Shown here: positions 1-64,000 of the stretch, one piece after another
Numbering within the stretch: position 1 is the stretch's first letter
Layout of the letters: each line of letters starts with the position of its first letter
Origin: Ahrensia kielensis DSM 5890
Lineage (GTDB): Bacteria > Pseudomonadota > Alphaproteobacteria > Rhizobiales > Rhizobiaceae
DNA length: 64,000 bases
Assembly: GCF_000374465.1 (NCBI RefSeq)
Contig: NZ_KB894531.1
Coordinates: 1 to 64,000, forward strand
Reading direction: 5' to 3'
Position numbers and translations under genes: made by a program
Notes under the pieces: generated by a model
What the model was told of the DNA's origin: nothing
Database searches by the model: none
What the model saw: only the letters and a program-made list of their open reading frames with translations

Positions 1-1907
1 CCAAAATCATCAAGCGCAATGATGACACCAGCCTCTGAAAGGCGCTCCAACACGTGCGTTATCTTAGAATCCGCATCGTCTAAAAATATGTTCTCTACGA
101 CTTCTATTTTCAAATGATGTGGCTGCAAATTGTTGTGCGCCAATGCTTCTAAAACACGCTCAACATAATCCATCGATTGAATACATAAAGAGGAGGCATT
201 GATGCTTATAAAATCAATATCGAGCCCTTTACTTTTCCATTCTGCAAAATCACGGAGCGCAATATCCAAAATAGTTTCATCGACAGCTAAAGCGCTTTTG
301 GGCTCAAACAGAGCATGCCAAAATTTTGCTGGGCCAACGATTGAACCATCCTTATTTTGAATGCGGGCAAGCGCCTCTACGCCTTTTATTCGCTGCGAGC
401 TTAAATCGAATATTGGCTGATAATGCGGAAGCAATCTTCCCTCATGAATTGCCTCTTTCACCAATTCAAATGCTTGTCGTTTTTCTTCAAAAGCTTCGGT
501 TAAGCTTGGATTATAGGTTTCGCAAACACCGCGGCCAGTCTGTTTTGCATGATATAATGCCAGATCGGCCTGCTGCTGAAATTCTTCGCAGGATTGCGTT
601 TCTTGGTATGTTAGAGAAATGCCGATCGACGCACCAACACTAATCTCATGCCCCTCATAGGGCACGGGTAAATTGATCACTTCAATCAATTCAGAAGCCA
701 AATCTTCAGGTTTCAGCATTTCATTTTGCACACCCATAAGGACTGCAAATTCATCCCCGCCAAGGCGTGCGCAGAATGCATTCTCAGGAATGGTATCTTC
801 AATACGCTTGGCGATTGAACAGAGGATCTTGTCACCCGCCAAATGACCAAAGCTATCATTGATATCTTTGAACCCATCGAGATCGATCAAAAGCATTTTG
901 AAATTGCAGTCGTCGTCATCGCTTGATCTTTCAGCCAAACTATCAAGTTTATGCTGGAACGCGAAACGATTGGCGATACCGGTCAAAGTATCAATATGTG
1001 CAGCATCCCATAGCCTCTTGGCATTTTCGTGCTCATCAGTGATATCTTTTATGATGCCGATCAGACACCGCGTTCCATCTTCGCTATATTCAATTTCTCC
1101 AAAACAACGAACACGGCGCTTGTTCCCAAGTGCCGTGATGAAATCACAGTCAATTTCGAAAGGAACACCGTGATCAACACATTTTACTATTTTTTTGACG
1201 AGCCCTGGACGTTCATATTCCGGATAGAAGGAAATAGCATCATCTAAGCTGGGCGGTTCGTTCGTCGTTAGTTCATGTATTGCATATGTCTCAGATGACC
1301 ATTCCGCTATCAATGTATTTGTGTCTAAAGACCACGCGCCAATTTTGGATATTCGCGCTGTTTGAGAAAGAAGCTTACCGCGTTGGCGCGCTTTCATTTC
1401 GAGTGTTTTGGCTTCGTTCTCAGATTGGTGAGCCCGCACTAAAGCAGCAGCGATATTGGCTAGTTTTTTAAGCTGAGCAATCTGTTCTGCGTTGGCAATA
1501 CGCGGCTGCGTATCAATAACGCAAATCGCGGCAATATTAGTTTCCCCATCCAGTGAAATGGGCGCACCTGCATAAAAGCGCACATTTGGCTCACCAATGA
1601 CGAGAGGATTATCTTTGAATCGCTCATCCTTGGTTGCATCATTAACAACCAAAACTTCATCTTGAAGGATAGTGTATTTACAAAAGGAGACTTCACGGCT
1701 GGTATGCTCAATATCAAGCCCGAGATGTGCTTTGAACCATTGAAAATCATCCTCAATGAAGGCAACCACCGACATAGGAGTAGCAAATATTGAACTTGCA
1801 AGTTCAGCAATTGCATCAAACTCCGGCGCTGTACCCGTATTCATGATACCGGTCGCTCTTAGCGCCTCAAGTCGTTCCAACTCGTTTGTCGGATATGGGT
1901 AAGCCAT
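1..1907 (-). CDS. GAF-PAS-GGDEF-EAL cyclic-di-GMP protein (3' end cut by window edge)
   Basis: Predicted cytosolic enzyme of cyclic-di-GMP turnover. The frame is open from the ATG at 1907 to the window edge, about 635 codons, so the C-terminus is missing. A GAF-like sensor domain fills roughly residues 20-170 and a PAS-like domain about 180-310. A GGDEF domain follows with an intact GGDEF motif at residue 383, so cyclase activity is plausible. An EAL domain begins with EAL at residue 511, and the visible part ends at the conserved DDFG. No transmembrane segment or signal peptide is seen. An AAGG ribosome-binding element lies just upstream of the start. Whether the phosphodiesterase is active cannot be judged, because the metal-binding residues after DDFG lie outside the window. 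Confidence 0.93.
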   Translation of the reverse strand, partial: MAYPYPTNELERLEALRATGIMNTGTAPEFDAIAELASSIFATPMSVVAFIEDDFQWFKAHLGLDIEHTSREVSFCKYTILQDEVLVVNDATKDERFKDNPLVIGEPNVRFYAGAPISLDGETNIAAICVIDTQPRIANAEQIAQLKKLANIAAALVRAHQSENEAKTLEMKARQRGKLLSQTARISKIGAWSLDTNTLIAEWSSETYAIHELTTNEPPSLDDAISFYPEYERPGLVKKIVKCVDHGVPFEIDCDFITALGNKRRVRCFGEIEYSEDGTRCLIGIIKDITDEHENAKRLWDAAHIDTLTGIANRFAFQHKLDSLAERSSDDDDCNFKMLLIDLDGFKDINDSFGHLAGDKILCSIAKRIEDTIPENAFCARLGGDEFAVLMGVQNEMLKPEDLASELIEVINLPVPYEGHEISVGASIGISLTYQETQSCEEFQQQADLALYHAKQTGRGVCETYNPSLTEAFEEKRQAFELVKEAIHEGRLLPHYQPIFDLSSQRIKGVEALARIQNKDGSIVGPAKFWHALFEPKSALAVDETILDIALRDFAEWKSKGLDIDFISINASSLCIQSMDYVERVLEALAHNNLQPHHLKIEVVENIFLDDADSKITHVLERLSEAGVIIALDDF

Positions 1908-2115
1908 TCATGGACCTTAGCTTTTAGGGGCAACGATGAAGTAAAAAGCTCACCATCGTTTCCGATTTAAACTAAATCTAACCACATGAACCTTGATATT
2001 TATTTAAACAGGTGATTCGCACGAGTTTTGAAGTGAGTGCGATTTCGCAGTTCGTGCAGCTTCGCAAACGAAAGTTCACTTTATTGCGCATTAAATTGCA
2101 TTTCACATCAACAGC

Positions 2116-2898
2116 TTAGCTATCACCGCGATGTAATTCATCTAAAATAAATTGTTCCGGATCAGCCGTCAAAGACTGATAAAGTTTAAAATGTGACGTA
2201 TCCATGAGGCGCGTTTCGCGTAGTCCCAACCTACCAATTTCCAATAGACGCGCATTGGGTAGCGCCATCAAAATGGGCGAGTGGGTTGCCATGATAATTT
2301 GCGCATTGGCGCCATGATGTATTCTGGTTAAAATACGCAATAGTTCGACTTGCCTACTCGGCGACAATGCGCTTTCTGGCTCATCCATAAAGTATATGCC
2401 TTGGCGTGACATGCGTTCTTCAAAAAAGCGCATGAATCCCTCGCCGTGGCTGGAAGAAAGAAAGTCAGGCGGAGGCCCGCCGCCGGGGTCTTCTCTTGCA
2501 GCATCATCGAGATATCGAGCGACAGAAAAGAACGACTCAGCTTTGAAGAACCAACCATTTGTTACTCTTGGCAACCATGCAGCGCGCAATATTGTGGCAA
2601 GTTCGGAGCCACTTTTGTCTAGTGCATTCGAGTGATCTACGGGCATGTATCCCTTGCCACCGCCAGCTTCATCATAGCCGCATATTGCTGCAATCGCTTC
2701 AATGAGCGTTGATTTTCCAGTTCCATTTTCACCAACAATAATCGTGATCGGCGTCGTGAATTCGAGTTCAAAATTCTGATTTTCGAGCCAAGGCAAATTA
2801 AATGGATAACCGGACTTTCCAACCAGCTTCTCGCGCATGAGCGTCAACTTCTTCAAATATGGTGAAGGTAGCTTCGTTCCAGATTTTCGTTTCGCCAT
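2116..2898 (-). CDS. AAA-family ATPase (AAA_21/ABC-like)
   Basis: A 260-residue soluble ATPase of the stand-alone ABC/SMC-like AAA_21 type. Walker A is GENGTGKST at residues 56-64. A SHGEGF signature-like segment lies at 150-155, Walker B with DEPE at 172-175, and the switch histidine in THSP at 206. The ATPase core takes up nearly the whole protein and there is no membrane domain, so it is not a transporter subunit by itself. The gene stands alone, with 207 bp to the GGDEF/EAL gene and 91 bp to the flavoprotein gene. No partner nuclease or toxin gene is adjacent. The biological role is unknown. Confidence 0.85.
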   Translation of the reverse strand: MAKRKSGTKLPSPYLKKLTLMREKLVGKSGYPFNLPWLENQNFELEFTTPITIIVGENGTGKSTLIEAIAAICGYDEAGGGKGYMPVDHSNALDKSGSELATILRAAWLPRVTNGWFFKAESFFSVARYLDDAAREDPGGGPPPDFLSSSHGEGFMRFFEERMSRQGIYFMDEPESALSPSRQVELLRILTRIHHGANAQIIMATHSPILMALPNARLLEIGRLGLRETRLMDTSHFKLYQSLTADPEQFILDELHRGDS

Positions 2899-2989
2899 TG
2901 CTGCACTTTCGCGTTTAAACCATTAAGACTATCGCTTTACGTTGAACTTGATTTGCTGCACATCACCATAGAACACCCACCGCCAATTG

Positions 2990-4180
2990 TTAGACAGATT
3001 GGCCCGCCGCGTAACCCGATGACCATGCCCATTGGAAATTATGCCCGCCAAGGTGTCCTGTAACATCGACAACTTCACCGATGAAATATAGCCCTGACAC
3101 CGACTTTGCCTCCATCGTTTTTTGCGACAATTCAGCGGTCGAAACGCCTCCCAGTGTCACTTCCGCAGTGCGGTAGCCCTCTGTGCCGCCGGGCATAAAG
3201 GGATGTCTATGGATATAATCTTCACAAATCTGAATGGTCTTTTTAGATAGGTCGGCCAGCTTTTGTTCGCGCATGCCGAGATGCTCGACAATGTGCTGCG
3301 AAAATCTTTTCGGCAAGAAATCTGACAACAGGTTTGCAATTGTCGCCTTTGGTCTTTCATGGCGTGCTTTTGTAAGTTCCTCCGCGACATTTATCTTTGG
3401 CAACATATTGATTTCAACTGTGCCGCCTTCGCGCCAAAAGGATGAAATCTGCAATATTGCAGGCCCGCTTAACCCGCGATGGGTGATAAGCATTGCTTCT
3501 TCAAAACGGGTTTTTGCAACCGTCACCCGTACATCCATCGCAACGCCAGACAGTTTACTCCATGCTTCTGCAATGTCTGATGTATAGGTGAAAGGAACGA
3601 GCGCAGGACGCGGTACAACGATATCCAGCCCAAACTGTGCCGCGATGTCATAGCCAAGGCCTGTCGCTCCCATTTTGGGAATGGACCTGCCGCCAGTTGC
3701 GACAACTAGGCTTTGCCCATTCAAAACACCTTCACTTGTTTCAACACTAAAACCGTCTTCGGTTTTGGAAATGTGCTCAATACTTGTTTCCAGCCAAAGC
3801 TCGGCCTTGGCTGCGGCCATTTCCACAAGCAACATCTTGATAATATCTTTAGCTGAATTATCGCAGAATAGCTGACCAAGTGTTTTCTCATGAAATGCTA
3901 TCTTGTGACGCTTAACAAGCGCAATGAAATCGGCACTTGAATAATTGCTCAATGCAGATTTGCAAAAATGCGGGTTCTGAGAAAGAAAGTTCTTCGGGCT
4001 GGAATGAAGATTAGTAAAGTTGCACCTGCCACCGCCTGAAATACGGATTTTTTCAGCCGGTGCTTTAGCATGATCTACGACGAGAACACGGCGTCCGCGT
4101 TTGCCCGCTTCGATCGCGCACATCAATCCAGCTGCACCGCCGCCCAGTACAATCACGTCATAATTGTTTATATTTTTCAT
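2990..4180 (-). CDS. HI0933-family FAD-dependent oxidoreductase (YhiN/BaiN-like)
   Basis: A 396-residue flavoprotein of the HI0933 family. The dinucleotide-binding glycine motif GGGAAG lies at residues 13-18, and the family hallmark SGGGRCN spans about 48-54. The end carries the expected FAD contact near GGHNFQWAWSSG. Family members are flavin oxidoreductases of poorly defined substrate; related proteins act on bile-acid enones or NADH. Length is normal for the family. It is divergent from uppP with about 147 bp between the starts, so the two genes could have back-to-back promoters. No signal peptide; cytosolic. Confidence 0.9.
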   Translation of the reverse strand: MKNINNYDVIVLGGGAAGLMCAIEAGKRGRRVLVVDHAKAPAEKIRISGGGRCNFTNLHSSPKNFLSQNPHFCKSALSNYSSADFIALVKRHKIAFHEKTLGQLFCDNSAKDIIKMLLVEMAAAKAELWLETSIEHISKTEDGFSVETSEGVLNGQSLVVATGGRSIPKMGATGLGYDIAAQFGLDIVVPRPALVPFTYTSDIAEAWSKLSGVAMDVRVTVAKTRFEEAMLITHRGLSGPAILQISSFWREGGTVEINMLPKINVAEELTKARHERPKATIANLLSDFLPKRFSQHIVEHLGMREQKLADLSKKTIQICEDYIHRHPFMPGGTEGYRTAEVTLGGVSTAELSQKTMEAKSVSGLYFIGEVVDVTGHLGGHNFQWAWSSGYAAGQSV

Positions 4181-4327
4181 AATAGGTCATTACGACGACA
4201 TTTCTTAAAAAGCGACTGTAGGATTGAGCAAAAACGCTCTCGAACCAATGACCATTGGAAATATTAGTCGCTTATTTAGAACTTGCCGTCTATTGGATGC
4301 AAGCAAAGCTAAATTTGGGATTAGATC

Positions 4328-5134
4328 ATGGCCGATCAGACAATAGTTCAAGCGCTGCTCTTAGGTGTTTTAGAAGGGCTCACAGAGTTTATACCTGTCT
4401 CTTCTACCGGACATATTCTGTTAGCAGGCCACTTTTTAGGTTTTGATTCAACAGGCAAGACGTTCGAAGTTCTCATTCAAGTCGGCGCTATTCTAGCAAT
4501 ATTATCGGTCTATGCCGCGCGGCTATGGAAAATAACAACGGACCTTCCATCCGATACTAAAACGCAGCGCTTTGTCGCCGGAATTTTGCTCGCCTTTTTA
4601 CCAGCAGCTGTTATCGGCGGGTTGGCGCATGGATTTATCAAGACAATTTTGTTTGAATCTCCAATGACGATTTGTATCGCACTGCTTGTTGGCGGTGTGA
4701 TTTTGCTTTGGATCGATAAGCTACCGCTCAAACCAAAATATAATAACATCATGGAATACCCGCCTTCGCTTTGCTTTAAAATCGGCCTTTGCCAGTGTCT
4801 TGCTATGATTCCGGGCACATCACGCTCTGGCGCAACAATTGCAGGTGCATTGCTGATGGGGACCGACAAGCGATCGGCGGCAGAATTTTCTTTCTTTCTT
4901 GCCATGCCGACAATGGCTGGTGCCTTCGCGCTTGATCTTTATAAAAACTATGATTTGCTAACTGCCGATGACATAACCTTGATTGTTGCGGGCTTTATTA
5001 CCGCCTTTATTTCTGCTGTGATTGTTGTGCGCTATTTGCTCGACTATGTATCCAAGCACGGTTTTGCTCTTTTTGCATGGTGGCGTATATTTATCGGAAC
5101 TGCAGGCCTTATCGGACTTTGGCTGGTCGGCTAA
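4328..5134 (+). CDS. uppP: Undecaprenyl-diphosphatase UppP
   Basis: An integral inner-membrane phosphatase of 268 residues that recycles undecaprenyl diphosphate to the monophosphate lipid carrier for peptidoglycan synthesis and gives bacitracin resistance. Visible family motifs are the (E/Q)xxxE segment with E16 and E20, the following PVSSTGH with H29, and the PGTSRSG phosphate-binding loop near residue 160. Several hydrophobic helices span the remainder and length is typical. Its stop overlaps that of the convergent TauE-type gene by a couple of bases, so there is no intergenic terminator between the two. Confidence 0.96.
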
Positions 5135-5895
5135 AATCCAAGACCACGACGGATCATATCAAGCGCCAAGAGCGTAACGCCGATTTTGAAAATGGTACGA
5201 AACAGACCTTCCTCCATGACGCCTAAAAGCTTGCCGCCACTGATTGTGCCCAGATAACCGGTGAGCATCATCGTCATGATCAAAGGCAGCCATTGTGCGA
5301 AGGCAAAGCCAAAGAAACCGAACGCTGCGACCTTTAACGCATGCTGAATGGTCATCGCCGCAGCTGAGTTGGCGATCAATTGTTTGCGTTCATCAAAAGT
5401 CTTAGCCAATAGCGCAACAACCAGAGGACCGCTTGCGCCAAGAAACATCGTCAATATTGTTGTGATAAAGCCGCCAATACCAATCGTGGTTATCGAGCTA
5501 CTGATTGATTTGGGCAATGTCGCCCACGTCACGAGCAGGATGAAGGCCCCCAGCATTAGTTTGAGCACGGCTTCGGGTATAGCGAAAACCAATGAGCCGC
5601 CCAACAATGCGCCAAGCACAGCGCCTAGCATAAAGAACAGCAGAACACGCTTATTTAAGAACATGCGCATACGCCACATGCGCCCCGTATTTGATCCCAA
5701 TTGAACAAGGCCGTGCACAGGAATAAGGGACGTAACCGGCATCAAAGTGCCCATGAGCGCTAACATGGCAACGCCGCCACCGACGCCAAAGGCGGCGGTA
5801 ATTGCTGATGTAAAAAAGCTTGCTGTAATCAAAAGCACAGCGGACGCTATGCTTAGACTATCCGGTATCAGATGAGCTAGTTCAGGTAGCTGCAT
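5131..5895 (-). CDS. TauE/SafE-family sulfite-exporter-like membrane protein
   Basis: A polytopic membrane protein of about 254 residues in the TauE/SafE (DUF81) family. These are putative anion or organosulfonate exporters with two repeats of four helices. The glycine-rich AFGVGGG segment of the first repeat and a degenerate second repeat (FLGASGP) can be seen. The reading frame extends back to a TTG at 5910. I prefer the ATG at 5895, which has GGTGG in the ribosome-binding position. The gene lies 17 bp after the NDUFA9-like gene and may share its transcript. The substrate cannot be deduced. Confidence 0.85.
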
Positions 5896-5912
5896 GTTGG
5901 CAGCCACCAATT

Positions 5913-6902
5913 TTAGCTATCTTTGGATATCGCATTAGGATTGCGGAATTGGCCTGTCTCGCGAAAGCGCCAAAGATAGGTTGGCAAAATCGCATCAACA
6001 CTTGATGGCTTGATACCCATTGCTTCTAGCGTGCGCTCTTGCGCTTTAGCGTCAGCCGATACGACATTATCCGTTTCAAGCAAGATAACCTGATCTTTTG
6101 TTAGAAGTGGGTTTGGCAACATGCCGAGAATTGCACCCTTGAGGCGTGCAATAGCCCATGGCACAGTCGCCAAAATACGCTTGCGCTCGACGACTTTAAG
6201 CACTTCTTCCATGCATTGTTTGAAGCTCATCACTTCTGGGCCACCCAGTTCATAAATCTGGCCGCCCTTCAATTCGCCGTCAATGGCCTTAGCAATCGCT
6301 TCGGCCACGTCGATCACATAGACCGGCTGGAATTTCGTATGGCCGCCGCCAATGAGAGGCAGAACAGGTGAATAGCGTGCGAGATTTGCAAATTGGTTGA
6401 AGAAATTATCTTCTGGGCCAAAAATGATTGATGGGCGCATAATGATCGCCTTGTCGCCCAGTGCATCCATCACAGCTTTTTCGCCGCGTGCCTTGGTGCG
6501 GGCATAATCAGCATTGCTGTTCTCATCGGCACCAATAGCCGAGATGTGTACGAGCGGAATATCACGCTGAGCACAGCTTTGCGCGACTGCCTTTGCGCCA
6601 AACTCCTGCACAGCATTAAAGTTTTGCTTGCCGCTTTCAAACAAAATACCAACAAGGTTTACAGCCGCATCTGCACCATCAAGCGCGCGCTCAACCGACC
6701 AGCGATGACGCAAGTTTGCTTGCACGGCTGCAATCTGTCCAACATCACCAAGGGGCTGAAGGTGCCCAGCAAGGTCTGGCCTGCGCACGGCGGCGCGTAC
6801 GCGATATCCACGCTTTGCTAGCGCGCGCGTTACATGACGACCAAGAAAGCCAGAAGCACCAAAGACGGTGATGATTTTAGGGCTGCGGGATGAGTTTGAC
6901 AT
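5913..6902 (-). CDS. Complex I NDUFA9-type NAD(P)-binding protein (atypical SDR)
   Basis: A 329-residue atypical short-chain dehydrogenase with a Rossmann glycine motif GASGFLG near residues 15-21. It belongs to the NDUFA9-like group, which in alphaproteobacteria occurs as an accessory or assembly protein related to the mitochondrial complex I 39-kDa subunit. The catalytic YxxxK is replaced by a YARTK-like stretch, as expected for an NAD(P)H-binding structural member. A good ribosome-binding site (CGGAGAA) precedes the ATG. No nuo genes are in the window. Probably membrane-associated through complex I, as inferred from the family. Confidence 0.87.
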   Translation of the reverse strand: MSNSSRSPKIITVFGASGFLGRHVTRALAKRGYRVRAAVRRPDLAGHLQPLGDVGQIAAVQANLRHRWSVERALDGADAAVNLVGILFESGKQNFNAVQEFGAKAVAQSCAQRDIPLVHISAIGADENSNADYARTKARGEKAVMDALGDKAIIMRPSIIFGPEDNFFNQFANLARYSPVLPLIGGGHTKFQPVYVIDVAEAIAKAIDGELKGGQIYELGGPEVMSFKQCMEEVLKVVERKRILATVPWAIARLKGAILGMLPNPLLTKDQVILLETDNVVSADAKAQERTLEAMGIKPSSVDAILPTYLWRFRETGQFRNPNAISKDS

Positions 6903-7011
6903 TTTATTCTCCGAAAACGCGGCATAAAGCCACCGGATTAAACCAGTTAATGCTGTCTAATGAAGATTGTCTAGGATTTGAAGCACAAAGTCGATTTTCA
7001 ATGACAAGTAT

Positions 7012-7052
7012 TTATAAAAAAACCGGCGAGAATGATAATTCTCGCCGGTTTT
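7012..7052 (-). terminator. Strong intrinsic terminator after the kbp-like gene
   Basis: A perfect 15-bp inverted repeat (7019-7033 and 7038-7052) with a 4-base loop. On the minus strand it is followed by a run of T residues. It lies just past the stop of the LysM/BON gene, where an intrinsic terminator is expected. Confidence 0.88.
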
Positions 7053-7067
7053 CAATGTTTTTAGAAA

Positions 7068-7577
7068 TTAAGCTGCGTCAATTTCTGGAATGCGAAGCAC
7101 CTGACCTGGATAAATTTTATCTGGGTGAGAAAGCATTGGCTTGTTTGCTTCGAAAATTATCTGATACTTATTTGCAGTGCCGTACATTTTTTTCGAAACA
7201 GCCGACAAAGTATCGCCTTTTTCAACGGTGTGAAAACGAGGCGTTTTTGCAGGTTCAGCAGAAGCAATTACACTATTGATATCGACGCTGCTGTCGAGTT
7301 TCATTCCGCTTGATGGAATGCTAACTTTCAGCTCGGAAGCTTCAACTTTAGACACACCGAGCGTATTGCCGATTGCGACCACTGCTTTTTCAAAGATTGA
7401 TTGATCTTCAACCGCACCGCGAATGATCGCAGTATCGCCCTTCATTTCAATCTGAACAGCGTCTGTGCCGAGCTTGTGTGAATCGAGTTCTTTTTTCAAC
7501 TCTTGTGCATTATCAGCATCGTCATCGCCAAAGCCCAGCTTTTTGCCAGCACTCTTTACAAAATCAAATAGACCCAT
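7068..7577 (-). CDS. kbp: BON-LysM protein, Kbp/YgaU family
   Basis: A 169-residue soluble protein with a BON domain (about residues 25-90) and a C-terminal LysM domain (about 118-165). It closely follows the layout of E. coli Kbp (YgaU), which binds potassium in the cytoplasm: an MGLFDFVKSAGKKLG-type amino terminus and a VEKGDTLSAVSKKMYG LysM start. The frame continues 36 codons further upstream, but the ATG at 7577 is preceded by GGAGGAAC and gives the family's normal N-terminus. No signal peptide is seen, so the LysM domain need not bind cell wall. The K+ role is inferred from the family only. Confidence 0.92.
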   Translation of the reverse strand: MGLFDFVKSAGKKLGFGDDDADNAQELKKELDSHKLGTDAVQIEMKGDTAIIRGAVEDQSIFEKAVVAIGNTLGVSKVEASELKVSIPSSGMKLDSSVDINSVIASAEPAKTPRFHTVEKGDTLSAVSKKMYGTANKYQIIFEANKPMLSHPDKIYPGQVLRIPEIDAA

Positions 7578-7685
7578 TTTAGTTCCTCCGTGAAAAATCA
7601 CTGTTTTTGCTTTCTGATATTTATGAAATAGAAAGCTGACATAACAATAGCAAGACATTAGGTCGTGCTTCTGCGTGAAAAGCAA

Positions 7686-7997
7686 ATGATAGACCTACCT
7701 TTACCGCTTATCGCCAGCGCTACGGCTCATTATTTAATCTGTATTTGGCTGATTACATTTTTTACTTTCTGGCTCGATAAAGAACGCTCGCGCAATCAAA
7801 ACGCACGGCGCATTCCAGAGCGAACATTGCTACAATTATCACTGTTTGGCGGGTGGCCAGCAGCACTTTTAGCGCGCCATTTGCTTCGCCACAAAACAGT
7901 CAAACAACCATTTTCCACTTATTTGGATATTATCGTCATCGTAGAAATCATGATTATAGTAGGCTTTTCAACCTATTACCTGTCCTCAACGCAATAG
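7686..7997 (+). CDS. DUF1294 small membrane protein
   Basis: A 103-residue protein with three hydrophobic segments. The DUF1294 hallmark, a WPAALLARHLLRHKTVK-type segment followed by a PFSTYL stretch, is seen in the second half. Function is unknown for the family. An in-frame GTG lies at 7665; I chose the ATG at 7686, which has a GAAAAG ribosome-binding element upstream. It is divergent from the kbp-like gene with about 108 bp between starts. Confidence 0.8.
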   Translation: MIDLPLPLIASATAHYLICIWLITFFTFWLDKERSRNQNARRIPERTLLQLSLFGGWPAALLARHLLRHKTVKQPFSTYLDIIVIVEIMIIVGFSTYYLSSTQ

Positions 7998-8067
7998 CGA
8001 TAAAGCGCTCTAGCCTCGGCACCAATCACAAACTTAATGCTCTTGCGATTTACCCAAATATGAAGCA

Positions 8068-8093
8068 GTGTGTTAAATATGAATTTAACACAC
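8068..8093. promoter_or_regulatory. Perfect 11-bp inverted repeat over the iclR-type start codon
   Basis: Arms GTGTGTTAAAT (8068-8078) and ATTTAACACAC (8083-8093) are exact complements around a 4-base spacer that includes the ATG at 8079. Length and symmetry fit a dimeric regulator site. Its position over the initiation codon suggests autoregulation by the IclR protein, which is inference. Confidence 0.65.
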
Positions 8094-8873
8094 AATCCTC
8101 AGCAAGCGTCTGCTCCAAAAGACAGCGCCCAATATTCTGCACCGGCCTTGAGCAAAGGTCTGCGTGTGCTGGAATATTTGAGTGATTGCGGCGGGCCATC
8201 CACAACCCAAGAAATTGCAAAAGAACTCAATGTCACGCGCAATGAAATATTCCGCGTAATCGCTGTTTTGGAGATGGAAGGGTACCTACTGAAAGCAGGA
8301 ACACCGCAAGGATATGTGATTTCAGGCCGACTGCTTGAGTTGGGGCTGAAAGAACCTCAGATAAATGATATTTTCGAAGTCGTTTCACCTCTTGCTGATA
8401 ATTTGACCAAAACAACTGGCGTGCCTTGCCAACTTGTCTTTGCTAGCCGCGACGAAATGATTGTCATCAGGCGGTGGGAACCGAAGGACCGCTTGTCTAT
8501 TTCAGTTCCCGTTGGCTCACGGCGCGATTTGGAGGTTACAGCTTCTGGTATTGCGATGCTGTGTTCAATGAGTGCGGAAGAATTGAGCAGAACTTCAGAT
8601 GAGATTCAAAAGAGAAATCCATCCTTTTCGCAAGATGAACTCAGCACGTATCGAAGCGACTTACAAATTCATGGCTATCTGAAATTCAATAGCCGGTTAA
8701 TGGATAGCGTCATTGATGTTTCCGCTCCTCTTGTATCAAAATCTGGACAAGTGATCGGCGCGCTCACCGTTCCTTATACAAACAATGCAACTTGCGAATG
8801 CACAATTACGGAAATTGGCTGCATGCTATCTGAGATTTCAAAACATGTATCGCGCCAATTGATACGAAGCTAA
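8079..8873 (+). CDS. IclR-family transcriptional regulator
   Basis: A DNA-binding regulator of about 264 residues. A winged helix-turn-helix (about residues 25-80, with STTQEIAKELNVTRNEIFRV) precedes the C-terminal IclR effector domain, which ends in the expected cysteine-containing segment. It starts an apparent operon: the SDR gene follows after 16 bp and the FAH gene 13 bp later. It probably controls sugar-acid catabolism in response to a small acid. An in-frame GTG at 8070 is an alternative start. The ribosome-binding site is weak and the start codon lies inside the inverted repeat. Confidence 0.93.
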   Translation: MNLTHNPQQASAPKDSAQYSAPALSKGLRVLEYLSDCGGPSTTQEIAKELNVTRNEIFRVIAVLEMEGYLLKAGTPQGYVISGRLLELGLKEPQINDIFEVVSPLADNLTKTTGVPCQLVFASRDEMIVIRRWEPKDRLSISVPVGSRRDLEVTASGIAMLCSMSAEELSRTSDEIQKRNPSFSQDELSTYRSDLQIHGYLKFNSRLMDSVIDVSAPLVSKSGQVIGALTVPYTNNATCECTITEIGCMLSEISKHVSRQLIRS

Positions 8874-8889
8874 TAGGTGGAAATATACC

Positions 8890-9636
8890 ATGACAAACAA
8901 AAACGAACTTGATGGAAAAACCTGCTTAATCACAGCTGCGGGTCAAGGAATTGGCCGCGCAACAGTGGAGGCCTTTAGCCGCGCGGGAGCTACAGTTATT
9001 GCTGCCGACATTAACTCGCAATTGCTTGAGGAGTTATCTGCATTAGACAATGTCACGGCTCTTAATTTGGATGTGACGGACAAGCGCGCCGTTGATGATG
9101 CAATGGCAAAAATCGGTACTCTTGATGTGCTGTTTAATTGCGCAGGGTTTGTTCACGCAGGCACGATACTCGATTGCAGCGAAGATGATTGGGACTTCTC
9201 ATTTAATTTGAACACGAAATCGATGTACCGCCTTTGCCGACATGTTCTGCCGAATATGATTGAGAACGGTGGCGGCTCGATCATCAACATGTCGTCAGTT
9301 GCGTCGTCGATTAAAGGTGTTCCAAACCGTTTTGCCTATTGCGCAACGAAAGCTGCCGTTATCGGACTTACAAAAGCAATTGCTGCTGATTTTATTACAA
9401 AGGGCATTCGCTGCAACGCTATTTGCCCAGGAACTGTTGAAAGCCCTTCTTTGCACGAGCGACTGCGCTCGACAGGCAACTATGAACAGGCCATGAAAGA
9501 TTTTATAGCCCGCCAACCGATTGGCAGGGTAGGCAAACCAGAAGAAATTGCATCTCTTGCCCTTTATCTAGCAAGCGATGCCAGCGCATTTACAACGGGA
9601 CAAACACACATCATTGACGGTGGTTGGTCCAACTAA
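8890..9636 (+). CDS. SDR dehydrogenase, probable 2-keto-3-deoxy-L-fuconate dehydrogenase paralogue
   Basis: A classical short-chain dehydrogenase of 248 residues with the glycine motif AAGQGIGRA near residue 18, NCAG near 90, a catalytic serine in SSVASSIKG and YCATKAA as the YxxxK motif. It closely resembles the SDR at 21857-22588 in the fucose-type locus; the GVPNR and CPGTVESPSL segments are shared. That similarity and the adjacent FAH gene suggest NAD-dependent oxidation of a 2-keto-3-deoxy sugar acid to the 2,4-diketo acid. The exact substrate is not proven. GGTGGAAA precedes the ATG. Confidence 0.88.
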   Translation: MTNKNELDGKTCLITAAGQGIGRATVEAFSRAGATVIAADINSQLLEELSALDNVTALNLDVTDKRAVDDAMAKIGTLDVLFNCAGFVHAGTILDCSEDDWDFSFNLNTKSMYRLCRHVLPNMIENGGGSIINMSSVASSIKGVPNRFAYCATKAAVIGLTKAIAADFITKGIRCNAICPGTVESPSLHERLRSTGNYEQAMKDFIARQPIGRVGKPEEIASLALYLASDASAFTTGQTHIIDGGWSN

Positions 9637-9649
9637 CGGGTAGGGAAAA

Positions 9650-10504
9650 ATGAAACTAATACGTTATGGCGATAGTGGCCACGAAAAACCAGGAATGCTG
9701 GATGCTGATGGGAATCTGCGCGATTTATCAAATCACATTGATGATATTGCTGGCGCTGCATTAAGCGATGAGAACCTAAAAACGCTGGCAGCGCTTGATG
9801 TCGATACTCTTCCACTGGTCTCAACGGCCAATGGCGCGCCGCGCATCGGCCCATGCGTTGGCAATGTAGGCAAGTTCATTTGCATTGGTCTTAACTATTC
9901 GGATCACGCGGCTGAATCCGGCATGGATGTACCACCAGAACCCGTCATCTTTTTTAAGGCAACATCAGCTATTTGTGGGCCAAATGATGATGTCGAAATT
10001 CCGCGCACCTCTACTGCGACCGACTGGGAAGTTGAAATGGGTGTCGTGATTGGCAAGCATGCTAAATACATCAAGGAAGAAGACGCACTTGAGCATGTGG
10101 CAGGTTACTGCGTTATCAATGATCTTTCAGAGCGTGATTTTCAAATCAAACGGTCAGGGCAGTGGGTTAAAGGTAAATCTGCCGATACTTTTGGCCCGAT
10201 TGGCCCATGGCTGGTTACGCGTGATGAAGTGCCAGATCCGCAAGCACTCAACATGTATTTGGATGTAAACGGAAAACGCATGCAGGACGGCTCTACGGCA
10301 ACAATGGTTTACGGAGTTGCCCATGTAATTGCCTATTTGTCTCAATTCATGAGCCTGCACCCAGGTGACATTATCTCGACAGGCACACCGCCTGGTGTCG
10401 GCATGGGACAAAAACCTGATCCGATTTACCTGAAAGCTGGCGACACAATGACACTAGGCATCGAAGGACTGGGCACTCAAACCCAAAAAACGGTTGCCGC
10501 TTAA
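9650..10504 (+). CDS. FAH-family hydrolase, probable 2,4-diketo-3-deoxy-L-fuconate hydrolase paralogue
   Basis: A 284-residue fumarylacetoacetate-hydrolase-fold enzyme. A metal-binding EVEMGVVIG segment lies near residue 126 (ExE), with a downstream aspartate in NDLSERDFQ and the STGTPPGVGMG loop near 245. It probably cleaves a C-C bond of a 2,4-diketo-3-deoxy sugar acid to pyruvate plus a short acid. It is strikingly similar along its full length to the FAH enzyme at 14514-15350, at roughly two thirds identity by eye. It follows the SDR by 13 bp with AGGGAAAA before its ATG. Confidence 0.9.
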   Translation: MKLIRYGDSGHEKPGMLDADGNLRDLSNHIDDIAGAALSDENLKTLAALDVDTLPLVSTANGAPRIGPCVGNVGKFICIGLNYSDHAAESGMDVPPEPVIFFKATSAICGPNDDVEIPRTSTATDWEVEMGVVIGKHAKYIKEEDALEHVAGYCVINDLSERDFQIKRSGQWVKGKSADTFGPIGPWLVTRDEVPDPQALNMYLDVNGKRMQDGSTATMVYGVAHVIAYLSQFMSLHPGDIISTGTPPGVGMGQKPDPIYLKAGDTMTLGIEGLGTQTQKTVAA

Positions 10505-10904
10505 AACGTTATTCTCTGCAAGTTAACCGATACGAGCGATCGGTTGCTTGCACCTTTAAAACTGTTTTACCCATGACGCATTTGCCTTGGGTAAAACGCA
10601 CCTAATGCGTTCAACACAATGCGCCTAAGCTGCTTTGCTCGTGATTAAGCTATTTAAAAGCTGCGCCAAATTGCTTCACTCTGCGCACAAGAACTGCTGA
10701 TGCTGTAACGCTAGTACAAAATACAATCTGGCAACATTCACTCAATCACAGCAACAATATAAATTGAAAATACTTCTCTTACTATTGTTTAAAATCAATT
10801 GCGCAGCCATTATGCTCAAGAAAATTGTTTAGGAAATCTCGCAAGCAGAATACTTCAGCCATTTGATCTTAGTTATTATCACTATTCTATATTAGGAGAC
10901 AAAA
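10505..10904. other. 400-bp intergenic stretch with inverted repeats, no gene seen
   Basis: No credible reading frame is present. It holds a 7-bp stem at 10525-10545 and a perfect 10-bp inverted repeat at 10564-10573/10588-10597. The remainder is AT-rich and presumably carries the promoter of the lactone-oxidase gene. Confidence 0.6.
10564..10597. promoter_or_regulatory. Perfect 10-bp inverted repeat, regulator site or stem-loop
   Basis: GTTTTACCCA and TGGGTAAAAC are exact complements separated by 14 bases. It lies 60 bp after the FAH stop. There is no T run, so a standard intrinsic terminator is unlikely. An operator or a processed 3' end are both possible. Confidence 0.45.
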
Positions 10905-12185
10905 ATGACTTGGACAAATTGGTCAGGCTCCGTTGTCACCAAACCGGAACAAATACTAAAGCCGAAAAGCGAAGCAGCCCTGTCATCGGCGCTCGCACAA
11001 AGCACTGGCCGGCTAAGAATTAGAGGCAGCGGACATTCGTTCACGGCACTTTGCGCAACCGATGAAACTCTGATTTCACTGGATGAAATGGAGGGGCGCG
11101 TTCTTGGTCATCGCACGTCCGGCGAAGAAGATATTGTGCGGCTGCAAGCAGGAGCTTCCCTAAATCAACTGTCCAAAGGTTTGCAAAAACACGGCCTCGC
11201 ATTCAAGAACCTTGGTGACATTGACGTTCAATCGCTCGCAGGCGCGACGATGACAGCGACCCATGGCACAGGTCAGAACTTTCCATGCTTGGCAGGAGAA
11301 ATGCGCCAGGCGAAATTGATCACGGCACAGGGCGATGTGATTGTAACAGGACCTGATACTGATCTGCTGGATGCGGCGCGTGTTTCTATGGGAGTACTGG
11401 GCATTTTGACAGAGGCCGAAATGTCAGTTCGGCCAGCGTTCAAATTGCACCGTGCGGCGCAGACGGCCAAGCTCAAAGACTTAATGGCCGACGCCCATAA
11501 CCTCTGGAACACCCACCGTAACTTTGAGTTCTTCGTATTGCCGTTTTGTGATTATGCCCTTTCGCTGACCCATGAGGAAACAACAAAGCCCAACATTTGT
11601 GAAGGCAGCAGTGACGATGAGGCGGCCCTCAGGCAACTTAGATGGCTGCGTAATGCGACCAAAAGGTTCCCGCGTTTGCGCAGGAAACTGCTGAACGGGT
11701 TCGTGAAAAACAATAAAACCGAAGTCGAGATTGGAACAAGTTTTGAGTTGTTGGCTAATGTGCGCAACACTATCTTTAACGAGATGGAATACCACATGCC
11801 TGTTCAACACGGGATCGACGCGCTGGCAGAAGTGATCGCTGTGATTGAACGTGAACGAGCGGATGTCTTTTTCCCCATCGAGGTGCGTAAAACAGCGGCT
11901 GACACCGGTTGGCTCAGCCCGTTTGAGGGTGCGCCGCGGATTTCGATTGCGGTTCATGCCTACCACACGGAACAATATGATTGGTTCTTTAAACATGTCG
12001 AACCTATTTTCCGCCGCCATCAAGGCCGCCCTCATTGGGGCAAGCTACATAGTCTGGGTGCAAGCGACCTCAAAGAGCTTTATCCACGTTTTGGTGATTT
12101 CCAAAAATTGCGTAGCGAACTTGACCCTAAGAGCCGTTTGATTAACGAACATCTGGCAAAAGTCTTTGATGTCACGTTGGCTTGA
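10905..12185 (+). CDS. FAD-linked sugar-1,4-lactone oxidase (D-arabinono/L-gulono-lactone oxidase family)
   Basis: A 426-residue vanillyl-alcohol-oxidase-type flavoprotein. The N-terminal FAD domain shows RGSGHSFT near residue 44, whose histidine is the usual site of covalent FAD attachment. THGTG lies near 124, and the C-terminal substrate domain contains HWGK near residue 380, the motif typical of aldonolactone oxidases. It likely oxidises a sugar lactone or polyol using oxygen. AGGAGAC precedes the ATG. It overlaps or abuts the DSD1-like gene and forms a two-gene unit with it. Both look somewhat more GC-rich than their surroundings. Confidence 0.9.
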   Translation: MTWTNWSGSVVTKPEQILKPKSEAALSSALAQSTGRLRIRGSGHSFTALCATDETLISLDEMEGRVLGHRTSGEEDIVRLQAGASLNQLSKGLQKHGLAFKNLGDIDVQSLAGATMTATHGTGQNFPCLAGEMRQAKLITAQGDVIVTGPDTDLLDAARVSMGVLGILTEAEMSVRPAFKLHRAAQTAKLKDLMADAHNLWNTHRNFEFFVLPFCDYALSLTHEETTKPNICEGSSDDEAALRQLRWLRNATKRFPRLRRKLLNGFVKNNKTEVEIGTSFELLANVRNTIFNEMEYHMPVQHGIDALAEVIAVIERERADVFFPIEVRKTAADTGWLSPFEGAPRISIAVHAYHTEQYDWFFKHVEPIFRRHQGRPHWGKLHSLGASDLKELYPRFGDFQKLRSELDPKSRLINEHLAKVFDVTLA

Positions 12186-12226
12186 AGCACGCCTGCTGCG
12201 ATCACCGTAAGAAGAGAAAGTTAGCA

Positions 12227-13432
12227 ATGTTGCCACACGACAAAAGCGGCCCAAGAGATGCGTATTTTCTACGCCTGCAATCGGCATTGAAAGCAGCGGG
12301 ACAGACCCTGCCAATCTTGGTCGTGGACCGCAACCGGTTGTCGCAAAACCTTGAGCAACTAAAGCAAGATCTAGCGCCGAATATGGCACTTAGAATTGTG
12401 GCTAAATCGCTACCGTCTATTCCGCTTCTCAAGGAAGTAGCGACGGAAATGAAAACCAACCACTTCATGACATTCAACGCCCCGATGTTGGAAGCTGTGT
12501 CAGAAGCCTTTCCAGATGCAGATCAATTACTGGGCAAACCCTTCCCCGTTCAGGCGGCGGCGAAATTCTATTCAAACCAAAGTGGCGGTGTGCCTCGGGG
12601 ACGAATTGGATGGCTGATCGACACCAATGCGCGGCTGGCGGAATATGCTGAACTCGCCGCAGCGCGCAGCCTGACGCTGGAAATTTCACTTGAGCTTGAT
12701 GTTGGTCTTCATCGCGGCGGGTTTGTGCCTGGTGACGAATTGGACCGCGCATTGGCGACCATTCATCAATCTGCGCATCTGAATTTACATGGGTTTATGG
12801 GGTATGACGCGCATGTTGCCAAAGCACCCAAAGCCTTTGGTATGCGCCGCGGAGCATTGACGAAAGCGCTTAGCACATATCGTGCGGCATTGGCACAGGC
12901 CAGCGCGCTTTTTGGCCCCGATCATGTGCAAAAGATGATCCGCAATGGCGCAGGAAGCCCAACCTTCAAATTGCACAAAGATACAGAGATTTTGAATGAG
13001 GTTTCTGTCGGTTCGGCGTTGGTGCGGCCCACAGACTTCGACACAGATTTGTTAAAGCTCTATGCGCCTGCCCTGTTTATTGCGACACCTGCACTCAAGG
13101 TGATTGGCCCGATGCAAACCCCTGTGATTGAAAAACTGGACCTGATCAAAAACGCCCTGAATCCGAACCTGTCGACACGGGTGTTCATTCATGGTGGTTA
13201 TTGGAAAGCGATGCCCGTTGATCCACCTGGCTTGTCTAATCACAAGACCTATGGCCGTTCCTCCAATCAGGAATTGCTGGTTGGAGGTGCGCATGTGCCG
13301 CTGGTCGCTGACGATTTTGTCTTTCTACGTCCCACCCAATCAGAAGCCGTATTGCTGCAATTTGGTGACATTGCCGTGTTTGAAGATGGCGCCATCACAG
13401 ATCATTGGGCGCCCATGGCCATCTCAGCCTGA
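12227..13432 (+). CDS. DSD1/alanine-racemase-fold PLP-dependent protein
   Basis: A 401-residue protein with the N-terminal alanine-racemase PLP barrel; the PLP lysine is expected in RIVAKSLPS near residue 55. A C-terminal beta domain of the D-serine dehydratase/D-threonine aldolase group follows. The C-terminus reads FLRPTQSEAVL. I cannot find the His and Cys metal ligands that classical members have near their end, so dehydratase or aldolase activity is uncertain. A TTG at 12182 would overlap the oxidase, but the ATG at 12227 follows AAGAGAAAG and is preferred. It follows the lactone oxidase by about 40 bp. Confidence 0.82.
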   Translation: MLPHDKSGPRDAYFLRLQSALKAAGQTLPILVVDRNRLSQNLEQLKQDLAPNMALRIVAKSLPSIPLLKEVATEMKTNHFMTFNAPMLEAVSEAFPDADQLLGKPFPVQAAAKFYSNQSGGVPRGRIGWLIDTNARLAEYAELAAARSLTLEISLELDVGLHRGGFVPGDELDRALATIHQSAHLNLHGFMGYDAHVAKAPKAFGMRRGALTKALSTYRAALAQASALFGPDHVQKMIRNGAGSPTFKLHKDTEILNEVSVGSALVRPTDFDTDLLKLYAPALFIATPALKVIGPMQTPVIEKLDLIKNALNPNLSTRVFIHGGYWKAMPVDPPGLSNHKTYGRSSNQELLVGGAHVPLVADDFVFLRPTQSEAVLLQFGDIAVFEDGAITDHWAPMAISA

Positions 13433-13925
13433 CGCCTCATCCTCCCGCGACATTGAAAGGATGATGATCATTTCTTCTGCTGCGCGACAAAGTCTGCTTG
13501 TGCGTTCTCAATCGCGCTTTTGGCTTGGCGGCTCCTGTGCAGTTACCCATAAGTTGGTCGAGACACTCTATATAAATCAATAACTTACCCTACAAGATTT
13601 ACCCATAAGTTTGCCAAAAAAAACGAAATTACAACGTAAAATCAAGGTGTCTTAGCACAAACGCACCTAGACGAAATTTACTATTATTAGGTCTTTTACT
13701 GCTTACGCTTGAGAAAGCGTTTTTCTTAGTGGACCTTTGCACGCACAAACTCTTGTAATGTGTAAAATGCATTTGAATGCACAGAGTTACGCTCTATCTG
13801 AATGCAAGGTCATATTATTTTACAGCTCCTCAAGTGACAGAGCTAAGTCGGCGACGTAAAAGGGAATTCTCCTCAAAGTACCTACATAGACCCGAGACAA
13901 ATCCCCTCCAGCTTTGGGCAGCTCA

Positions 13926-14008
13926 TCAAGATCTACAAACTAGGAAGGATTTCGTCCCCAGCTTGTAGAGATAACGTGACCGATTAAAGTCCATCACTAC
14001 ACTAAAAA
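13926..14008 (-). pseudogene. Relic of an FAH-hydrolase 3' end
   Basis: Read on the minus strand, this short segment aligns base by base with the part of the FAH gene near 14555-14640. The stretches TTTAATC, GCTGGGGA and GAAATCC recur in order, and the decoded MDFNRSRYLYKLGTK matches MGFNPPRYLKAGDE in the intact enzyme. It has small indels and no start, and breaks off at the A7/G12 homopolymers. It is in the same orientation as the intact copy, so a duplicated locus has decayed here. Confidence 0.7.
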
Positions 14009-14022
14009 AAGGGGGGGGGGGG
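14004..14022. repeat. A7-G12 homopolymer pair
   Basis: Seven A followed by twelve G at 14011-14022. It is the longest G tract in the window and lies between the FAH relic and the dispersed repeat. It could be hypermutable, or the length may be a sequencing estimate. Confidence 0.85.
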
Positions 14023-14039
14023 TAAGCCGTGTGTGTGGC

Positions 14040-14226
14040 TTCTATGTACGCTGGCGTTTTTATGCCTGACACTTCAATGCGAACATCGAACAAATCTTGC
14101 TCCATCATAGTCAAACGATTTCGTGAATTAGCTCGATGTCCACGCTTTCAAAACTTTCAACATTTGAAGTGAAAATTTCGTCCTGAATTAAAGCATCATT
14201 TCTAGATGCAATGATTTAGAGGCACA
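14040..14226 (+). repeat. Dispersed direct repeat, copy A
   Basis: A 187-bp segment that matches 24770-24955 almost column by column, with one single-base indel and about 88% identity by eye. It ends at the same AGGCACA. On the minus strand both copies contain a decayed coding tail beginning near ASRNDAL. In copy A this tail stays open for about 30 codons; in copy B it is frameshifted. The parent gene is not recognised. The two copies bracket the fucose-type locus in direct orientation. Confidence 0.85.
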
Positions 14227-14401
14227 AATCGACAAGTTCATCGATCACTGCAATCACCATCGCTATCATGAGAGCTTGTAAAACCTGACACCCGCTGATG
14301 TCTACTTCGGCCACCGCGAGAAAATCCTACAGCAAAGAGAAAGGACCAAGCAATACACCATCAACGAGCGGCGCTTGCAATACCGCAAGCAGGCCGCATA
14401 A
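14225..14401 (+). pseudogene. IS3-family transposase (orfB) C-terminal relic
   Basis: A 59-codon frame ending in TAA at 14401 decodes to the C-terminus of an IS3-family integrase-type transposase. It starts QIDKFIDHCNHHRYHESL, has one in-frame stop, and continues NLTPADVYFGHREKIL and ERRLQYRKQAA. The HRYHESL...TPADVYFG layout is characteristic of the family. The N-terminal part with the DDE residues is absent, so this is a dead fragment. It joins the dispersed repeat directly at its 5' side. Confidence 0.82.
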
Positions 14402-14513
14402 TATCAACCGACAGATGAGCCAAACTCTCGCTTAAATTAAGCTACTATCTGTCCGTAAACCCTTGATGACGAAAAGTGATAAACAGGCCTAAAACGTCTA
14501 TAAATCCAGTTGA

Positions 14514-15350
14514 TTATTCGCAAACACAGATTTGAGTTTGCTCCCCAAGGCCTTCTATACCAAGACGGATTTCATCCCCAGCCTTCAGATAGCGAGGCGG
14601 ATTAAAGCCCATCCCTACACCTGGAGGAGTACCCGTTGAGATGACATCGCCAGGATACAGTGTCATAAATTGGCTCAAATAGCTCACAAGATGCTTGACA
14701 TTGTAAACCATCGTCGCCGTTGATCCATCCTGTACGCGTTCCCCATTGACATCAAGCCACATAGAAAGTGCCTGCGGATCGGGAACCTCATCTCGCGTCA
14801 CAAGGTAAGGACCAATTGGTCCAAAACCATCGCAGGATTTACCTTTGGTCCACTGCCCCTGACGCTCGATTTGGTATGCTCGCTCTGACAGATCATTGAT
14901 CACGCAATACCCCGCCACATGGTCCAGCGCTTCAGCTTCGGTCACGTATTTTGCTGGCTTCCCGATCACAACACCGAGCTCGACCTCCCAATCCGTTTTT
15001 TGTGAACCACGGGGAATGACGACACCATCATTTGGGCCGCAGATGGCGCTAGTGGCCTTCATGAACATGACCGGTTCAGTAGGGATGGCCATACCACTTT
15101 CGGCAGCATGATCGGCATAATTTAAGCCAATACAAATGAACTTTCCAACACCTGAAACACAAGCGCCAATGCGAGAATCAGGTGCAACAATCGGTAGATT
15201 TCTCCAATCGATTTGCGAAAACTTTTCCAGCTCTGTCAGCGCGACTCCGCCAAGATCGTCGCAATGCTCACTCAGGCATCTTATATTATTATCAGGGTCG
15301 ACAAACGCCGGCTTTTCTTTGCCAACGTCGCCGTATCGTAGAAACTTCAT
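14514..15350 (-). CDS. 2,4-diketo-3-deoxy-L-fuconate hydrolase-type FAH enzyme
   Basis: A 278-residue FAH-fold hydrolase, last gene of the fucose-type operon. It has the metal-binding EVELGVVIG segment (ExE) near residue 122, NDLSERAYQ downstream and STGTPPGVGMG near 240. Following the dehydratase and the SDR in the pathway, it would hydrolyse 2,4-diketo-3-deoxy-L-fuconate to pyruvate and L-lactate in the cytosol. It starts 22 bp after the dehydratase stop. It is a close paralogue of 9650-10504. Substrate assignment rests on the set of neighbouring enzymes. Confidence 0.9.
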   Translation of the reverse strand: MKFLRYGDVGKEKPAFVDPDNNIRCLSEHCDDLGGVALTELEKFSQIDWRNLPIVAPDSRIGACVSGVGKFICIGLNYADHAAESGMAIPTEPVMFMKATSAICGPNDGVVIPRGSQKTDWEVELGVVIGKPAKYVTEAEALDHVAGYCVINDLSERAYQIERQGQWTKGKSCDGFGPIGPYLVTRDEVPDPQALSMWLDVNGERVQDGSTATMVYNVKHLVSYLSQFMTLYPGDVISTGTPPGVGMGFNPPRYLKAGDEIRLGIEGLGEQTQICVCE

Positions 15351-15372
15351 AGTACCGTATCCTTATTCTGTC

Positions 15373-17154
15373 TCAGTGGTTGTCGCGAGGAATTCCGCTA
15401 TTCTGGGCAATGCGTTGAAAGTCCGGCGCATTTTCTAATACCGCCCCCTTATCGAATTGATTGATAAGGCTACGCTGAATTTGTTGCCAAGGTGTTTGAT
15501 CAGGCGGATATTTAAAGTTACCTGAAGCAACTAACTTTTCTCGGCGGCTGGCGAGTACTTCGTTACTCAATAAGACATCCACTCGTCTTTTAGCCAAGTC
15601 TATACGCAGTAAGTCATTGGTTTCCAAAATGGCTAGCCCCCCCATCGCGGCGGCTTCAGGCGCAACATTTAATATGGAGGGCGAGCCAGATGTGCCAGAT
15701 TGTCTTCCATCGCCAATACAGGGGAGTTCTGAAATGCCCCGTGCAATCATCGCCGCGGGTGGTTGCATATTCACGACCTCTGCACCCCCAGGGTAGCCAA
15801 TCGGGCCCGCTCCACGCATTACAAGAATACAATTTTCGTCGATTTCAAGTCCCGGATCATCTAGAGTTGCGTGATAATGTTCAGGTCCATCAAAGACGAT
15901 TGCACGCCCTTCGAAAGCCTCAAGATCATCAGGATTTGAAAGATAACGATCACGGAACCCTTTTGAGATAACTGAAGTCTTCATAATTGCGCTATCCCAC
16001 AGATTACCACTTAGATTCAGAAACCCAGCTTGTAACTTAAGTGGCTTTTCAAAAGGTCGAATAACATCCAAATTTGTGATCGGGATGTCTGCATAGACCT
16101 CTCCCATTGTTCGACCGTCGGCCGAAAGAGCTTTTCCATCTGGGAGAGCATCGTTGGCCAAAAGAACAGATATAACTGCAGCAAGTCCACCGGCTCGATG
16201 AAAATCCTCAGCCAAATATTTGCCTGAAGGTTGCATATCGACCAATAACGGAATGGTGTGTCCAAGCCGCTCCCAATCACTATTATCAAGGTCAACCCCC
16301 ATGTGTGCAGCGACGGCATTAAGGTGAATTGGTGCGTTCGTGGAACCACCGATGGCAGAATTTACGACTATCGCATTTTCGAACGCACCCCGTGTCATTA
16401 TGTCCGACGGCTTAAGATCTTCGTTGACCATTTCGACGATCCGTTTGCCTGTCCGATATGCCATCTGGCCACGCTCACGATAGGGAGCAGGTATCGCACC
16501 AGCTCCAGGCAACTGCATTCCCAAAGCTTCAGCAAGGCAATTCATAGTACTCGCAGTGCCCATCGAATTGCAGTAGCCCACAGATGGTGCAGCGTCGGAA
16601 ACTTTCTGCATAAACATTTCTTCATCAATTACGCCTACGGCCAAATCTTTTCGAGCATCCCAGATCACAGTGCCTGACCCCATGCGCTTTTCGCCTTCCC
16701 ATCCGTTTAGCATTGGTCCAACGGAAAGAGCCAAAGCTGGAATGTTGACTGTGGCAGCTGCCATAAGTAACGCGGGAGTGGTTTTGTCACACCCGATTGT
16801 TAACACAACCCCGTCAAGCGGATAACCGTAAAGCGTTTCGACCAGACCAAGATATGCAAGATTACGGTCAAGCCCTGCTGTAGGACGCTTACCGGTTTCT
16901 TGAATTGGGTGAACTGGGAATTCAAAACAAATGCCACCCGCCGCTGTAATGCCATCGCGCACTCGTTTTGCAAGTTCCACGTGGTGACGGTTGCAGGGAG
17001 TTAGATCACTTCCGGTTTGTGCGATCCCAATGATAGGTTTGCCGGATTGCAGTTCTTCTCGTGTCAGGCCGTAGTTTAGATATCGCTCAAGGTACATCGC
17101 TGTCATCCCTGGATTCTCAGGGTTGTCGAACCATTTTTGTGACCGAAGTTTCAT
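15373..17154 (-). CDS. IlvD/Edd-family sugar-acid dehydratase (probable L-fuconate dehydratase)
   Basis: A 593-residue dehydratase of the IlvD/Edd superfamily, pentonate/hexonate subgroup. Iron-sulfur ligands are visible as cysteines in GCDKTTP near residue 125 and in VGYCNSMGT near 195. It should dehydrate L-fuconate (or a related L-sugar acid) to the 2-keto-3-deoxy acid. The length fits sugar-acid dehydratases, and several family motifs ([20 protein letters not shown]) are intact. AGGAA precedes the ATG, and the gene lies 24 bp after the aldo/keto reductase. L-arabonate or another acid cannot be excluded. Confidence 0.93.
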
Positions 17155-17178
17155 GTAAATTCCTATATTTCTATTTGT

Positions 17179-18210
17179 TTAGGCGGGAACTGGTGCATTT
17201 TGCGGCAAGAGACCGTTAGCCTTGAGTTCGGCCCAAAGATCAGCGGGAATATTTCTGTCAAAAGACGCAATATTATTAACGACATGCTCACGTTGGAGGG
17301 CGCCAACCACTACGCTTGCTACCAAAGGATGTGCGCCGGCGAATTGTAAAGCGGCATCAGCCAGCGCTGTTTGATGTCGCTTACAGATTTCTTCGATTTT
17401 GCGGACTTTAGAGAGAATAAAAGGCGTAGCTGGCTCGTAGTTAAATTTTGCTTCTGGAATGGCCCCGCTGGCAAGGATGCCAGAATTATAGACGCCCCCG
17501 GCAATGATGCCGATACCCGCGGCCTCGCATAGTGGAAACTCATTGTGCAGAACTTCGTGCTCTAGCAAAGAATAACGTAGTGCAAGCAGGAAGCAGTCAA
17601 CATCAAGATGGTCAAGATACCATCGCATTGTTTCTCGATCATTTAATCCTGCACCAAATGCACCAATAACGCCGGACCGTTTCAGTTCTTCCAATGCTTT
17701 CCAACCACTTGTGAGAAGCACTTTTCTATGCATTTTAAGAGTGTCTGCATCCGGATGGAACCAACTATCCAAATCATGAATCAACAGTATGTCGATATGG
17801 TTCATACCCAATCTTAAATAACTATCTTCAACTGATCGCATGATTCCATCATATGAATAGTCAAAAGTGATCTCGAATGGCAGTGCTCCAACCCACTGGT
17901 CTGCAACAAAACTGGCAGGTTTTTTGGGTCGACGTAACAGCCGGCCAACTTTGGTCGATAAGATAAAATTATCTCGTTCACGGCGATAAAGAGCTCGACC
18001 AATGCGTATTTCAGCTTGTCCGTGACCATAGAAGGGTGAGGTGTCGAAGTATCGACACCCACCATCCCACGCACTTTGTAGAACTGACTGAGCGACGACA
18101 TCATCTACAGGCTCAAACAGCTCTCCTAATCCTGCTGTGCCAAGACCAAGTGCCGAAAGAGTAAGGTCTGTCTTACCCAGTCTGCGTTTTTCCGTACTAG
18201 GTTTTATCAC
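17179..18210 (-). CDS. Aldo/keto reductase, probable L-fucose (aldose) 1-dehydrogenase
   Basis: A 343-residue TIM-barrel oxidoreductase of the aldo/keto reductase superfamily. The catalytic tyrosine is in SPFYGHGQAE near residue 55, with a downstream lysine in STKVGRLL and a histidine in LLIHDLD. Members of this group (D-threo-aldose 1-dehydrogenase) oxidise L-fucose, L-galactose or D-arabinose to the lactone, which fits the lactonase and dehydratase in the locus. The GTG at 18210 overlaps the permease stop as GTGA, a translational-coupling arrangement. A longer frame would intrude 84 bp into the permease and is rejected. Confidence 0.88.
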   Translation of the reverse strand: MIKPSTEKRRLGKTDLTLSALGLGTAGLGELFEPVDDVVAQSVLQSAWDGGCRYFDTSPFYGHGQAEIRIGRALYRRERDNFILSTKVGRLLRRPKKPASFVADQWVGALPFEITFDYSYDGIMRSVEDSYLRLGMNHIDILLIHDLDSWFHPDADTLKMHRKVLLTSGWKALEELKRSGVIGAFGAGLNDRETMRWYLDHLDVDCFLLALRYSLLEHEVLHNEFPLCEAAGIGIIAGGVYNSGILASGAIPEAKFNYEPATPFILSKVRKIEEICKRHQTALADAALQFAGAHPLVASVVVGALQREHVVNNIASFDRNIPADLWAELKANGLLPQNAPVPA

Positions 18211-19241
18211 GATGATGCACCGGATACGCGGCGTTGCAGCGCATTGAGAATTACCGCCATCATAATAATCGCCCCAGTTGCAAAATCTTGCCAAAAGATA
18301 TCGATACGAGCAAGATTGAGAAAGTTTCGGATCAAAACAATGATGACGACACCCAGAACAGTGCCGAGAACTGTTCCACGACCACCCATCAGGGACGTGC
18401 CACCTATAACAACGGCTGCAATGACTTCAAATTCAAGCCCTTGGCCCGAGTTGGGTGAAACTGCGCCAATACGCATAACATTCAGTACACCAGCTATAGA
18501 CGCGCAAAGGCCAACAATTGCAAAGCACTTGAGCTTGACGCGTGTGGTGTTAATCCCTGCCAGTCTAGCAACAGTTGGATTCGCACCAACGGAATAGACC
18601 TTGCGCCCGAAAGCCATTCGATTCATCAGAAACCAGCCAGCGATATAGATTAACACAGCGACCAAGAATACTGCTGGCAAACGTAATCCAGCGTCCACAA
18701 AGGGAATTGGAATTTCAACTGGGCGGGAAACTCCAAAAGCTTTCAATCCTTCGGGAATACCAGCGATGGGTTGACCGCCTGTAACGACAAGAGTCAACGA
18801 TCTTGCTATCATCAGCATTCCCAAGGTTACGATAAAGCTTGGTATTAAGAATTGCGTTACGAGAAGCCCACTTAGTATCGCAAGCGCAGGTCCAACGACG
18901 AGCCCGCCACCAATCCCAACTACAATTAGAAGGATCGGATGAGCTTCCCAAAAAGGGCTCGCGTAAGCTGCTGGCATGACGACTAAAACCCATCCCATAA
19001 CAGCCCCCGTCAGCCCTACCAACGAACCGACTGAAATATCAAACTCTCCGTTTATAATTATGATGGTCATGCCAAGGGCTACAATTAGTAAAGTAACCAT
19101 TTGACCCAACAGGTTTGAAATATTCACAGCAGATAAAAACCTAGGGTTCATGCCGTAAATAGTGCCGGAGAGAATGAGTAAAACCAAAATCAATTGTATT
19201 ATATTCAGATTCCTGCGGCCAAAAGATATGAGGTAATTCAA
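18207..19241 (-). CDS. Sugar ABC transporter permease (RbsC-like)
   Basis: A 344-residue inner-membrane permease of the ribose/autoinducer-2 family with eight to ten hydrophobic helices. The family loop EFEVIAAVVIGGTSLMGGRG lies near residue 265, where the ATPase docks. The start is a TTG whose last two bases overlap the ATPase stop (TTGA); no other start gives the full first helix. It is sandwiched between ATPase and aldo/keto reductase with overlaps at both ends, showing co-translation. It probably imports L-fucose or a related sugar. Confidence 0.92.
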   Translation of the reverse strand: MNYLISFGRRNLNIIQLILVLLILSGTIYGMNPRFLSAVNISNLLGQMVTLLIVALGMTIIIINGEFDISVGSLVGLTGAVMGWVLVVMPAAYASPFWEAHPILLIVVGIGGGLVVGPALAILSGLLVTQFLIPSFIVTLGMLMIARSLTLVVTGGQPIAGIPEGLKAFGVSRPVEIPIPFVDAGLRLPAVFLVAVLIYIAGWFLMNRMAFGRKVYSVGANPTVARLAGINTTRVKLKCFAIVGLCASIAGVLNVMRIGAVSPNSGQGLEFEVIAAVVIGGTSLMGGRGTVLGTVLGVVIIVLIRNFLNLARIDIFWQDFATGAIIMMAVILNALQRRVSGASS

Positions 19242-20851
19242 AGTATCATCTCCACTGATGTATCAGACGTTTGCGTTGAGGAAATTGCTTCAAACGAAGC
19301 GTTAGCGGCGGCTGTTAATTCCTCCTGAGAAAATCCGGGTTTATCTAGACGTGCGACGATACGACCACGGAAAAGGACAAGCGCACGATCAGCGATATCC
19401 GCCAGTTCTTCCATTTCACTGGTTAGAATGATAACGGCGCATCCTTCCGCTGCTTTTTTCAAAATAAGGTCTTTGATGGATTGTTTAGCGCCAATATCGA
19501 CCCCAATTGTCGGTTCATCGAGGATCAGCACACGTGGGTTTGTCATGAACCATTTGGCGAGCATCACTTTTTGTTGGTTGCCACCAGACAACGTTGAAAG
19601 CGCTGCCAATGGACCCGAAGCCTTGACAGAAAGCAGCTTCATTTGACTTTCCACCTCAGTTTTCAGCGCCTCCGAATTGAGGACACCAAAGCGTGACGAG
19701 AAACGGTCAAGGGACGGTAAACCGATATTATCAGAAATTGAAAAATCAACAATTGCACCTGTACGATGGCGGTCATTTGTGACAAGCCCAACACCCGCAT
19801 TCATAGCGTCAGCTGGACTGTCCCATTGGACAATTTTCTCGTCCATCACGATTTCTCCACCCGTGGCGCGGTAGTCTGGATCAGCGAAAATAGTGCGTGC
19901 TAGATCACCTAGGCCTGCGCCAATCAATCCACCAATTCCAAGAATTTCTCCGGGCTTAATGTCAAAGCTTATTTCATTAAGACGATGGCCAAGCGAAAGG
20001 TTTCGCAACTCTAAAACGGGGGCACTAGTAATTTGATTTTCTGCACTGCGCTTCATGGAGGTCCGCAATGTGCCTCCAATCATCGTGCGAATTGCTTCCG
20101 ACATGGTAATGTTGTCAGTTGATCCCTGCCATGCTGTTTTACCATCACGCAAAACTGTGAGTCGTTGAGTGTAATTGAATACTTCATTCAAATAGTGCGA
20201 AATATAGAGAACACTTACACCAGTCGCCGCTATGCCCTTCACCTGCGTGATCAGTACATCCACTTCATCCGCGGTCAGTGAGGATGTCGGCTCGTCCAAT
20301 AGCAGAACGCGTGGTTTTTGACGCATAGCGCGCGCCAGTTGTACCATCTTACGTAAATCGGTTGGCAAGGATCCAAGCACAGCTTTTGGCGAAATTTCGA
20401 GGTGAAGCTTATCTAGCAGTGTGCGTGCTTCAGCTTCCATTGCCTTCTGATCAAGTAATGGTCCGCGCATGATCTCAGCATTCAGGAAGATATTCTCTAC
20501 CACTGTCATGCTTTCAATTAAGTTCACGTCTTGATGTACAGTGATGAGCCCAGATGCAATTGCAACTTCTGGCGACCACCCTGTAATCGGAGAACCGCTA
20601 ATTTCAATTTCACCAGAGTCGGGACGATAAACGCCACAAAGGGTTTTAACCAAAGTAGATTTCCCTGCACCGTTTTCGCCGATCAACCCGTGGATTTCAC
20701 CGGGTTCTAATGTGATCGAAACGTCATCAAGCGCCTGAGTCGCTCCGAAGGACTTACTTATATTGTGCGCTCTAAGCATACCGGAATGAGTTTTGGTCTG
20801 GGGGGGAAGCCCAATTCCCCCCCGCCCGTCCATTTTAGCTGACAAATTCAT
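19238..20851 (-). CDS. Sugar ABC transporter ATPase with two ATP-binding domains
   Basis: A 537-residue RbsA/MglA-type ATPase. The first cassette has Walker A GENGAGKST near residue 58 and Walker B LLLDEPTSSL near 188. The second has the degenerate Walker A (GLIGAGLGDLA) typical of the family, an intact LSGGNQQK signature and LILDEPTIGV. The ATG overlaps the binding-protein stop as ATGA. The N-terminus has about 23 extra residues before the first strand; a second ATG at residue 24 is a possible start. It energises uptake through the adjacent permease. Confidence 0.93.
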   Translation of the reverse strand: MNLSAKMDGRGGIGLPPQTKTHSGMLRAHNISKSFGATQALDDVSITLEPGEIHGLIGENGAGKSTLVKTLCGVYRPDSGEIEISGSPITGWSPEVAIASGLITVHQDVNLIESMTVVENIFLNAEIMRGPLLDQKAMEAEARTLLDKLHLEISPKAVLGSLPTDLRKMVQLARAMRQKPRVLLLDEPTSSLTADEVDVLITQVKGIAATGVSVLYISHYLNEVFNYTQRLTVLRDGKTAWQGSTDNITMSEAIRTMIGGTLRTSMKRSAENQITSAPVLELRNLSLGHRLNEISFDIKPGEILGIGGLIGAGLGDLARTIFADPDYRATGGEIVMDEKIVQWDSPADAMNAGVGLVTNDRHRTGAIVDFSISDNIGLPSLDRFSSRFGVLNSEALKTEVESQMKLLSVKASGPLAALSTLSGGNQQKVMLAKWFMTNPRVLILDEPTIGVDIGAKQSIKDLILKKAAEGCAVIILTSEMEELADIADRALVLFRGRIVARLDKPGFSQEELTAAANASFEAISSTQTSDTSVEMIL

Positions 20852-21813
20852 TTGCCTGTCACTTGTGGGTCGTTAGCAAACTCTTCAGCATTTTCGGCAA
20901 TCAAAAGGCGTGTTTCAAGACCAATGAACTCCTGAGTTTCACCACCTGTGATAGCTGCCATCACTTGGTTCAGACCAGTATAGCCCATTGCGTAAGGATC
21001 CTGCACGACAAGGCCGTCAATTTTACCGTCTCGAACCATCTGCCAAGATACTGGATCAAGATCAAAGCCAACTAGCTTGACTTCACCAACACGACCTGCA
21101 CCCTCAAGCGCTGCGTATGCCCCTTGCATAACAACCTGATTAAAGGAAAAGACACCCGCCAAATCGGGTACGGAAACAAGAAGGTCTTCCATCACGTTAC
21201 GACCATTATCAAGCGTCATTGCTGGCGGCATCGCAGCTTCTGGCAAGACCGTTAGACCAAGTTCTTTGGCGCGATCTTCAAATCCCTTCTGACGTAATTG
21301 TGCGTTATCGTTCGTTGGAGCATAGTCGAGCGTGACGACCTTCGCACCAGCAGGAACGATTTTTGCCATCTGCTCCGCTGCAAGCTTGCCCCCAGCGAGG
21401 TTGTCCGTGATCACAAGTGAAGTAATTTCTCCTTTTCGCACACCAATGTCAGTGACTACCACCGGCAAATTTTGCGCGTTGTAAAGGTTGGCAATCGGTT
21501 CACCAACCATGACACTGTCACCAGGGAAGATAAGTAGACCACTGACGCCTTGTGCAAAAAGATCTTCAAGATCATTAACTTGTCGCGTTTTGTCGTCGTC
21601 ACCACCATTGGTTACAATGACTTCGACATCATAACCTTTATCTTTCCATTCCGCGGCAGCTGCCTCTGCTCCATTCACCATCGTTACAAGAAAAGGATTT
21701 GTTCCCCAGAAAACCGAATATCCGATTTTCACGTCTTCTGCAGACGCTGCTGATCCCATTGCCAAAATTGTTCCAGCAGCTATTAAGCCTTTTAGTTTTG
21801 ATATCCTCATCAT
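20848..21813 (-). CDS. Periplasmic sugar-binding protein (Peripla_BP_4)
   Basis: A 321-residue secreted binding protein of the RbsB type. A signal peptide is evident: basic MMRISKLK, a hydrophobic core, then GSAASAED, with cleavage expected near residue 25. The mature part shows the two-lobed pattern with VNDLEDLFAQGVSGLLIFP and NDNAQLRQKG hinge segments. GGAGGAGA lies 7 bp before the ATG. It is second in the operon after the SDR (43-bp gap). The ligand is inferred to be L-fucose or a related sugar from the enzymes. Confidence 0.92.
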   Translation of the reverse strand: MMRISKLKGLIAAGTILAMGSAASAEDVKIGYSVFWGTNPFLVTMVNGAEAAAAEWKDKGYDVEVIVTNGGDDDKTRQVNDLEDLFAQGVSGLLIFPGDSVMVGEPIANLYNAQNLPVVVTDIGVRKGEITSLVITDNLAGGKLAAEQMAKIVPAGAKVVTLDYAPTNDNAQLRQKGFEDRAKELGLTVLPEAAMPPAMTLDNGRNVMEDLLVSVPDLAGVFSFNQVVMQGAYAALEGAGRVGEVKLVGFDLDPVSWQMVRDGKIDGLVVQDPYAMGYTGLNQVMAAITGGETQEFIGLETRLLIAENAEEFANDPQVTGK

Positions 21814-21856
21814 AGTTCTCCTCCAGAGTTTTGATTAAGTCATGAGTAATAAGCGA

Positions 21857-22588
21857 CTAGATTGTCCAACCGCCGTCTATTGCTAGTGCTTGGCCCGTCA
21901 TGAAGCCGGCCTTTGGATCGGCTAGATAAACGGCCAGCGCTGCAATTTCATCTGCTCGTCCAAGTCGCCCCATGGGTTGACGTGCGACAAACGCATTTCG
22001 CTGTGTTTCGATGTCAGGGCCGCTTTCTGCGATACGTTCAGCTAAAGAGGGAGTTTCAACCGTGCCAGGACATATGCAGTTTGAACGGATACCCTGCCCG
22101 ACAAAATCCGCAGCAATCGACTTAGAAAGACCAAGTAATGCTGCCTTAGTGGTTCCATAAATAGCTCTATTTGGAACGCCTTTGATGGCGCTTGCGACAG
22201 AGGAAATGAATATCAACGATCCGCCGTCACGAGAGATCATTCCGGGCAGAACAGCCTGTGCCATGTGCATGGCAGAACGGACGTTTAGGTCAAAGTTGAA
22301 GTCATATTGGGCGCCAGTGACATCCAGTATTGTCCCACTGTCGACATATCCCGCACAATGGCAAAGGACGTCAGTAGAACTGGTATAATCTTTAAGTAAA
22401 TCAATTGCCGAGGGATCGGTAACGTCGAGCGCGAATGTCTCAACATTGCTTTTGCCTTGATAATCATCAAGCAAAGCTGCATCCCGATCAGTAGCTATCA
22501 CTTTATGGCCCGCAGCCAGCAAGCCATCAACGATTGCGCGTCCGATACCCTGTCCTGCGGCGGTAACCAAACAATTCTTACCTTCCAT
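21857..22588 (-). CDS. SDR, probable 2-keto-3-deoxy-L-fuconate dehydrogenase
   Basis: A 243-residue classical SDR with AAGQGIGRA near residue 11, HCAG near 84, a catalytic serine in SSVASAIKG and YGTTKAA as YxxxK. It is first in the operon that continues through the importer, aldo/keto reductase, dehydratase and FAH genes, 27 bp downstream of a LacI-type palindrome. The proposed reaction is NAD-dependent oxidation of 2-keto-3-deoxy-L-fuconate to the 2,4-diketo acid. It resembles the SDR at 8890-9636 in motif segments throughout. Confidence 0.9.
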   Translation of the reverse strand: MEGKNCLVTAAGQGIGRAIVDGLLAAGHKVIATDRDAALLDDYQGKSNVETFALDVTDPSAIDLLKDYTSSTDVLCHCAGYVDSGTILDVTGAQYDFNFDLNVRSAMHMAQAVLPGMISRDGGSLIFISSVASAIKGVPNRAIYGTTKAALLGLSKSIAADFVGQGIRSNCICPGTVETPSLAERIAESGPDIETQRNAFVARQPMGRLGRADEIAALAVYLADPKAGFMTGQALAIDGGWTI

Positions 22589-22614
22589 AATTCAATACCT
22601 CTTTAGAATTCTCA

Positions 22615-22630
22615 ATTTTAACGTTAAAAT
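22615..22630. promoter_or_regulatory. LacI-type operator palindrome, catabolic operon
   Basis: ATTTTAACGTTAAAAT is a perfect 16-bp palindrome, 27 bp before the start of the SDR gene. The same 16 bases occur once more, directly before the lacI-type gene. A central CG flanked by symmetric arms is typical of LacI-family sites. Confidence 0.82.
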
Positions 22631-22654
22631 TTTTTCTTTAAAAAAAAGATCTGC

Positions 22655-23539
22655 TCAAATGCGATAAATTCTTTCTGCGGATTGACCAAATAAATTGTCC
22701 CGCTCTGTAGAACTCAAACCAGAAGTAATATTGCAATAAGCCGACCATAGAACATCGAACGATGAATACATTCGGTCCACGGGGAAATTACTCGCGAACA
22801 TGCATCGCTCTGAACCAAATAAGTTGATTGTTTCGAGAACAATAGGGCGGATCATTTTTTCGGTCCATGTATGAAACATCATACCAAGGCCTGAAATTTT
22901 GACTGATACGTTTTCGTATTGCGCAAGTTCTGACATTCCGGTGCGCCAACATTCCAACGACTCGGCATCATGACCAGTGGGCATACCCGTATGATTGAGA
23001 ATTATAGAGGTGCCGGCATTCTGCTGTGCCAGTCTCGTAGCGGCAGTCATTTGAGCCGGATAAATCTGAAGGTCAAAAGATAGGCCAAGCGCACCAAGCA
23101 TTTCAAATCCCTCGATCCAACGTGGGTTTTCCATAAATTCTTGAGGCGCGAAATTCAATCGCTCATCCACGTGGGTGTTTAGGATTTGACGGATTCCGCG
23201 TACGCGATTGTTTTTCTTTTGTGCGTCTAGCTTCTCCACAACTGAGTCGATCGAGAGATCGCAATAAGCTACAATCGCGTCTGGCTGCCCGCCCTTTTCG
23301 GCGATATTCTCAAGCCAAACTGTTTCGTCGACATCAAGACCAGCATCAACAGCCGCCTCGATATGTACTGATTTCACAATCTCGAACTTACCGCTCTCAG
23401 AAAGGTAATCATCAAGCTTATAAGTTTTGCGAATGGAGCTATTGTCTCCAAAGACACCTTCGGACGTTTCTGTCGTTAACCATGGATAAGACAACTCGTC
23501 CAAATCCCAGAGATGAAAATGCGGATCAATGATCTTCAT
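22655..23539 (-). CDS. Amidohydrolase, probable L-fuconolactonase (COG3618)
   Basis: A 294-residue TIM-barrel amidohydrolase of the COG3618 lactonase group. The metal-binding PHFHLWD motif lies at residues 6-12, HIEAAVD near 75, LNHTGMP near 190 and SNFPVDR near 250, all expected for sugar lactonases. It would hydrolyse L-fuconolactone produced by the aldo/keto reductase. The ATG at 23539 overlaps the lacI stop as ATGA and gives the MKIIDPHFH start usual in the family. An upstream ATG would lie inside lacI. Confidence 0.92.
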   Translation of the reverse strand: MKIIDPHFHLWDLDELSYPWLTTETSEGVFGDNSSIRKTYKLDDYLSESGKFEIVKSVHIEAAVDAGLDVDETVWLENIAEKGGQPDAIVAYCDLSIDSVVEKLDAQKKNNRVRGIRQILNTHVDERLNFAPQEFMENPRWIEGFEMLGALGLSFDLQIYPAQMTAATRLAQQNAGTSIILNHTGMPTGHDAESLECWRTGMSELAQYENVSVKISGLGMMFHTWTEKMIRPIVLETINLFGSERCMFASNFPVDRMYSSFDVLWSAYCNITSGLSSTERDNLFGQSAERIYRI

Positions 23540-24576
23540 GTGGAAGAGCCCTGTAAAAATGGCCCAACAGTACTGTTTCGCACAACAAGTGAACATGACT
23601 GGAGTTCGTGTATGCTTGACCCTGCCGATTCAGGTTTTTCAATCTTTTTTATCAAGCGTTCAATTGCCTGGCGGGCAAGACTCGCAGGATGGAAAGAGAT
23701 ACTGGAAAGGCTAACTCCTGGTAACGATGACATTTCCATGTCATCAAAACCGACAATCGCAACATCTTGCGGAATTTTAAGTCCTCTCGCAGCCAACTCG
23801 TCCATCGCGCCGTAAGCCATAATATCACTTGCACAGAAAATTGCGGTAAAAGGAAAACCGCTATCCAGCATCAGTTGACAAGCCGCACGCCCACCTTCTC
23901 TAGTATAATTCCCACGTACAACTAGTTCCGGAATTACCGCCAGTCCGGCCTTGTCTATCCCGTCAACAAATCCTTGATACCGGCTCCTCGCAGTCGAATT
24001 ATTGACGCCCGCTATAAATCCGATACTGCGATGACCACAATCGATAAGATGCTCGGTCGCTAAGCGACCCCCCTCCCGATTGTCAGCTTCGAAAACGTCA
24101 CAAACGCTCTTGGAGCTGCGATTCAAAATTTCCACAACAGGTACATCTAACTTAGTGATCACGCGACTTGCGGCGCCCTCCATCTCTTCTGTGTCAGAAG
24201 GTGAAATCAAAATACCAGCCACGCTGTGCTCAATAATCGTGTTGACGACACTAAGTTCAACATTAACATCACGCTCTGTCACAGCCATCATCACCGTGTA
24301 TCCTTGCCGCTCTGCTTCACGCACGACTGCCTGCGCAACTTCAGCATACATAGAGTTGGTCATACTAGGCACTACAAGGCCGATCAGACTAAACTTGTTT
24401 GTTTTCAAGCTGCGCGCCATGGCATTTCGGCGATACCCCATTTTCTCCAGATGCTGGAGAACAAGCTTACGGGTTTCTTCACGAACTACCGATCGGTTGT
24501 TGAGAACATTTGAGACTGTCTGATGCGACACCCCAGCGGAGCGGGCAACTTCTGCAAGGGTAACTTTCCGTTTCAA
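23536..24576 (-). CDS. LacI-family transcriptional regulator
   Basis: A 346-residue repressor with the N-terminal LacI helix-turn-helix (VTLAEVARSAGVSHQTVSNVL, residues 4-24 region) and hinge helix, followed by a sugar-binding periplasmic-protein-like domain. It is translationally coupled to the lactonase. A perfect 16-bp palindrome lies 19 bp before its ATG and an identical one before the main operon, so it probably represses both units and responds to a pathway sugar or lactone. Confidence 0.94.
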   Translation of the reverse strand: MKRKVTLAEVARSAGVSHQTVSNVLNNRSVVREETRKLVLQHLEKMGYRRNAMARSLKTNKFSLIGLVVPSMTNSMYAEVAQAVVREAERQGYTVMMAVTERDVNVELSVVNTIIEHSVAGILISPSDTEEMEGAASRVITKLDVPVVEILNRSSKSVCDVFEADNREGGRLATEHLIDCGHRSIGFIAGVNNSTARSRYQGFVDGIDKAGLAVIPELVVRGNYTREGGRAACQLMLDSGFPFTAIFCASDIMAYGAMDELAARGLKIPQDVAIVGFDDMEMSSLPGVSLSSISFHPASLARQAIERLIKKIEKPESAGSSIHELQSCSLVVRNSTVGPFLQGSST

Positions 24577-24594
24577 TTTGTATCGCCCATCGTA

Positions 24595-24610
24595 ATTTTA
24601 ACGTTAAAAT
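24595..24610. promoter_or_regulatory. LacI-type operator palindrome, lacI promoter
   Basis: Second exact copy of ATTTTAACGTTAAAAT, 19 bp upstream of the lacI-type ATG. Position and identity to the site at 22615 support autoregulation. Confidence 0.82.
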
Positions 24611-24769
24611 AGCGTAATCTTGTAACTACAGCTATGTCAAGATTTATTTTACCGTGCTTGTTCTGCTATCAGGGACCTTTAGCTTTTTAACGGTTTAAAG
24701 GGGATGTTTTGTAATTTTGACCCCATATTCTTATGTGGCTACGTTGCACAAGAGGACAGTATAATTGAT

Positions 24770-24955
24770 TTCTATGTGTTCTGGCGTTGTTACAACTGAC
24801 ACATCAATGCGGACATCGAACAAATCCTGCTCCATCATAATCAAATGATTTCGTGAATTAAATCGATGCCCACCCTTTTAAACTTTCAGCATTTAAAGTG
24901 AAAATGTCGTCCTGAACTAAAGCATCATTTCTAGATGCAATGATTTAGAGGCACA
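24770..24955 (+). repeat. Dispersed direct repeat, copy B
   Basis: A 186-bp partner of 14040-14226. The right end coincides at AGGCACA. Unlike copy A it is not followed by transposase sequence, and one base is missing near 24880, which shifts the residual frame on the minus strand. Confidence 0.85.
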
Positions 24956-25041
24956 TCCTGCAATCATGAGATCGAGTGTGTCTGTTATTATCCAATATAA
25001 TATGCTTACCCCGCACCACTAAGAACAATCTTCTGACTTTC

Positions 25042-27006
25042 TTAAATGACTCTATCATTTCCACCATCCACCGAGATTTGCGCACCTGTTGTTGCGCGTA
25101 ACACCGTATCGCAAAATGTAACGACAGCATTGGCAACATCAACCGAGCCTATTTCGCATCCTAAAAGGTTGCGCGTTTTGTACTCCTCAACTGTCATGCC
25201 ATACCGTTTGGCAGACCTTTTAAGTGCATCTTCAGTCCAGATTCCAGTGTCAAAAACTGCATCTGGATGTAGCGCATTGACGCGAATGCCTTCGGGGGCC
25301 AATTCTAATGCGGCCACACGCATCAACTGAGTGAGCCCCGCCTTCGCTACAGAGTAGGCCGCAGCTCCTGGGCCCGGGGCTGTCACATTACGTGAGGCCA
25401 TAAATACTACTGCAGGGTCAACACCATGTCGCAGATAAGGAACCGCTTGTTTTAAAGTTTTCCGGTGGGCGGTTAAATTAATAGCAAGACTTTGATCCCA
25501 CGTTGCATCATCTAATTTCTCGATCCATTGACCGCTTTTGAAGATGCCCGCGTTCAGCACAAGGTGGTCGATTCCGCCATATTCTAAAACGATATTCTTA
25601 AGAGCTTCTGCGACTGCAGCCTCATCATTGAGATCAAGCACCTTGCCCTCGAACCCCAAGCGGTTCATTTTCTCGCCTACCTTTGGGTCAAGATCTAATC
25701 CAATTACGACGGCGCCGGCCTCGGCCAGTGCCATCGCTGACGCGGCCCCGATACCTGAAGCGGCACCTGACACAACGGACACTTTTCCGGCGAGGCGGGC
25801 GTCAGGTTTTTGACGTCGTAACTTGGCTTGTTCCAACTCCCAATATTCGAGATCCCGCAGATCTTGTTCACTCAAACCCTGCCATCCACCAAGTTTATGA
25901 GCGTGTAGCATCGCTCGCAAGGTAGTCGCGCCTACATCTGCAGAGATAGCAGACCGTTTGAGATTAACACCAAAACTGCGTGCATTGCCGTCGGCAAAAA
26001 TAGCCCAATGCGGATGCGATGGAAGCATCGTTAGCGTGTCATCATTGGCACGTTTGAAATAGGCAAGATATTCCTCTGCGAACGCATCAAGCCCCACACC
26101 GTCTTCGTCAACCATAGCAGGGAAGGGCTTATTGTGGATCACATGCTCGGGGGTCAATGTCCCGTTTCGCAGCAGCTTCCCAATTTCATCGGTGAGCTCA
26201 GATGGGATTGCCCCTGACGGACGTGAAATAACAGCTTTAGCCGCCAAGTCTGAAACGCCTTTTCTCAGTTTTGCGACCAGTAGAGGATCTTGTGCAGGCG
26301 GGTCGGAAAGCGCAAGATCACCGTTGGTTTTGATCAACCATTGCTCGGCTTCATCCACAATACTGACCATACGTTCGTAAGCTTGCTTCGCATCTTCATC
26401 GTAGGTAAATATGCCGTGGTTTTCGAGGATGATTGCCTCGAATTGGCCAAAGTCATACTCTTCCAATGCGGCTTTGAACTGTTTAGCGAGGTCAAAGCCA
26501 GGCTTCACGTAAGGCAACACGAGAACGCGAGAACCATATAAATCGCGAAATTTATTCGAACCATTTGGGCTGTTTGAAATGGTCAAAATCGCGTCCGCGT
26601 GGGAATGATCGACATATTTGAACGGAACAAGTGCATGCACAATCGCCTCGATTGAAGCCGCGGCAGCGGATGCATCTAGGCGAGCACGCAAACATTCGTT
26701 GACCATATCAGGGTCGCTTAAGCTGTCTAGACCCGCCAATTTCAACAATGGTTTCATTTCTAGGGCCGTAAACCCTTCGGTGCCCATTTTAGCGAGATCA
26801 AAGCCGCTCGCCTTCACCCAGATAATATCGTGAACGTCACCAAATTGATCCGTGTGAGTGGACTTAACGGAGGTATTCCCCCCGCCGTGCAACACCATCT
26901 TCGGCTCAACTCCTATCAATTTTGAGGTATAGGCTCGCAGTTCGACATCTGTCGTGCATGCTGCTGCATCAGGATCGTTCCAAAGGGATTTCACGTTACT
27001 CTCCAT
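25042..27006 (-). CDS. Bifunctional class II aldolase / short-chain dehydrogenase (RhaD-RhaE-like fusion)
   Basis: A 654-residue fusion. The N-terminal class II (AraD/RhaD-type) aldolase domain has HGGGNTSVK near residue 40, the zinc pair in VDHSHAD near 150 and ENHG near 210. From about residue 408 a classical SDR follows with SGAASGIG, catalytic serine in MASRNVT and YSVAK. Related fusions cleave rhamnulose-1-phosphate and oxidise the resulting lactaldehyde. No kinase or isomerase gene is near, so the substrate here may differ. It is the last gene of the AraC-linked operon and overlaps the UPF0261 gene by 11 bp. Confidence 0.92.
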   Translation of the reverse strand: MESNVKSLWNDPDAAACTTDVELRAYTSKLIGVEPKMVLHGGGNTSVKSTHTDQFGDVHDIIWVKASGFDLAKMGTEGFTALEMKPLLKLAGLDSLSDPDMVNECLRARLDASAAAASIEAIVHALVPFKYVDHSHADAILTISNSPNGSNKFRDLYGSRVLVLPYVKPGFDLAKQFKAALEEYDFGQFEAIILENHGIFTYDEDAKQAYERMVSIVDEAEQWLIKTNGDLALSDPPAQDPLLVAKLRKGVSDLAAKAVISRPSGAIPSELTDEIGKLLRNGTLTPEHVIHNKPFPAMVDEDGVGLDAFAEEYLAYFKRANDDTLTMLPSHPHWAIFADGNARSFGVNLKRSAISADVGATTLRAMLHAHKLGGWQGLSEQDLRDLEYWELEQAKLRRQKPDARLAGKVSVVSGAASGIGAASAMALAEAGAVVIGLDLDPKVGEKMNRLGFEGKVLDLNDEAAVAEALKNIVLEYGGIDHLVLNAGIFKSGQWIEKLDDATWDQSLAINLTAHRKTLKQAVPYLRHGVDPAVVFMASRNVTAPGPGAAAYSVAKAGLTQLMRVAALELAPEGIRVNALHPDAVFDTGIWTEDALKRSAKRYGMTVEEYKTRNLLGCEIGSVDVANAVVTFCDTVLRATTGAQISVDGGNDRVI

Positions 27007-28222
27007 GTCTTTGTGTCATGAGGTCAACAAGTGTCGCAACCGCAAGATTGATAAAATCCTCATCTTCAGCGTTTGCATCTACGATTGTGACTGGGTTGCT
27101 ACATTGTGCCACGAGGCCTTGCGCCAGTGCCGTATCAGCTGCCGAGTCTTCGAGTGGGCCGCCTGGAACCGAATAACTCGACAATCCGCGATTGGGCACT
27201 AGGATATGCGTGGGACCTGTCGCAACGTTCGTGCGCTCAGCCACAATTGAGGCTAGTTTGATCATTTCATCAACACTTGTGCGCGGAACGAGGATGACCG
27301 GATTGTGATAGGTATAGGCTCGATCTGCGTATGCGCTTGGGAGACTATTGGGAGTGTCAAGCAAAATACCAAGATGATCCGTACCGCCTGGCACAACAAC
27401 TTGTGGCAGCCCAAGCGCGGCAGCAACTGTCAACCGACTCTCATCAGCGGCTCTAATGCCGCCGCCTATGTCATCGACGATATCACCCAAAGCATAGTCG
27501 AACACAGCTTGAATAAGGCCGTCCCGCATCAGTTGTTCCATCGCGCGCCCACCGGACCCCACCGCATGGAACACAATTGTTTCAAACCCTTGTTCGGCAA
27601 ATTTTTCCATAGCTTTCATAGTACCTTGGGTCAAAACCCCAAGGTTTGTGATGCCTATGACAGGTTTGCTAGGATCGAATGAAATTGGTTGATAGGCATT
27701 TGCCATGCCAACTACAGCACCAGCGGCATTCGATACTATTGCGCGGAACAACGGGTTGAGGCCCAGGATATCAGCAACCGAAAACATCATGGTAATGTCT
27801 TTAATTCCGACATAGCCAGATGTGTCTCCCGAGGCCATTGTTGACAGCATTACTTTGGGAAACCCATAGGGCAAAGCTTGCATGACTTGGGTGCAATTGG
27901 CAGTGCCCTGAGTGCCGCCAAGGCCAATAATGCCGTGAATTTCCCCTGACGTTAACAGATCCAATATCCTTCGTGTGGCCCCGTCGACCATAACTTTGGA
28001 TGCGGTTTCTCGGCTAGGATTGGCGCGCAAATCGACAAGAGAGGTACCACCTAACTCAGCAATTTCATTTGCGGGAATATCGGCCGCAAGTTTTGAAACG
28101 CCAACCACTCCGATATCAATTAAAAAAGGCTTCGCGCCGAGCCGGCTAATTTCCTCAGCTAGGAATGCACATTCGTCAGATTTTGTATCCAGCGTTGCGA
28201 GTATGGCAATGGTTTTAGTCAT
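26996..28222 (-). CDS. Tm-1-like ATP-binding protein (UPF0261)
   Basis: A 408-residue member of UPF0261, the family of the N-terminal half of plant Tm-1. The N-terminus has the ATLDTKSDECAFL segment, and a central glycine-rich GLGGTQGTANC stretch and VPGGTDHLGI are visible, probably part of the ATP site. No enzymatic activity is established for bacterial members. It is co-translated with the PEP-hydrolase-family gene (8-bp overlap) and the aldolase fusion. A role in sugar-acid metabolism is inferred from the operon. Confidence 0.88.
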   Translation of the reverse strand: MTKTIAILATLDTKSDECAFLAEEISRLGAKPFLIDIGVVGVSKLAADIPANEIAELGGTSLVDLRANPSRETASKVMVDGATRRILDLLTSGEIHGIIGLGGTQGTANCTQVMQALPYGFPKVMLSTMASGDTSGYVGIKDITMMFSVADILGLNPLFRAIVSNAAGAVVGMANAYQPISFDPSKPVIGITNLGVLTQGTMKAMEKFAEQGFETIVFHAVGSGGRAMEQLMRDGLIQAVFDYALGDIVDDIGGGIRAADESRLTVAAALGLPQVVVPGGTDHLGILLDTPNSLPSAYADRAYTYHNPVILVPRTSVDEMIKLASIVAERTNVATGPTHILVPNRGLSSYSVPGGPLEDSAADTALAQGLVAQCSNPVTIVDANAEDEDFINLAVATLVDLMTQRHGE

Positions 28223-29087
28223 TTTTGACCACCTTTTGAAAGCCTAGTGATCTAAACTCTGATGCTGCAGCGGTTACAGCGCGTTCAATCGGTAGACGCT
28301 CGGTGGAAGAACCTGTCCAAAAACCATGTCCGCTAGTGTGCTCAAGCATGTATTGCGCGTCTTCGGGCGTTTCCATAGCAGCACCATGCCCAACAAGAAT
28401 ACTGTCGGGTGATACCTTGCGAATAGCTTGATAGACGTCTTCGCTTTCTGCAGCGGTTTCTTGGATAGTTGTACCGTTATCGTAACCGGTGAGACCACCT
28501 TTGGTGGTGCCCGCATGATAGCAAAATATGTCCGGTTGCGCCTGTTCGGCCAGCGCTATGCCGTCTTCTTTGGTGAAGGCCAATCCCACGGTGACCATGC
28601 CCATTTCCCGAGCCAAAACGAGCATATCAATCTCATTTTGGAGCGTTATACCTGCGCTTGTAAGTACTTGGAATATTTCACTGTCTTTATCGACATAACT
28701 AATGGAAGGACCAATGTTCGATACCGCATTTACCCCCATGCGCATGCAGTCTTCAAGAATCATGCGCATGTCTTTTAAGGGGTCGTTCGCGTTCAAACAG
28801 GCACAGACAAAGGCCTTACCAGACAGGGCTGGCATGACGTCTTCACGGGTGTAATCCAGTGTTTGCTTGTTCGAGTCCAAAATGGGCCACATCATTGACA
28901 TCGTGCCCATCCCGTTTGACCGCAAACGTGCGCCCGAGAAGGTATTGATGCAATCAATGCCTTCTCTTTCAAGAATTTTAGCGACGAGGCCACTGCCTGC
29001 GCTGGCTATCATGATTGGATTTTTCGCTTCTACCTTGCGACGCAGGTTTGAGCGAATTGTCTCTGATGAAATCCGTTTGGTAATCAT
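28215..29087 (-). CDS. PEP-hydrolase-like TIM-barrel protein (PF09370 type)
   Basis: A 290-residue TIM-barrel protein of the phosphoenolpyruvate-hydrolase-like family, which corresponds to the C-terminal half of plant Tm-1. Typical segments are SAGSGLVAKILER near residue 30, NVGPS-like NIGPSIS near 123 and CYHAGTTKGGLTG near 192. The family fold resembles PEP mutase/isocitrate lyase, suggesting action on a 2-oxo acid or its phosphate. CGGAG precedes the ATG. The gene overlaps UPF0261 by 8 bp, indicating a matched pair. Confidence 0.86.
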   Translation of the reverse strand: MITKRISSETIRSNLRRKVEAKNPIMIASAGSGLVAKILEREGIDCINTFSGARLRSNGMGTMSMMWPILDSNKQTLDYTREDVMPALSGKAFVCACLNANDPLKDMRMILEDCMRMGVNAVSNIGPSISYVDKDSEIFQVLTSAGITLQNEIDMLVLAREMGMVTVGLAFTKEDGIALAEQAQPDIFCYHAGTTKGGLTGYDNGTTIQETAAESEDVYQAIRKVSPDSILVGHGAAMETPEDAQYMLEHTSGHGFWTGSSTERLPIERAVTAAASEFRSLGFQKVVKND

Positions 29088-29111
29088 AACTTACTCCGAG
29101 AGTTGTGTGCC

Positions 29112-29858
29112 TTATGGGCGTAGAAATGTATCGAGGGCCGTGTTCAAACCCGATTGGAAAGCTGCAGGCGCGACGTATTTTGAAGGCAGTTCGCAAAGCG
29201 TAGCTGATGGAATTTCACTCGCCCAAGCTCGCGCTATATCAAGTGGGTGCAAGGGATCGTTCGGCGTTGCGACGACCAGTGTCTTCGCAGCGATGGCTTT
29301 AAGATCACCAAGCGAAGCTAATGGCGTGTCTTCAATGATTTGAGTGAGAACAGGGGCATTGTTACGAGAGTTTGGGCGATTGATTGCACCCAAGATTGAT
29401 TTAGCAGCAGCTGGGTTCGTGCGAGTTAAATTGAAAAAAAATGGATCTTTATTTAGACGATCAATAGCGTCTTGTTCAGGCCCTTGAGATAGCCAAACGC
29501 CAATTTCATGGATAATTTTCAAGTTTTTTGGATGAGTTTTATCCATCCAAGCTGGCCTAAGCAAGATTAAGCCATTCACGAGATCAGGGCGCTTTAAAGC
29601 CATTTTTATAGCGATACCGGCTCCCATGGAAATACCGGCCAGTGTGACGCTCTCGACCTTACGTTGGTCGAGAGCGTCGAGAGCAAGGGCGGCAAACCTT
29701 TCAAAGCTTGCCCTACCGTTTTCACGGGGACGATCGCCGTGGCCTGGCATGTTCATCGCGATCTGCTTATCAGAGAAATACGCGTCAAACATGCCATGAA
29801 ATTGGTCACACGTCGCTCCGAGCCCATGTAAAACCATCAACTGTGGCTCACTGTTCAT
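29112..29858 (-). CDS. Alpha/beta hydrolase lacking the usual catalytic histidine
   Basis: A 248-residue alpha/beta-hydrolase-fold protein. The oxyanion segment HGLGAT lies at 11-16, the nucleophile elbow GISMG at 75-79 with Ser77, and an acid in ATPNDPLHP near 200. The C-terminus, where the histidine is normally found, reads ELPSKYVAPAAF without any His. Either the histidine comes from elsewhere or the reaction is not a classical hydrolysis. It lies between binding protein and PEP-hydrolase-like genes, 24 bp before the latter. A lactone or ester substrate would fit, but this is a guess. Confidence 0.8.
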   Translation of the reverse strand: MNSEPQLMVLHGLGATCDQFHGMFDAYFSDKQIAMNMPGHGDRPRENGRASFERFAALALDALDQRKVESVTLAGISMGAGIAIKMALKRPDLVNGLILLRPAWMDKTHPKNLKIIHEIGVWLSQGPEQDAIDRLNKDPFFFNLTRTNPAAAKSILGAINRPNSRNNAPVLTQIIEDTPLASLGDLKAIAAKTLVVATPNDPLHPLDIARAWASEIPSATLCELPSKYVAPAAFQSGLNTALDTFLRP

Positions 29859-29925
29859 TTTCCAATCCTTTCAAAAATGTTTGTGGGTCAGCTGATGGTT
29901 CACACCGGCAATCAAACGGAGGTGA

Positions 29926-30966
29926 TCAATCCTTGGGTGACCAAGTGGCCATCGACGTGATTTCGGGTTGGGACATAAGATCATTGTCCAATTCACCGGC
30001 ATCGCGTTTGGCAATGTAGCTATCGATCTCCCACGGCACAGCCGATGCAATATTTTCTGCTGTCAGCATAGGTTGAACGTTGTAAACATGCCGCGGAAAG
30101 TCCTCACCGGCGATGTGACGTTCAACCATTTGGAAAACTAAATCGGCTTCAAGGGTTGGTGGGTTGGCGACGGTACCAAGCATGGTGCCTTCTTTCATCC
30201 AATCCCAACCGATTTCTTTACCGTTGCTGGAGTAAAGTGATATTTCACCTGCTCGCCCCGCCTCGTCGAGAGCTTGGATGGCACCAGCCATCATTTCTTC
30301 GTTCATCGCATAGATCACACTAAAGTCTTTACCAGAGGCAAGATAATCTTGCGTAACTTCTAGACCGCCATTGCGGCTCCAGCCGCCAGAGCTTTCGAGA
30401 ACAATGGTATTGTTGCCTCCAGATTCTGCTACTCCAGCTTCGAACCCTTGATGGATCATTTCAGCAATACCTTGACCGTAGACGCCTTCGATCAATGCGA
30501 TGTTTTCCCCGGGATGCGCAGCACCGATTGCTGTGCCTATGGTGTGCCCCATCCCTATCCAGTCGCCACTGACCATGCCTGTTGGAATGTGATAGCCCGC
30601 AGGCGACGGAAGGGCCGCAACGAAGAAAATTGGTATACCAGCTTCGGTTGCGCGTTCTGCAGCTTGCGTCCCGCTTTCAGCATTGCCGGATAGCAAAACG
30701 ATTATATCGACTCCTCGGGCGATAAAGTCTTCGACATTAGCCAGCTCTTTGGAAGGGCTGTATTCCGAGTTGGCGACTGTGACTTCGTGACCGGCAGATT
30801 CGGCGAGTTTGGTGAACATTTCCGCTTCGGTCCGGTAATAAATATCTGGTCCAGCAAGAACAAAGCCGATTTCTTCAGCCTGAACTGCTTGCCCTGACAC
30901 TGCTGTCAAAAGCCCCGCGGCAATCACTCCCCATTTCAATGCGTTTGTTTTTGTTTTGATAGACAT
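29926..30966 (-). CDS. Periplasmic sugar-binding protein of the second importer
   Basis: A 346-residue secreted binding protein of the RbsB type. The signal peptide starts with basic MSIKTK, has a hydrophobic core and ends in GQAVQAEE. The mature part shows YSPSKELANVEDFIARGVD and YAMNEEMMAGAIQAL, standard for Peripla_BP_4. The ribosome-binding site AGGAGGAAG is near ideal. It shows little resemblance to the 20848-21813 protein beyond the family, so the ligand differs. Confidence 0.91.
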   Translation of the reverse strand: MSIKTKTNALKWGVIAAGLLTAVSGQAVQAEEIGFVLAGPDIYYRTEAEMFTKLAESAGHEVTVANSEYSPSKELANVEDFIARGVDIIVLLSGNAESGTQAAERATEAGIPIFFVAALPSPAGYHIPTGMVSGDWIGMGHTIGTAIGAAHPGENIALIEGVYGQGIAEMIHQGFEAGVAESGGNNTIVLESSGGWSRNGGLEVTQDYLASGKDFSVIYAMNEEMMAGAIQALDEAGRAGEISLYSSNGKEIGWDWMKEGTMLGTVANPPTLEADLVFQMVERHIAGEDFPRHVYNVQPMLTAENIASAVPWEIDSYIAKRDAGELDNDLMSQPEITSMATWSPKD

Positions 30967-30993
30967 GCTACTTCCTCCTAGTTGATAGTTGGT

Positions 30994-31992
30994 TTAAGAT
31001 TTATCTTTGGTACGGCTACCTGCGATAACCGCTCCGATGACGACCACGCCCAGCATGATGTATTGCCAGAATGTCGAGACACCGATGATGTTCATTGAGT
31101 TCGAGATTATGCCGAGGAATAAGACGCCGAGAAAACTTCCAAAGACTGTCCCGCGTCCTCCAGCTAGTGCTGCCCCGCCAACAACTGTTGCTGCGATTGT
31201 TTCCAGCTCCAATCCGGCAGCCATATTGGGACTGCCAACGCCGATGCGTGACATCAAAATCATAGCAGCAAGACCTACGAGCAGTCCGTGTAGAGCATAG
31301 ACCTGCACTTTGAATTTCAAGACGTTGATGCCCGCTAAATGTGCAGCTTCATTGTTTTCACCCACAGCATAAAGCTGCCGTCCGAAAACTGTGTGACGTA
31401 GAATGAGCCATGCAATGATGCAAACTCCAAGAAAGATGAAAACTGGAATGGGAATTTCTAACCAGCGACCACGCCCAAGAGCCTGAAATTTGCGGTCTAG
31501 AGGAATTTCTGCACCGTTAGTCATTAACAATGCAATGCCACGATAAATCGCCATAAGACCAAGCGTTACAATGAACGGTTCGAGCTTTAGCTTCGAGATC
31601 ACATAACCCGAAAGCGCTTGAAGAGAGACACACAATGTTAATCCAGCAAGCACAATCACAGCGATAGGCATGTCTAAATTTAATAAAGTGGCCATCACAC
31701 AAGCCGCTAATGATACAAGGAAACCAACAGATAAATCGATCTGCCGTGCGATAATCATCAACGTCATACCGATGGTCACGATGCCTGCGACAGAAACCTG
31801 CAGCATCACGTTTCGAATGTTGTAAAGCGATAAAAACCTTGGCTCAATCAGCGCGATTATCACTATATAGGCTATTAACGCGATCAAAAGTGGACCGCTG
31901 CGATTATCTATAAACTTGTTCCAAAGAAGACGCAGAGCTGATTGAGCGTTTTGCGCCTGGGCGTTGGTCGTTGTGTGGCTAAGGTCAGGCAA
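30994..31992 (-). CDS. Sugar ABC transporter permease of the second importer
   Basis: A 332-residue RbsC-type permease with many hydrophobic helices and the loop ETIAATVVGGAALAGGRG near 250. It starts at a TTG preceded by GGAGG, and no ATG is available before the first helix. It lies 11 bp after the ATPase and 27 bp before the binding-protein gene, in an order (ATPase-permease-binding protein) different from that of the fucose-type locus. Confidence 0.91.
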   Translation of the reverse strand: MPDLSHTTTNAQAQNAQSALRLLWNKFIDNRSGPLLIALIAYIVIIALIEPRFLSLYNIRNVMLQVSVAGIVTIGMTLMIIARQIDLSVGFLVSLAACVMATLLNLDMPIAVIVLAGLTLCVSLQALSGYVISKLKLEPFIVTLGLMAIYRGIALLMTNGAEIPLDRKFQALGRGRWLEIPIPVFIFLGVCIIAWLILRHTVFGRQLYAVGENNEAAHLAGINVLKFKVQVYALHGLLVGLAAMILMSRIGVGSPNMAAGLELETIAATVVGGAALAGGRGTVFGSFLGVLFLGIISNSMNIIGVSTFWQYIMLGVVVIGAVIAGSRTKDKS

Positions 31993-32003
31993 TGTTTGGC
32001 CTC

Positions 32004-33482
32004 CTAGAGTGCAGCTGAAATGATATTGTGTTCGCTGATATCAGCGCCGGCTAATTCGCATGTAATTTGCCCGTTTTTCATAACGGCGACTCGATCACAT
32101 AGGCCGACCACTTCTGACAACTCAGAGGATGCCATAAGAACAGCGCAACCAGCTTCGATGAGGGTTTGAATTTCGCGGTAAACTTCTTGTTTTGCGCCGA
32201 TATCAATGCCACGGGTTGGCTCATCAAAAAGATAAATCTGAGGATGTGTCGCCATCCATTTCGCCAAAATGACTTTTTGCTGATTACCGCCGGAAAGATT
32301 TTTGACGGAGTGCTCGATGGAACCAACCTTGATCCGTAACTTCGTCACCATTTCTTTGGCCATAGAGCGAGCTTTGGGCCAATTGACTAGTTGTCCCTTA
32401 CGCTTGGTTTCATATGGAATGTGAATGTTTGCGAGACAGGATTGATTAAGGAATAAGCCGTCAATTTTGCGATCTTCTGTGATAAGGCAAATGCCAGCAT
32501 CAATAGCATCTTTGGGGCTTTTGAACTTTTGGACTTTGCCCTGAACACGTAACATTCCGCTGGTGATCGGCTTGCTACCAAAAATAGCGCTCAAGAGTTC
32601 AGTTCGACCGGCACCGACAAGGCCAGCAAGACCAAGTATTTCCCCTCGGTTCAGCGTCAAGCTTACGTCGTTAACCCCCGGGGCAACAATATTTTCGATT
32701 TCCAGAGCGATTTCGCTGGTTGTACTGCAGACGTGGTGGCAGACCTCTTCAACTGTACGGCCGATCATATCCTTGATCAGAGCCTGCTCTTCAACGTCAT
32801 TGATTTGCTTGTCGGATATCGTTTTACCATCTCGCAAAACAACCACACGGTTCGCTATACGGCGTACTTCTTCTAAGTGGTGAGAAATAAAGATTATACC
32901 AACGCCACTATCCCTCAATCGCTCAACAACTTTAAAAAGAAGCTCGACCTCATGCTTGCCAAAACTAGCAGAGGGTTCATCCATGATCAGGATCTTAGCG
33001 TCTGAATTTACCGCGCGCGCAGTTTCTACTATCTTTTGTTGCGCTCCCCCAAGCTCACTGACGACAGCATCAATTGGAACATCCGCGCCCAACATCTTCA
33101 TTATGTCGCGGGCTCGTTCCATCATAAGTGGACGGTCGATCAACCCATGCTTCGTACGTAGCTCACGCCCGACAAAAAGGTTTTCATAGACCTTCAAATG
33201 CTGAAATAGGATATTTTCTTGGTAGATAGTTGAAATGCCATATTCGAGTGCCAGCCTCGGAGTGAGTTCGGGGTAAGTAACCCCGTTCAAAACGATCTGG
33301 CCGCTGTCTGGCGCATGCGCTCCTGACATTGTTTTAACAAGTGTTGATTTGCCCGCGCCGTTTTCTCCACATAGCGCAAGAACCTCCCCGGCATTTAAGT
33401 GGAAACTGATACCATCAAGCGCTTTGTTAGCTCCAAAGTGTTTGACGATGTTACGCAAAATAAGGATGGGCGTATCAACCAT
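32004..33482 (-). CDS. Sugar ABC transporter ATPase of the second importer
   Basis: A 492-residue two-cassette ATPase. The first cassette has GENGAGKST near residue 38 and ILIMDEPSASFG; the second has the degenerate GLVGAGRTEL, LSGGNQQK and YLFDEPTRGI. The ATG at 33482 follows GGAAG and gives a normal MVDTPILILRNI start. The frame extends to a TTG at 33545, which I consider less likely. It is the first gene of the AraC-linked operon. Confidence 0.92.
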   Translation of the reverse strand: MVDTPILILRNIVKHFGANKALDGISFHLNAGEVLALCGENGAGKSTLVKTMSGAHAPDSGQIVLNGVTYPELTPRLALEYGISTIYQENILFQHLKVYENLFVGRELRTKHGLIDRPLMMERARDIMKMLGADVPIDAVVSELGGAQQKIVETARAVNSDAKILIMDEPSASFGKHEVELLFKVVERLRDSGVGIIFISHHLEEVRRIANRVVVLRDGKTISDKQINDVEEQALIKDMIGRTVEEVCHHVCSTTSEIALEIENIVAPGVNDVSLTLNRGEILGLAGLVGAGRTELLSAIFGSKPITSGMLRVQGKVQKFKSPKDAIDAGICLITEDRKIDGLFLNQSCLANIHIPYETKRKGQLVNWPKARSMAKEMVTKLRIKVGSIEHSVKNLSGGNQQKVILAKWMATHPQIYLFDEPTRGIDIGAKQEVYREIQTLIEAGCAVLMASSELSEVVGLCDRVAVMKNGQITCELAGADISEHNIISAAL

Positions 33483-33552
33483 GTGATGCTTCCATCTTCT
33501 GGTCACACTGAGGTGTCGACGGTGCGAAAAGAGAAAACTTCTCAATCTCCAT
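33475..33552 (-). CDS. Possible 25-residue leader ORF upstream of the ABC ATPase
   Basis: ATG at 33552 follows a very strong GGGAGGATCTT and opens a 25-codon frame that ends in TGA at 33475, overlapping the ATPase start at 33482 by 8 bp. The peptide (MEIEKFSLFAPSTPQC and nine more) matches no family known to me. The layout suggests a leader coupling translation to the ATPase, but it may be a chance frame. Confidence 0.35.
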   Translation of the reverse strand: MEIEKFSLFAPSTPQCDQKMEASHG

Positions 33553-33679
33553 AAGATCCTCCCAAACCTTAAAAAAAATCAAACTGATGGGAGACAGGAT
33601 GCTTCATGTCTATTTCGCTGTCTTGTCGGATTTAATTTTGGATGATAGTACAAGTATTCTCTGGGAGGAGGAGAGTGCC

Positions 33680-34690
33680 ATGGAAGATCAAAATCCAGCC
33701 ATTTTTCAGGCTGATGGGAGTGAGCATACTGCTGATGCATGCGAAGATTATAGAAGCGCGATTGAAAATGGAGACCTTCGAGGTGGCGCATGGGCACGGG
33801 GACAATATCCTGGAAAATCATTAGATAACAATCTATTGGATGGGATTTGCGCCATTGGATATTGGGACTGCGATCGCAACCAAGATTGGTTTGTAAAATC
33901 CCATTTCAATGAAGGCATTGAAATAACCATGGCGTTGAATGGTACCGTTGGCTTCGAAACAGGGGGGAAGGCAGAAACTTTGACGAGAGGACGGCTTGCT
34001 CTAACAAGTCCTTGGCATGAACACTCGCTTGGCGGCCCATACGTTTCTGCAAGTCGAACGGTTTTTATAATCTTGGATGTTGGGGTTCGAAGGCCGAACA
34101 GCACTTGGGTATGGCCCGATTGGATTTTGGCATCCGACGTTGAAAAACAAACTTTGGCGCAACAGATCTTGCATAATCATTCGCCTGTCCGGCTCGGAAC
34201 ACCCGAAATGATTTTTGCTATGGAACAAATTTATGAGCTGCTGACTAAGGGGGAGATTGAAAAAAATGCATCAGCAATGGCTGTGTATGTCAATCTTGTG
34301 TTCAAAGGGCTCTCGGAAGTGCTTGATTTCCAATCCGATTCCGATCTGAATTTAGATGAAAAGCATATGACCATCGACGTCTTTGCGAAAGGGCTACAGC
34401 AGCATCTGTCACACGATTGGCGACTTGAAGACATGGCGAAACAATGCGCAATGTCTCGGTCGCAGTTTAGTGCACTTTTTAAAGAAGTAACGAATAAATC
34501 ACCAATCGAATATTTAAATGAACTTCGGCTTGAAAGCGCAGCGAAACAACTCAAAGAAACGAAAACAAAAGCGATAACAGATATTGGGTTTGAAACAGGT
34601 TTTGGGTCGAGCCAATATTTTAGTCGCAAGTTTTCAGAACACTATGGAATGTCTCCGCGGGCTTATAGACACCAAATTGAACCGGCTTAG
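33680..34690 (+). CDS. AraC-family transcriptional regulator
   Basis: A regulator of about 336 residues. The N-terminal part carries a cupin-like ligand domain; the C-terminal 100 residues form the AraC double helix-turn-helix (LEDMAKQCAMSRSQFSALF and ITDIGFETGFGSSQYFSRKF). It is divergent from the second importer operon, so it is the likely activator. The frame continues to 33587, but ATG at 33680 is preceded by GGGAGGAGGAG and is chosen. About 200 bp between this start and the ATPase start would hold both promoters. Confidence 0.9.
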   Translation: MEDQNPAIFQADGSEHTADACEDYRSAIENGDLRGGAWARGQYPGKSLDNNLLDGICAIGYWDCDRNQDWFVKSHFNEGIEITMALNGTVGFETGGKAETLTRGRLALTSPWHEHSLGGPYVSASRTVFIILDVGVRRPNSTWVWPDWILASDVEKQTLAQQILHNHSPVRLGTPEMIFAMEQIYELLTKGEIEKNASAMAVYVNLVFKGLSEVLDFQSDSDLNLDEKHMTIDVFAKGLQQHLSHDWRLEDMAKQCAMSRSQFSALFKEVTNKSPIEYLNELRLESAAKQLKETKTKAITDIGFETGFGSSQYFSRKFSEHYGMSPRAYRHQIEPA

Positions 34691-34767
34691 ATTGCGCAAT
34701 AAACGCAACAGGTTCTCATTATTTGCTACAGAACCGCTAAACTTATGGGTTACTGCACAATACTCCA

Positions 34768-37326
<2,559 letters not shown>

Positions 37327-37355
37327 TCAAACACCAAATCTGATCAACACTTATA

Positions 37356-37390
37356 AACTGTCCTTTTTGCCGTTTACGTAAAAGGCAGTT
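37356..37390. promoter_or_regulatory. Interrupted 11-bp inverted repeat between gyrB and the thioesterase gene
   Basis: AACTG-T-CCTTTT and AAAAGG-CAGTT pair with one bulged base around a 12-base centre. It lies between the two divergent starts, 138 bp upstream of gyrB and 48 bp upstream of the thioesterase. There is no T run, so a protein-binding site is more likely than a terminator. Confidence 0.4.
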
Positions 37391-37437
37391 TATTGCTATA
37401 GGTAGATTGGTAAATTCAATGGAGCATTTGTCGTTTT

Positions 37438-37935
37438 ATGAACCTCGTTTTTCGCCTGCTTTGGGTTGTCATCACCGCTTTTAGACGTTCAAAACTCGGC
37501 ATGATGGAGGAGAGCGTCATCACATTGCGTGTTATGCCCAATGACCTTGATACCAATATTCATATGAATAATGGCAGATATCTCACAATCATGGATCTTG
37601 GCCGCGTGGACTTCATCATTCGCAGCGGCATGGCCAAGCAATTGCGTGAGCAAAAATGGTATCCTGTCGTGGGATCAGCCAAAATATCATATAAAAGATC
37701 CCTCTCTCCATTTCAGCGTTATGAATTAAAAACACGCGTTCATGGGTGGGATGAAAAGTGGATTTACCTCGAACAAGAATTCGTCGTGGGCGATGTTCTT
37801 TACGCACGCGGCATTGTTAAGACGTTATTTCTCAAAGACGGCCATAAAATTCCAAGCAGTCAAGTCGCGCATGCCATTGGCTATGATGGCCCATCGCCGG
37901 AAATTAATCCCGCCGATGAGCAAGCTCTTTCCTAA
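37438..37935 (+). CDS. Acyl-CoA thioesterase, hotdog fold
   Basis: A 165-residue 4HBT-like thioesterase. The conserved PNDLDTNIHMNNGRYL segment near residue 33 carries the active-site aspartate/asparagine region, followed by the long hotdog helix. A hydrophobic stretch at the N-terminus may associate with membrane, as in THEM6-like members. Substrate chain length is unknown. It is divergent from gyrB and convergent with the aldo/keto reductase. Confidence 0.88.
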   Translation: MNLVFRLLWVVITAFRRSKLGMMEESVITLRVMPNDLDTNIHMNNGRYLTIMDLGRVDFIIRSGMAKQLREQKWYPVVGSAKISYKRSLSPFQRYELKTRVHGWDEKWIYLEQEFVVGDVLYARGIVKTLFLKDGHKIPSSQVAHAIGYDGPSPEINPADEQALS

Positions 37936-37944
37936 CGGCCTGCG

Positions 37945-38988
37945 TTACATCGGAATTGGCCACTTCTGATAGGTATCAAAAATATCCTGCATAACCGCAT
38001 CAGATAAGGTCACATCCTTGGCGGCGATGTCACACTTCAGCTGCTCCATATTGGTTGCGCCAATGATTGTAGATGTCATGAAAGGACGGCTAATACAAAA
38101 TGCGATGGACATTTGCGCAGCGTTAAGCCCATGGCGCTGTGCAATATCAAGATAAGCCTGCAATGCAGGCATCGCGCGCGGTATATAGCGGCCACTTAAA
38201 TCTTCTTGAACTGTGCGGCGTGAGCCTTCTGGCAAAGCACCATTTTGATATTTTCCCGACAGCATGCTTGCTGCAAGCGGAGAAAAGCACATACAGCCCA
38301 CATCTTCGTGGGCAGACAGTTCTGCCATATCCAAATCATAGATGCGGTTCATCAAATTATATTCGTTTTGCACCGTCACGACACGTGGCAGATTTAGCTC
38401 TTCTGACAGGCGAATATATTGCGCCGTTCCCCAAGTGGATTCATTTGAAAGACCGACCTGCCTAATTTTTCCTTCATCAACAAGCTCGCCCAATGCGCCC
38501 AAGATCATGACAATATCATCTTTGCATTGCTGGCTATTTTCTTGGTCTGGTGAAAAGCTCCAGCTTTGGCGGAAGTGATATGATCCACGGTTCGGCCAAT
38601 GGACTTGATAAAGGTCGATATAATCAGTCTTCAAACGTAGAAGGCTCTGTTCGCAAGCTTTCTTAATTCCGTCATGAGAAAAACCCGCGCCATTGATCAA
38701 ATGTTCTTGGCCCGGGCCACCAACCTTGCTTGCCAAGATAATGTCGTCGCGCTTGCCGCGCTTTTTAAACCAATTACCAATAACGCGCTCTGTATCGCCA
38801 TGCGTCTCTGCACGAATTGGAACGACAGGATAAAGCTCGGCAGTATCGAAAAAATTGACACCTTCACTGACAGCGTAGTCCATTTGTTCATGGCCTTCAC
38901 TTTCAGTATTCTGCTCACCCCAAGTCATTGTCCCAAGACAGATTTCGCTCACTTTAATATCAGTGCGGCCTAGCTGATTGTATTTCAT
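37945..38988 (-). CDS. Aldo/keto reductase, Tas-like
   Basis: A 347-residue NADP-type aldo/keto reductase similar in layout to E. coli Tas. It has LGTMTWGEQNTE near residue 20, the catalytic tyrosine in TAELYPV near 55, lysine in ILASKVGG, and YQVHWPNRGS near 125. Physiological substrate is unclear. ATG at 38988 follows GAGGA; a start four codons upstream is less likely. It is divergent from the GST gene with 34 bp between starts, so the promoters must overlap. Confidence 0.9.
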   Translation of the reverse strand: MKYNQLGRTDIKVSEICLGTMTWGEQNTESEGHEQMDYAVSEGVNFFDTAELYPVVPIRAETHGDTERVIGNWFKKRGKRDDIILASKVGGPGQEHLINGAGFSHDGIKKACEQSLLRLKTDYIDLYQVHWPNRGSYHFRQSWSFSPDQENSQQCKDDIVMILGALGELVDEGKIRQVGLSNESTWGTAQYIRLSEELNLPRVVTVQNEYNLMNRIYDLDMAELSAHEDVGCMCFSPLAASMLSGKYQNGALPEGSRRTVQEDLSGRYIPRAMPALQAYLDIAQRHGLNAAQMSIAFCISRPFMTSTIIGATNMEQLKCDIAAKDVTLSDAVMQDIFDTYQKWPIPM

Positions 38989-39022
38989 CTTTATCCTCAT
39001 ATATCTTTATGCATCAGGAGAT

Positions 39023-39673
39023 ATGTCACGAATGAGCGAACCGCTACCCATTTTGTATTCTTTTCGCAGATGCCCTTACGCGATGCGCGCGCGCATGGGG
39101 ATTGTATCCTCCGGTATTCAAGTCGAATTGCGTGAAGTTTTGCTCAAAGACAAACCCGCTGAAATGCTTAGCGCTTCGCCTAAAGCAACCGTTCCCGTAC
39201 TCATTGCAACAGATGGTACAATTGTGGATGAAAGCCTTGATGTCATGCTTTGGGCGCTTGGCCAAAATGATCCCGAGCACTGGCTATCTGAAGAAGCTTT
39301 GAAACTTGTCGCGCATAATGACGGACCGTTTAAAGCTGCGCTTGATCGCTATAAATACCCAAATCGATACGCTGACGAAACAATTAACCGCAACGGACAG
39401 CGCGATATTTGTGCGGCAACTTTTGAAGATTATGAAAATCGACTCAAGCACCAGAATTTTCTCTTAGGCGACAAGTCTTCGCTTGCTGACAACGCGATTT
39501 TTCCATTCGTACGGCAATGTGCATATGTTGATCGCGCATGGTTTGATGCACAGCCTTGGAGCCATTTGCATCAATGGCTTGATCATTTTTTGAGTTCTGA
39601 TCGTTTTGACTACATTATGCGTAAGCATACGCCTTGGAAAACAGGCGATGAGCCTTTGATATTTGGCGGCTAA
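39023..39673 (+). CDS. Glutathione S-transferase-like protein
   Basis: A 216-residue GST-fold protein. The N-terminal thioredoxin-like domain has a CPYAMRAR segment, a glutaredoxin-like cysteine, followed by the cis-proline in KATVPVL and an all-helical C-terminal domain. AGGAG lies 5 bp before the ATG. It may act as a thiol transferase rather than a detoxifying GST because of the cysteine. It is 27 bp before the P450 gene and possibly co-transcribed. Confidence 0.87.
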   Translation: MSRMSEPLPILYSFRRCPYAMRARMGIVSSGIQVELREVLLKDKPAEMLSASPKATVPVLIATDGTIVDESLDVMLWALGQNDPEHWLSEEALKLVAHNDGPFKAALDRYKYPNRYADETINRNGQRDICAATFEDYENRLKHQNFLLGDKSSLADNAIFPFVRQCAYVDRAWFDAQPWSHLHQWLDHFLSSDRFDYIMRKHTPWKTGDEPLIFGG

Positions 39674-39700
39674 TCACCACATAGGTGCAAAGGATATGTC

Positions 39701-41089
39701 ATGGATATTAAAACAGCACCGTTTATTCCGCCGCACCCTTCCCCGCGCACTGAACCGCCAAGCCGCTTCGAAGTTATCCGCACCGTTATGCGTAACCCCT
39801 TAGAGCTTTGGGGTGAGGTTTCTTATCGCGAGCCGTATATCACGGCAAAATTTCTCAATGAGAAAACACTGATCATCAACCATCCTGAATTGATCAAACA
39901 TGTCTTGGTAGACAATGCTAAAAACTATCAGATGGCACGTATCAGGCAACTTATTCTGAAGCCAATATTGCGTGAAGGATTGCTAACTGCCGAAGGTGAC
40001 ACTTGGAAACGTTCACGTAAGGCAATGGCACCTGTTTTTACGCCCCGTCATATTCATGGCTTTGCCAATATGATGCGCGATCGCACACAAAGCTTTTTAG
40101 AACGCTACCGTAACAATCTGGGCATTCATGATATCAGTCATGATATGACAGAATTAACATTCGAGATATTGGCCTTAACATTATTCTCTGATGAGGTTGT
40201 TACCGAAGGCGTTGATTTTGCGAGCGATGTCGATGAGTTACTGTCGACGATGGGGGCTGTTGATCCCTTAGACCTTTTAAAAGCCCCTGAATGGTTACCG
40301 CGCTTTAGGCGTTTGCGTGGGCGAAAGGTTTTAGAAAAATTCCGCAATGTGGTGCGCAGCACCATGGATGCACGGCGAGAGAAAATTAAAAGTGCGCCGG
40401 ATAATGTTCAAAACGACTTTCTAACGCTGCTGTTAAATGCAGAAGGGCCTGATGGGCTGAGCGCTAATGAGATCGAAGATAATCTGATCACATTCATTGG
40501 TGCCGGACACGAAACAACCGCCCGTGCGCTTGGCTGGACGCTTTATTTGCTTTCTAAAGCACCAGAAGAACGCACAATCGTGGAAGATGAGATCAGAAGG
40601 GTTTTATCTGGTAATCCCGATCCCGTTGACTGGTTAGAACTAATGCCAAAAACTCGCGCCGTGTTTGAAGAGGCAATGCGCCTTTATCCGCCAGCGCCGT
40701 CGATCAACCGAGAAGCCGTCGAGCCTGAAACTTTTACGTTTAAATCTGGCGAGAGCGTTAAAATTGAAAAAGGCACGACCGCATTGGTGATGCCTTGGAC
40801 TCTTCATCGCAATCGATTGCTATGGGAAAACCCAAACGCATTCATTCCGTCACGTTTCTGGCCTGAAAACCGCGATAAAATCGACAAATATCAATATTTA
40901 CCGTTTGGGGCAGGACCGCGCATCTGCATCGGCGCAACATTCGCATTGCAAGAAGCTGTGATCGCTCTAGCGCTCTTGCTTAATGAGTTCTGGTTTGACG
41001 CAACACCATCACTGTCGCCTTGGCCTGTTCAAAAACTTACTGTTCAGCCGCAAAACGGTTTGCCAATGCAGGTTAGCCTGCGCTCATAA
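39701..41089 (+). CDS. Cytochrome P450
   Basis: A 462-residue soluble P450. The I-helix FIGAGHETTA lies near residue 265, ExxR in FEEAMRLYPPAP near 325, and the heme loop FGAGPRICIG near 405 with the cysteine ligand. Length and motifs resemble bacterial members similar to CYP4/CYP102 heme domains, often fatty-acid or terpene hydroxylases. No ferredoxin or ferredoxin reductase gene is near, so electrons must come from elsewhere. Confidence 0.94.
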   Translation: MDIKTAPFIPPHPSPRTEPPSRFEVIRTVMRNPLELWGEVSYREPYITAKFLNEKTLIINHPELIKHVLVDNAKNYQMARIRQLILKPILREGLLTAEGDTWKRSRKAMAPVFTPRHIHGFANMMRDRTQSFLERYRNNLGIHDISHDMTELTFEILALTLFSDEVVTEGVDFASDVDELLSTMGAVDPLDLLKAPEWLPRFRRLRGRKVLEKFRNVVRSTMDARREKIKSAPDNVQNDFLTLLLNAEGPDGLSANEIEDNLITFIGAGHETTARALGWTLYLLSKAPEERTIVEDEIRRVLSGNPDPVDWLELMPKTRAVFEEAMRLYPPAPSINREAVEPETFTFKSGESVKIEKGTTALVMPWTLHRNRLLWENPNAFIPSRFWPENRDKIDKYQYLPFGAGPRICIGATFALQEAVIALALLLNEFWFDATPSLSPWPVQKLTVQPQNGLPMQVSLRS

Positions 41090-41151
41090 GTCGGCTTTTC
41101 ATTTTTGACAAAGTAACTTAGACCTGAGCTGCAATTAGAGCCGGAATTTTC

Positions 41152-43152
41152 ATGTCATTTTCATTAGGCCTTGATACAGGCGGAACTTATACTGACGCAG
41201 TTGTTTTTGATAACACGCAGAACATTGTCACTGCTAAGGCAAAATCGCTCACAACGCGCCATAATTTAGCAATTGGCATTGCTGGTGCTGCGGCCCAAGT
41301 TTTAGAGCTCAGCGGCGTTACTGCCCGCGATATTTCTCTTGTATCCATATCAACCACACTTGCGACGAACGCGCTGGTTGAAGGTCAAGGTGGGCGCATT
41401 GCGCTCATTATGATCGGCTTTAGCGAAAAGGATATCGAACGGGCAGGATTGAAGAACGCTTTGCGCGACGATCCGATAATATTTTTGCCTGGCGGCCACG
41501 ACACATTCGGCAATTCAAAGACCCTTGATTTAAGCGCATTGGACGCTGTACTTGATGATCTTGCCGAGCAGGTTTCCGCCTTTGCCGTTGCTGGCTACTT
41601 TGCCGTGCGTAACCCAGAGCATGAAAATGCGGTGCGCGCGTTGATCCTTGACCGGACACAACGTCCTGTGACCTGCAGCCATGAATTATCGTCAAAACTT
41701 GATGGTCCCAAACGCGCTTTAACAACTCTCCTTAATGCGCGGCTCATTGATATGATCGCACGGTTGATCAACGCGACACAGAGCTTTTTGGATGAACACG
41801 CCATTGAAGCGCCACTGATGGTTGTGCGCGGTGATGGCTCTTTGATCTCCTCTGAATTTGCACTGCACAGGCCAATCGAAACAATCTTGTCTGGCCCTGC
41901 AGCATCAATGGTCGGCGCGCATTTTCTAACAGGCGTCGATGATGCAATCATTGCTGATATTGGCGGCACGACGACGGACATTGCTATACTCGACCAAGGC
42001 CGCCCACGCATAGATGAGACCGGCGCAAGCGTTGGTGGTTATCACACAATGGTGGACGCGGTTGCCATGCGCACGCACGGGCTTGGCGGTGACAGCGAAG
42101 TAAAGCTCAATGACAAAAATCTTCATGCGACCATTCAACTAGGGCCGCGCAGGCTTGCTCCAATTTCACTGGTCGCCGCCTCCTATCCAGACATTATTAT
42201 ATCCGCGCTCAAGCGCCAGCTTAATCAGCAAATCCCGACCAGGCTTGATGGACGCTTTGCATTTCTGACGGGCATGCCAGAAAATATGGCAGCAGGACTT
42301 TCAAAGACTCAGGCAGCCCTTTTGGCGCGTATTACAACCACGCCGCAACCGCTTGATAGACTATTAAGAGGAACAGCAGAAGTCGTCACATTGGACGGGC
42401 TTGCATCACGCGGGCTTGTCTTAATCGCTGGCTTTACACCATCTGATGCCAATCATGTTTGCGGCGCGTTTAATCATTGGAACGGCGAAGCTGCTGCTCT
42501 TGCTGCCGAACTTTTTGCTAAAAAGCGCGATGGCAACGGTAAACCGATATGCGACACCCCAGAGGCACTCTGCGAACTCGTCATTAACCGGCTAACTCGG
42601 CTGTCCGCAGAGCATATTTTGGAAAGCGTTTTTTATGAGGACGGGCTAGACGGCGCTTTGGCGATAAAATCACCGCTCATTGAACGTGCCCTTGACCGAA
42701 CAGCGGGCATCGCGCGCATGGCGCTGTTTCTTGATAGACCACTTATCGGGCTTGGAGCAGGTGCGGCGGCTTATTATCCGGTAGCGGCTGATACACTTGG
42801 ACTTCAATGTATCGTGCCCGACGATGCGGATGTAGCAAATGCCATCGGCGCTGTCGTGGGACAAGTTCGGGTGCAGGTAAGCGCTGAAGTTGTTCAGAAC
42901 GAAAATATGCAATTTGCAGTCACAGGTTCCGAGCTAGAGCTCACAGTAAACCTGTTTGCAAAAGAAGAAGAAGCTTTGGCGGTCGCAAAATCTGCCTGCG
43001 AACGTGCAGCCCATGATAAGGCTCAACGCGCTGGGGCGCATAATGTTGTTGTTGTCGTCAATGATGGTGTTAGTGCAACGGATCTGGACGGAAAGCGTCA
43101 GTTCATATCTGCAACAATTGTTGCAACAGCCAGCGGTAGACCTGCCGCTTAA
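41152..43152 (+). CDS. Hydantoinase/oxoprolinase-family protein (HyuA-like)
   Basis: A 666-residue ATP-dependent cyclic-amide hydrolase, subunit A type. The actin-like ATPase signature GLDTGGTYTDAV is at the start, and DIGGTTTDIAIL lies near residue 268. Usually HyuA works with HyuB, but no hyuB lies here, so this may be a stand-alone member such as those of oxoproline or acetone metabolism. The middle is normal; no frameshift is seen. Confidence 0.9.
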   Translation: MSFSLGLDTGGTYTDAVVFDNTQNIVTAKAKSLTTRHNLAIGIAGAAAQVLELSGVTARDISLVSISTTLATNALVEGQGGRIALIMIGFSEKDIERAGLKNALRDDPIIFLPGGHDTFGNSKTLDLSALDAVLDDLAEQVSAFAVAGYFAVRNPEHENAVRALILDRTQRPVTCSHELSSKLDGPKRALTTLLNARLIDMIARLINATQSFLDEHAIEAPLMVVRGDGSLISSEFALHRPIETILSGPAASMVGAHFLTGVDDAIIADIGGTTTDIAILDQGRPRIDETGASVGGYHTMVDAVAMRTHGLGGDSEVKLNDKNLHATIQLGPRRLAPISLVAASYPDIIISALKRQLNQQIPTRLDGRFAFLTGMPENMAAGLSKTQAALLARITTTPQPLDRLLRGTAEVVTLDGLASRGLVLIAGFTPSDANHVCGAFNHWNGEAAALAAELFAKKRDGNGKPICDTPEALCELVINRLTRLSAEHILESVFYEDGLDGALAIKSPLIERALDRTAGIARMALFLDRPLIGLGAGAAAYYPVAADTLGLQCIVPDDADVANAIGAVVGQVRVQVSAEVVQNENMQFAVTGSELELTVNLFAKEEEALAVAKSACERAAHDKAQRAGAHNVVVVVNDGVSATDLDGKRQFISATIVATASGRPAA

Positions 43153-43268
43153 ATGCATTATTGCCTATTTAGATAAGATCTTTAGCATTCTTGCGCGATT
43201 GACGCATAATCAGCGCTCCCCTACTTAACAGGTAACACGCGCGAAAACGTTTTATACGGGAGAATATT

Positions 43269-45422
43269 ATGACTGCACTGATCGATAAATTCGGCCTTAA
43301 AGTATCGCCTACCCTTCATGATTTTCTCGAGAATGAGGCGCTTTCAGGCACAGGTGTCGGCTCTGATCAATTTTGGCAATCTTTTTCCGATATTGTTCAT
43401 GATCTTGGACCTAAAAACCGCGCATTGCTGGCAAAACGCGAAGAGCTGCAAACAAAGCTTGATAATTGGTACAAGCAGAACGGTGCGCCTTCTGACATGG
43501 AAGCCTATAAAGGCTTTTTGAGCGAAATTGGCTATCTTGTGCCTGAAGGCGAAAAGTTTTCAGTTGATACGCGCAATGTCGATCCAGAAATCGCAAAAGT
43601 CGCTGGGCCGCAACTCGTTGTACCGATTATGAATGCGCGTTTTGCGCTTAACGCGGCCAATGCACGTTGGGGCTCACTCTATGATGCACTTTATGGCACG
43701 GACGCAATTGGCGATCTACCTGAAGGCAAAGGCTATGATGAAGCCCGCGGCGCACGCGTCATTAAATGGGCCAAGGACTTTCTCGACAGTTCTGTGCCTT
43801 TAAAAGGCGAACAATGGGCCAATGTTACTGGCTTTAAGATTGAAGATGGCGCTTTGCTGATCACGAGCAGCAAAGGCGATACCGGCCTTGAAGACGCAGC
43901 CCAATTTACTGGCTACAAAGGGGACGCAAACGCCCCGCGCGCATTGATGTTTGTCAAAAACGGCATGCATGTGGGCATTCATATCAATGCAGACCACCAG
44001 ATCGGTAAAACGGACCCTGCACATATCTCTGACGTATGGCTTGAATCTGCGCTGACCGCGATCATGGATTGTGAAGATTCTGTTGCCGCCGTTGATGCCG
44101 CAGATAAAACGCTGGTCTATCGCAACTGGCTTGGCCTGATGCGCGGCGATCTAAAAGAAAGTTTTGAAAAAGGCGGCAAAACCATCACGCGTGAGTTGCA
44201 TCCAGATTTAGATTTTACCGCCCCTGATGGGAACGAAACATCGCTCAAAGGCCGTTCATTGATGCTTATCCGCAATGTCGGACATTTGATGACCAACCCA
44301 GCGATCCATGACTGTGATGGCAATGAAGTACCTGAAGGCATCATGGACGCAATGTTTACGGCGCTGATTGCACTCTATGATGTTGGCGAAAATGGGCGCC
44401 GTGCCAATTCGGCAGAAGGCTCAATGTATGTCGTGAAACCGAAAATGCATGGCCCCGAAGAAGTTGCCTTTGCGGTTGAAATATTTGATCGCGTCGAAGC
44501 GGCAATTGGCATGAAACCAAACACGATCAAAATGGGTATTATGGATGAGGAGCGCCGTACAACGGTGAACCTGAAAGAATGTATCCGTGCCGCCAAGCAC
44601 CGTGTTGTCTTTATCAACACCGGCTTCCTTGATCGTACTGGCGATGAAATGCACACATCCATGGAAGCTGGTCCAATGATGCGCAAAGGCGACATGAAGC
44701 AAGCGACATGGATCAGCGCTTATGAAGACTGGAATGTTGATATCGGCCTTGAATGCGGCCTTGCTGGCCATGCACAAATTGGCAAAGGCATGTGGGCAAT
44801 GCCCGATTTGATGCATGCTATGCTTGAGCAAAAGATCGGCCACCCTAAAGCCGGCGCAAACTGCGCATGGGTGCCTTCACCAACAGCAGCAACGCTTCAC
44901 GCAACACATTATCATGAGGTTGATGTTCATGATGTGCAGGCAACCCTTGCTCAGCGCGGGCGGGCGAAGCTTGATGACCTTCTATCTATTCCGGTTGTCA
45001 CGCGGCCAAACTGGACGCCGGAAGACATTCAGCACGAACTGGATAACAATGCGCAGGGTATTCTTGGCTATGTTGTGCGCTGGGTCGATCAGGGTGTTGG
45101 CTGTTCAAAGGTTCCAGACATCAATGATGTTGGCTTGATGGAAGATCGCGCGACGTGCCGTATCTCGTCACAGCACATGGCCAATTGGTTGCATCACAAT
45201 GTTGCAACGAAAGAGCAAATCGTTGCGACCATGAAGAAAATGGCCAAAGTCGTTGATAAACAAAATGCTGACGATCCTGCCTATAGCCCAATGGCGGATG
45301 ATTTTGATGGATCTATTGCTTTCCAAGCAGCGTTAGAACTTGTGCTTGATGGCAGCGCGCAGCCTTCTGGATATACAGAGCCTGTGCTTCACCGCCGCCG
45401 CCTTGAGCTCAAAGCAAGCTAA
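43269..45422 (+). CDS. glcB: Malate synthase G
   Basis: A 717-residue cytosolic malate synthase, isoform G, which condenses glyoxylate with acetyl-CoA. It shows the catalytic regions [17 protein letters not shown] near 260 and [13 protein letters not shown] near 330, a CoA-site [11 protein letters not shown] segment near 420 and a normal C-terminus. Length is normal (723 in E. coli). GGGAGAA precedes the ATG. No isocitrate lyase is in the window. Confidence 0.97.
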
Positions 45423-45443
45423 AGCAATTTATTAGCAAACATT

Positions 45444-45477
45444 AAAAGCCGTCTTGAGAAATCTGGGCGGCTTTTTT
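45444..45477 (+). terminator. Intrinsic terminator after glcB
   Basis: A GC-rich stem (AAAGCCGTC with GGGCGGCTTT, one G-T pair) about 20 bp after the stop, followed by seven T. Position and shape fit a rho-independent terminator. Confidence 0.82.
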
Positions 45478-45485
45478 CATGGCGT

Positions 45486-46253
45486 TTACTGTCTTAGCTT
45501 GTCGATACCGATGCCAACCGCATCAAACCCACCATCGACCGCCAACACGTGACCTGTAATGTAGCTTGCTTCTGATGAGGTCAGAAACCAGATCGCATTG
45601 GCAAGCTCACGTTCTTCTGCGTGCCTTGGAATTGGCATCACATCATAATAGGCACGGCGAATATCGTCGCTATGGACCTTTTTGGCCATATCTGTTTCCA
45701 CAGGTCCAGGCGCAACGGCATTAACACGTATATTATGCTCACCAAGCTCAGCGGCATATTGCTTAGTCAAATGCGCAAGGGCAGCCTTGGATGTGCCATA
45801 GGCAACCCGCATCGTAGAAGCACGCAAGCCAGAGATAGACGTAATATTGACAATCGCGCCGCCGCCAGCCTCGATGAGGTGGGGCACAATGGCCTGCGTC
45901 ATTAAAAATGGTCCATCAAGATTAGTCGCCATGACTTGGCGCCAAAGTACATAGTCATGATCCATCGCAGGTGCAAAATCTGCGATGCCAGCATTGTTGA
46001 CCAATGCATCCAAGCGCCCAAACTTTGCCGCAGCCTCTTCAACCGCATTGGCCACCTGCTCAGGGTCTGAAACATCCGCAACGATATGATATATTCGATT
46101 TGAACTGAGCCAATGAGCCGCCGCTTGCAAAGTTTCAGCCATCCGATCAAGCATCACAACACGCCATCCCTCCTTTAAAAATCGCCTTGCGGCCTCAAGG
46201 CCAATGCCCCGTGCAGCGCCAGTAATCAGAACAACCTTCTCAACATCCGTCAT
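45486..46253 (-). CDS. Short-chain dehydrogenase of unknown substrate
   Basis: A 255-residue classical SDR with ITGAARGIG near residue 10, NNAG near 87, a catalytic serine in TSISGLRAS and YGTSKAA as YxxxK. GAGGAAAC precedes the ATG. It is divergent from the Gfo/Idh gene and might belong with the sugar genes there. Substrate cannot be assigned. Confidence 0.88.
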   Translation of the reverse strand: MTDVEKVVLITGAARGIGLEAARRFLKEGWRVVMLDRMAETLQAAAHWLSSNRIYHIVADVSDPEQVANAVEEAAAKFGRLDALVNNAGIADFAPAMDHDYVLWRQVMATNLDGPFLMTQAIVPHLIEAGGGAIVNITSISGLRASTMRVAYGTSKAALAHLTKQYAAELGEHNIRVNAVAPGPVETDMAKKVHSDDIRRAYYDVMPIPRHAEERELANAIWFLTSSEASYITGHVLAVDGGFDAVGIGIDKLRQ

Positions 46254-46395
46254 ATTTGTTTCCTCATTTTAGGCCGCCAAAGACAAAATTCATTCACTAT
46301 TGAACTATATTTAAATTGCGCGTATTTTCGCAACGTACTAGGCGTATTTACAGATGTGAAGCTGGCACACGGCTCTCTTATAGGAAAGAAACATT

Positions 46396-47505
46396 ATGAC
46401 TTTGCGTTACGCGATCATTGGGGCGGGCATGATGGGCCGTGAACATATGCGCAATATTGCTCTTATGCCGGATGCTTGTGTTAGCGCTATTGTTGAACCT
46501 GATGATGAAATGGCAGCCCTTACCATGCAAATGGCTGTTGAGACTGGCATGCAAGCCCCTAAACGCTACACAGAGATTAGTGATCTACTAAGCTCAAATA
46601 TTGCTGATGCGGTCGTTGTCGTTAGCCCAAATGACACACATTTCGACATGATGCAGAAGTTACTCCTAACCGACCTGCCCGTTCTCTTGGAAAAACCTAG
46701 CGCTACCAGCGTTGATCAAGCATGGAGCCTAGTAGATAGCGCTGAAAAACGTGCCGCTCCGGTTTGGGTTGCTATGGAATATCGTTATATGCCGCCCGTA
46801 GCGCGCATCATTGATGAAGTGCGTAACGGCACTATTGGCAACACCAAGATGATCTCGATCGTGGAACATCGGTTCCCATTTTTGAATAAGATTGGCTCAT
46901 GGAATAGGTTTAATGCACGTACCGGCGGCACGATGGTTGAAAAATGCTGCCACTTTTTTGATCTTATGCGTCTTGTCACAGGTTCGGAAGCCATCCGCAT
47001 CTTTGGCTCGGGCGCACAGGATGTCAATTTCTTTGACGAGCGTTATGACGGCAAACAGCCCGACATTTTAGACAATGCTTTTGTCATTGTGGATTTTGAA
47101 AACGGCATGCGCGCATCACTTGATTTATGCATGTTTGCAGAAGGATCATACTGGCAGGAACAGGTTTCTATTGTTGGGGATACTGGGAAAGTTCAGGCTT
47201 TCGTGCCTGGCCCATCGCGCTTTTGGCCGGGCGGCGTTGAACGCGCATCAGAAGTCATCATTTCGCCGCGTGCAGAACGTGCGCCAACACGATCTGAAGT
47301 CCATGTGGACGAGAATCTTCTTGCCGCTGGCGACCATCACGGAAGCACTTATTTTCAGCACTTAAAGTTCTACGAATTGTGCATAGCGCAAACAGGTGTA
47401 CCCGAAGTAACACTGCGCGACGGGGCTCATGCTGTTACGCTTGGTGCAGCCGCCGAGCAGTCAATTCGTACGGGTGCCGTTGTGCAATTAGAAAATAGAA
47501 GCTAA
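46396..47505 (+). CDS. Gfo/Idh/MocA-family oxidoreductase
   Basis: A 369-residue NAD(P)-dependent sugar oxidoreductase. The Rossmann motif is IIGAGMMG near residue 6, and the family EKPSA lies near 100 with the catalytic lysine. It is followed after 36 bp by the PfkB kinase gene, so the pair probably converts and phosphorylates a sugar or polyol. AGGAAAG precedes the ATG. Confidence 0.92.
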   Translation: MTLRYAIIGAGMMGREHMRNIALMPDACVSAIVEPDDEMAALTMQMAVETGMQAPKRYTEISDLLSSNIADAVVVVSPNDTHFDMMQKLLLTDLPVLLEKPSATSVDQAWSLVDSAEKRAAPVWVAMEYRYMPPVARIIDEVRNGTIGNTKMISIVEHRFPFLNKIGSWNRFNARTGGTMVEKCCHFFDLMRLVTGSEAIRIFGSGAQDVNFFDERYDGKQPDILDNAFVIVDFENGMRASLDLCMFAEGSYWQEQVSIVGDTGKVQAFVPGPSRFWPGGVERASEVIISPRAERAPTRSEVHVDENLLAAGDHHGSTYFQHLKFYELCIAQTGVPEVTLRDGAHAVTLGAAAEQSIRTGAVVQLENRS

Positions 47506-47541
47506 AAGACCTAAATCGATTTAATTATTTGGGAAAAGCGG

Positions 47542-48486
47542 ATGTTTATCACCTGCGGCGAAGCACTCTTTGATATTTTTGCACAGCCTTCAGCAAGCAG
47601 CACGCCACATGGGATCGGTTTTGATGGCATTGTTGGCGGCTCACCGCTCAATGTTGCCCTTGGTTTGTCGCGTATGGGCAACCGCGCAAGTCTTTTTACG
47701 CGCTTATCGAATGATATGTTTGGCCGTAATATCCGTGCGTTCATGCAGGATATGAACGTACATGATGATTACTGTGTGGCAACAGATCAGCAAACCACTT
47801 TGGCAATGATTCTTACCAAACCTGATGGGCAGCCTGATTACTCGCTCTACACTAAGGGCACGGCTGACTGCTCTATGGAAATGTCTGATATTCCCGCTGA
47901 ACTCGATGAGCGTGACCAAGTTATCCATTTTGGTTCCTTCGCCACGGCGCTTCCAGAAAGCGGCGGCGTATTGCGAGAATTTGCCAAGCAGCAAGCCGGT
48001 AAAAGATTTATCACTTTTGATCCAAATGCGCGGCCAATAGTAATCCCAGAGCGTGATATTTGGCACGCCACGGTGGATGAAATGCTGCCCGTTTCCAACT
48101 TTGTTAAAGCAAGCGATGAAGACCTAGAGTTTCTTTATCCTGGACAATCCATTGAAGCATTTCTTGACCGCTGCATGGCAGAGGGTGTTGATGTTGCTTG
48201 TGTGACGCGCGGTCCTGATGGTGCGATTGCCAAATCCGCCAATGGCCAAAGCGTTGATATTCCCGGCCGAAGCGTTGATGTCATCGACACAGTTGGCGCT
48301 GGCGATACGTTTCAAGCAGCCAGTTTGCATTTTTTAGGCCAAGCGCAGCTAACGCGCAAAGGTGAAGCTCAAAAAGTGGACCTTGAGGCGCTGGTAAAAT
48401 TTGCTATTGATGCAGCAGCACTTACTTGCACAAGACGCGGCGCAGATTTACCAACGCTTGCGCAGATTGAGGCTTTTGCACGTTAG
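47542..48486 (+). CDS. PfkB-family carbohydrate kinase (fructokinase-like)
   Basis: A 314-residue ribokinase-fold sugar kinase. GGSPLNVALGLSRMG is the first PfkB signature, and the second, DTVGAGDTFQAA near residue 252, has the catalytic aspartate. It transfers phosphate from ATP to a ketose or related sugar; fructose is the common substrate in this subgroup but is not proven. Confidence 0.92.
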   Translation: MFITCGEALFDIFAQPSASSTPHGIGFDGIVGGSPLNVALGLSRMGNRASLFTRLSNDMFGRNIRAFMQDMNVHDDYCVATDQQTTLAMILTKPDGQPDYSLYTKGTADCSMEMSDIPAELDERDQVIHFGSFATALPESGGVLREFAKQQAGKRFITFDPNARPIVIPERDIWHATVDEMLPVSNFVKASDEDLEFLYPGQSIEAFLDRCMAEGVDVACVTRGPDGAIAKSANGQSVDIPGRSVDVIDTVGAGDTFQAASLHFLGQAQLTRKGEAQKVDLEALVKFAIDAAALTCTRRGADLPTLAQIEAFAR

Positions 48487-48564
48487 ACAATACTGTATGA
48501 CGTTGCACAGCCTCTAAAGGTTTCCTATCAATAGGCTTCCAGTTTCGGCATACAGGATCAACGC

Positions 48565-49254
48565 ATGCAGCTTTATCATCATCCCATGTCTGCGAATTCA
48601 CGTTTCATACGTCTTTTGTTGGGCGAGTATGGGGTCGAATATGATTTGATTCACCAAAACCCATGGGACCGTGAAGCCGAATTCATGAAACTCAATCCTG
48701 CAGGAACACTGCCTGTATTGGTTTCAGAATCCGGCGTTGCCATCTGCGGCGTCTATGCAATCTGCGAATATATTGATGAAACCCGCGGAACAATGATGCG
48801 CGAACGCCGCTTAATGCCCGATTATCCACTGGATCGCGCAGAGGTGCGCAGGCTTATCGACTGGTTCTGCGTCCGTTTGGACCAAGATGCAACAAAGACG
48901 CTTGTACGCGAAAGAGTATTCAAGTTGGATATGCCACGCACGAATGGTGGTGGTGCGCCAGATTCAGCTGCCATGCGCGCTGCTCGCGGTAATGTTAAGC
49001 AACATATGCGTTATTTGAACTGGCTTGCCGGTAGTCGCAATTGTCTCAGTGGAAAGTCGCTCACTGCTGCCGATATTGCAGCGGCCGCCAGCATTTCCGT
49101 TTTAGACTATATGGGCGAAATCCCATGGGCGGATTCACCGCAGGCGGCAGAATGGTATCAACGGGTCAAATCACGCCCTGCCTTCAGGCCAATTTTAGAA
49201 GATCGGATTCGCGCGCTAACCCCTGTTTCGCACTATGCAGACCTAGACTTTTGA
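48565..49254 (+). CDS. Glutathione S-transferase
   Basis: A 229-residue GST with an N-terminal thioredoxin-like domain (MQLYHHPMSANSRFIRLLL, TLPVLVSESG) and an all-helical C-terminal domain ending with TAADIAAAASI. Its stop is 12 bp before queG, with which it likely forms an operon. The substrate is unknown. Confidence 0.92.
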   Translation: MQLYHHPMSANSRFIRLLLGEYGVEYDLIHQNPWDREAEFMKLNPAGTLPVLVSESGVAICGVYAICEYIDETRGTMMRERRLMPDYPLDRAEVRRLIDWFCVRLDQDATKTLVRERVFKLDMPRTNGGGAPDSAAMRAARGNVKQHMRYLNWLAGSRNCLSGKSLTAADIAAAASISVLDYMGEIPWADSPQAAEWYQRVKSRPAFRPILEDRIRALTPVSHYADLDF

Positions 49255-49265
49255 ACCAGTGATCC

Positions 49266-50429
49266 ATGTCGACCGCTCTGTCACCCGAGAAAGCTAAATC
49301 AGCCCTTATCAAGGATTTATCATCTGAGGGGTTTGAGCTGGTCGGTGTGATGGATGCAGAAGACACTGGCAATATGGGCGAGGCGCTTTCTGAGTTCATT
49401 GACGCTGATTATTTCGGCTCAATGGAATGGATGAAAGAAACACAAGAGCGCCGCAGCGCGCCCAAAAACCTATGGGAAGACGCAAGGACTGTCGTTCTCG
49501 CCGCAATGGTTTATTCGCCGGATAATGATTACAATCCATTGCAGGCTATAAAGCGCGACGATCGCGGTACAATTTCTTGTTACGCGCACAACCGAGATTA
49601 TCATGACGTTATAAAGGGCAAGCTTAAACAGGTTGCAGGTCGGTTCGTTGCCAAAACGGGTGCCGAAGTCAAAGTGTTTATCGACACAGCGCCTGTGATG
49701 GAAAAACCGCTTGCTCAAAAAGCAGGGTTAGGCTGGCAGGGAAAGCACACTAATCTTGTTAGCCGCGAAATTGGTTCTTGGTTTTTTATTGGCTCGATAT
49801 TTACAGATATGGCGTTGCCAGTTGATGAAGCTGAAACAGACCATTGTGGTTCTTGCAGATCATGCCTTGATAGTTGCCCGACAAACGCTTTCCCATCGCC
49901 CTATCACCTCGATGCGCGGCGCTGCATATCTTATCTGACGATTGAACATGCTGGTCCAATAGATATCGAATTTCGCAAACCCATGGGCAATCGCATTTAT
50001 GGTTGTGATGATTGCCTCGCAGCCTGTCCATGGAATAAATTTGCAACTAAAGCACGTGAGGCCAAATTGCAGGCGCGTGATGATTTAAAAAGTCCGCCGC
50101 TTGCAAACTTGCTTCAACTTGATGATGCAGAGTTCAGGAAAATGTTTGCCGGCTCACCAGTCAAGCGAATTGGCCGAAACCGTTTTATTCGTAATTGCTT
50201 GATTGCAGCTGGCAACAGCAGCGATCAAAATATTGTCCAAACTATCAAACCACATTTAAGCGACCCAGACGCTGTCGTTCGGGGTGCTGCGGTTTGGGCA
50301 TTGGCACAACAGTTAAGCCGCGACGATCTATACGCGCTTTATGAAACACAGCACCCAAAAGAAAATGTTGCATCAGTGCGCCGTGAGTGGACGGTTGCAC
50401 TTGAAAGTACAAGCTTGGAACTGGAATGA
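49266..50429 (+). CDS. queG: Epoxyqueuosine reductase QueG
   Basis: A 387-residue cobalamin-dependent iron-sulfur enzyme that makes queuosine from epoxyqueuosine in tRNA. Two [4Fe-4S] motifs are seen: CGSCRSCLDSCP near residue 195 and CDDCLAACP near 245. A C-terminal HEAT-like segment (DPDAVVRGAAVWALAQ) matches longer QueG forms. The stop overlaps the next gene's start as ATGA. Confidence 0.96.
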   Translation: MSTALSPEKAKSALIKDLSSEGFELVGVMDAEDTGNMGEALSEFIDADYFGSMEWMKETQERRSAPKNLWEDARTVVLAAMVYSPDNDYNPLQAIKRDDRGTISCYAHNRDYHDVIKGKLKQVAGRFVAKTGAEVKVFIDTAPVMEKPLAQKAGLGWQGKHTNLVSREIGSWFFIGSIFTDMALPVDEAETDHCGSCRSCLDSCPTNAFPSPYHLDARRCISYLTIEHAGPIDIEFRKPMGNRIYGCDDCLAACPWNKFATKAREAKLQARDDLKSPPLANLLQLDDAEFRKMFAGSPVKRIGRNRFIRNCLIAAGNSSDQNIVQTIKPHLSDPDAVVRGAAVWALAQQLSRDDLYALYETQHPKENVASVRREWTVALESTSLELE

Positions 50430-51304
50430 GTAATAAACGAACCACGCTGATATTGGGCGCAGGATTTTCAGGTCAAAAATATGGCGCTTTGCTCTCAAAT
50501 GATGGCATGCAGGTTTTTGGCACGACACGTTCGCAAGACAAGATCCCTGGGCTTAAAAAGGCAGGCATCCAGCCCATAGTCTTTGATGGTTCAATACTGA
50601 CGCCCGCTTTGCAAGACGCTATAAACCAAGCAACCGATGTGGTGGTTTCCATTGCGCCGAATGAATTTGGCGACCCATCGTTAAAAGCCCTCTCTAGCGC
50701 ACTGTCATCGGCACCACATCTTTCTTGGATCGGCTATCTTTCGACGGTGGGTGTTTATGGCAATCATGACGGCGAATGGGTTAATGAAGAAAGCACATGC
50801 AAACCTGTTTCCAAGCGATCTGTGCAACGCGTGGAGGCTGAGTTGGAATGGCGCACCTTTGCAACCACACAAGAGCTTCCACTCGCAATATTGCGGCTAT
50901 CGGGCATCTATGGACCCGGGCGCAACGCTTTGAAAAATATGGTTGAAGGCAAGGCCCGCAGACTGGTTAAAGCTGAACAAGTGTTTAACCGTATCCATGT
51001 TTCAGACATTGCAGGCAGCCTGCGCTTTCTTTCAAATATGCGCGCTAACGGCATTTATAATGTCACGGATGATATGCCTTCGCCGCCACAAGATGTTGTC
51101 GAATACGCAGCATCGGTAACAAAAATTGATCCCCCTGAGCCAATTGATTTTGAAACTGCCACATTATCGCCCATGGCACGCTCTTTTTACGGGGAGAACA
51201 AGCGCGTCTCCAACTCAAAGTTGAAGGAGGCTGGTTTTCAATTTCAATATTCGGACTACCGGCAATCTTTAAAGAAGATGTGGGACGAAGACGATTGGCG
51301 TTAA
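50426..51304 (+). CDS. NAD-dependent epimerase/dehydratase-like protein (YeeZ-like)
   Basis: A 292-residue extended SDR with ILGAGFSGQKYG near residue 8 and a YGNH segment in the catalytic area rather than a clean YxxxK. Family members include E. coli YeeZ, of unknown role. It is translationally coupled to queG by ATGA. Confidence 0.85.
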   Translation: MSNKRTTLILGAGFSGQKYGALLSNDGMQVFGTTRSQDKIPGLKKAGIQPIVFDGSILTPALQDAINQATDVVVSIAPNEFGDPSLKALSSALSSAPHLSWIGYLSTVGVYGNHDGEWVNEESTCKPVSKRSVQRVEAELEWRTFATTQELPLAILRLSGIYGPGRNALKNMVEGKARRLVKAEQVFNRIHVSDIAGSLRFLSNMRANGIYNVTDDMPSPPQDVVEYAASVTKIDPPEPIDFETATLSPMARSFYGENKRVSNSKLKEAGFQFQYSDYRQSLKKMWDEDDWR

Positions 51305-51325
51305 ACGCCAAATAGGGTGTATCAA

Positions 51326-51700
51326 ATGTATAAAATGTTCAGTCTCGCAAGCGCGGGAGCTGTAATCGCTTTGACTATTACAACAACAGTTTTCACCAAC
51401 AATCAGGCAGAGGCTTCTGCGGCGCAATGTGGCAAGGCATCTTGGTATGCACTCCACTCCCGCACCGCATCGGGCGAGATGATGAACCCGGCGAAATTAA
51501 CGGCTGCCCACAAAACGCTTCCATTTGGCACTAAGCTCAAAGTCACGAACCGTAACAATGGGAAGTCGGTTATTGTGCGCATTAATGATCGTGGGCCATT
51601 TATTAAGGGCCGGATCGTTGATCTTTCCAAGGCAGCAGCAAGCCAAATCGGTATGATCAAAAGCGGCCATGCGCCGATCTGCTTCCAACGTATTTCTTAA
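51326..51700 (+). CDS. RlpA-like secreted double-psi beta-barrel protein
   Basis: A 124-residue secreted protein. The signal peptide covers roughly residues 1-33, up to AEASAAQ. The rest is the RlpA barrel: GKASWYA, the conserved [19 protein letters not shown] and NDRGPF with catalytic-type aspartate. RlpA proteins are septal glycan hydrolases, though short forms like this lack the SPOR domain. The GTG at 51317 is an alternative start. Confidence 0.9.
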
Positions 51701-51713
51701 ATTTACGCAAACA

Positions 51714-51743
51714 AAACCCGCCAACAAAAATGCTGGCGGGTTT
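51714..51743. terminator. Bidirectional terminator between rlpA-like and L,D-transpeptidase genes
   Basis: A 10-bp perfect stem (51714-51723/51734-51743) between two convergent genes, with short T runs on both sides; the minus strand has the better one. Confidence 0.8.
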
Positions 51744-51762
51744 AAAATTCAGATGCTTAAAT

Positions 51763-53667
51763 TTAGCTTGAAGCGTCACGCGCGGTGTTTACCGCTTCAA
51801 GAGCACGGCCCAAATACATATCGCGCTTATAAACATCGGGGTGATATTCAACTTGGCCTTCATCATTTGGCCAAGCAGTGAAATAGCCTATGAAAATCGG
51901 AATTTTTTCCGAAATCCTTTCGCCTTTTTCGCCGCCGCCCAATTGTGATGCAACATAGTCACGGCTCTTGCCAAGCACTGCGGCTGCCATAGCGCGTGGG
52001 TCTTCTAAACGCACACAGCCATGGCTAAAGGCGCGGTTATCACGTTGGAACAAGCTTTTTGCAGGTGTGTCATGCATGTAGATCGCATGTCTGTTTGGGA
52101 ACAAAATCTTCAACTCGCCTAGCGAATTTCTTGGGCCTGGCTTTTGGCGAACGCTGTAGGGTACAGGACCGGAATATTGAGACCAATTAATATTGGATGA
52201 GGCAATCTGCTGTCCGCCATGCGTTGATACGACATAACCTGCGCGATCAAGATAGCCTGGATCGCGGTGTAGTTTAGGCAACATTTCATTGACAATAATT
52301 GACTGCGGCACACCCCAATATGGGTTGAACACAACAGTTTCAATTTCATCGTGGAAGAAATTTGTCTGATTGGATGGCTTACCAACAACAGCGCGCATTG
52401 CAAGCTTCGTCTCGCCATTTTCCATATAGCGAACGCGGTATTCTGGCTGGTTTATGACGACCTGACGTTTGCCATAATTTTCCGGATGCCAGCGCAGACG
52501 TTCAAGCGCAAATTTTACACGGTCGATTTTCGAAGCAAGGCTCTGGCCGCCAAGGCGTGAAACCGTTTTGGGCCCCACAACACCATCTGGGTTCAAGCCA
52601 AGATCGCGCTGAACATCGCGCACCAGTTCAACCAAATCGCCTTCGTAGAGCGTTTCATCCGCATAAGCATCCAAAAGGCCCTGATGCTTTGTGCGCGTCT
52701 CATCGCGCATTTTGCGTTCCATCGCTTTTATTAAAAGCGGCATTTCTTCAGCTGTATTGCCAGGTTTCACTAACAAATTAGCAGGCAGCACTATCTCGTT
52801 TTCTGTACTGCCACGCAATTTAACAAGCTCATCTTGCAAAATCGCGTAATGATGCTGGTTAGGCATAAGGCTTGTCAAATAATCAGCTGGCTCCATGTCG
52901 CCAGAAACAAGGCCAGCAAGTGCATCAGATGCGGTCAAACGGTTTTTAGTAAAGTCATGATAGCCTGATATTTTATTCGGATTAACCGCGCCATCTTTCA
53001 TGTCCTGCGCATAGCGAATGGCATAGGCGGTCAATTTCGTTTCAAATGCCAGCAATTCAGCTGCGCGTGCTTTAGGATCGTCGATTGAAAATGCATCAGA
53101 GGGTAGATCGACTGCGTAGTCTTTTGCTTCCAAGCCATGCTTGTCTGCACTGTTGAGCATCGCAGCCACGGCCTTGGCTTGTGTCGTTACACTCGAACCG
53201 CGTGACCACAGGAAAGCCGGTTTGTTGCTATAGTGATCTGTCACCGCCTTGGCGATGTCTTCCTCAATAGCAATTTGAAGCGTTGGCGAATAGCGAACAG
53301 CTTCTTTAAAGCGCTGCGATTCGAAATCCATCGTCGGCAAACCAAGTTCACCGGATTGACCAACAGAAGCCGTTGTTAAACCTGCCAGCGTAAATGTCGC
53401 CATTTGCGCTGCTTTATAAGTATAATATTGCGGGCCTGAAATTTTCTTAATTGCTTTGCGCGGTTTGGCCGGCTTTGCAGTTACGGTTTTCTTTGGCTGC
53501 TGGATGACAGGCTCTGGCGCACGGCGCTGGCGCAGTTCTTTGCGCTTTGCACGGTTGAAAAGAAGCTCATGCAATTGAACTGCCGATGCCTCTGGAACCG
53601 AGAAACTCATGCCAGTGACTACAACAGCTGAAGCCAGCAATGCCTGCGCAATTTTCTTGTAAGTCAC
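51763..53667 (-). CDS. L,D-transpeptidase (YcbB/LdtD-like)
   Basis: A 634-residue exported enzyme that makes 3-3 peptidoglycan cross-links or links proteins to wall. A signal peptide ends near VPEASA. A basic proline/lysine-rich stretch follows, then a long scaffold domain, a peptidoglycan-binding domain (DLGLNPDGVVGPKTV near 380) and the YkuD catalytic domain with HGCVRL near 565. GTG at 53667 has GGAG before it and is preferred to the TTG at 53679. Family members typically use penicillin-insensitive catalysis. Confidence 0.93.
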   Translation of the reverse strand: MTYKKIAQALLASAVVVTGMSFSVPEASAVQLHELLFNRAKRKELRQRRAPEPVIQQPKKTVTAKPAKPRKAIKKISGPQYYTYKAAQMATFTLAGLTTASVGQSGELGLPTMDFESQRFKEAVRYSPTLQIAIEEDIAKAVTDHYSNKPAFLWSRGSSVTTQAKAVAAMLNSADKHGLEAKDYAVDLPSDAFSIDDPKARAAELLAFETKLTAYAIRYAQDMKDGAVNPNKISGYHDFTKNRLTASDALAGLVSGDMEPADYLTSLMPNQHHYAILQDELVKLRGSTENEIVLPANLLVKPGNTAEEMPLLIKAMERKMRDETRTKHQGLLDAYADETLYEGDLVELVRDVQRDLGLNPDGVVGPKTVSRLGGQSLASKIDRVKFALERLRWHPENYGKRQVVINQPEYRVRYMENGETKLAMRAVVGKPSNQTNFFHDEIETVVFNPYWGVPQSIIVNEMLPKLHRDPGYLDRAGYVVSTHGGQQIASSNINWSQYSGPVPYSVRQKPGPRNSLGELKILFPNRHAIYMHDTPAKSLFQRDNRAFSHGCVRLEDPRAMAAAVLGKSRDYVASQLGGGEKGERISEKIPIFIGYFTAWPNDEGQVEYHPDVYKRDMYLGRALEAVNTARDASS

Positions 53668-53788
53668 TCTATTCTCCAAAGCTTGTTCGATAAAACCAAT
53701 CTAACGCATTTATTACCGTCTATAAAGCAGACGCTTGGTGAATAATGTCTTGATGATTTACATCAAATTTTGCGAGTCACGCTTTTGC

Positions 53789-53813
53789 CACAGCCTAATC
53801 ATGCTGTGATTTT
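53789..53813 (+). terminator. Possible hairpin with T run upstream of polA
   Basis: CACAGC and GCTGTG form a 6-bp stem with an 8-base loop, followed by ATTTTT. There is no gene upstream on the plus strand that it could terminate. It may end a short RNA or be a leader element of polA. Confidence 0.3.
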
Positions 53814-53870
53814 TGTAAAACACAGTGTTTTTCATGGACGGACCTAGCGGTTGTCGCTAAATATCGACGC

Positions 53871-56810
53871 ATGAAAAAAGGTGATCATCTCTTCCTCGTT
53901 GACGGCTCGGCATATATTTTTCGGGCTTTTCACGCACTTCCGCCGCTGACACGTAAATCCGATGGGACGCCCATTGGTGCCGTGTCTGGCTATTGCAACA
54001 TGCTCTGGAAATTGTTGCAGGACTCGCGCAATACCGATGTTGGGGTTACGCCTACCCATTTTGCAGTCATTTTTGACTATTCATCCAAAACGTTTCGCAA
54101 TGCGCTTTACGCTGAGTACAAAGCCAACCGTTCGGAGCCGCCAGAAGATTTGCGCCCGCAATTCGGCCTGATTCGCGAAGCAACCCGCGCCTTCAACCTG
54201 CCCTGCATTGAAATGGATGGTTATGAGGCCGACGATATTATCGCTGCCTATGCTGCACAGGCCGAAGCTGCAGGCGGCGAGGTGACAATCATCTCATCGG
54301 ATAAGGATTTAATGCAGCTCGTGACCGAAAAGGTCTCGATGTATGATTCGATGAAGGACCGCCAAATCGGCATTGATGAAGTTGTCGAGAAATTCGGTGT
54401 TAAGCCCGAAAAGATGATCGACCTGCAGGCACTTACGGGTGATTCGACGGATAATATTCCAGGTGTGCCGGGCATTGGGCCTAAGACTGCTGCGCAATTA
54501 CTGAGCGAATATGGCGATCTGGACACGCTGCTCGAACATGCCGGTGAAATTAAACAAAACAAACGACGCGAAAATCTCATTGAATTTGCAGATCAAGCAC
54601 GCCTGTCGCGCGAACTTGTTACGCTCAAAGTTGATACGCCCGTTGAGGCCTCCATTGATGATTTTGTCTTAGAAGATCAAGATGGACCGAAGCTCGTTGC
54701 GTTTTTAAAAGCAATGGAGCTCACCACACTCACGCGCCGCGTCGCCGAAGCCACTGGCGTTGAAGCAGGTGAAATTGAAGCCGCAGATGTACCCATTGAG
54801 AATGCTGGACGCGCGCGCGGCCCCGATCTTGATAAGGCAACATCGCAAAACTCTGCTTCAAGCGACGATAAAGCCAGCACGCAAAAAGCTGCACAAAGCG
54901 TTGAGAATACGCCGCAAGCGCTTGCTGATAAGCTGACTGCAGAGGCTACCGGTGCAAAATTTGACGCAAGTAAATATGTCTGTATTCGCGATGCAGCTAC
55001 GCTGGATGAATGGATTTCAAAGGCGTTTGAAGAAGGCATCGTCGCCTTTGACACGGAAACCGATTCGCTTGATGCCAATCAAGCAAACCTTGTCGGCTTT
55101 TCGCTTTGCCATAAAGCTGGAGAAGCTGCCTATATTCCTTTGCAACACCGCGAAGGTGAAGACGACCTACTTGCTGAAGGCGGCGTCATTGACGGCCAGC
55201 TTGATCTCAACGTGGCGCTGGAGAAGCTCAAAGCGCTGCTGGAAGATCCGTCCATCCTAATTATCGGGCAAAATCTGAAATATGATTATCTCATCATGCA
55301 ACGGTATGGCATTACCATTCAGTCCTATGACGACACGATGCTTTTATCCTATGTGATTGATGCAGGACGCGGCACGCATGGCATGGACGCGCTATCCGAG
55401 CGTTGGCTTGGCCATCAGCCAATCGCGTTTAAAGACATTGCAGGCACTGGCAAAAAGCAAATCACCTTTGACCGTATCGCGATTGATGTTGCCACTGGAT
55501 ATGCTGCAGAAGATGCCGATATTACGCTTCGGCTTTGGCAGGTTTTAAAACCGCGCTTGATCGCAGACGGGCTGACATCGGTTTATGAGCGACTTGAACG
55601 ACCTCTCATGGCCGTTCTTGCACGCATGGAAGGCCGAGGTATTTCTGTCGATCGGCAAATTCTTAGCCGACTATCAGGTGAATTTGCGCAAAAAGCCGCT
55701 GCAATCGAAGATGAGATTTATGGTCTTTCTGGGGAGAAGTTCAATGTCGGCTCGCCTAAGCAATTAGGCGAGATCCTCTTTGGAAAAATGGGACTTCCGG
55801 GCGGCAAGAAAACAAAGTCCGGCCAGTGGGCGACCGGTGCGCAAGCACTGGAAGATCTTGCAGCAGAGGGCCATGAACTACCGCGCAAAATTGTCGATTG
55901 GCGCCAGCTCACAAAGCTAAAATCAACCTATACAGACGCCTTGCCAGGCTACATTAATCCTGAAACAAAACGCGTTCACACTTCCTATTCACTAGCAGCG
56001 ACTACAACAGGTCGATTGTCTTCGTCTGAACCCAACTTGCAGAACATACCGATTCGTACCGTTGAAGGACGTCGCATCCGCACAGCATTTATTGCCGACA
56101 AAGGCAAAAAGCTGATTTCTGCCGACTACAGCCAGATCGAACTTCGGGTGCTGGCGCATGTTGCAAACATTCCTCAACTGACCCAAGCATTTGCCGATGG
56201 TATCGATATTCATGCAATGACCGCCTCTGAAATGTTTGGCGTGCCCGTTGAAGGTATGCCGTCAGATATACGCCGCAGCGCTAAGGCGATTAATTTCGGT
56301 ATTATCTACGGCATCTCTGCTTTTGGTCTGGCCAACAATCTGGGTATCAGCCGTTCAGAAGCTTCGGACTATATCAAAAAATATTTTGAACGCTTTCCGG
56401 GCATCAAAGATTATATGGATGAGATTAAAGCCACGGCGCGTGCACAAGGCTATGTCGAAACGATCTTTGGCCGCCGCATCCACTATCCAGAAATCAAATC
56501 GAGCAATCCGCAGGTGCGTGCCTTTAATGAGCGCGCAGCAATCAACGCACCGATTCAAGGGTCAGCCGCTGATGTGATTCGCCGCGCAATGGTGCGGATA
56601 GAACCTGCTATGGAGGCTGCAAAGCTCTCCGGCCAAATGCTTCTACAAGTTCATGACGAATTGATTTTTGAAGTGCCAGAAGATGAAGTCGATGCGACGA
56701 TCACTTGCGTCAAAGACGTGATGGAAAATGCTGCTATGCCTGCCATCGATATGGCGGTTCCGCTCGCGGTTGAAGCACAGGCCGCAGACAATTGGGATGA
56801 GGCGCATTAA
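53871..56810 (+). CDS. polA: DNA polymerase I
   Basis: A 979-residue repair and replication polymerase. The 5' nuclease domain fills residues 1-300. A serine/alanine-rich linker spans about 310-360. A 3'-5' exonuclease is intact, with D394 and E396 in DTET and YAAEDAD near 545. The polymerase domain holds motif A with D752 in DYSQIE and motif C with D929 in VHDE. Length is at the long end of the family because of the linker. Its stop codon lies inside an inverted repeat. Confidence 0.97.
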   Translation: MKKGDHLFLVDGSAYIFRAFHALPPLTRKSDGTPIGAVSGYCNMLWKLLQDSRNTDVGVTPTHFAVIFDYSSKTFRNALYAEYKANRSEPPEDLRPQFGLIREATRAFNLPCIEMDGYEADDIIAAYAAQAEAAGGEVTIISSDKDLMQLVTEKVSMYDSMKDRQIGIDEVVEKFGVKPEKMIDLQALTGDSTDNIPGVPGIGPKTAAQLLSEYGDLDTLLEHAGEIKQNKRRENLIEFADQARLSRELVTLKVDTPVEASIDDFVLEDQDGPKLVAFLKAMELTTLTRRVAEATGVEAGEIEAADVPIENAGRARGPDLDKATSQNSASSDDKASTQKAAQSVENTPQALADKLTAEATGAKFDASKYVCIRDAATLDEWISKAFEEGIVAFDTETDSLDANQANLVGFSLCHKAGEAAYIPLQHREGEDDLLAEGGVIDGQLDLNVALEKLKALLEDPSILIIGQNLKYDYLIMQRYGITIQSYDDTMLLSYVIDAGRGTHGMDALSERWLGHQPIAFKDIAGTGKKQITFDRIAIDVATGYAAEDADITLRLWQVLKPRLIADGLTSVYERLERPLMAVLARMEGRGISVDRQILSRLSGEFAQKAAAIEDEIYGLSGEKFNVGSPKQLGEILFGKMGLPGGKKTKSGQWATGAQALEDLAAEGHELPRKIVDWRQLTKLKSTYTDALPGYINPETKRVHTSYSLAATTTGRLSSSEPNLQNIPIRTVEGRRIRTAFIADKGKKLISADYSQIELRVLAHVANIPQLTQAFADGIDIHAMTASEMFGVPVEGMPSDIRRSAKAINFGIIYGISAFGLANNLGISRSEASDYIKKYFERFPGIKDYMDEIKATARAQGYVETIFGRRIHYPEIKSSNPQVRAFNERAAINAPIQGSAADVIRRAMVRIEPAMEAAKLSGQMLLQVHDELIFEVPEDEVDATITCVKDVMENAAMPAIDMAVPLAVEAQAADNWDEAH

Positions 56811-56821
56811 GCGCGCCTCAT
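56797..56821. terminator. Inverted repeat spanning the polA stop codon
   Basis: ATGAGGCGC and GCGCCTCAT pair perfectly over 9 bp with a 7-base loop that contains the TAA. It is only 3 bp from the end of the convergent LysR gene. No long T run follows, so termination efficiency is doubtful. Confidence 0.5.
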
Positions 56822-56823
56822 TC

Positions 56824-57723
56824 TCAAAGTTCATCAAAGCAGGCAATGACGTGATCAGCCACAGCTTGCGAACAGCACCCTGCATTTGACTTTAAGCGCA
56901 TGCGTATTTGATATTTTGTCAAAGGCGGTAGGCCATGTTTTTTCAGTGTTAATTCAATCAATGGCGGCTCAATAAAAGAGGCTGGCATGGGCGCAACGGC
57001 AAGGTCAGCAGAAACTGCTGCGCGCTGTGCAACGACCTGCGCGCTTTTATAAGCAAGGCGATAAGAACGTCCGATCTTGTCCAGCGCTTCCACCGCACCA
57101 GCACGCCACGCACATCCGCTTTCCCACATTGAAACGGGCAATGGATCTTTCTCATAGGCGCAGCCACCCTTTAGGCCCGCCCAAACGAGATCTTCTTCTA
57201 ATACGACATGCGCACCGTCTTCCATCACATGCTTGTCTGATGAGGTATAAACCACCACGTCCAACTCGCCGCGCTCAAAGCGTTCCCTCAAATTTGCCGA
57301 ACTATCCATAACGACATCGACGCAAACATTGGGGTGCGTTTCAGCAAACCGCTTTAGTACAGCTGGCAGCAATTTATTGCCGTAATCATCCGGCGCTCCA
57401 AGCACGACCGAGCCTTCAATATCCGGCATTAAGAAACGCGCCATCATCTCATTGGACAGCGCTATAATGCGCCGCGCATAGGACAAAAGCATTTCACCGT
57501 CTTGCGTCAGTTCAACTGATCGGCTGTCACGCTGCAATACGGATGCGCCCAGCACATCTTCTAGCTTTTTGATTTGCATCGACACGGCAGAGGGCGTGCG
57601 GAACACTCTGTTTGCTGCCTTGGAAAAACTACCCGTTTCAGCAATCGCGATGAATGTTTTCAAAATATCAATATCGACACCAGCCAGCGCGACGGCGTTA
57701 AATTGCTTATCGGGTACATTCAT
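56824..57723 (-). CDS. LysR-family transcriptional regulator
   Basis: A 299-residue LysR regulator. The N-terminal winged helix (LKTFIAIAETGSFSKAANRVFRTPSAV) precedes a periplasmic-binding-like effector domain. The ATG at 57723 follows AGGAAAAG; longer frames reach 57765 but lack a ribosome-binding site. It is divergent from the DUF1127 gene with 105 bp between starts and may regulate it. The effector is not known. Confidence 0.92.
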   Translation of the reverse strand: MNVPDKQFNAVALAGVDIDILKTFIAIAETGSFSKAANRVFRTPSAVSMQIKKLEDVLGASVLQRDSRSVELTQDGEMLLSYARRIIALSNEMMARFLMPDIEGSVVLGAPDDYGNKLLPAVLKRFAETHPNVCVDVVMDSSANLRERFERGELDVVVYTSSDKHVMEDGAHVVLEEDLVWAGLKGGCAYEKDPLPVSMWESGCAWRAGAVEALDKIGRSYRLAYKSAQVVAQRAAVSADLAVAPMPASFIEPPLIELTLKKHGLPPLTKYQIRMRLKSNAGCCSQAVADHVIACFDEL

Positions 57724-57828
57724 GTCTTTTCCTAACATCAATAAAACTGAAAGATAAGTACACATCTATTCGTTTGATTGAAGCACGATTCATGCGCATT
57801 GTCTAGCTAGGCAAAAGGAGACAAGGAC

Positions 57829-58125
57829 ATGACCTGCATTGATAACAACAATTTTGAAGTTAGAAGTGACCGCACAAATAGCCTTCAACGCGGTTGGAAA
57901 ATTATTTCTGACCGTGCAACAGCCTTGTTGGCCGCATATGCTTTGCGTGCCCAGCAAAAGCGAGATCGCGCAGCTTTTATGAGCCTCGTCGGCAAAGAAA
58001 ACTGGCTATATGAGGACATGGGCATTCATGAAGGTGATGTTGACTGGGCATCCAGACTCCCTATCCAAATTAACGCAGCCCAAGAACTTGAAAAAATAAG
58101 GCTGCAAAGCCGGAAGAACCTTTAA
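57829..58125 (+). CDS. DUF1127-like small protein
   Basis: A 98-residue protein. A basic helical middle and a LYEDMGIHEGDVDWASRLP tail match the DUF1127 signature found in alphaproteobacterial regulators of stress and RNA metabolism. This form has about 30 extra residues at the N-terminus. AGGAGA lies upstream of the ATG. Confidence 0.78.
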   Translation: MTCIDNNNFEVRSDRTNSLQRGWKIISDRATALLAAYALRAQQKRDRAAFMSLVGKENWLYEDMGIHEGDVDWASRLPIQINAAQELEKIRLQSRKNL

Positions 58126-58139
58126 TGACCTGCGCCATT

Positions 58140-58167
58140 CGCCTGCCAGCAAAAATGCCAGCAGGCG
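58140..58167. terminator. Stem-loop between convergent DUF1127 and nitrilase-type genes
   Basis: CGCCTGC and GCAGGCG pair over 7 bp with a 14-base loop. It lies between convergent stops; T runs are weak, so moderate confidence. Confidence 0.5.
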
Positions 58168-58173
58168 ATTACT

Positions 58174-59067
58174 TTATACGCTCCACTTAACGTCATAAAG
58201 ATCATTGCGTCTGTTGGCTAAATTACGCACCGAGCCAAGGGTGCGTGCTTTTTCCAACATCGTCATATCAAGATCAGCGATGATGAGGCCTTCTTCATTT
58301 ATGGCTGCTTGCGCCAAGATTCCATCCGGCGGAAAACCTGCATCAGACGGTGTTAATATTGCAGATTGTGCATAGGCTTCATCGCAATTTTCAACATTTT
58401 CAATCGTGCCCACCAGCCCTGATGTAACGATATAGCATTGATTTTCCACGGTACGGGCGTGGCAACAATAGCGCACACGCAAATGGCCGCTTCTTGCCTC
58501 CGTACAATAGGGCACGAAAACTAGCCCTACAGCTTGATCGGCATGGCGGCGGCCCAGCTCCGGAAATTCGCTATCATAACAAATTTGGATACCAACAGGA
58601 CCGCAATCGGTTTCTATCGGCTCTAAGCTATCGCCACCTTTAATGCCCCAAACGTCCCATTCGTCAGGTGTTGGGTGTAGTTTTGACTGGCTCGCTATTG
58701 TGCCATCACGCCGCGCTAGAAATGCAATATTTTCTGTTTTTCCAGCATCTGTGCGCGTTGCATGGCTACCGCAAACAATATTGATGTTTAGCTCTTTTGC
58801 TAAACCTGTAAACTCAGCGACGATTTGAGCCGTTGCCTGTGTCAGCTTATCGATAGATGCTTCCGGCGATAATTTTTGCTCAGCGGCTGATAAAAGCTGA
58901 AGCGTGAAATGTTCCGGAAAACAAATAAAGTCTGCATCTTGCTGCGCTGCATCTTCAGCAAAAGCACGCACACGATCAAACAGATCCCGAAATGAAGATG
59001 TCTGCATCAACGCCATTTGTACGGATGCGACACGTATTTTTGATTTATAGTTTGGAGAAAGTTTCAT
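58174..59067 (-). CDS. Carbon-nitrogen (nitrilase-superfamily) hydrolase
   Basis: A 297-residue amidase-type enzyme. The triad is visible: Glu in CFPEHF near residue 53, Lys in SKLHPTPDE near 130 and Cys in IQICYDSEFP near 160. Substrate is unknown. I place the start at ATG 59067, because the longer frame to 59100 would run through the terminator at 59082-59115. Confidence 0.9.
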   Translation of the reverse strand: MKLSPNYKSKIRVASVQMALMQTSSFRDLFDRVRAFAEDAAQQDADFICFPEHFTLQLLSAAEQKLSPEASIDKLTQATAQIVAEFTGLAKELNINIVCGSHATRTDAGKTENIAFLARRDGTIASQSKLHPTPDEWDVWGIKGGDSLEPIETDCGPVGIQICYDSEFPELGRRHADQAVGLVFVPYCTEARSGHLRVRYCCHARTVENQCYIVTSGLVGTIENVENCDEAYAQSAILTPSDAGFPPDGILAQAAINEEGLIIADLDMTMLEKARTLGSVRNLANRRNDLYDVKWSV

Positions 59068-59081
59068 TGGCTGGGCCTTAT

Positions 59082-59115
59082 AAAAAAGCCGCCAGAACAA
59101 AAGCTCTGGCGGCTA
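59082..59115 (-). terminator. Intrinsic terminator after the BMP-family gene
   Basis: A 10-bp GC-rich stem (59087-59096/59106-59115) followed on the minus strand by a T run at 59082-59087. It lies 25 bp past the stop of the binding-protein gene. Confidence 0.88.
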
Positions 59116-59139
59116 AGATCGTCAACTACCGTTTCTAAA

Positions 59140-60126
59140 TTAGTAAGGGCAGTTATTATCGCTCATGAAGTCGTGAACAACGACTTCGCCAGATACGATT
59201 TTAGCGCGTGCATCTTCCACGGCTTTCATCATGTCTTCTGTCACAAGTTCTTTGTTGTTGTCGTCCATAGCAACGTCAACACCGCCTTCTTTAAGACCAA
59301 GAACATTGATGCCAGATTCCCAAGTTCCGCCTTCTGAGCCATTTATGAACGCATCATAAACAGCAACGTCCACTTTTTTGACCATTGACGTTAGAACTTT
59401 GCCCGGCTGCAAACCGTTCTGGTTTGAGTCAACGCCGATAGCAAGTTTGCCTGCATCAGCTGCAGCCTGAATTACGCCAACGCCTGTACCGCCAGCTGCA
59501 TGGAAAACAACGTCTGATCCCTGTGCGATCTGCGCTTTAGTGATCTCGCCGCCTTTAACAGGATCGTTCCAAGCTGCCGGTGTATCACCGGTCATGTTTT
59601 CAATAACTTTCGCGTCAGCATTAACGGATTTTGCACCGCCAGCATAACCGCAAGCAAAGCGAGAAATCAGCGGAATACCCATGCCGCCAACAAAGCTAAC
59701 TGTGCCTGTTTCAGATGCTGTCGCAGCCATTACACCTGCAAGGTATGAACCTTCTTGTTCTTTGAAAACAACCGAGCGTACATTTGGCTGATCGACGACC
59801 ATGTCGATGATCGCAAATTTTGTATCCGGGAATTCTTTTGCCACTTGCTCAAGTGCTTGCGCCCATGAAAAACCAGCAACAACAATTGGAGAATTGCCAT
59901 CTTCAGCAAATTTAAGCAGAGCCTGCTCACGCTGTGCATCGTTCTGAATTTCAAATTCGCGGTAAGCGACACCGGTTTCTTCTTTGTATTTTTCAGCGCC
60001 ATTATAAGCAGCTTCATTGAACGATTTGTCGAACTTGCCGCCCAAATCATAAATAAGTGCCGGCTCGGCATTTGCTGAAAATGTTAGTGCTGTTGCGGCC
60101 AAAAGACCTAAAGCTATGCGCTTCAT
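59140..60126 (-). CDS. BMP-family substrate-binding protein
   Basis: A 328-residue secreted binding protein of the basic-membrane-protein type, which often binds nucleosides. A signal peptide ends at SANAEP near residue 20. The mature start LIYDLGGKFDKSFNEAAYNG and the GVDSNQNGLQPGKVLTSMVKK segment are family features. No ABC ATPase or permease gene is adjacent, so partners must lie elsewhere. It has a long structured leader. Confidence 0.93.
   Translation of the reverse strand: MKRIALGLLAATALTFSANAEPALIYDLGGKFDKSFNEAAYNGAEKYKEETGVAYREFEIQNDAQREQALLKFAEDGNSPIVVAGFSWAQALEQVAKEFPDTKFAIIDMVVDQPNVRSVVFKEQEGSYLAGVMAATASETGTVSFVGGMGIPLISRFACGYAGGAKSVNADAKVIENMTGDTPAAWNDPVKGGEITKAQIAQGSDVVFHAAGGTGVGVIQAAADAGKLAIGVDSNQNGLQPGKVLTSMVKKVDVAVYDAFINGSEGGTWESGINVLGLKEGGVDVAMDDNNKELVTEDMMKAVEDARAKIVSGEVVVHDFMSDNNCPY
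60067..60117 (-). promoter_or_regulatory. Structured leader with competing hairpins upstream of the BMP gene
   Basis: Four short perfect stems fall in the gene's leader: 60067-60079, 60083-60096, 60096-60109 and 60101-60117. The last two share bases (GGTGG/CCACC versus TTTTCCA/TGGAAAA) and cannot form together. That is suggestive of a switch or attenuator; no known riboswitch class is recognised. Confidence 0.35.
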
Positions 60127-60313
60127 ACTAAATCACCCTGTAAACGTTTGTTACTCTCCCCGCACATCACTATAAGTGAAAGCGCGAAACCTCGCGGTGG
60201 TTTTCCACCTTGGAAAAGAGCTTGGCACGGCATTGCGGTAAAATCACGCAAAAAATGCAAGCGCTGCCTCAGCCTTAAGAATTATCTTAAACGCTTGCCA
60301 GTTCAGCAAAATA

Positions 60314-60967
60314 TCAACCTGGTATTGGGCAGCTCACGCCTGTTCCACGTATGCCGCAATAACCATCCGGATTTTTAGCTAAATATTGCTGATGATAGTC
60401 TTCAGCAAAGTAAAACACGTCCAAAGGTTCAATTTCAGTTGTAATCGCACCCTGGTGTCCACTCGCCTTTAGGGCTTGTTGAAACTGGATTTTGCTTTTT
60501 CGCACATGTTCAAGTTGCGCATCGTTTGCTGTGTAAATAGCAGAACGATAGGTTGTGCCGATATCATTACCTTGGCGCATGCCTTGTGTCGGGTCATGCT
60601 GCTCCCAGAATTGCTTCAAAATAGCATCAAGGCTTAATTTGGCAGGATCAAAAACAACTTTGACCACTTCAACATGGCCGGTTTTACCCGTGCAGGTTTC
60701 TTCATAGGTTGGATTTTTTGTGAAGCCGCCTGCATAACCAACCGCCGTCACAAACACATTGTGCATTTGCCAAAAAATACGCTCAGCGCCCCAAAAACAG
60801 CCCATCCCTAAATAGATAGTTTCCATATTATCAGGGTGTGGCCCGCGCATATTTTCCCCATTGACGAAATGGTTTGGCGACAGTGGCAAAGGTTCATCGC
60901 GGCCAGGCAGCGCCTCATTGGCACCAATCATGTCCGATTTATTGCGAAACATATCATTTAAAAGCAT
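60314..60967 (-). CDS. msrA: Peptide-methionine (S)-S-oxide reductase MsrA
   Basis: A 217-residue repair enzyme reducing methionine S-sulfoxide. The catalytic GCFWGAERIF lies near residue 55, YAGG near 80, and a C-terminal GVSCPIPG carries a possible resolving cysteine. Length is normal. Confidence 0.95.
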   Translation of the reverse strand: MLLNDMFRNKSDMIGANEALPGRDEPLPLSPNHFVNGENMRGPHPDNMETIYLGMGCFWGAERIFWQMHNVFVTAVGYAGGFTKNPTYEETCTGKTGHVEVVKVVFDPAKLSLDAILKQFWEQHDPTQGMRQGNDIGTTYRSAIYTANDAQLEHVRKSKIQFQQALKASGHQGAITTEIEPLDVFYFAEDYHQQYLAKNPDGYCGIRGTGVSCPIPG

Positions 60968-61005
60968 AGTTTTGCGCCCTTCTGCGTGACCGGCTTAGTG
61001 TTGGT

Positions 61006-61329
61006 TTATCTTTTTACAAATCCTGCGGCATGTCGTTTTCTTTTATACGCCAAGACGTAAAAAAGCGCCGACAAAACTGAGAATACAGCAAATGTGGGCA
61101 AGGTTAGAAAAGTTACAAGAATAGGGTCGTTCAAAAATGGGTGAACAGACTGCGTGAGCCACGATGAAAACGCCTCAAGTGTATCTGGGAAAAACTCCCG
61201 CCAACTTATTTCAAGCGGCGTTAAAACCAGTTTGGAAATACCCAGCGAGCGTGTTGCATCCAGCACGATAAACATGACTGCAATGGCCAAACATAGCACG
61301 GCGATAAAACGAAGTATAAAACGGAACAT
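61006..61329 (-). CDS. Small two-helix membrane protein, unknown
   Basis: A 107-residue protein with a hydrophobic helix at the N-terminus and a second near residues 75-95, ending in a basic tail (YKRKRHAAGF). I do not recognise a named family. ATG at 61329 follows AGGTAGGC and is preferred to the start six codons upstream. It lies 38 bp upstream of msrA on the same strand, so co-transcription is possible. Confidence 0.7.
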   Translation of the reverse strand: MFRFILRFIAVLCLAIAVMFIVLDATRSLGISKLVLTPLEISWREFFPDTLEAFSSWLTQSVHPFLNDPILVTFLTLPTFAVFSVLSALFYVLAYKRKRHAAGFVKR

Positions 61330-61541
61330 GCCTACCTGATGATGCAAATTAACGAATTAGGATTACCGTCAATAGAGTGACCTAGGGAAAAGTTCAATCA
61401 ACACAATCAAATGATTTATCTAAATTAGCCTTCACTTAGCTCTTGCAGCGAGAAAAAGCACGCGCTACACGTCCGCTCACGTTGTGGCTGTTACATATAG
61501 CTTCAACCCGCTCGAATTAACCGACGAGCGAAAAATGGAAT

Positions 61542-61631
61542 GGACAGGTGGCCGAGTGGTTGAAGGCGCACGCCTGGAACGCGTGTGGGCGGGTGACCGT
61601 CTCCAGGGTTCGAATCCCTGTCTGTCCGCCA
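61542..61631 (+). tRNA. tRNA-Ser (GGA anticodon)
   Basis: A 90-base class II tRNA including an encoded CCA. The acceptor stem pairs GGACAGG with TCTGTCC, the D arm has the standard GGCCGAGTGGTTGAAGGC form, the anticodon loop is CTGGAAC, a long variable arm GTGGGCGGGTGACCGTC follows, and the T arm has GGTTCGAATCC. Confidence 0.95.
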
Positions 61632-62044
61632 TTTCCATCAACTAAGTTATTGTTGTATTTGTCTTTTATCCTTTTTCATGCTGGACGCTCCCACTTCTAT
61701 TCCCACTAAGGATATCTTTTAGGCGTCTGGCAATTTGATTCCCACTATCAGGAGCGCAGCAATAACCAAAATGATCGATAAAGATGATGGGGAAAGTCAA
61801 ATCATATGGATGATCAAATTAGCTTAAACAAAGTTTTTTTCAAAATGTACCCAATGAAAAATCCTCGACAGTTTCCAGCCAATCATCCAGAACTTCGCCC
61901 CTCTTCACAAATCCTTGGCGATTGCGCCGAAGCCGCCGCTGGATAAGAACTCGAGCAAAATGCAGGTTCAAACTCCCAACTGTCACATAGTTGGGGTCAT
62001 CTCTTAAAGTGCACAAATTGGACATCTGAATAGCCCCGCGTTTC

Positions 62045-62118
62045 CTAGACACCCTGCTGGTTCAATTTTTGTTGTTTTTCAAAGTCTGCTGGTGACAGCA
62101 TCCCGTTGTTTGCGGCAA
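62045..62118 (-). pseudogene. Transposase C-terminal relic (IS3-like)
   Basis: On the minus strand the last two dozen codons before a TAG at 62045 read NNGMLSPADFEKQQKLNQQ and GV, matching the end of IS3-family transposases. No upstream catalytic region is present. A dead fragment. Confidence 0.5.
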
Positions 62119-62270
62119 TGATAGAGGACTATTTATTGTGGCGGAAAGCCGTTACTAAAACTAATTCTACATATTTTCGCTACTGGCACGCCGTCGTCGC
62201 CTTGCTTTAAATAAGTGCCTTTCGGGGCGTGCGTCTGTCCAGACAGTGGTTGAAATCAATATAGATCAAA

Positions 62271-62297
62271 CTTGCGCGGTAATTTAGACCGCGCAAG
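62271..62297 (-). terminator. Stem-loop after the ThDP enzyme gene
   Basis: CTTGCGCGGT and ACCGCGCAAG form a perfect 10-bp stem with a 7-base loop, 16 bp past the stop. The following minus-strand TTTGATC is only a short T run. Confidence 0.68.
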
Positions 62298-62312
62298 CGA
62301 GTGAAAATTGGA

Positions 62313-64000
62313 TCAAGCTATCCGATCACCTTTTTTCACTTTAACTGTCCGGTTATCTACGCCGGGCAACATTTTTGCGGGATCCCGCGTTACGATGATG
62401 TCAAGCACTGACGGGCCTGAAGTGGACAAAGCCTCCTTAAGGGCTGCCTCAATATCTTCCGGCTTTTCAACACGGATGGCATGGCATCCCATCGCTTTAG
62501 CGACCGCCGCATAATCGGTTTCCACCAGATCCGATGCGTGATAATTACCCTCGCCGTAGACTAGATGCTGAAGCGCTTTGACATAACCCGAAGCGGCATT
62601 GTTCACGACGATTACGGTCAGGTCCAGCTTCAACCTCCGCGCGGTTTCCATCTCACCCAGCATCATATTAAAGCCGCCGTCACCCGTCAGCGCCAATACA
62701 TTGCGCCCTTCCGCGCCAAGTGCAGCCCCCATGGCTCCGGGCAGTCCATAACCGATTGATGCAAAGCCCCTATCTGGTACGAAGCGTCGTCCCACCTCCT
62801 TTGTATCGAAAAGAAGACCGGCCCAGTGAGCGGCGAAGCCACCGTCGGCCACCAGAATACCGTCGCTTGGGAGCGTTTTGTTGATCTCGGTCAGCAGACG
62901 CGCCATCGAAACCGGCGTTTCTTCCGATTCAAGGTTTGCGCGCACGCTCTCGCGCCATTTCGTCATTTTTTTGGGCACCTCTTCAACATAAGACTTCAGG
63001 CGCTGGTGGGTTGATTCAGTACGCCCGCCAACTGTTTTCGCCAAGTCTTTCAAGGTCACGGATATATCTCCCCACAGGCATAGATCGGGTTCGATCGTGC
63101 GCCCGAACTCTTCTGCGACCAAATCGACATGGATGAGCGTTTTGCCTTGCGGCGGAACTGAGTACCGTTTCGTGGCGATTTCGCCGAGTTTGCAGCCAAG
63201 GGAAATGACAAGATCAGATTTTTCGATGAACTCGTTGGCGATACGGTCGTAGCGGCCAAACAGGCCAAGACTTAACTCTTCAACACAAGGAATTGAGCCT
63301 TTACCGGTCAGCGTGTGCGCGACTGGTATATTCAACGAACGTGCGAAGCGGGTGAGCTCTTCAGCAGCGCCGCTGAGGTGCACACCGCCACCTGCCAAAA
63401 TAACTGGACGTTCGGCCGCAGTAATGAGATCGGCCGCCCGGATGATATCGTCTTCATCAGGACGGCAACGCAGCGCAGGTACGCCGCGGTGACGCGGGTT
63501 GCCATAAAATTCCGCCTCATCGAATGCATACGTATCATGTGCAATATCCTCTGGGACATCCACAACGACTGGACCTGGCCTGCCGGACGTCGCAACGGCA
63601 AAAGCTCTGCGCATAAGCTCCGGTATCCGCGAAATCACTTCTACACGAATAATCTCTTTGCATGCTGGACGTAAAATCTCCACCTGGCGACTTTCTTGCG
63701 TCATATTCTTCCAGGAATGCTCACGGTGCGTATCACCGGCGAGAAGTACCATTGGGGTGCCAGCATTGAGTGCCTCCACCAGACCGGTGACAAGGTTCGT
63801 CGCTCCGGGTCCCAAAGTTGCATCTGAAAGGCCGACTCGCCCTGTTACCTTTGCGTAAGCATCTGCTGCGAATACTGCGGCACGCTCGTCATTAATGAGA
63901 TGATGTTTTAATCCTAGCCGGCGCGCGGCATCATAAAATGGCAACAATTGAAAGCCGCCCATGCCGAACATGGGGCCGCCATCAAATGCCTGCAGCATTC
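62313..64000 (-). CDS. Thiamine-diphosphate-binding enzyme, acetolactate-synthase-like (5' end cut by window edge)
   Basis: The visible part is 562 codons and continues beyond the right edge; a Met near 63998 is not necessarily the start. It has the N-terminal catalytic glutamate in INDERAA near the beginning, a central domain, and a C-terminal ThDP motif starting at GDGGFNMM and ending at NN (VVNNAASG). The family includes acetolactate synthase, sulfoacetaldehyde acetyltransferase and related carboligases or decarboxylases. The exact reaction is not determined. Base composition is visibly richer in GC than most of the window. Confidence 0.9.
   Translation of the reverse strand, partial: MLQAFDGGPMFGMGGFQLLPFYDAARRLGLKHHLINDERAAVFAADAYAKVTGRVGLSDATLGPGATNLVTGLVEALNAGTPMVLLAGDTHREHSWKNMTQESRQVEILRPACKEIIRVEVISRIPELMRRAFAVATSGRPGPVVVDVPEDIAHDTYAFDEAEFYGNPRHRGVPALRCRPDEDDIIRAADLITAAERPVILAGGGVHLSGAAEELTRFARSLNIPVAHTLTGKGSIPCVEELSLGLFGRYDRIANEFIEKSDLVISLGCKLGEIATKRYSVPPQGKTLIHVDLVAEEFGRTIEPDLCLWGDISVTLKDLAKTVGGRTESTHQRLKSYVEEVPKKMTKWRESVRANLESEETPVSMARLLTEINKTLPSDGILVADGGFAAHWAGLLFDTKEVGRRFVPDRGFASIGYGLPGAMGAALGAEGRNVLALTGDGGFNMMLGEMETARRLKLDLTVIVVNNAASGYVKALQHLVYGEGNYHASDLVETDYAAVAKAMGCHAIRVEKPEDIEAALKEALSTSGPSVLDIIVTRDPAKMLPGVDNRTVKVKKGDRIA

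Follow-up and report, generated by a model that had tools for sequence, protein, structure and literature searches.

A TIM-barrel gene and a UPF0261 gene that overlap in the marine bacterium Ahrensia kielensis DSM 5890 adjoin an aldolase gene, and in many phyla relatives of this UPF0261 protein are encoded near aldolases or thiolases that cleave carbon-carbon bonds. Gene neighbours and a solved homologue make it likely that the UPF0261 protein is an ATP-dependent small-molecule kinase. We give about an even chance to the fuller reading, in which this kinase and its TIM-barrel partner, the latter working on a phosphorylated intermediate, would together supply the DHAP-releasing aldolase. The window, that is, the whole stretch of DNA that was analysed, comprises 64,000 nucleotides (contig NZ_KB894531.1, positions 1-64,000).

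Results

The gene pair and its neighbours in the window are the following.

25042..27006, minus strand: RhaD-like class II aldolase fused to a short-chain dehydrogenase, 654 aa (Pfam Aldolase_II and adh_short)
26996..28222, minus strand: UPF0261 protein (PF06792 and PF23189), 408 aa, proposed ATP-dependent small-molecule kinase (Pfam, structure matches)
28215..28222, minus strand: 8-bp overlap of the TIM-barrel and UPF0261 genes, ATGACTAA (sequence)
28215..29087, minus strand: TIM-barrel protein, PF09370 (PEP_hydrolase-like), 290 aa (Pfam and model)
29112..29858, minus strand: alpha/beta hydrolase, 24 bp upstream of the TIM-barrel gene (Pfam Abhydrolase_1)
29926..30966, minus strand: sugar-type periplasmic binding protein (Peripla_BP_4, 128.6 bits)
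30994..31992, minus strand: ABC transporter permease (BPD_transp_2, 136.8 bits)
32004..33545, minus strand: ABC transporter ATPase, sugar type (from its translation alone; conserved in locus L109)
33587..34690, plus strand: divergent AraC-family regulator (HTH_AraC)

The coordinates of the pair, its 8-bp overlap and its order of transcription, the TIM barrel and then UPF0261, are exactly those of the original prediction. Its assignment of the two genes to families was also right, and profile searches place neither of them elsewhere: PF06792 (195.2 bits, cut-off 27, residues 3-178) and PF23189 (189.9 bits, cut-off 27, residues 186-402) match the first protein and PF09370 (193.7 bits, cut-off 33.8, residues 11-280) the second, all above the curated Pfam cut-offs. 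Putative ribosome-binding sites precede both genes (GGAG 5' of the TIM barrel, AGGTGG 5' of UPF0261), and the UPF0261 gene shares an 11-bp overlap with the RhaD-like gene.

That the two families belong together was expected, and the genomes bear it out. We sampled 289 genomes of the class. PF09370 scores above cut-off in 26 of them, and so does PF06792 in every one of these 26; the two genes lie within about 600 bp of each other in 23, about 3 kb apart in one and on different contigs in two, so the pairing exceeds chance. We also surveyed 80 loci of relatives of the window UPF0261 protein, drawn from many phyla (28 of these loci are shorter than 12 kb). A TIM barrel is present at 68; it is missing nearby at the other 12, and in 11 of those 12 genomes it is above cut-off elsewhere. 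No single open reading frame matched both families among 48 bacterial loci. The existence of separate, co-evolving bacterial halves of Tm-1 was already published in 2016: Yang et al. describe them as separate genes in bacteria, report both in 491 of 504 bacterial genomes, and infer that Tm-1 arose in streptophytes by fusion of two acquired genes (PMC5028733).

The original prediction saw in the window a split counterpart of plant Tm-1 with the gene order reversed. It is right that the same two families occur here as separate genes, with the TIM barrel first. However, the word "split" implies that a fusion came apart, and is misleading in view of the fusion inferred by Yang et al. (PMC5028733). 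In a UPF0261 tree made by a quick method, the window clade forms one side of a branch (99), and Tm-1, on a long branch in the same quick tree, groups with 21 canonical bacterial sequences (99). The mean identity of Tm-1 is 42% to 32 canonical sequences, as against 28% to 68 sequences of the window clade. To judge from these sequences, the window pair belongs to a clade apart from that of Tm-1 and is not its nearest counterpart. Gene order follows the clades: the TIM barrel comes first in 56 of 56 adjacent pairs of the window clade (one locus being counted twice), UPF0261 comes first in 22 of 27 pairs outside it, and UPF0261 also comes first, as in the plant fusion, in 18 of the 21 bacterial sequences that group with Tm-1. 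The "reversed" order is the rule of the window clade, in which Tm-1 does not fall.

The expectation that the operon context would be informative was well founded. A gene for a C-C-cleaving aldolase or thiolase lies near UPF0261 at 50 of the 80 clade loci, versus 3 of 46 UPF0261/PF09370 control loci outside the clade, an association that we have not met in print. These enzymes comprise RhaD-type aldolase/dehydrogenases (22 loci), LsrF-type thiolases (17) and other class II aldolases (8, 1 and 2 loci), encoded on the strand of UPF0261 in 40 cases and on the opposite strand in 10; at 30 loci no such lyase was found. At two loci (L144 and L147) just the dehydrogenase half of RhaD is visible, at the contig end. 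Many of the loci from planctomycetes, Verrucomicrobia and Bacteroidota have sulfatases, ThuA-like proteins and cytochrome/HEAT proteins nearby; these are variable, and we rejected them as partners. For the Klebsiella indica cluster, blastn gave no E. coli homologue. A homologue of the window's alpha/beta hydrolase occurs at 16 of the 80 loci.

RhaD, FucA and LsrF act on phosphorylated substrates and set DHAP free from them, and a kinase is therefore needed upstream of these enzymes. With five queries, of the FGGY family only, we found no FGGY kinase in the 64-kb window. An FGGY kinase does stand in the same cluster at 6 of the 80 loci, all alphaproteobacterial; there would be two kinases there, which counts against our reading of UPF0261 as the kinase. 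At one locus (L120) the genes for a TIM barrel, UPF0261, an MtnA-type sugar-1-phosphate isomerase (409 versus 279 bits) and an aldolase/dehydrogenase follow one another on one strand. If UPF0261 is the kinase, this order is that of the kinase-isomerase-aldolase trio described for 5-deoxyribose salvage (PMC6079011). At two further loci (L150 and L181) MtnA adjoins the aldolase, divergent from the pair. MtnA has no tblastn match in the window, and the single PF01008 gene of the host genome lies on another contig (C3), adjoining another RhaD paralogue.

A rhamnose operon was considered and ruled out. The window RhaD-like protein scores 390.1 bits with TIGR02632, below the equivalog cut-off of 567.75. 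On contig C8 of the same genome RhaA lies together with a true RhaD, which reaches 1082 bits in a search that gives the window aldolase 386; the aldolase adjoining the pair is distinct from the rhamnose enzyme of this genome. The window aldolase and the true RhaD both have the motifs GNTS, SG, HxH and HG. In 21 related genomes, sub-cut-off RhaD matches (up to 514 bits) include copies linked to the pair, and RhaA was found in none. Another, true RhaD is above cut-off in 6 of the 21, all without RhaA, so isomerases of other families are to be expected there; the absence of RhaA then says little, and we have dropped it as support.

Structural relatives also support the kinase prediction. The PDB sequence closest to the window UPF0261 protein is 9mpy (203 bits; Tm-1 reaches 186 bits), whose title identifies the protein as Saro_1862 of Novosphingobium aromaticivorans, with a UPF0261 domain, and the bound ligand as acetovanillone. 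Catabolism of acetovanillone in this organism is described as being started by the kinase MarK (PMC13101465), and organism, ligand, date and author list indicate that Saro_1862 is probably MarK. Across 109 UPF0261 sequences (68 from the window clade), 36 columns are at least 95% identical, among them D11-T12-K13, K122, S126-T127, H218, D241 and R262; Saro_1862 and Tm-1 each keep 34 of the 36. The model of the window protein (pLDDT 88.5, with residues 130-151 below 50) has the fold of the Tm-1 N-domain (3wrw: Z 38.4, rmsd 4.0, 369 aligned) and matches 9mpy (Z 32.8, rmsd 7.6, 377 aligned). Outside its own family the two halves of the protein have their nearest folds in dihydroxy-acid dehydratase (Z 11.8, rmsd 5.2, 148 aligned) and, at Z about 11, in LacI/periplasmic binding proteins, which counts against a kinase. 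A known kinase family is absent among the fold matches listed, which excludes nothing.

The model of the TIM-barrel protein (pLDDT 87.1) has the fold of 2p10 (Z 33.6, rmsd 2.1, 267 aligned), followed by 4ml9 (Z 20.4, rmsd 3.2, 235 aligned) and then, tied at Z about 17-18, by PEP mutase, IGPS, TrpA and triosephosphate isomerase. As modelled, it resembles barrels that bind phosphorylated ligands. We did not adopt the claim that it is an isomerase; locus L120 carries both a TIM barrel and MtnA. PF09370 also occurs in a sigma-54 regulator of 616 aa (L069), where it makes up the N-terminal domain.

Discussion

A joint metabolic role of the two proteins, as originally predicted, is likely, and we think that it would run as follows. 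The operon would import and degrade a small carbohydrate; a deoxy sugar or a deoxy-ketose is the probable substrate. UPF0261 would bind ATP and phosphorylate a hydroxyl of this substrate, and the TIM barrel would work on the phosphorylated compound in a reaction of the isomerase, epimerase or lyase type. The RhaD-like enzyme would then split the phosphorylated ketose, giving DHAP as well as an aldehyde, and its dehydrogenase half would oxidise the aldehyde. We infer both the transcription of these genes as an operon and the order of the reactions. Against this reading stand the low identity of the window protein to Saro_1862, the aromatic ligand of the latter and its greater closeness to the canonical sequences, as well as the 12 of 80 loci without a TIM barrel nearby, the 30 without a C-C lyase and the 10 lyases on the opposite strand.

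The original prediction had looked to PEP and 2-oxo acids, an idea that has no direct support; the neighbouring genes suggest a route by way of a phosphorylated (deoxy)sugar. The pair might act on 2-oxo acids if the TIM barrel were a lyase or hydrolase of the PEP-mutase/isocitrate-lyase type, as its Pfam name suggests, with UPF0261 carrying out ATP chemistry on the same acid. The Foldseek matches after 2p10 are indeed methylisocitrate lyase, PEP mutase and relatives (E about 1e-9), but the tie of these matches with IGPS, TrpA and triosephosphate isomerase, the higher score of 4ml9, and a neighbourhood of class II aldolases and transport proteins of the sugar type make this unlikely. A route like that of AI-2, with UPF0261 phosphorylating a deoxy-diketone as LsrK does, cleavage by an LsrF-type enzyme or aldolase, and the window aldolase as a local replacement, strikes us as quite improbable. 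It would account for the LsrF-type thiolases beside UPF0261 at 17 of the 80 loci, the one tested (L153) being above cut-off at 426 versus 297 bits, and the window permease weakly matches AI-2 permeases, among others; however, at 150 bits these are further from it than ribose (245 bits) and arabinose (238 bits) permeases, and most of the LsrF genes are accompanied by a ribulose-phosphate 3-epimerase and a RhaD-fusion-like dehydrogenase.

We hold it very improbable that the pair merely signals, the TIM barrel sensing a ligand and UPF0261 reporting the nucleotide state without catalysis. The sigma-54 regulator with an N-terminal PF09370 and the former name of this family, TIM-barrel signal transduction (PMC5028733), speak for such a role, but both proteins have many invariant polar residues, the pair is linked to catabolic enzymes, and a UPF0261 homologue has been solved with a catabolic substrate.

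Returning to the kinase reading, a wider idea seems to us possible but rather doubtful: UPF0261 and PF09370 would form a general two-enzyme catabolic module of a kinase and a phosphate-binding TIM barrel, the window clade would be a deoxy-sugar route, as yet undescribed, that takes the place of known kinases in many phyla, and plant Tm-1 itself would be a metabolic enzyme of two domains, with its action against viruses as a secondary role. Tm-1-like genes are reported in nearly all sequenced land plants, with a role besides virus resistance suspected (PMC5028733). A solved ligand complex in the family of the N-terminal half and DHAP-yielding aldolases beside the bacterial pair together pose a testable question, whether Tm-1 is a small-molecule kinase, and raise a second one, how its TIM barrel acts on the product. 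Answers would help to name the many genes that at present are annotated as "Tm-1-like ATP-binding" or "phosphoenolpyruvate hydrolase family".

Comparison with known systems

Tomato Tm-1 shares both families with the window pair, but the plant protein is a single fusion with UPF0261 first, whereas the window has two unfused genes with the TIM barrel first. Saro_1862 is of the same family as the window UPF0261 protein (31% identity), yet its ligand is an aromatic ketone, it differs at 13 of 15 positions that mark the window clade, and its mean identity is 33% to the 32 canonical sequences versus 30% to that clade; MarK is moreover described as single-component (PMC13101465), whereas the window protein is paired with a TIM barrel. 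Mll9387 (2p10), also of PF09370, is 28% identical to the window TIM barrel, and its function is merely putative in the entry title. The rhamnose genes share with the window enzyme the aldolase-dehydrogenase fusion, and are set apart from it by its sub-cut-off score and by their own locus on C8. The DHAP shunt (DrdK-DrdI-DrdA; MtnA) resembles our proposal in that the substrate is first phosphorylated and an aldolase then splits it into DHAP and an aldehyde; it differs in that the window is without MtnA, its proposed kinase is UPF0261, and its aldolase is fused to a dehydrogenase.

The predicted operon and its pair of genes

Seven genes on the minus strand, with a divergent regulator upstream, form the setting of the pair.

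Genes of the operon, in order of transcription, and the divergent regulator
33545-32004, minus strand: ABC ATPase, named from its translation only
31992-30994, minus strand: ABC transporter permease (Pfam)
30966-29926, minus strand: sugar-type binding protein (Pfam)
29858-29112, minus strand: alpha/beta hydrolase (Pfam)
29087-28215, minus strand: TIM barrel PF09370 (Pfam, far over cut-off)
28222-26996, minus strand: UPF0261 (Pfam, far over cut-off)
27006-25042, minus strand: class II aldolase fused to a short-chain dehydrogenase (Pfam)
33587-34690, plus strand: AraC regulator, divergent (Pfam)

Pfam scores and coordinates confirm the observation in the original prediction that UPF0261 and PF09370 genes overlap here by 8 bp with the TIM barrel first; UPF0261 in turn shares 11 bp with the aldolase gene. 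The A. kielensis genome has a single match to each of the two families, both within this operon. The genes at 14514-24576 resemble a non-phosphorylating deoxyhexose (L-fucose type) pathway, several being named from translation only: a FAH-family hydrolase, an IlvD-type dehydratase, an aldo/keto reductase, a sugar ABC transporter, an SDR, LacI and a lactonase-like amidohydrolase (FuconLaconase 100.5 bits, cut-off 400).

The main idea of the prediction, that the halves of tomato Tm-1 are separate but paired in bacteria, holds but is not new. Yang et al. 2016 (PMC5028733) report that bacteria, archaea and fungi as a rule encode UPF0261 and the TIM barrel separately, that UPF0261 is also present in 491 of 504 TIM-barrel-bearing bacterial genomes, that the distances of the two correlate, and that plants gained both genes by transfer, with fusion afterwards. 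Our class sample (289 genomes from Alphaproteobacteria) agrees with their work on co-occurrence: PF09370 is over cut-off in 26 genomes, all 26 with PF06792 over cut-off, and PF06792 in 32, six of them without PF09370 over cut-off. Distances also correlate over 83 adjacent pairs (gap <600 bp; r 0.94), as they do within the 56 window-clade pairs (r 0.67) and the 27 others (r 0.75), with 0 of 999 Mantel permutations reaching the observed r in either group; host kinship is left in these values, and one locus enters twice.

Other arrangements occur. In 11 of 38 class-sample UPF0261 ORFs by motif count, Pfam having been run on two, UPF0261 is preceded within one protein by the ATPase domain of an ABC transporter, which by eye resembles LivF; L073:10169-12460 and L079:7756-9975 are examples (L-numbers denote fetched loci). 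At L077:8625-11902 a TIM-barrel gene is flanked by two UPF0261 genes, all three sharing a strand.

New here are the split into clades, the C-C-lyase context measured against a control, the tie to a homologue solved with its ligand, and an assignment that can be tested; the literature searched, which covers a minority of subscription journals, yielded no paper on this operon type.

A clade apart from that of Tm-1

The window pair belongs to a clade of its own, apart from that of Tm-1. In a UPF0261 tree of 109 sequences, made by a quick method and with long branches for Tm-1 and Saro_1862 (a UPF0261 protein of Novosphingobium aromaticivorans), the window and 67 others lie on one side of a branch with support 99, and Tm-1 joins 21 canonical rows, also with support 99; the TIM-barrel tree (fasttree, 103 rows) splits off the window clade likewise (support 100). 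Tm-1 has a mean identity of 42% to 32 canonical rows versus 28% to 68 window-clade rows, and 15 UPF0261 positions mark the clades. In gene order, the TIM barrel comes first in 56/56 adjacent window-clade pairs, UPF0261 in 22/27 others. Among Tm-1's 21 rows UPF0261 is first in 18 and the TIM barrel in two (L087, L078), one having no TIM barrel nearby.

The 80 window-type relatives kept, of 180 from a genome-contig search and mostly metagenome-assembled, come from Alphaproteobacteria, Planctomycetota, Verrucomicrobiota, Bacteroidota, Rhodothermota, Actinomycetota, Acidobacteriota, Gemmatimonadota, Calditrichota and Klebsiella indica. Closest among these 80 is Pacificibacter marinus (87%), whose operon matches that of the window gene by gene. 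In K. indica (L122) about 1.5 kb separates a window-type pair from a canonical one, and the locus also encodes FucA-type aldolases, an MFS transporter and a Gfo/Idh/MocA protein. A third UPF0261 clade (L099-L105, seven loci) has no TIM barrel within the fetched stretch.

Gene neighbourhood

Neighbour homologues were counted by tblastn at 1e-10 in the 80 window-clade loci. The TIM barrel is present in 68; in the genomes of the other 12, PF09370 always has a match elsewhere than in the locus, over cut-off in 11. RhaD-type aldolase/dehydrogenase is found in 22 loci (the L150 copy cut by the contig end), LsrF in 17, leaving out an eighteenth match on the other strand (L116), class II aldolase C12 in eight (seven on the opposite strand), C16 in five (two without RhaD) and FucA in one. 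The L153 LsrF exceeds its NCBIfam cut-off (426 vs 297). Also counted were ThuA-like protein (23/80), alpha/beta hydrolase and ribulose-phosphate epimerase (16/80 each) and FGGY kinase (6/80).

Taken as a union, some C-C lyase occurs in 50/80 loci, and 40 of these have it on the same strand as UPF0261; L144 and L147, where just the RhaD dehydrogenase half is seen, at a contig end, are left out. Under the same queries and rule, 3/46 UPF0261/PF09370 loci outside the clade have one (L105, L106, L108, none with a TIM barrel), a contrast that is indicative and not a probability, because the queries derive from the clade, the loci share ancestry and a number of them are short. In L106 and L108 UPF0261 has a HAD phosphatase and class II aldolases of the FucA type and C16 as neighbours, and in L106 an FGGY kinase too.

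Candidate functions

UPF0261 is likely to be a kinase in this operon. By sequence, the solved structure nearest to the window UPF0261 is 9mpy, that of Saro_1862 with acetovanillone bound; MarK, described in PMC13101465 as the single-component kinase that begins the catabolism of this compound in the same organism, is presumably this protein. Public annotation names Tm-1-like proteins "ATP-binding". Of the 36 most conserved UPF0261 columns 34 are retained in Saro_1862 and likewise 34 in Tm-1, so the chemistry is probably common to the window clade, Saro_1862 and Tm-1, with a different substrate site.

The aldolase is the clearest consumer of a phosphorylated substrate in the window. Its GNTS and SG motifs and histidines, whose roles we take to be those of FucA/RhaD, align with the genome's true RhaD; its family score indicates that the substrate would not be rhamnulose-1-phosphate. 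The rhamnose genes lie elsewhere in the A. kielensis genome, as does another aldolase paralogue, adjoining a PF01008 gene.

RhaA was absent from all 21 related genomes searched, six of which have a second, true RhaD over cut-off, so other isomerase families must act in these six. Genes of PF01008, the family of MtnA, are present in 14/22 genomes searched, and MtnA itself in 3/80 loci (L120, L150, L181). In L120 it lies between UPF0261 and the aldolase on the same strand, its protein over the MtnA cut-off (409 vs 279); as this locus has MtnA besides the TIM barrel, the latter may be an isomerase, an epimerase or a lyase.

The TIM-barrel model (pLDDT 87) is closest in fold to 2p10 (Mll9387, PF09370; Z 33.6), then to 4ml9 (Z 20.4), titled as a TIM barrel with a conserved phosphate-binding site, and after it to PEP mutase, IGPS, methylisocitrate lyase, TrpA and triosephosphate isomerase (Z about 17 to 18). 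S260, E263, R264 and P266, near the C-terminus and invariant or almost so in both alignments, would be part of an anion site. At L069:5298-7148, between two pairs, a sigma-54 activator (Sigma54_activat, HTH_8) has PF09370 at its N-terminus and perhaps senses the substrate of the pair. The 5-deoxyribose salvage pathway, as outlined in PMC6079011, is a kinase-isomerase-aldolase trio, and the TIM barrel, if an isomerase, would complete such a trio.
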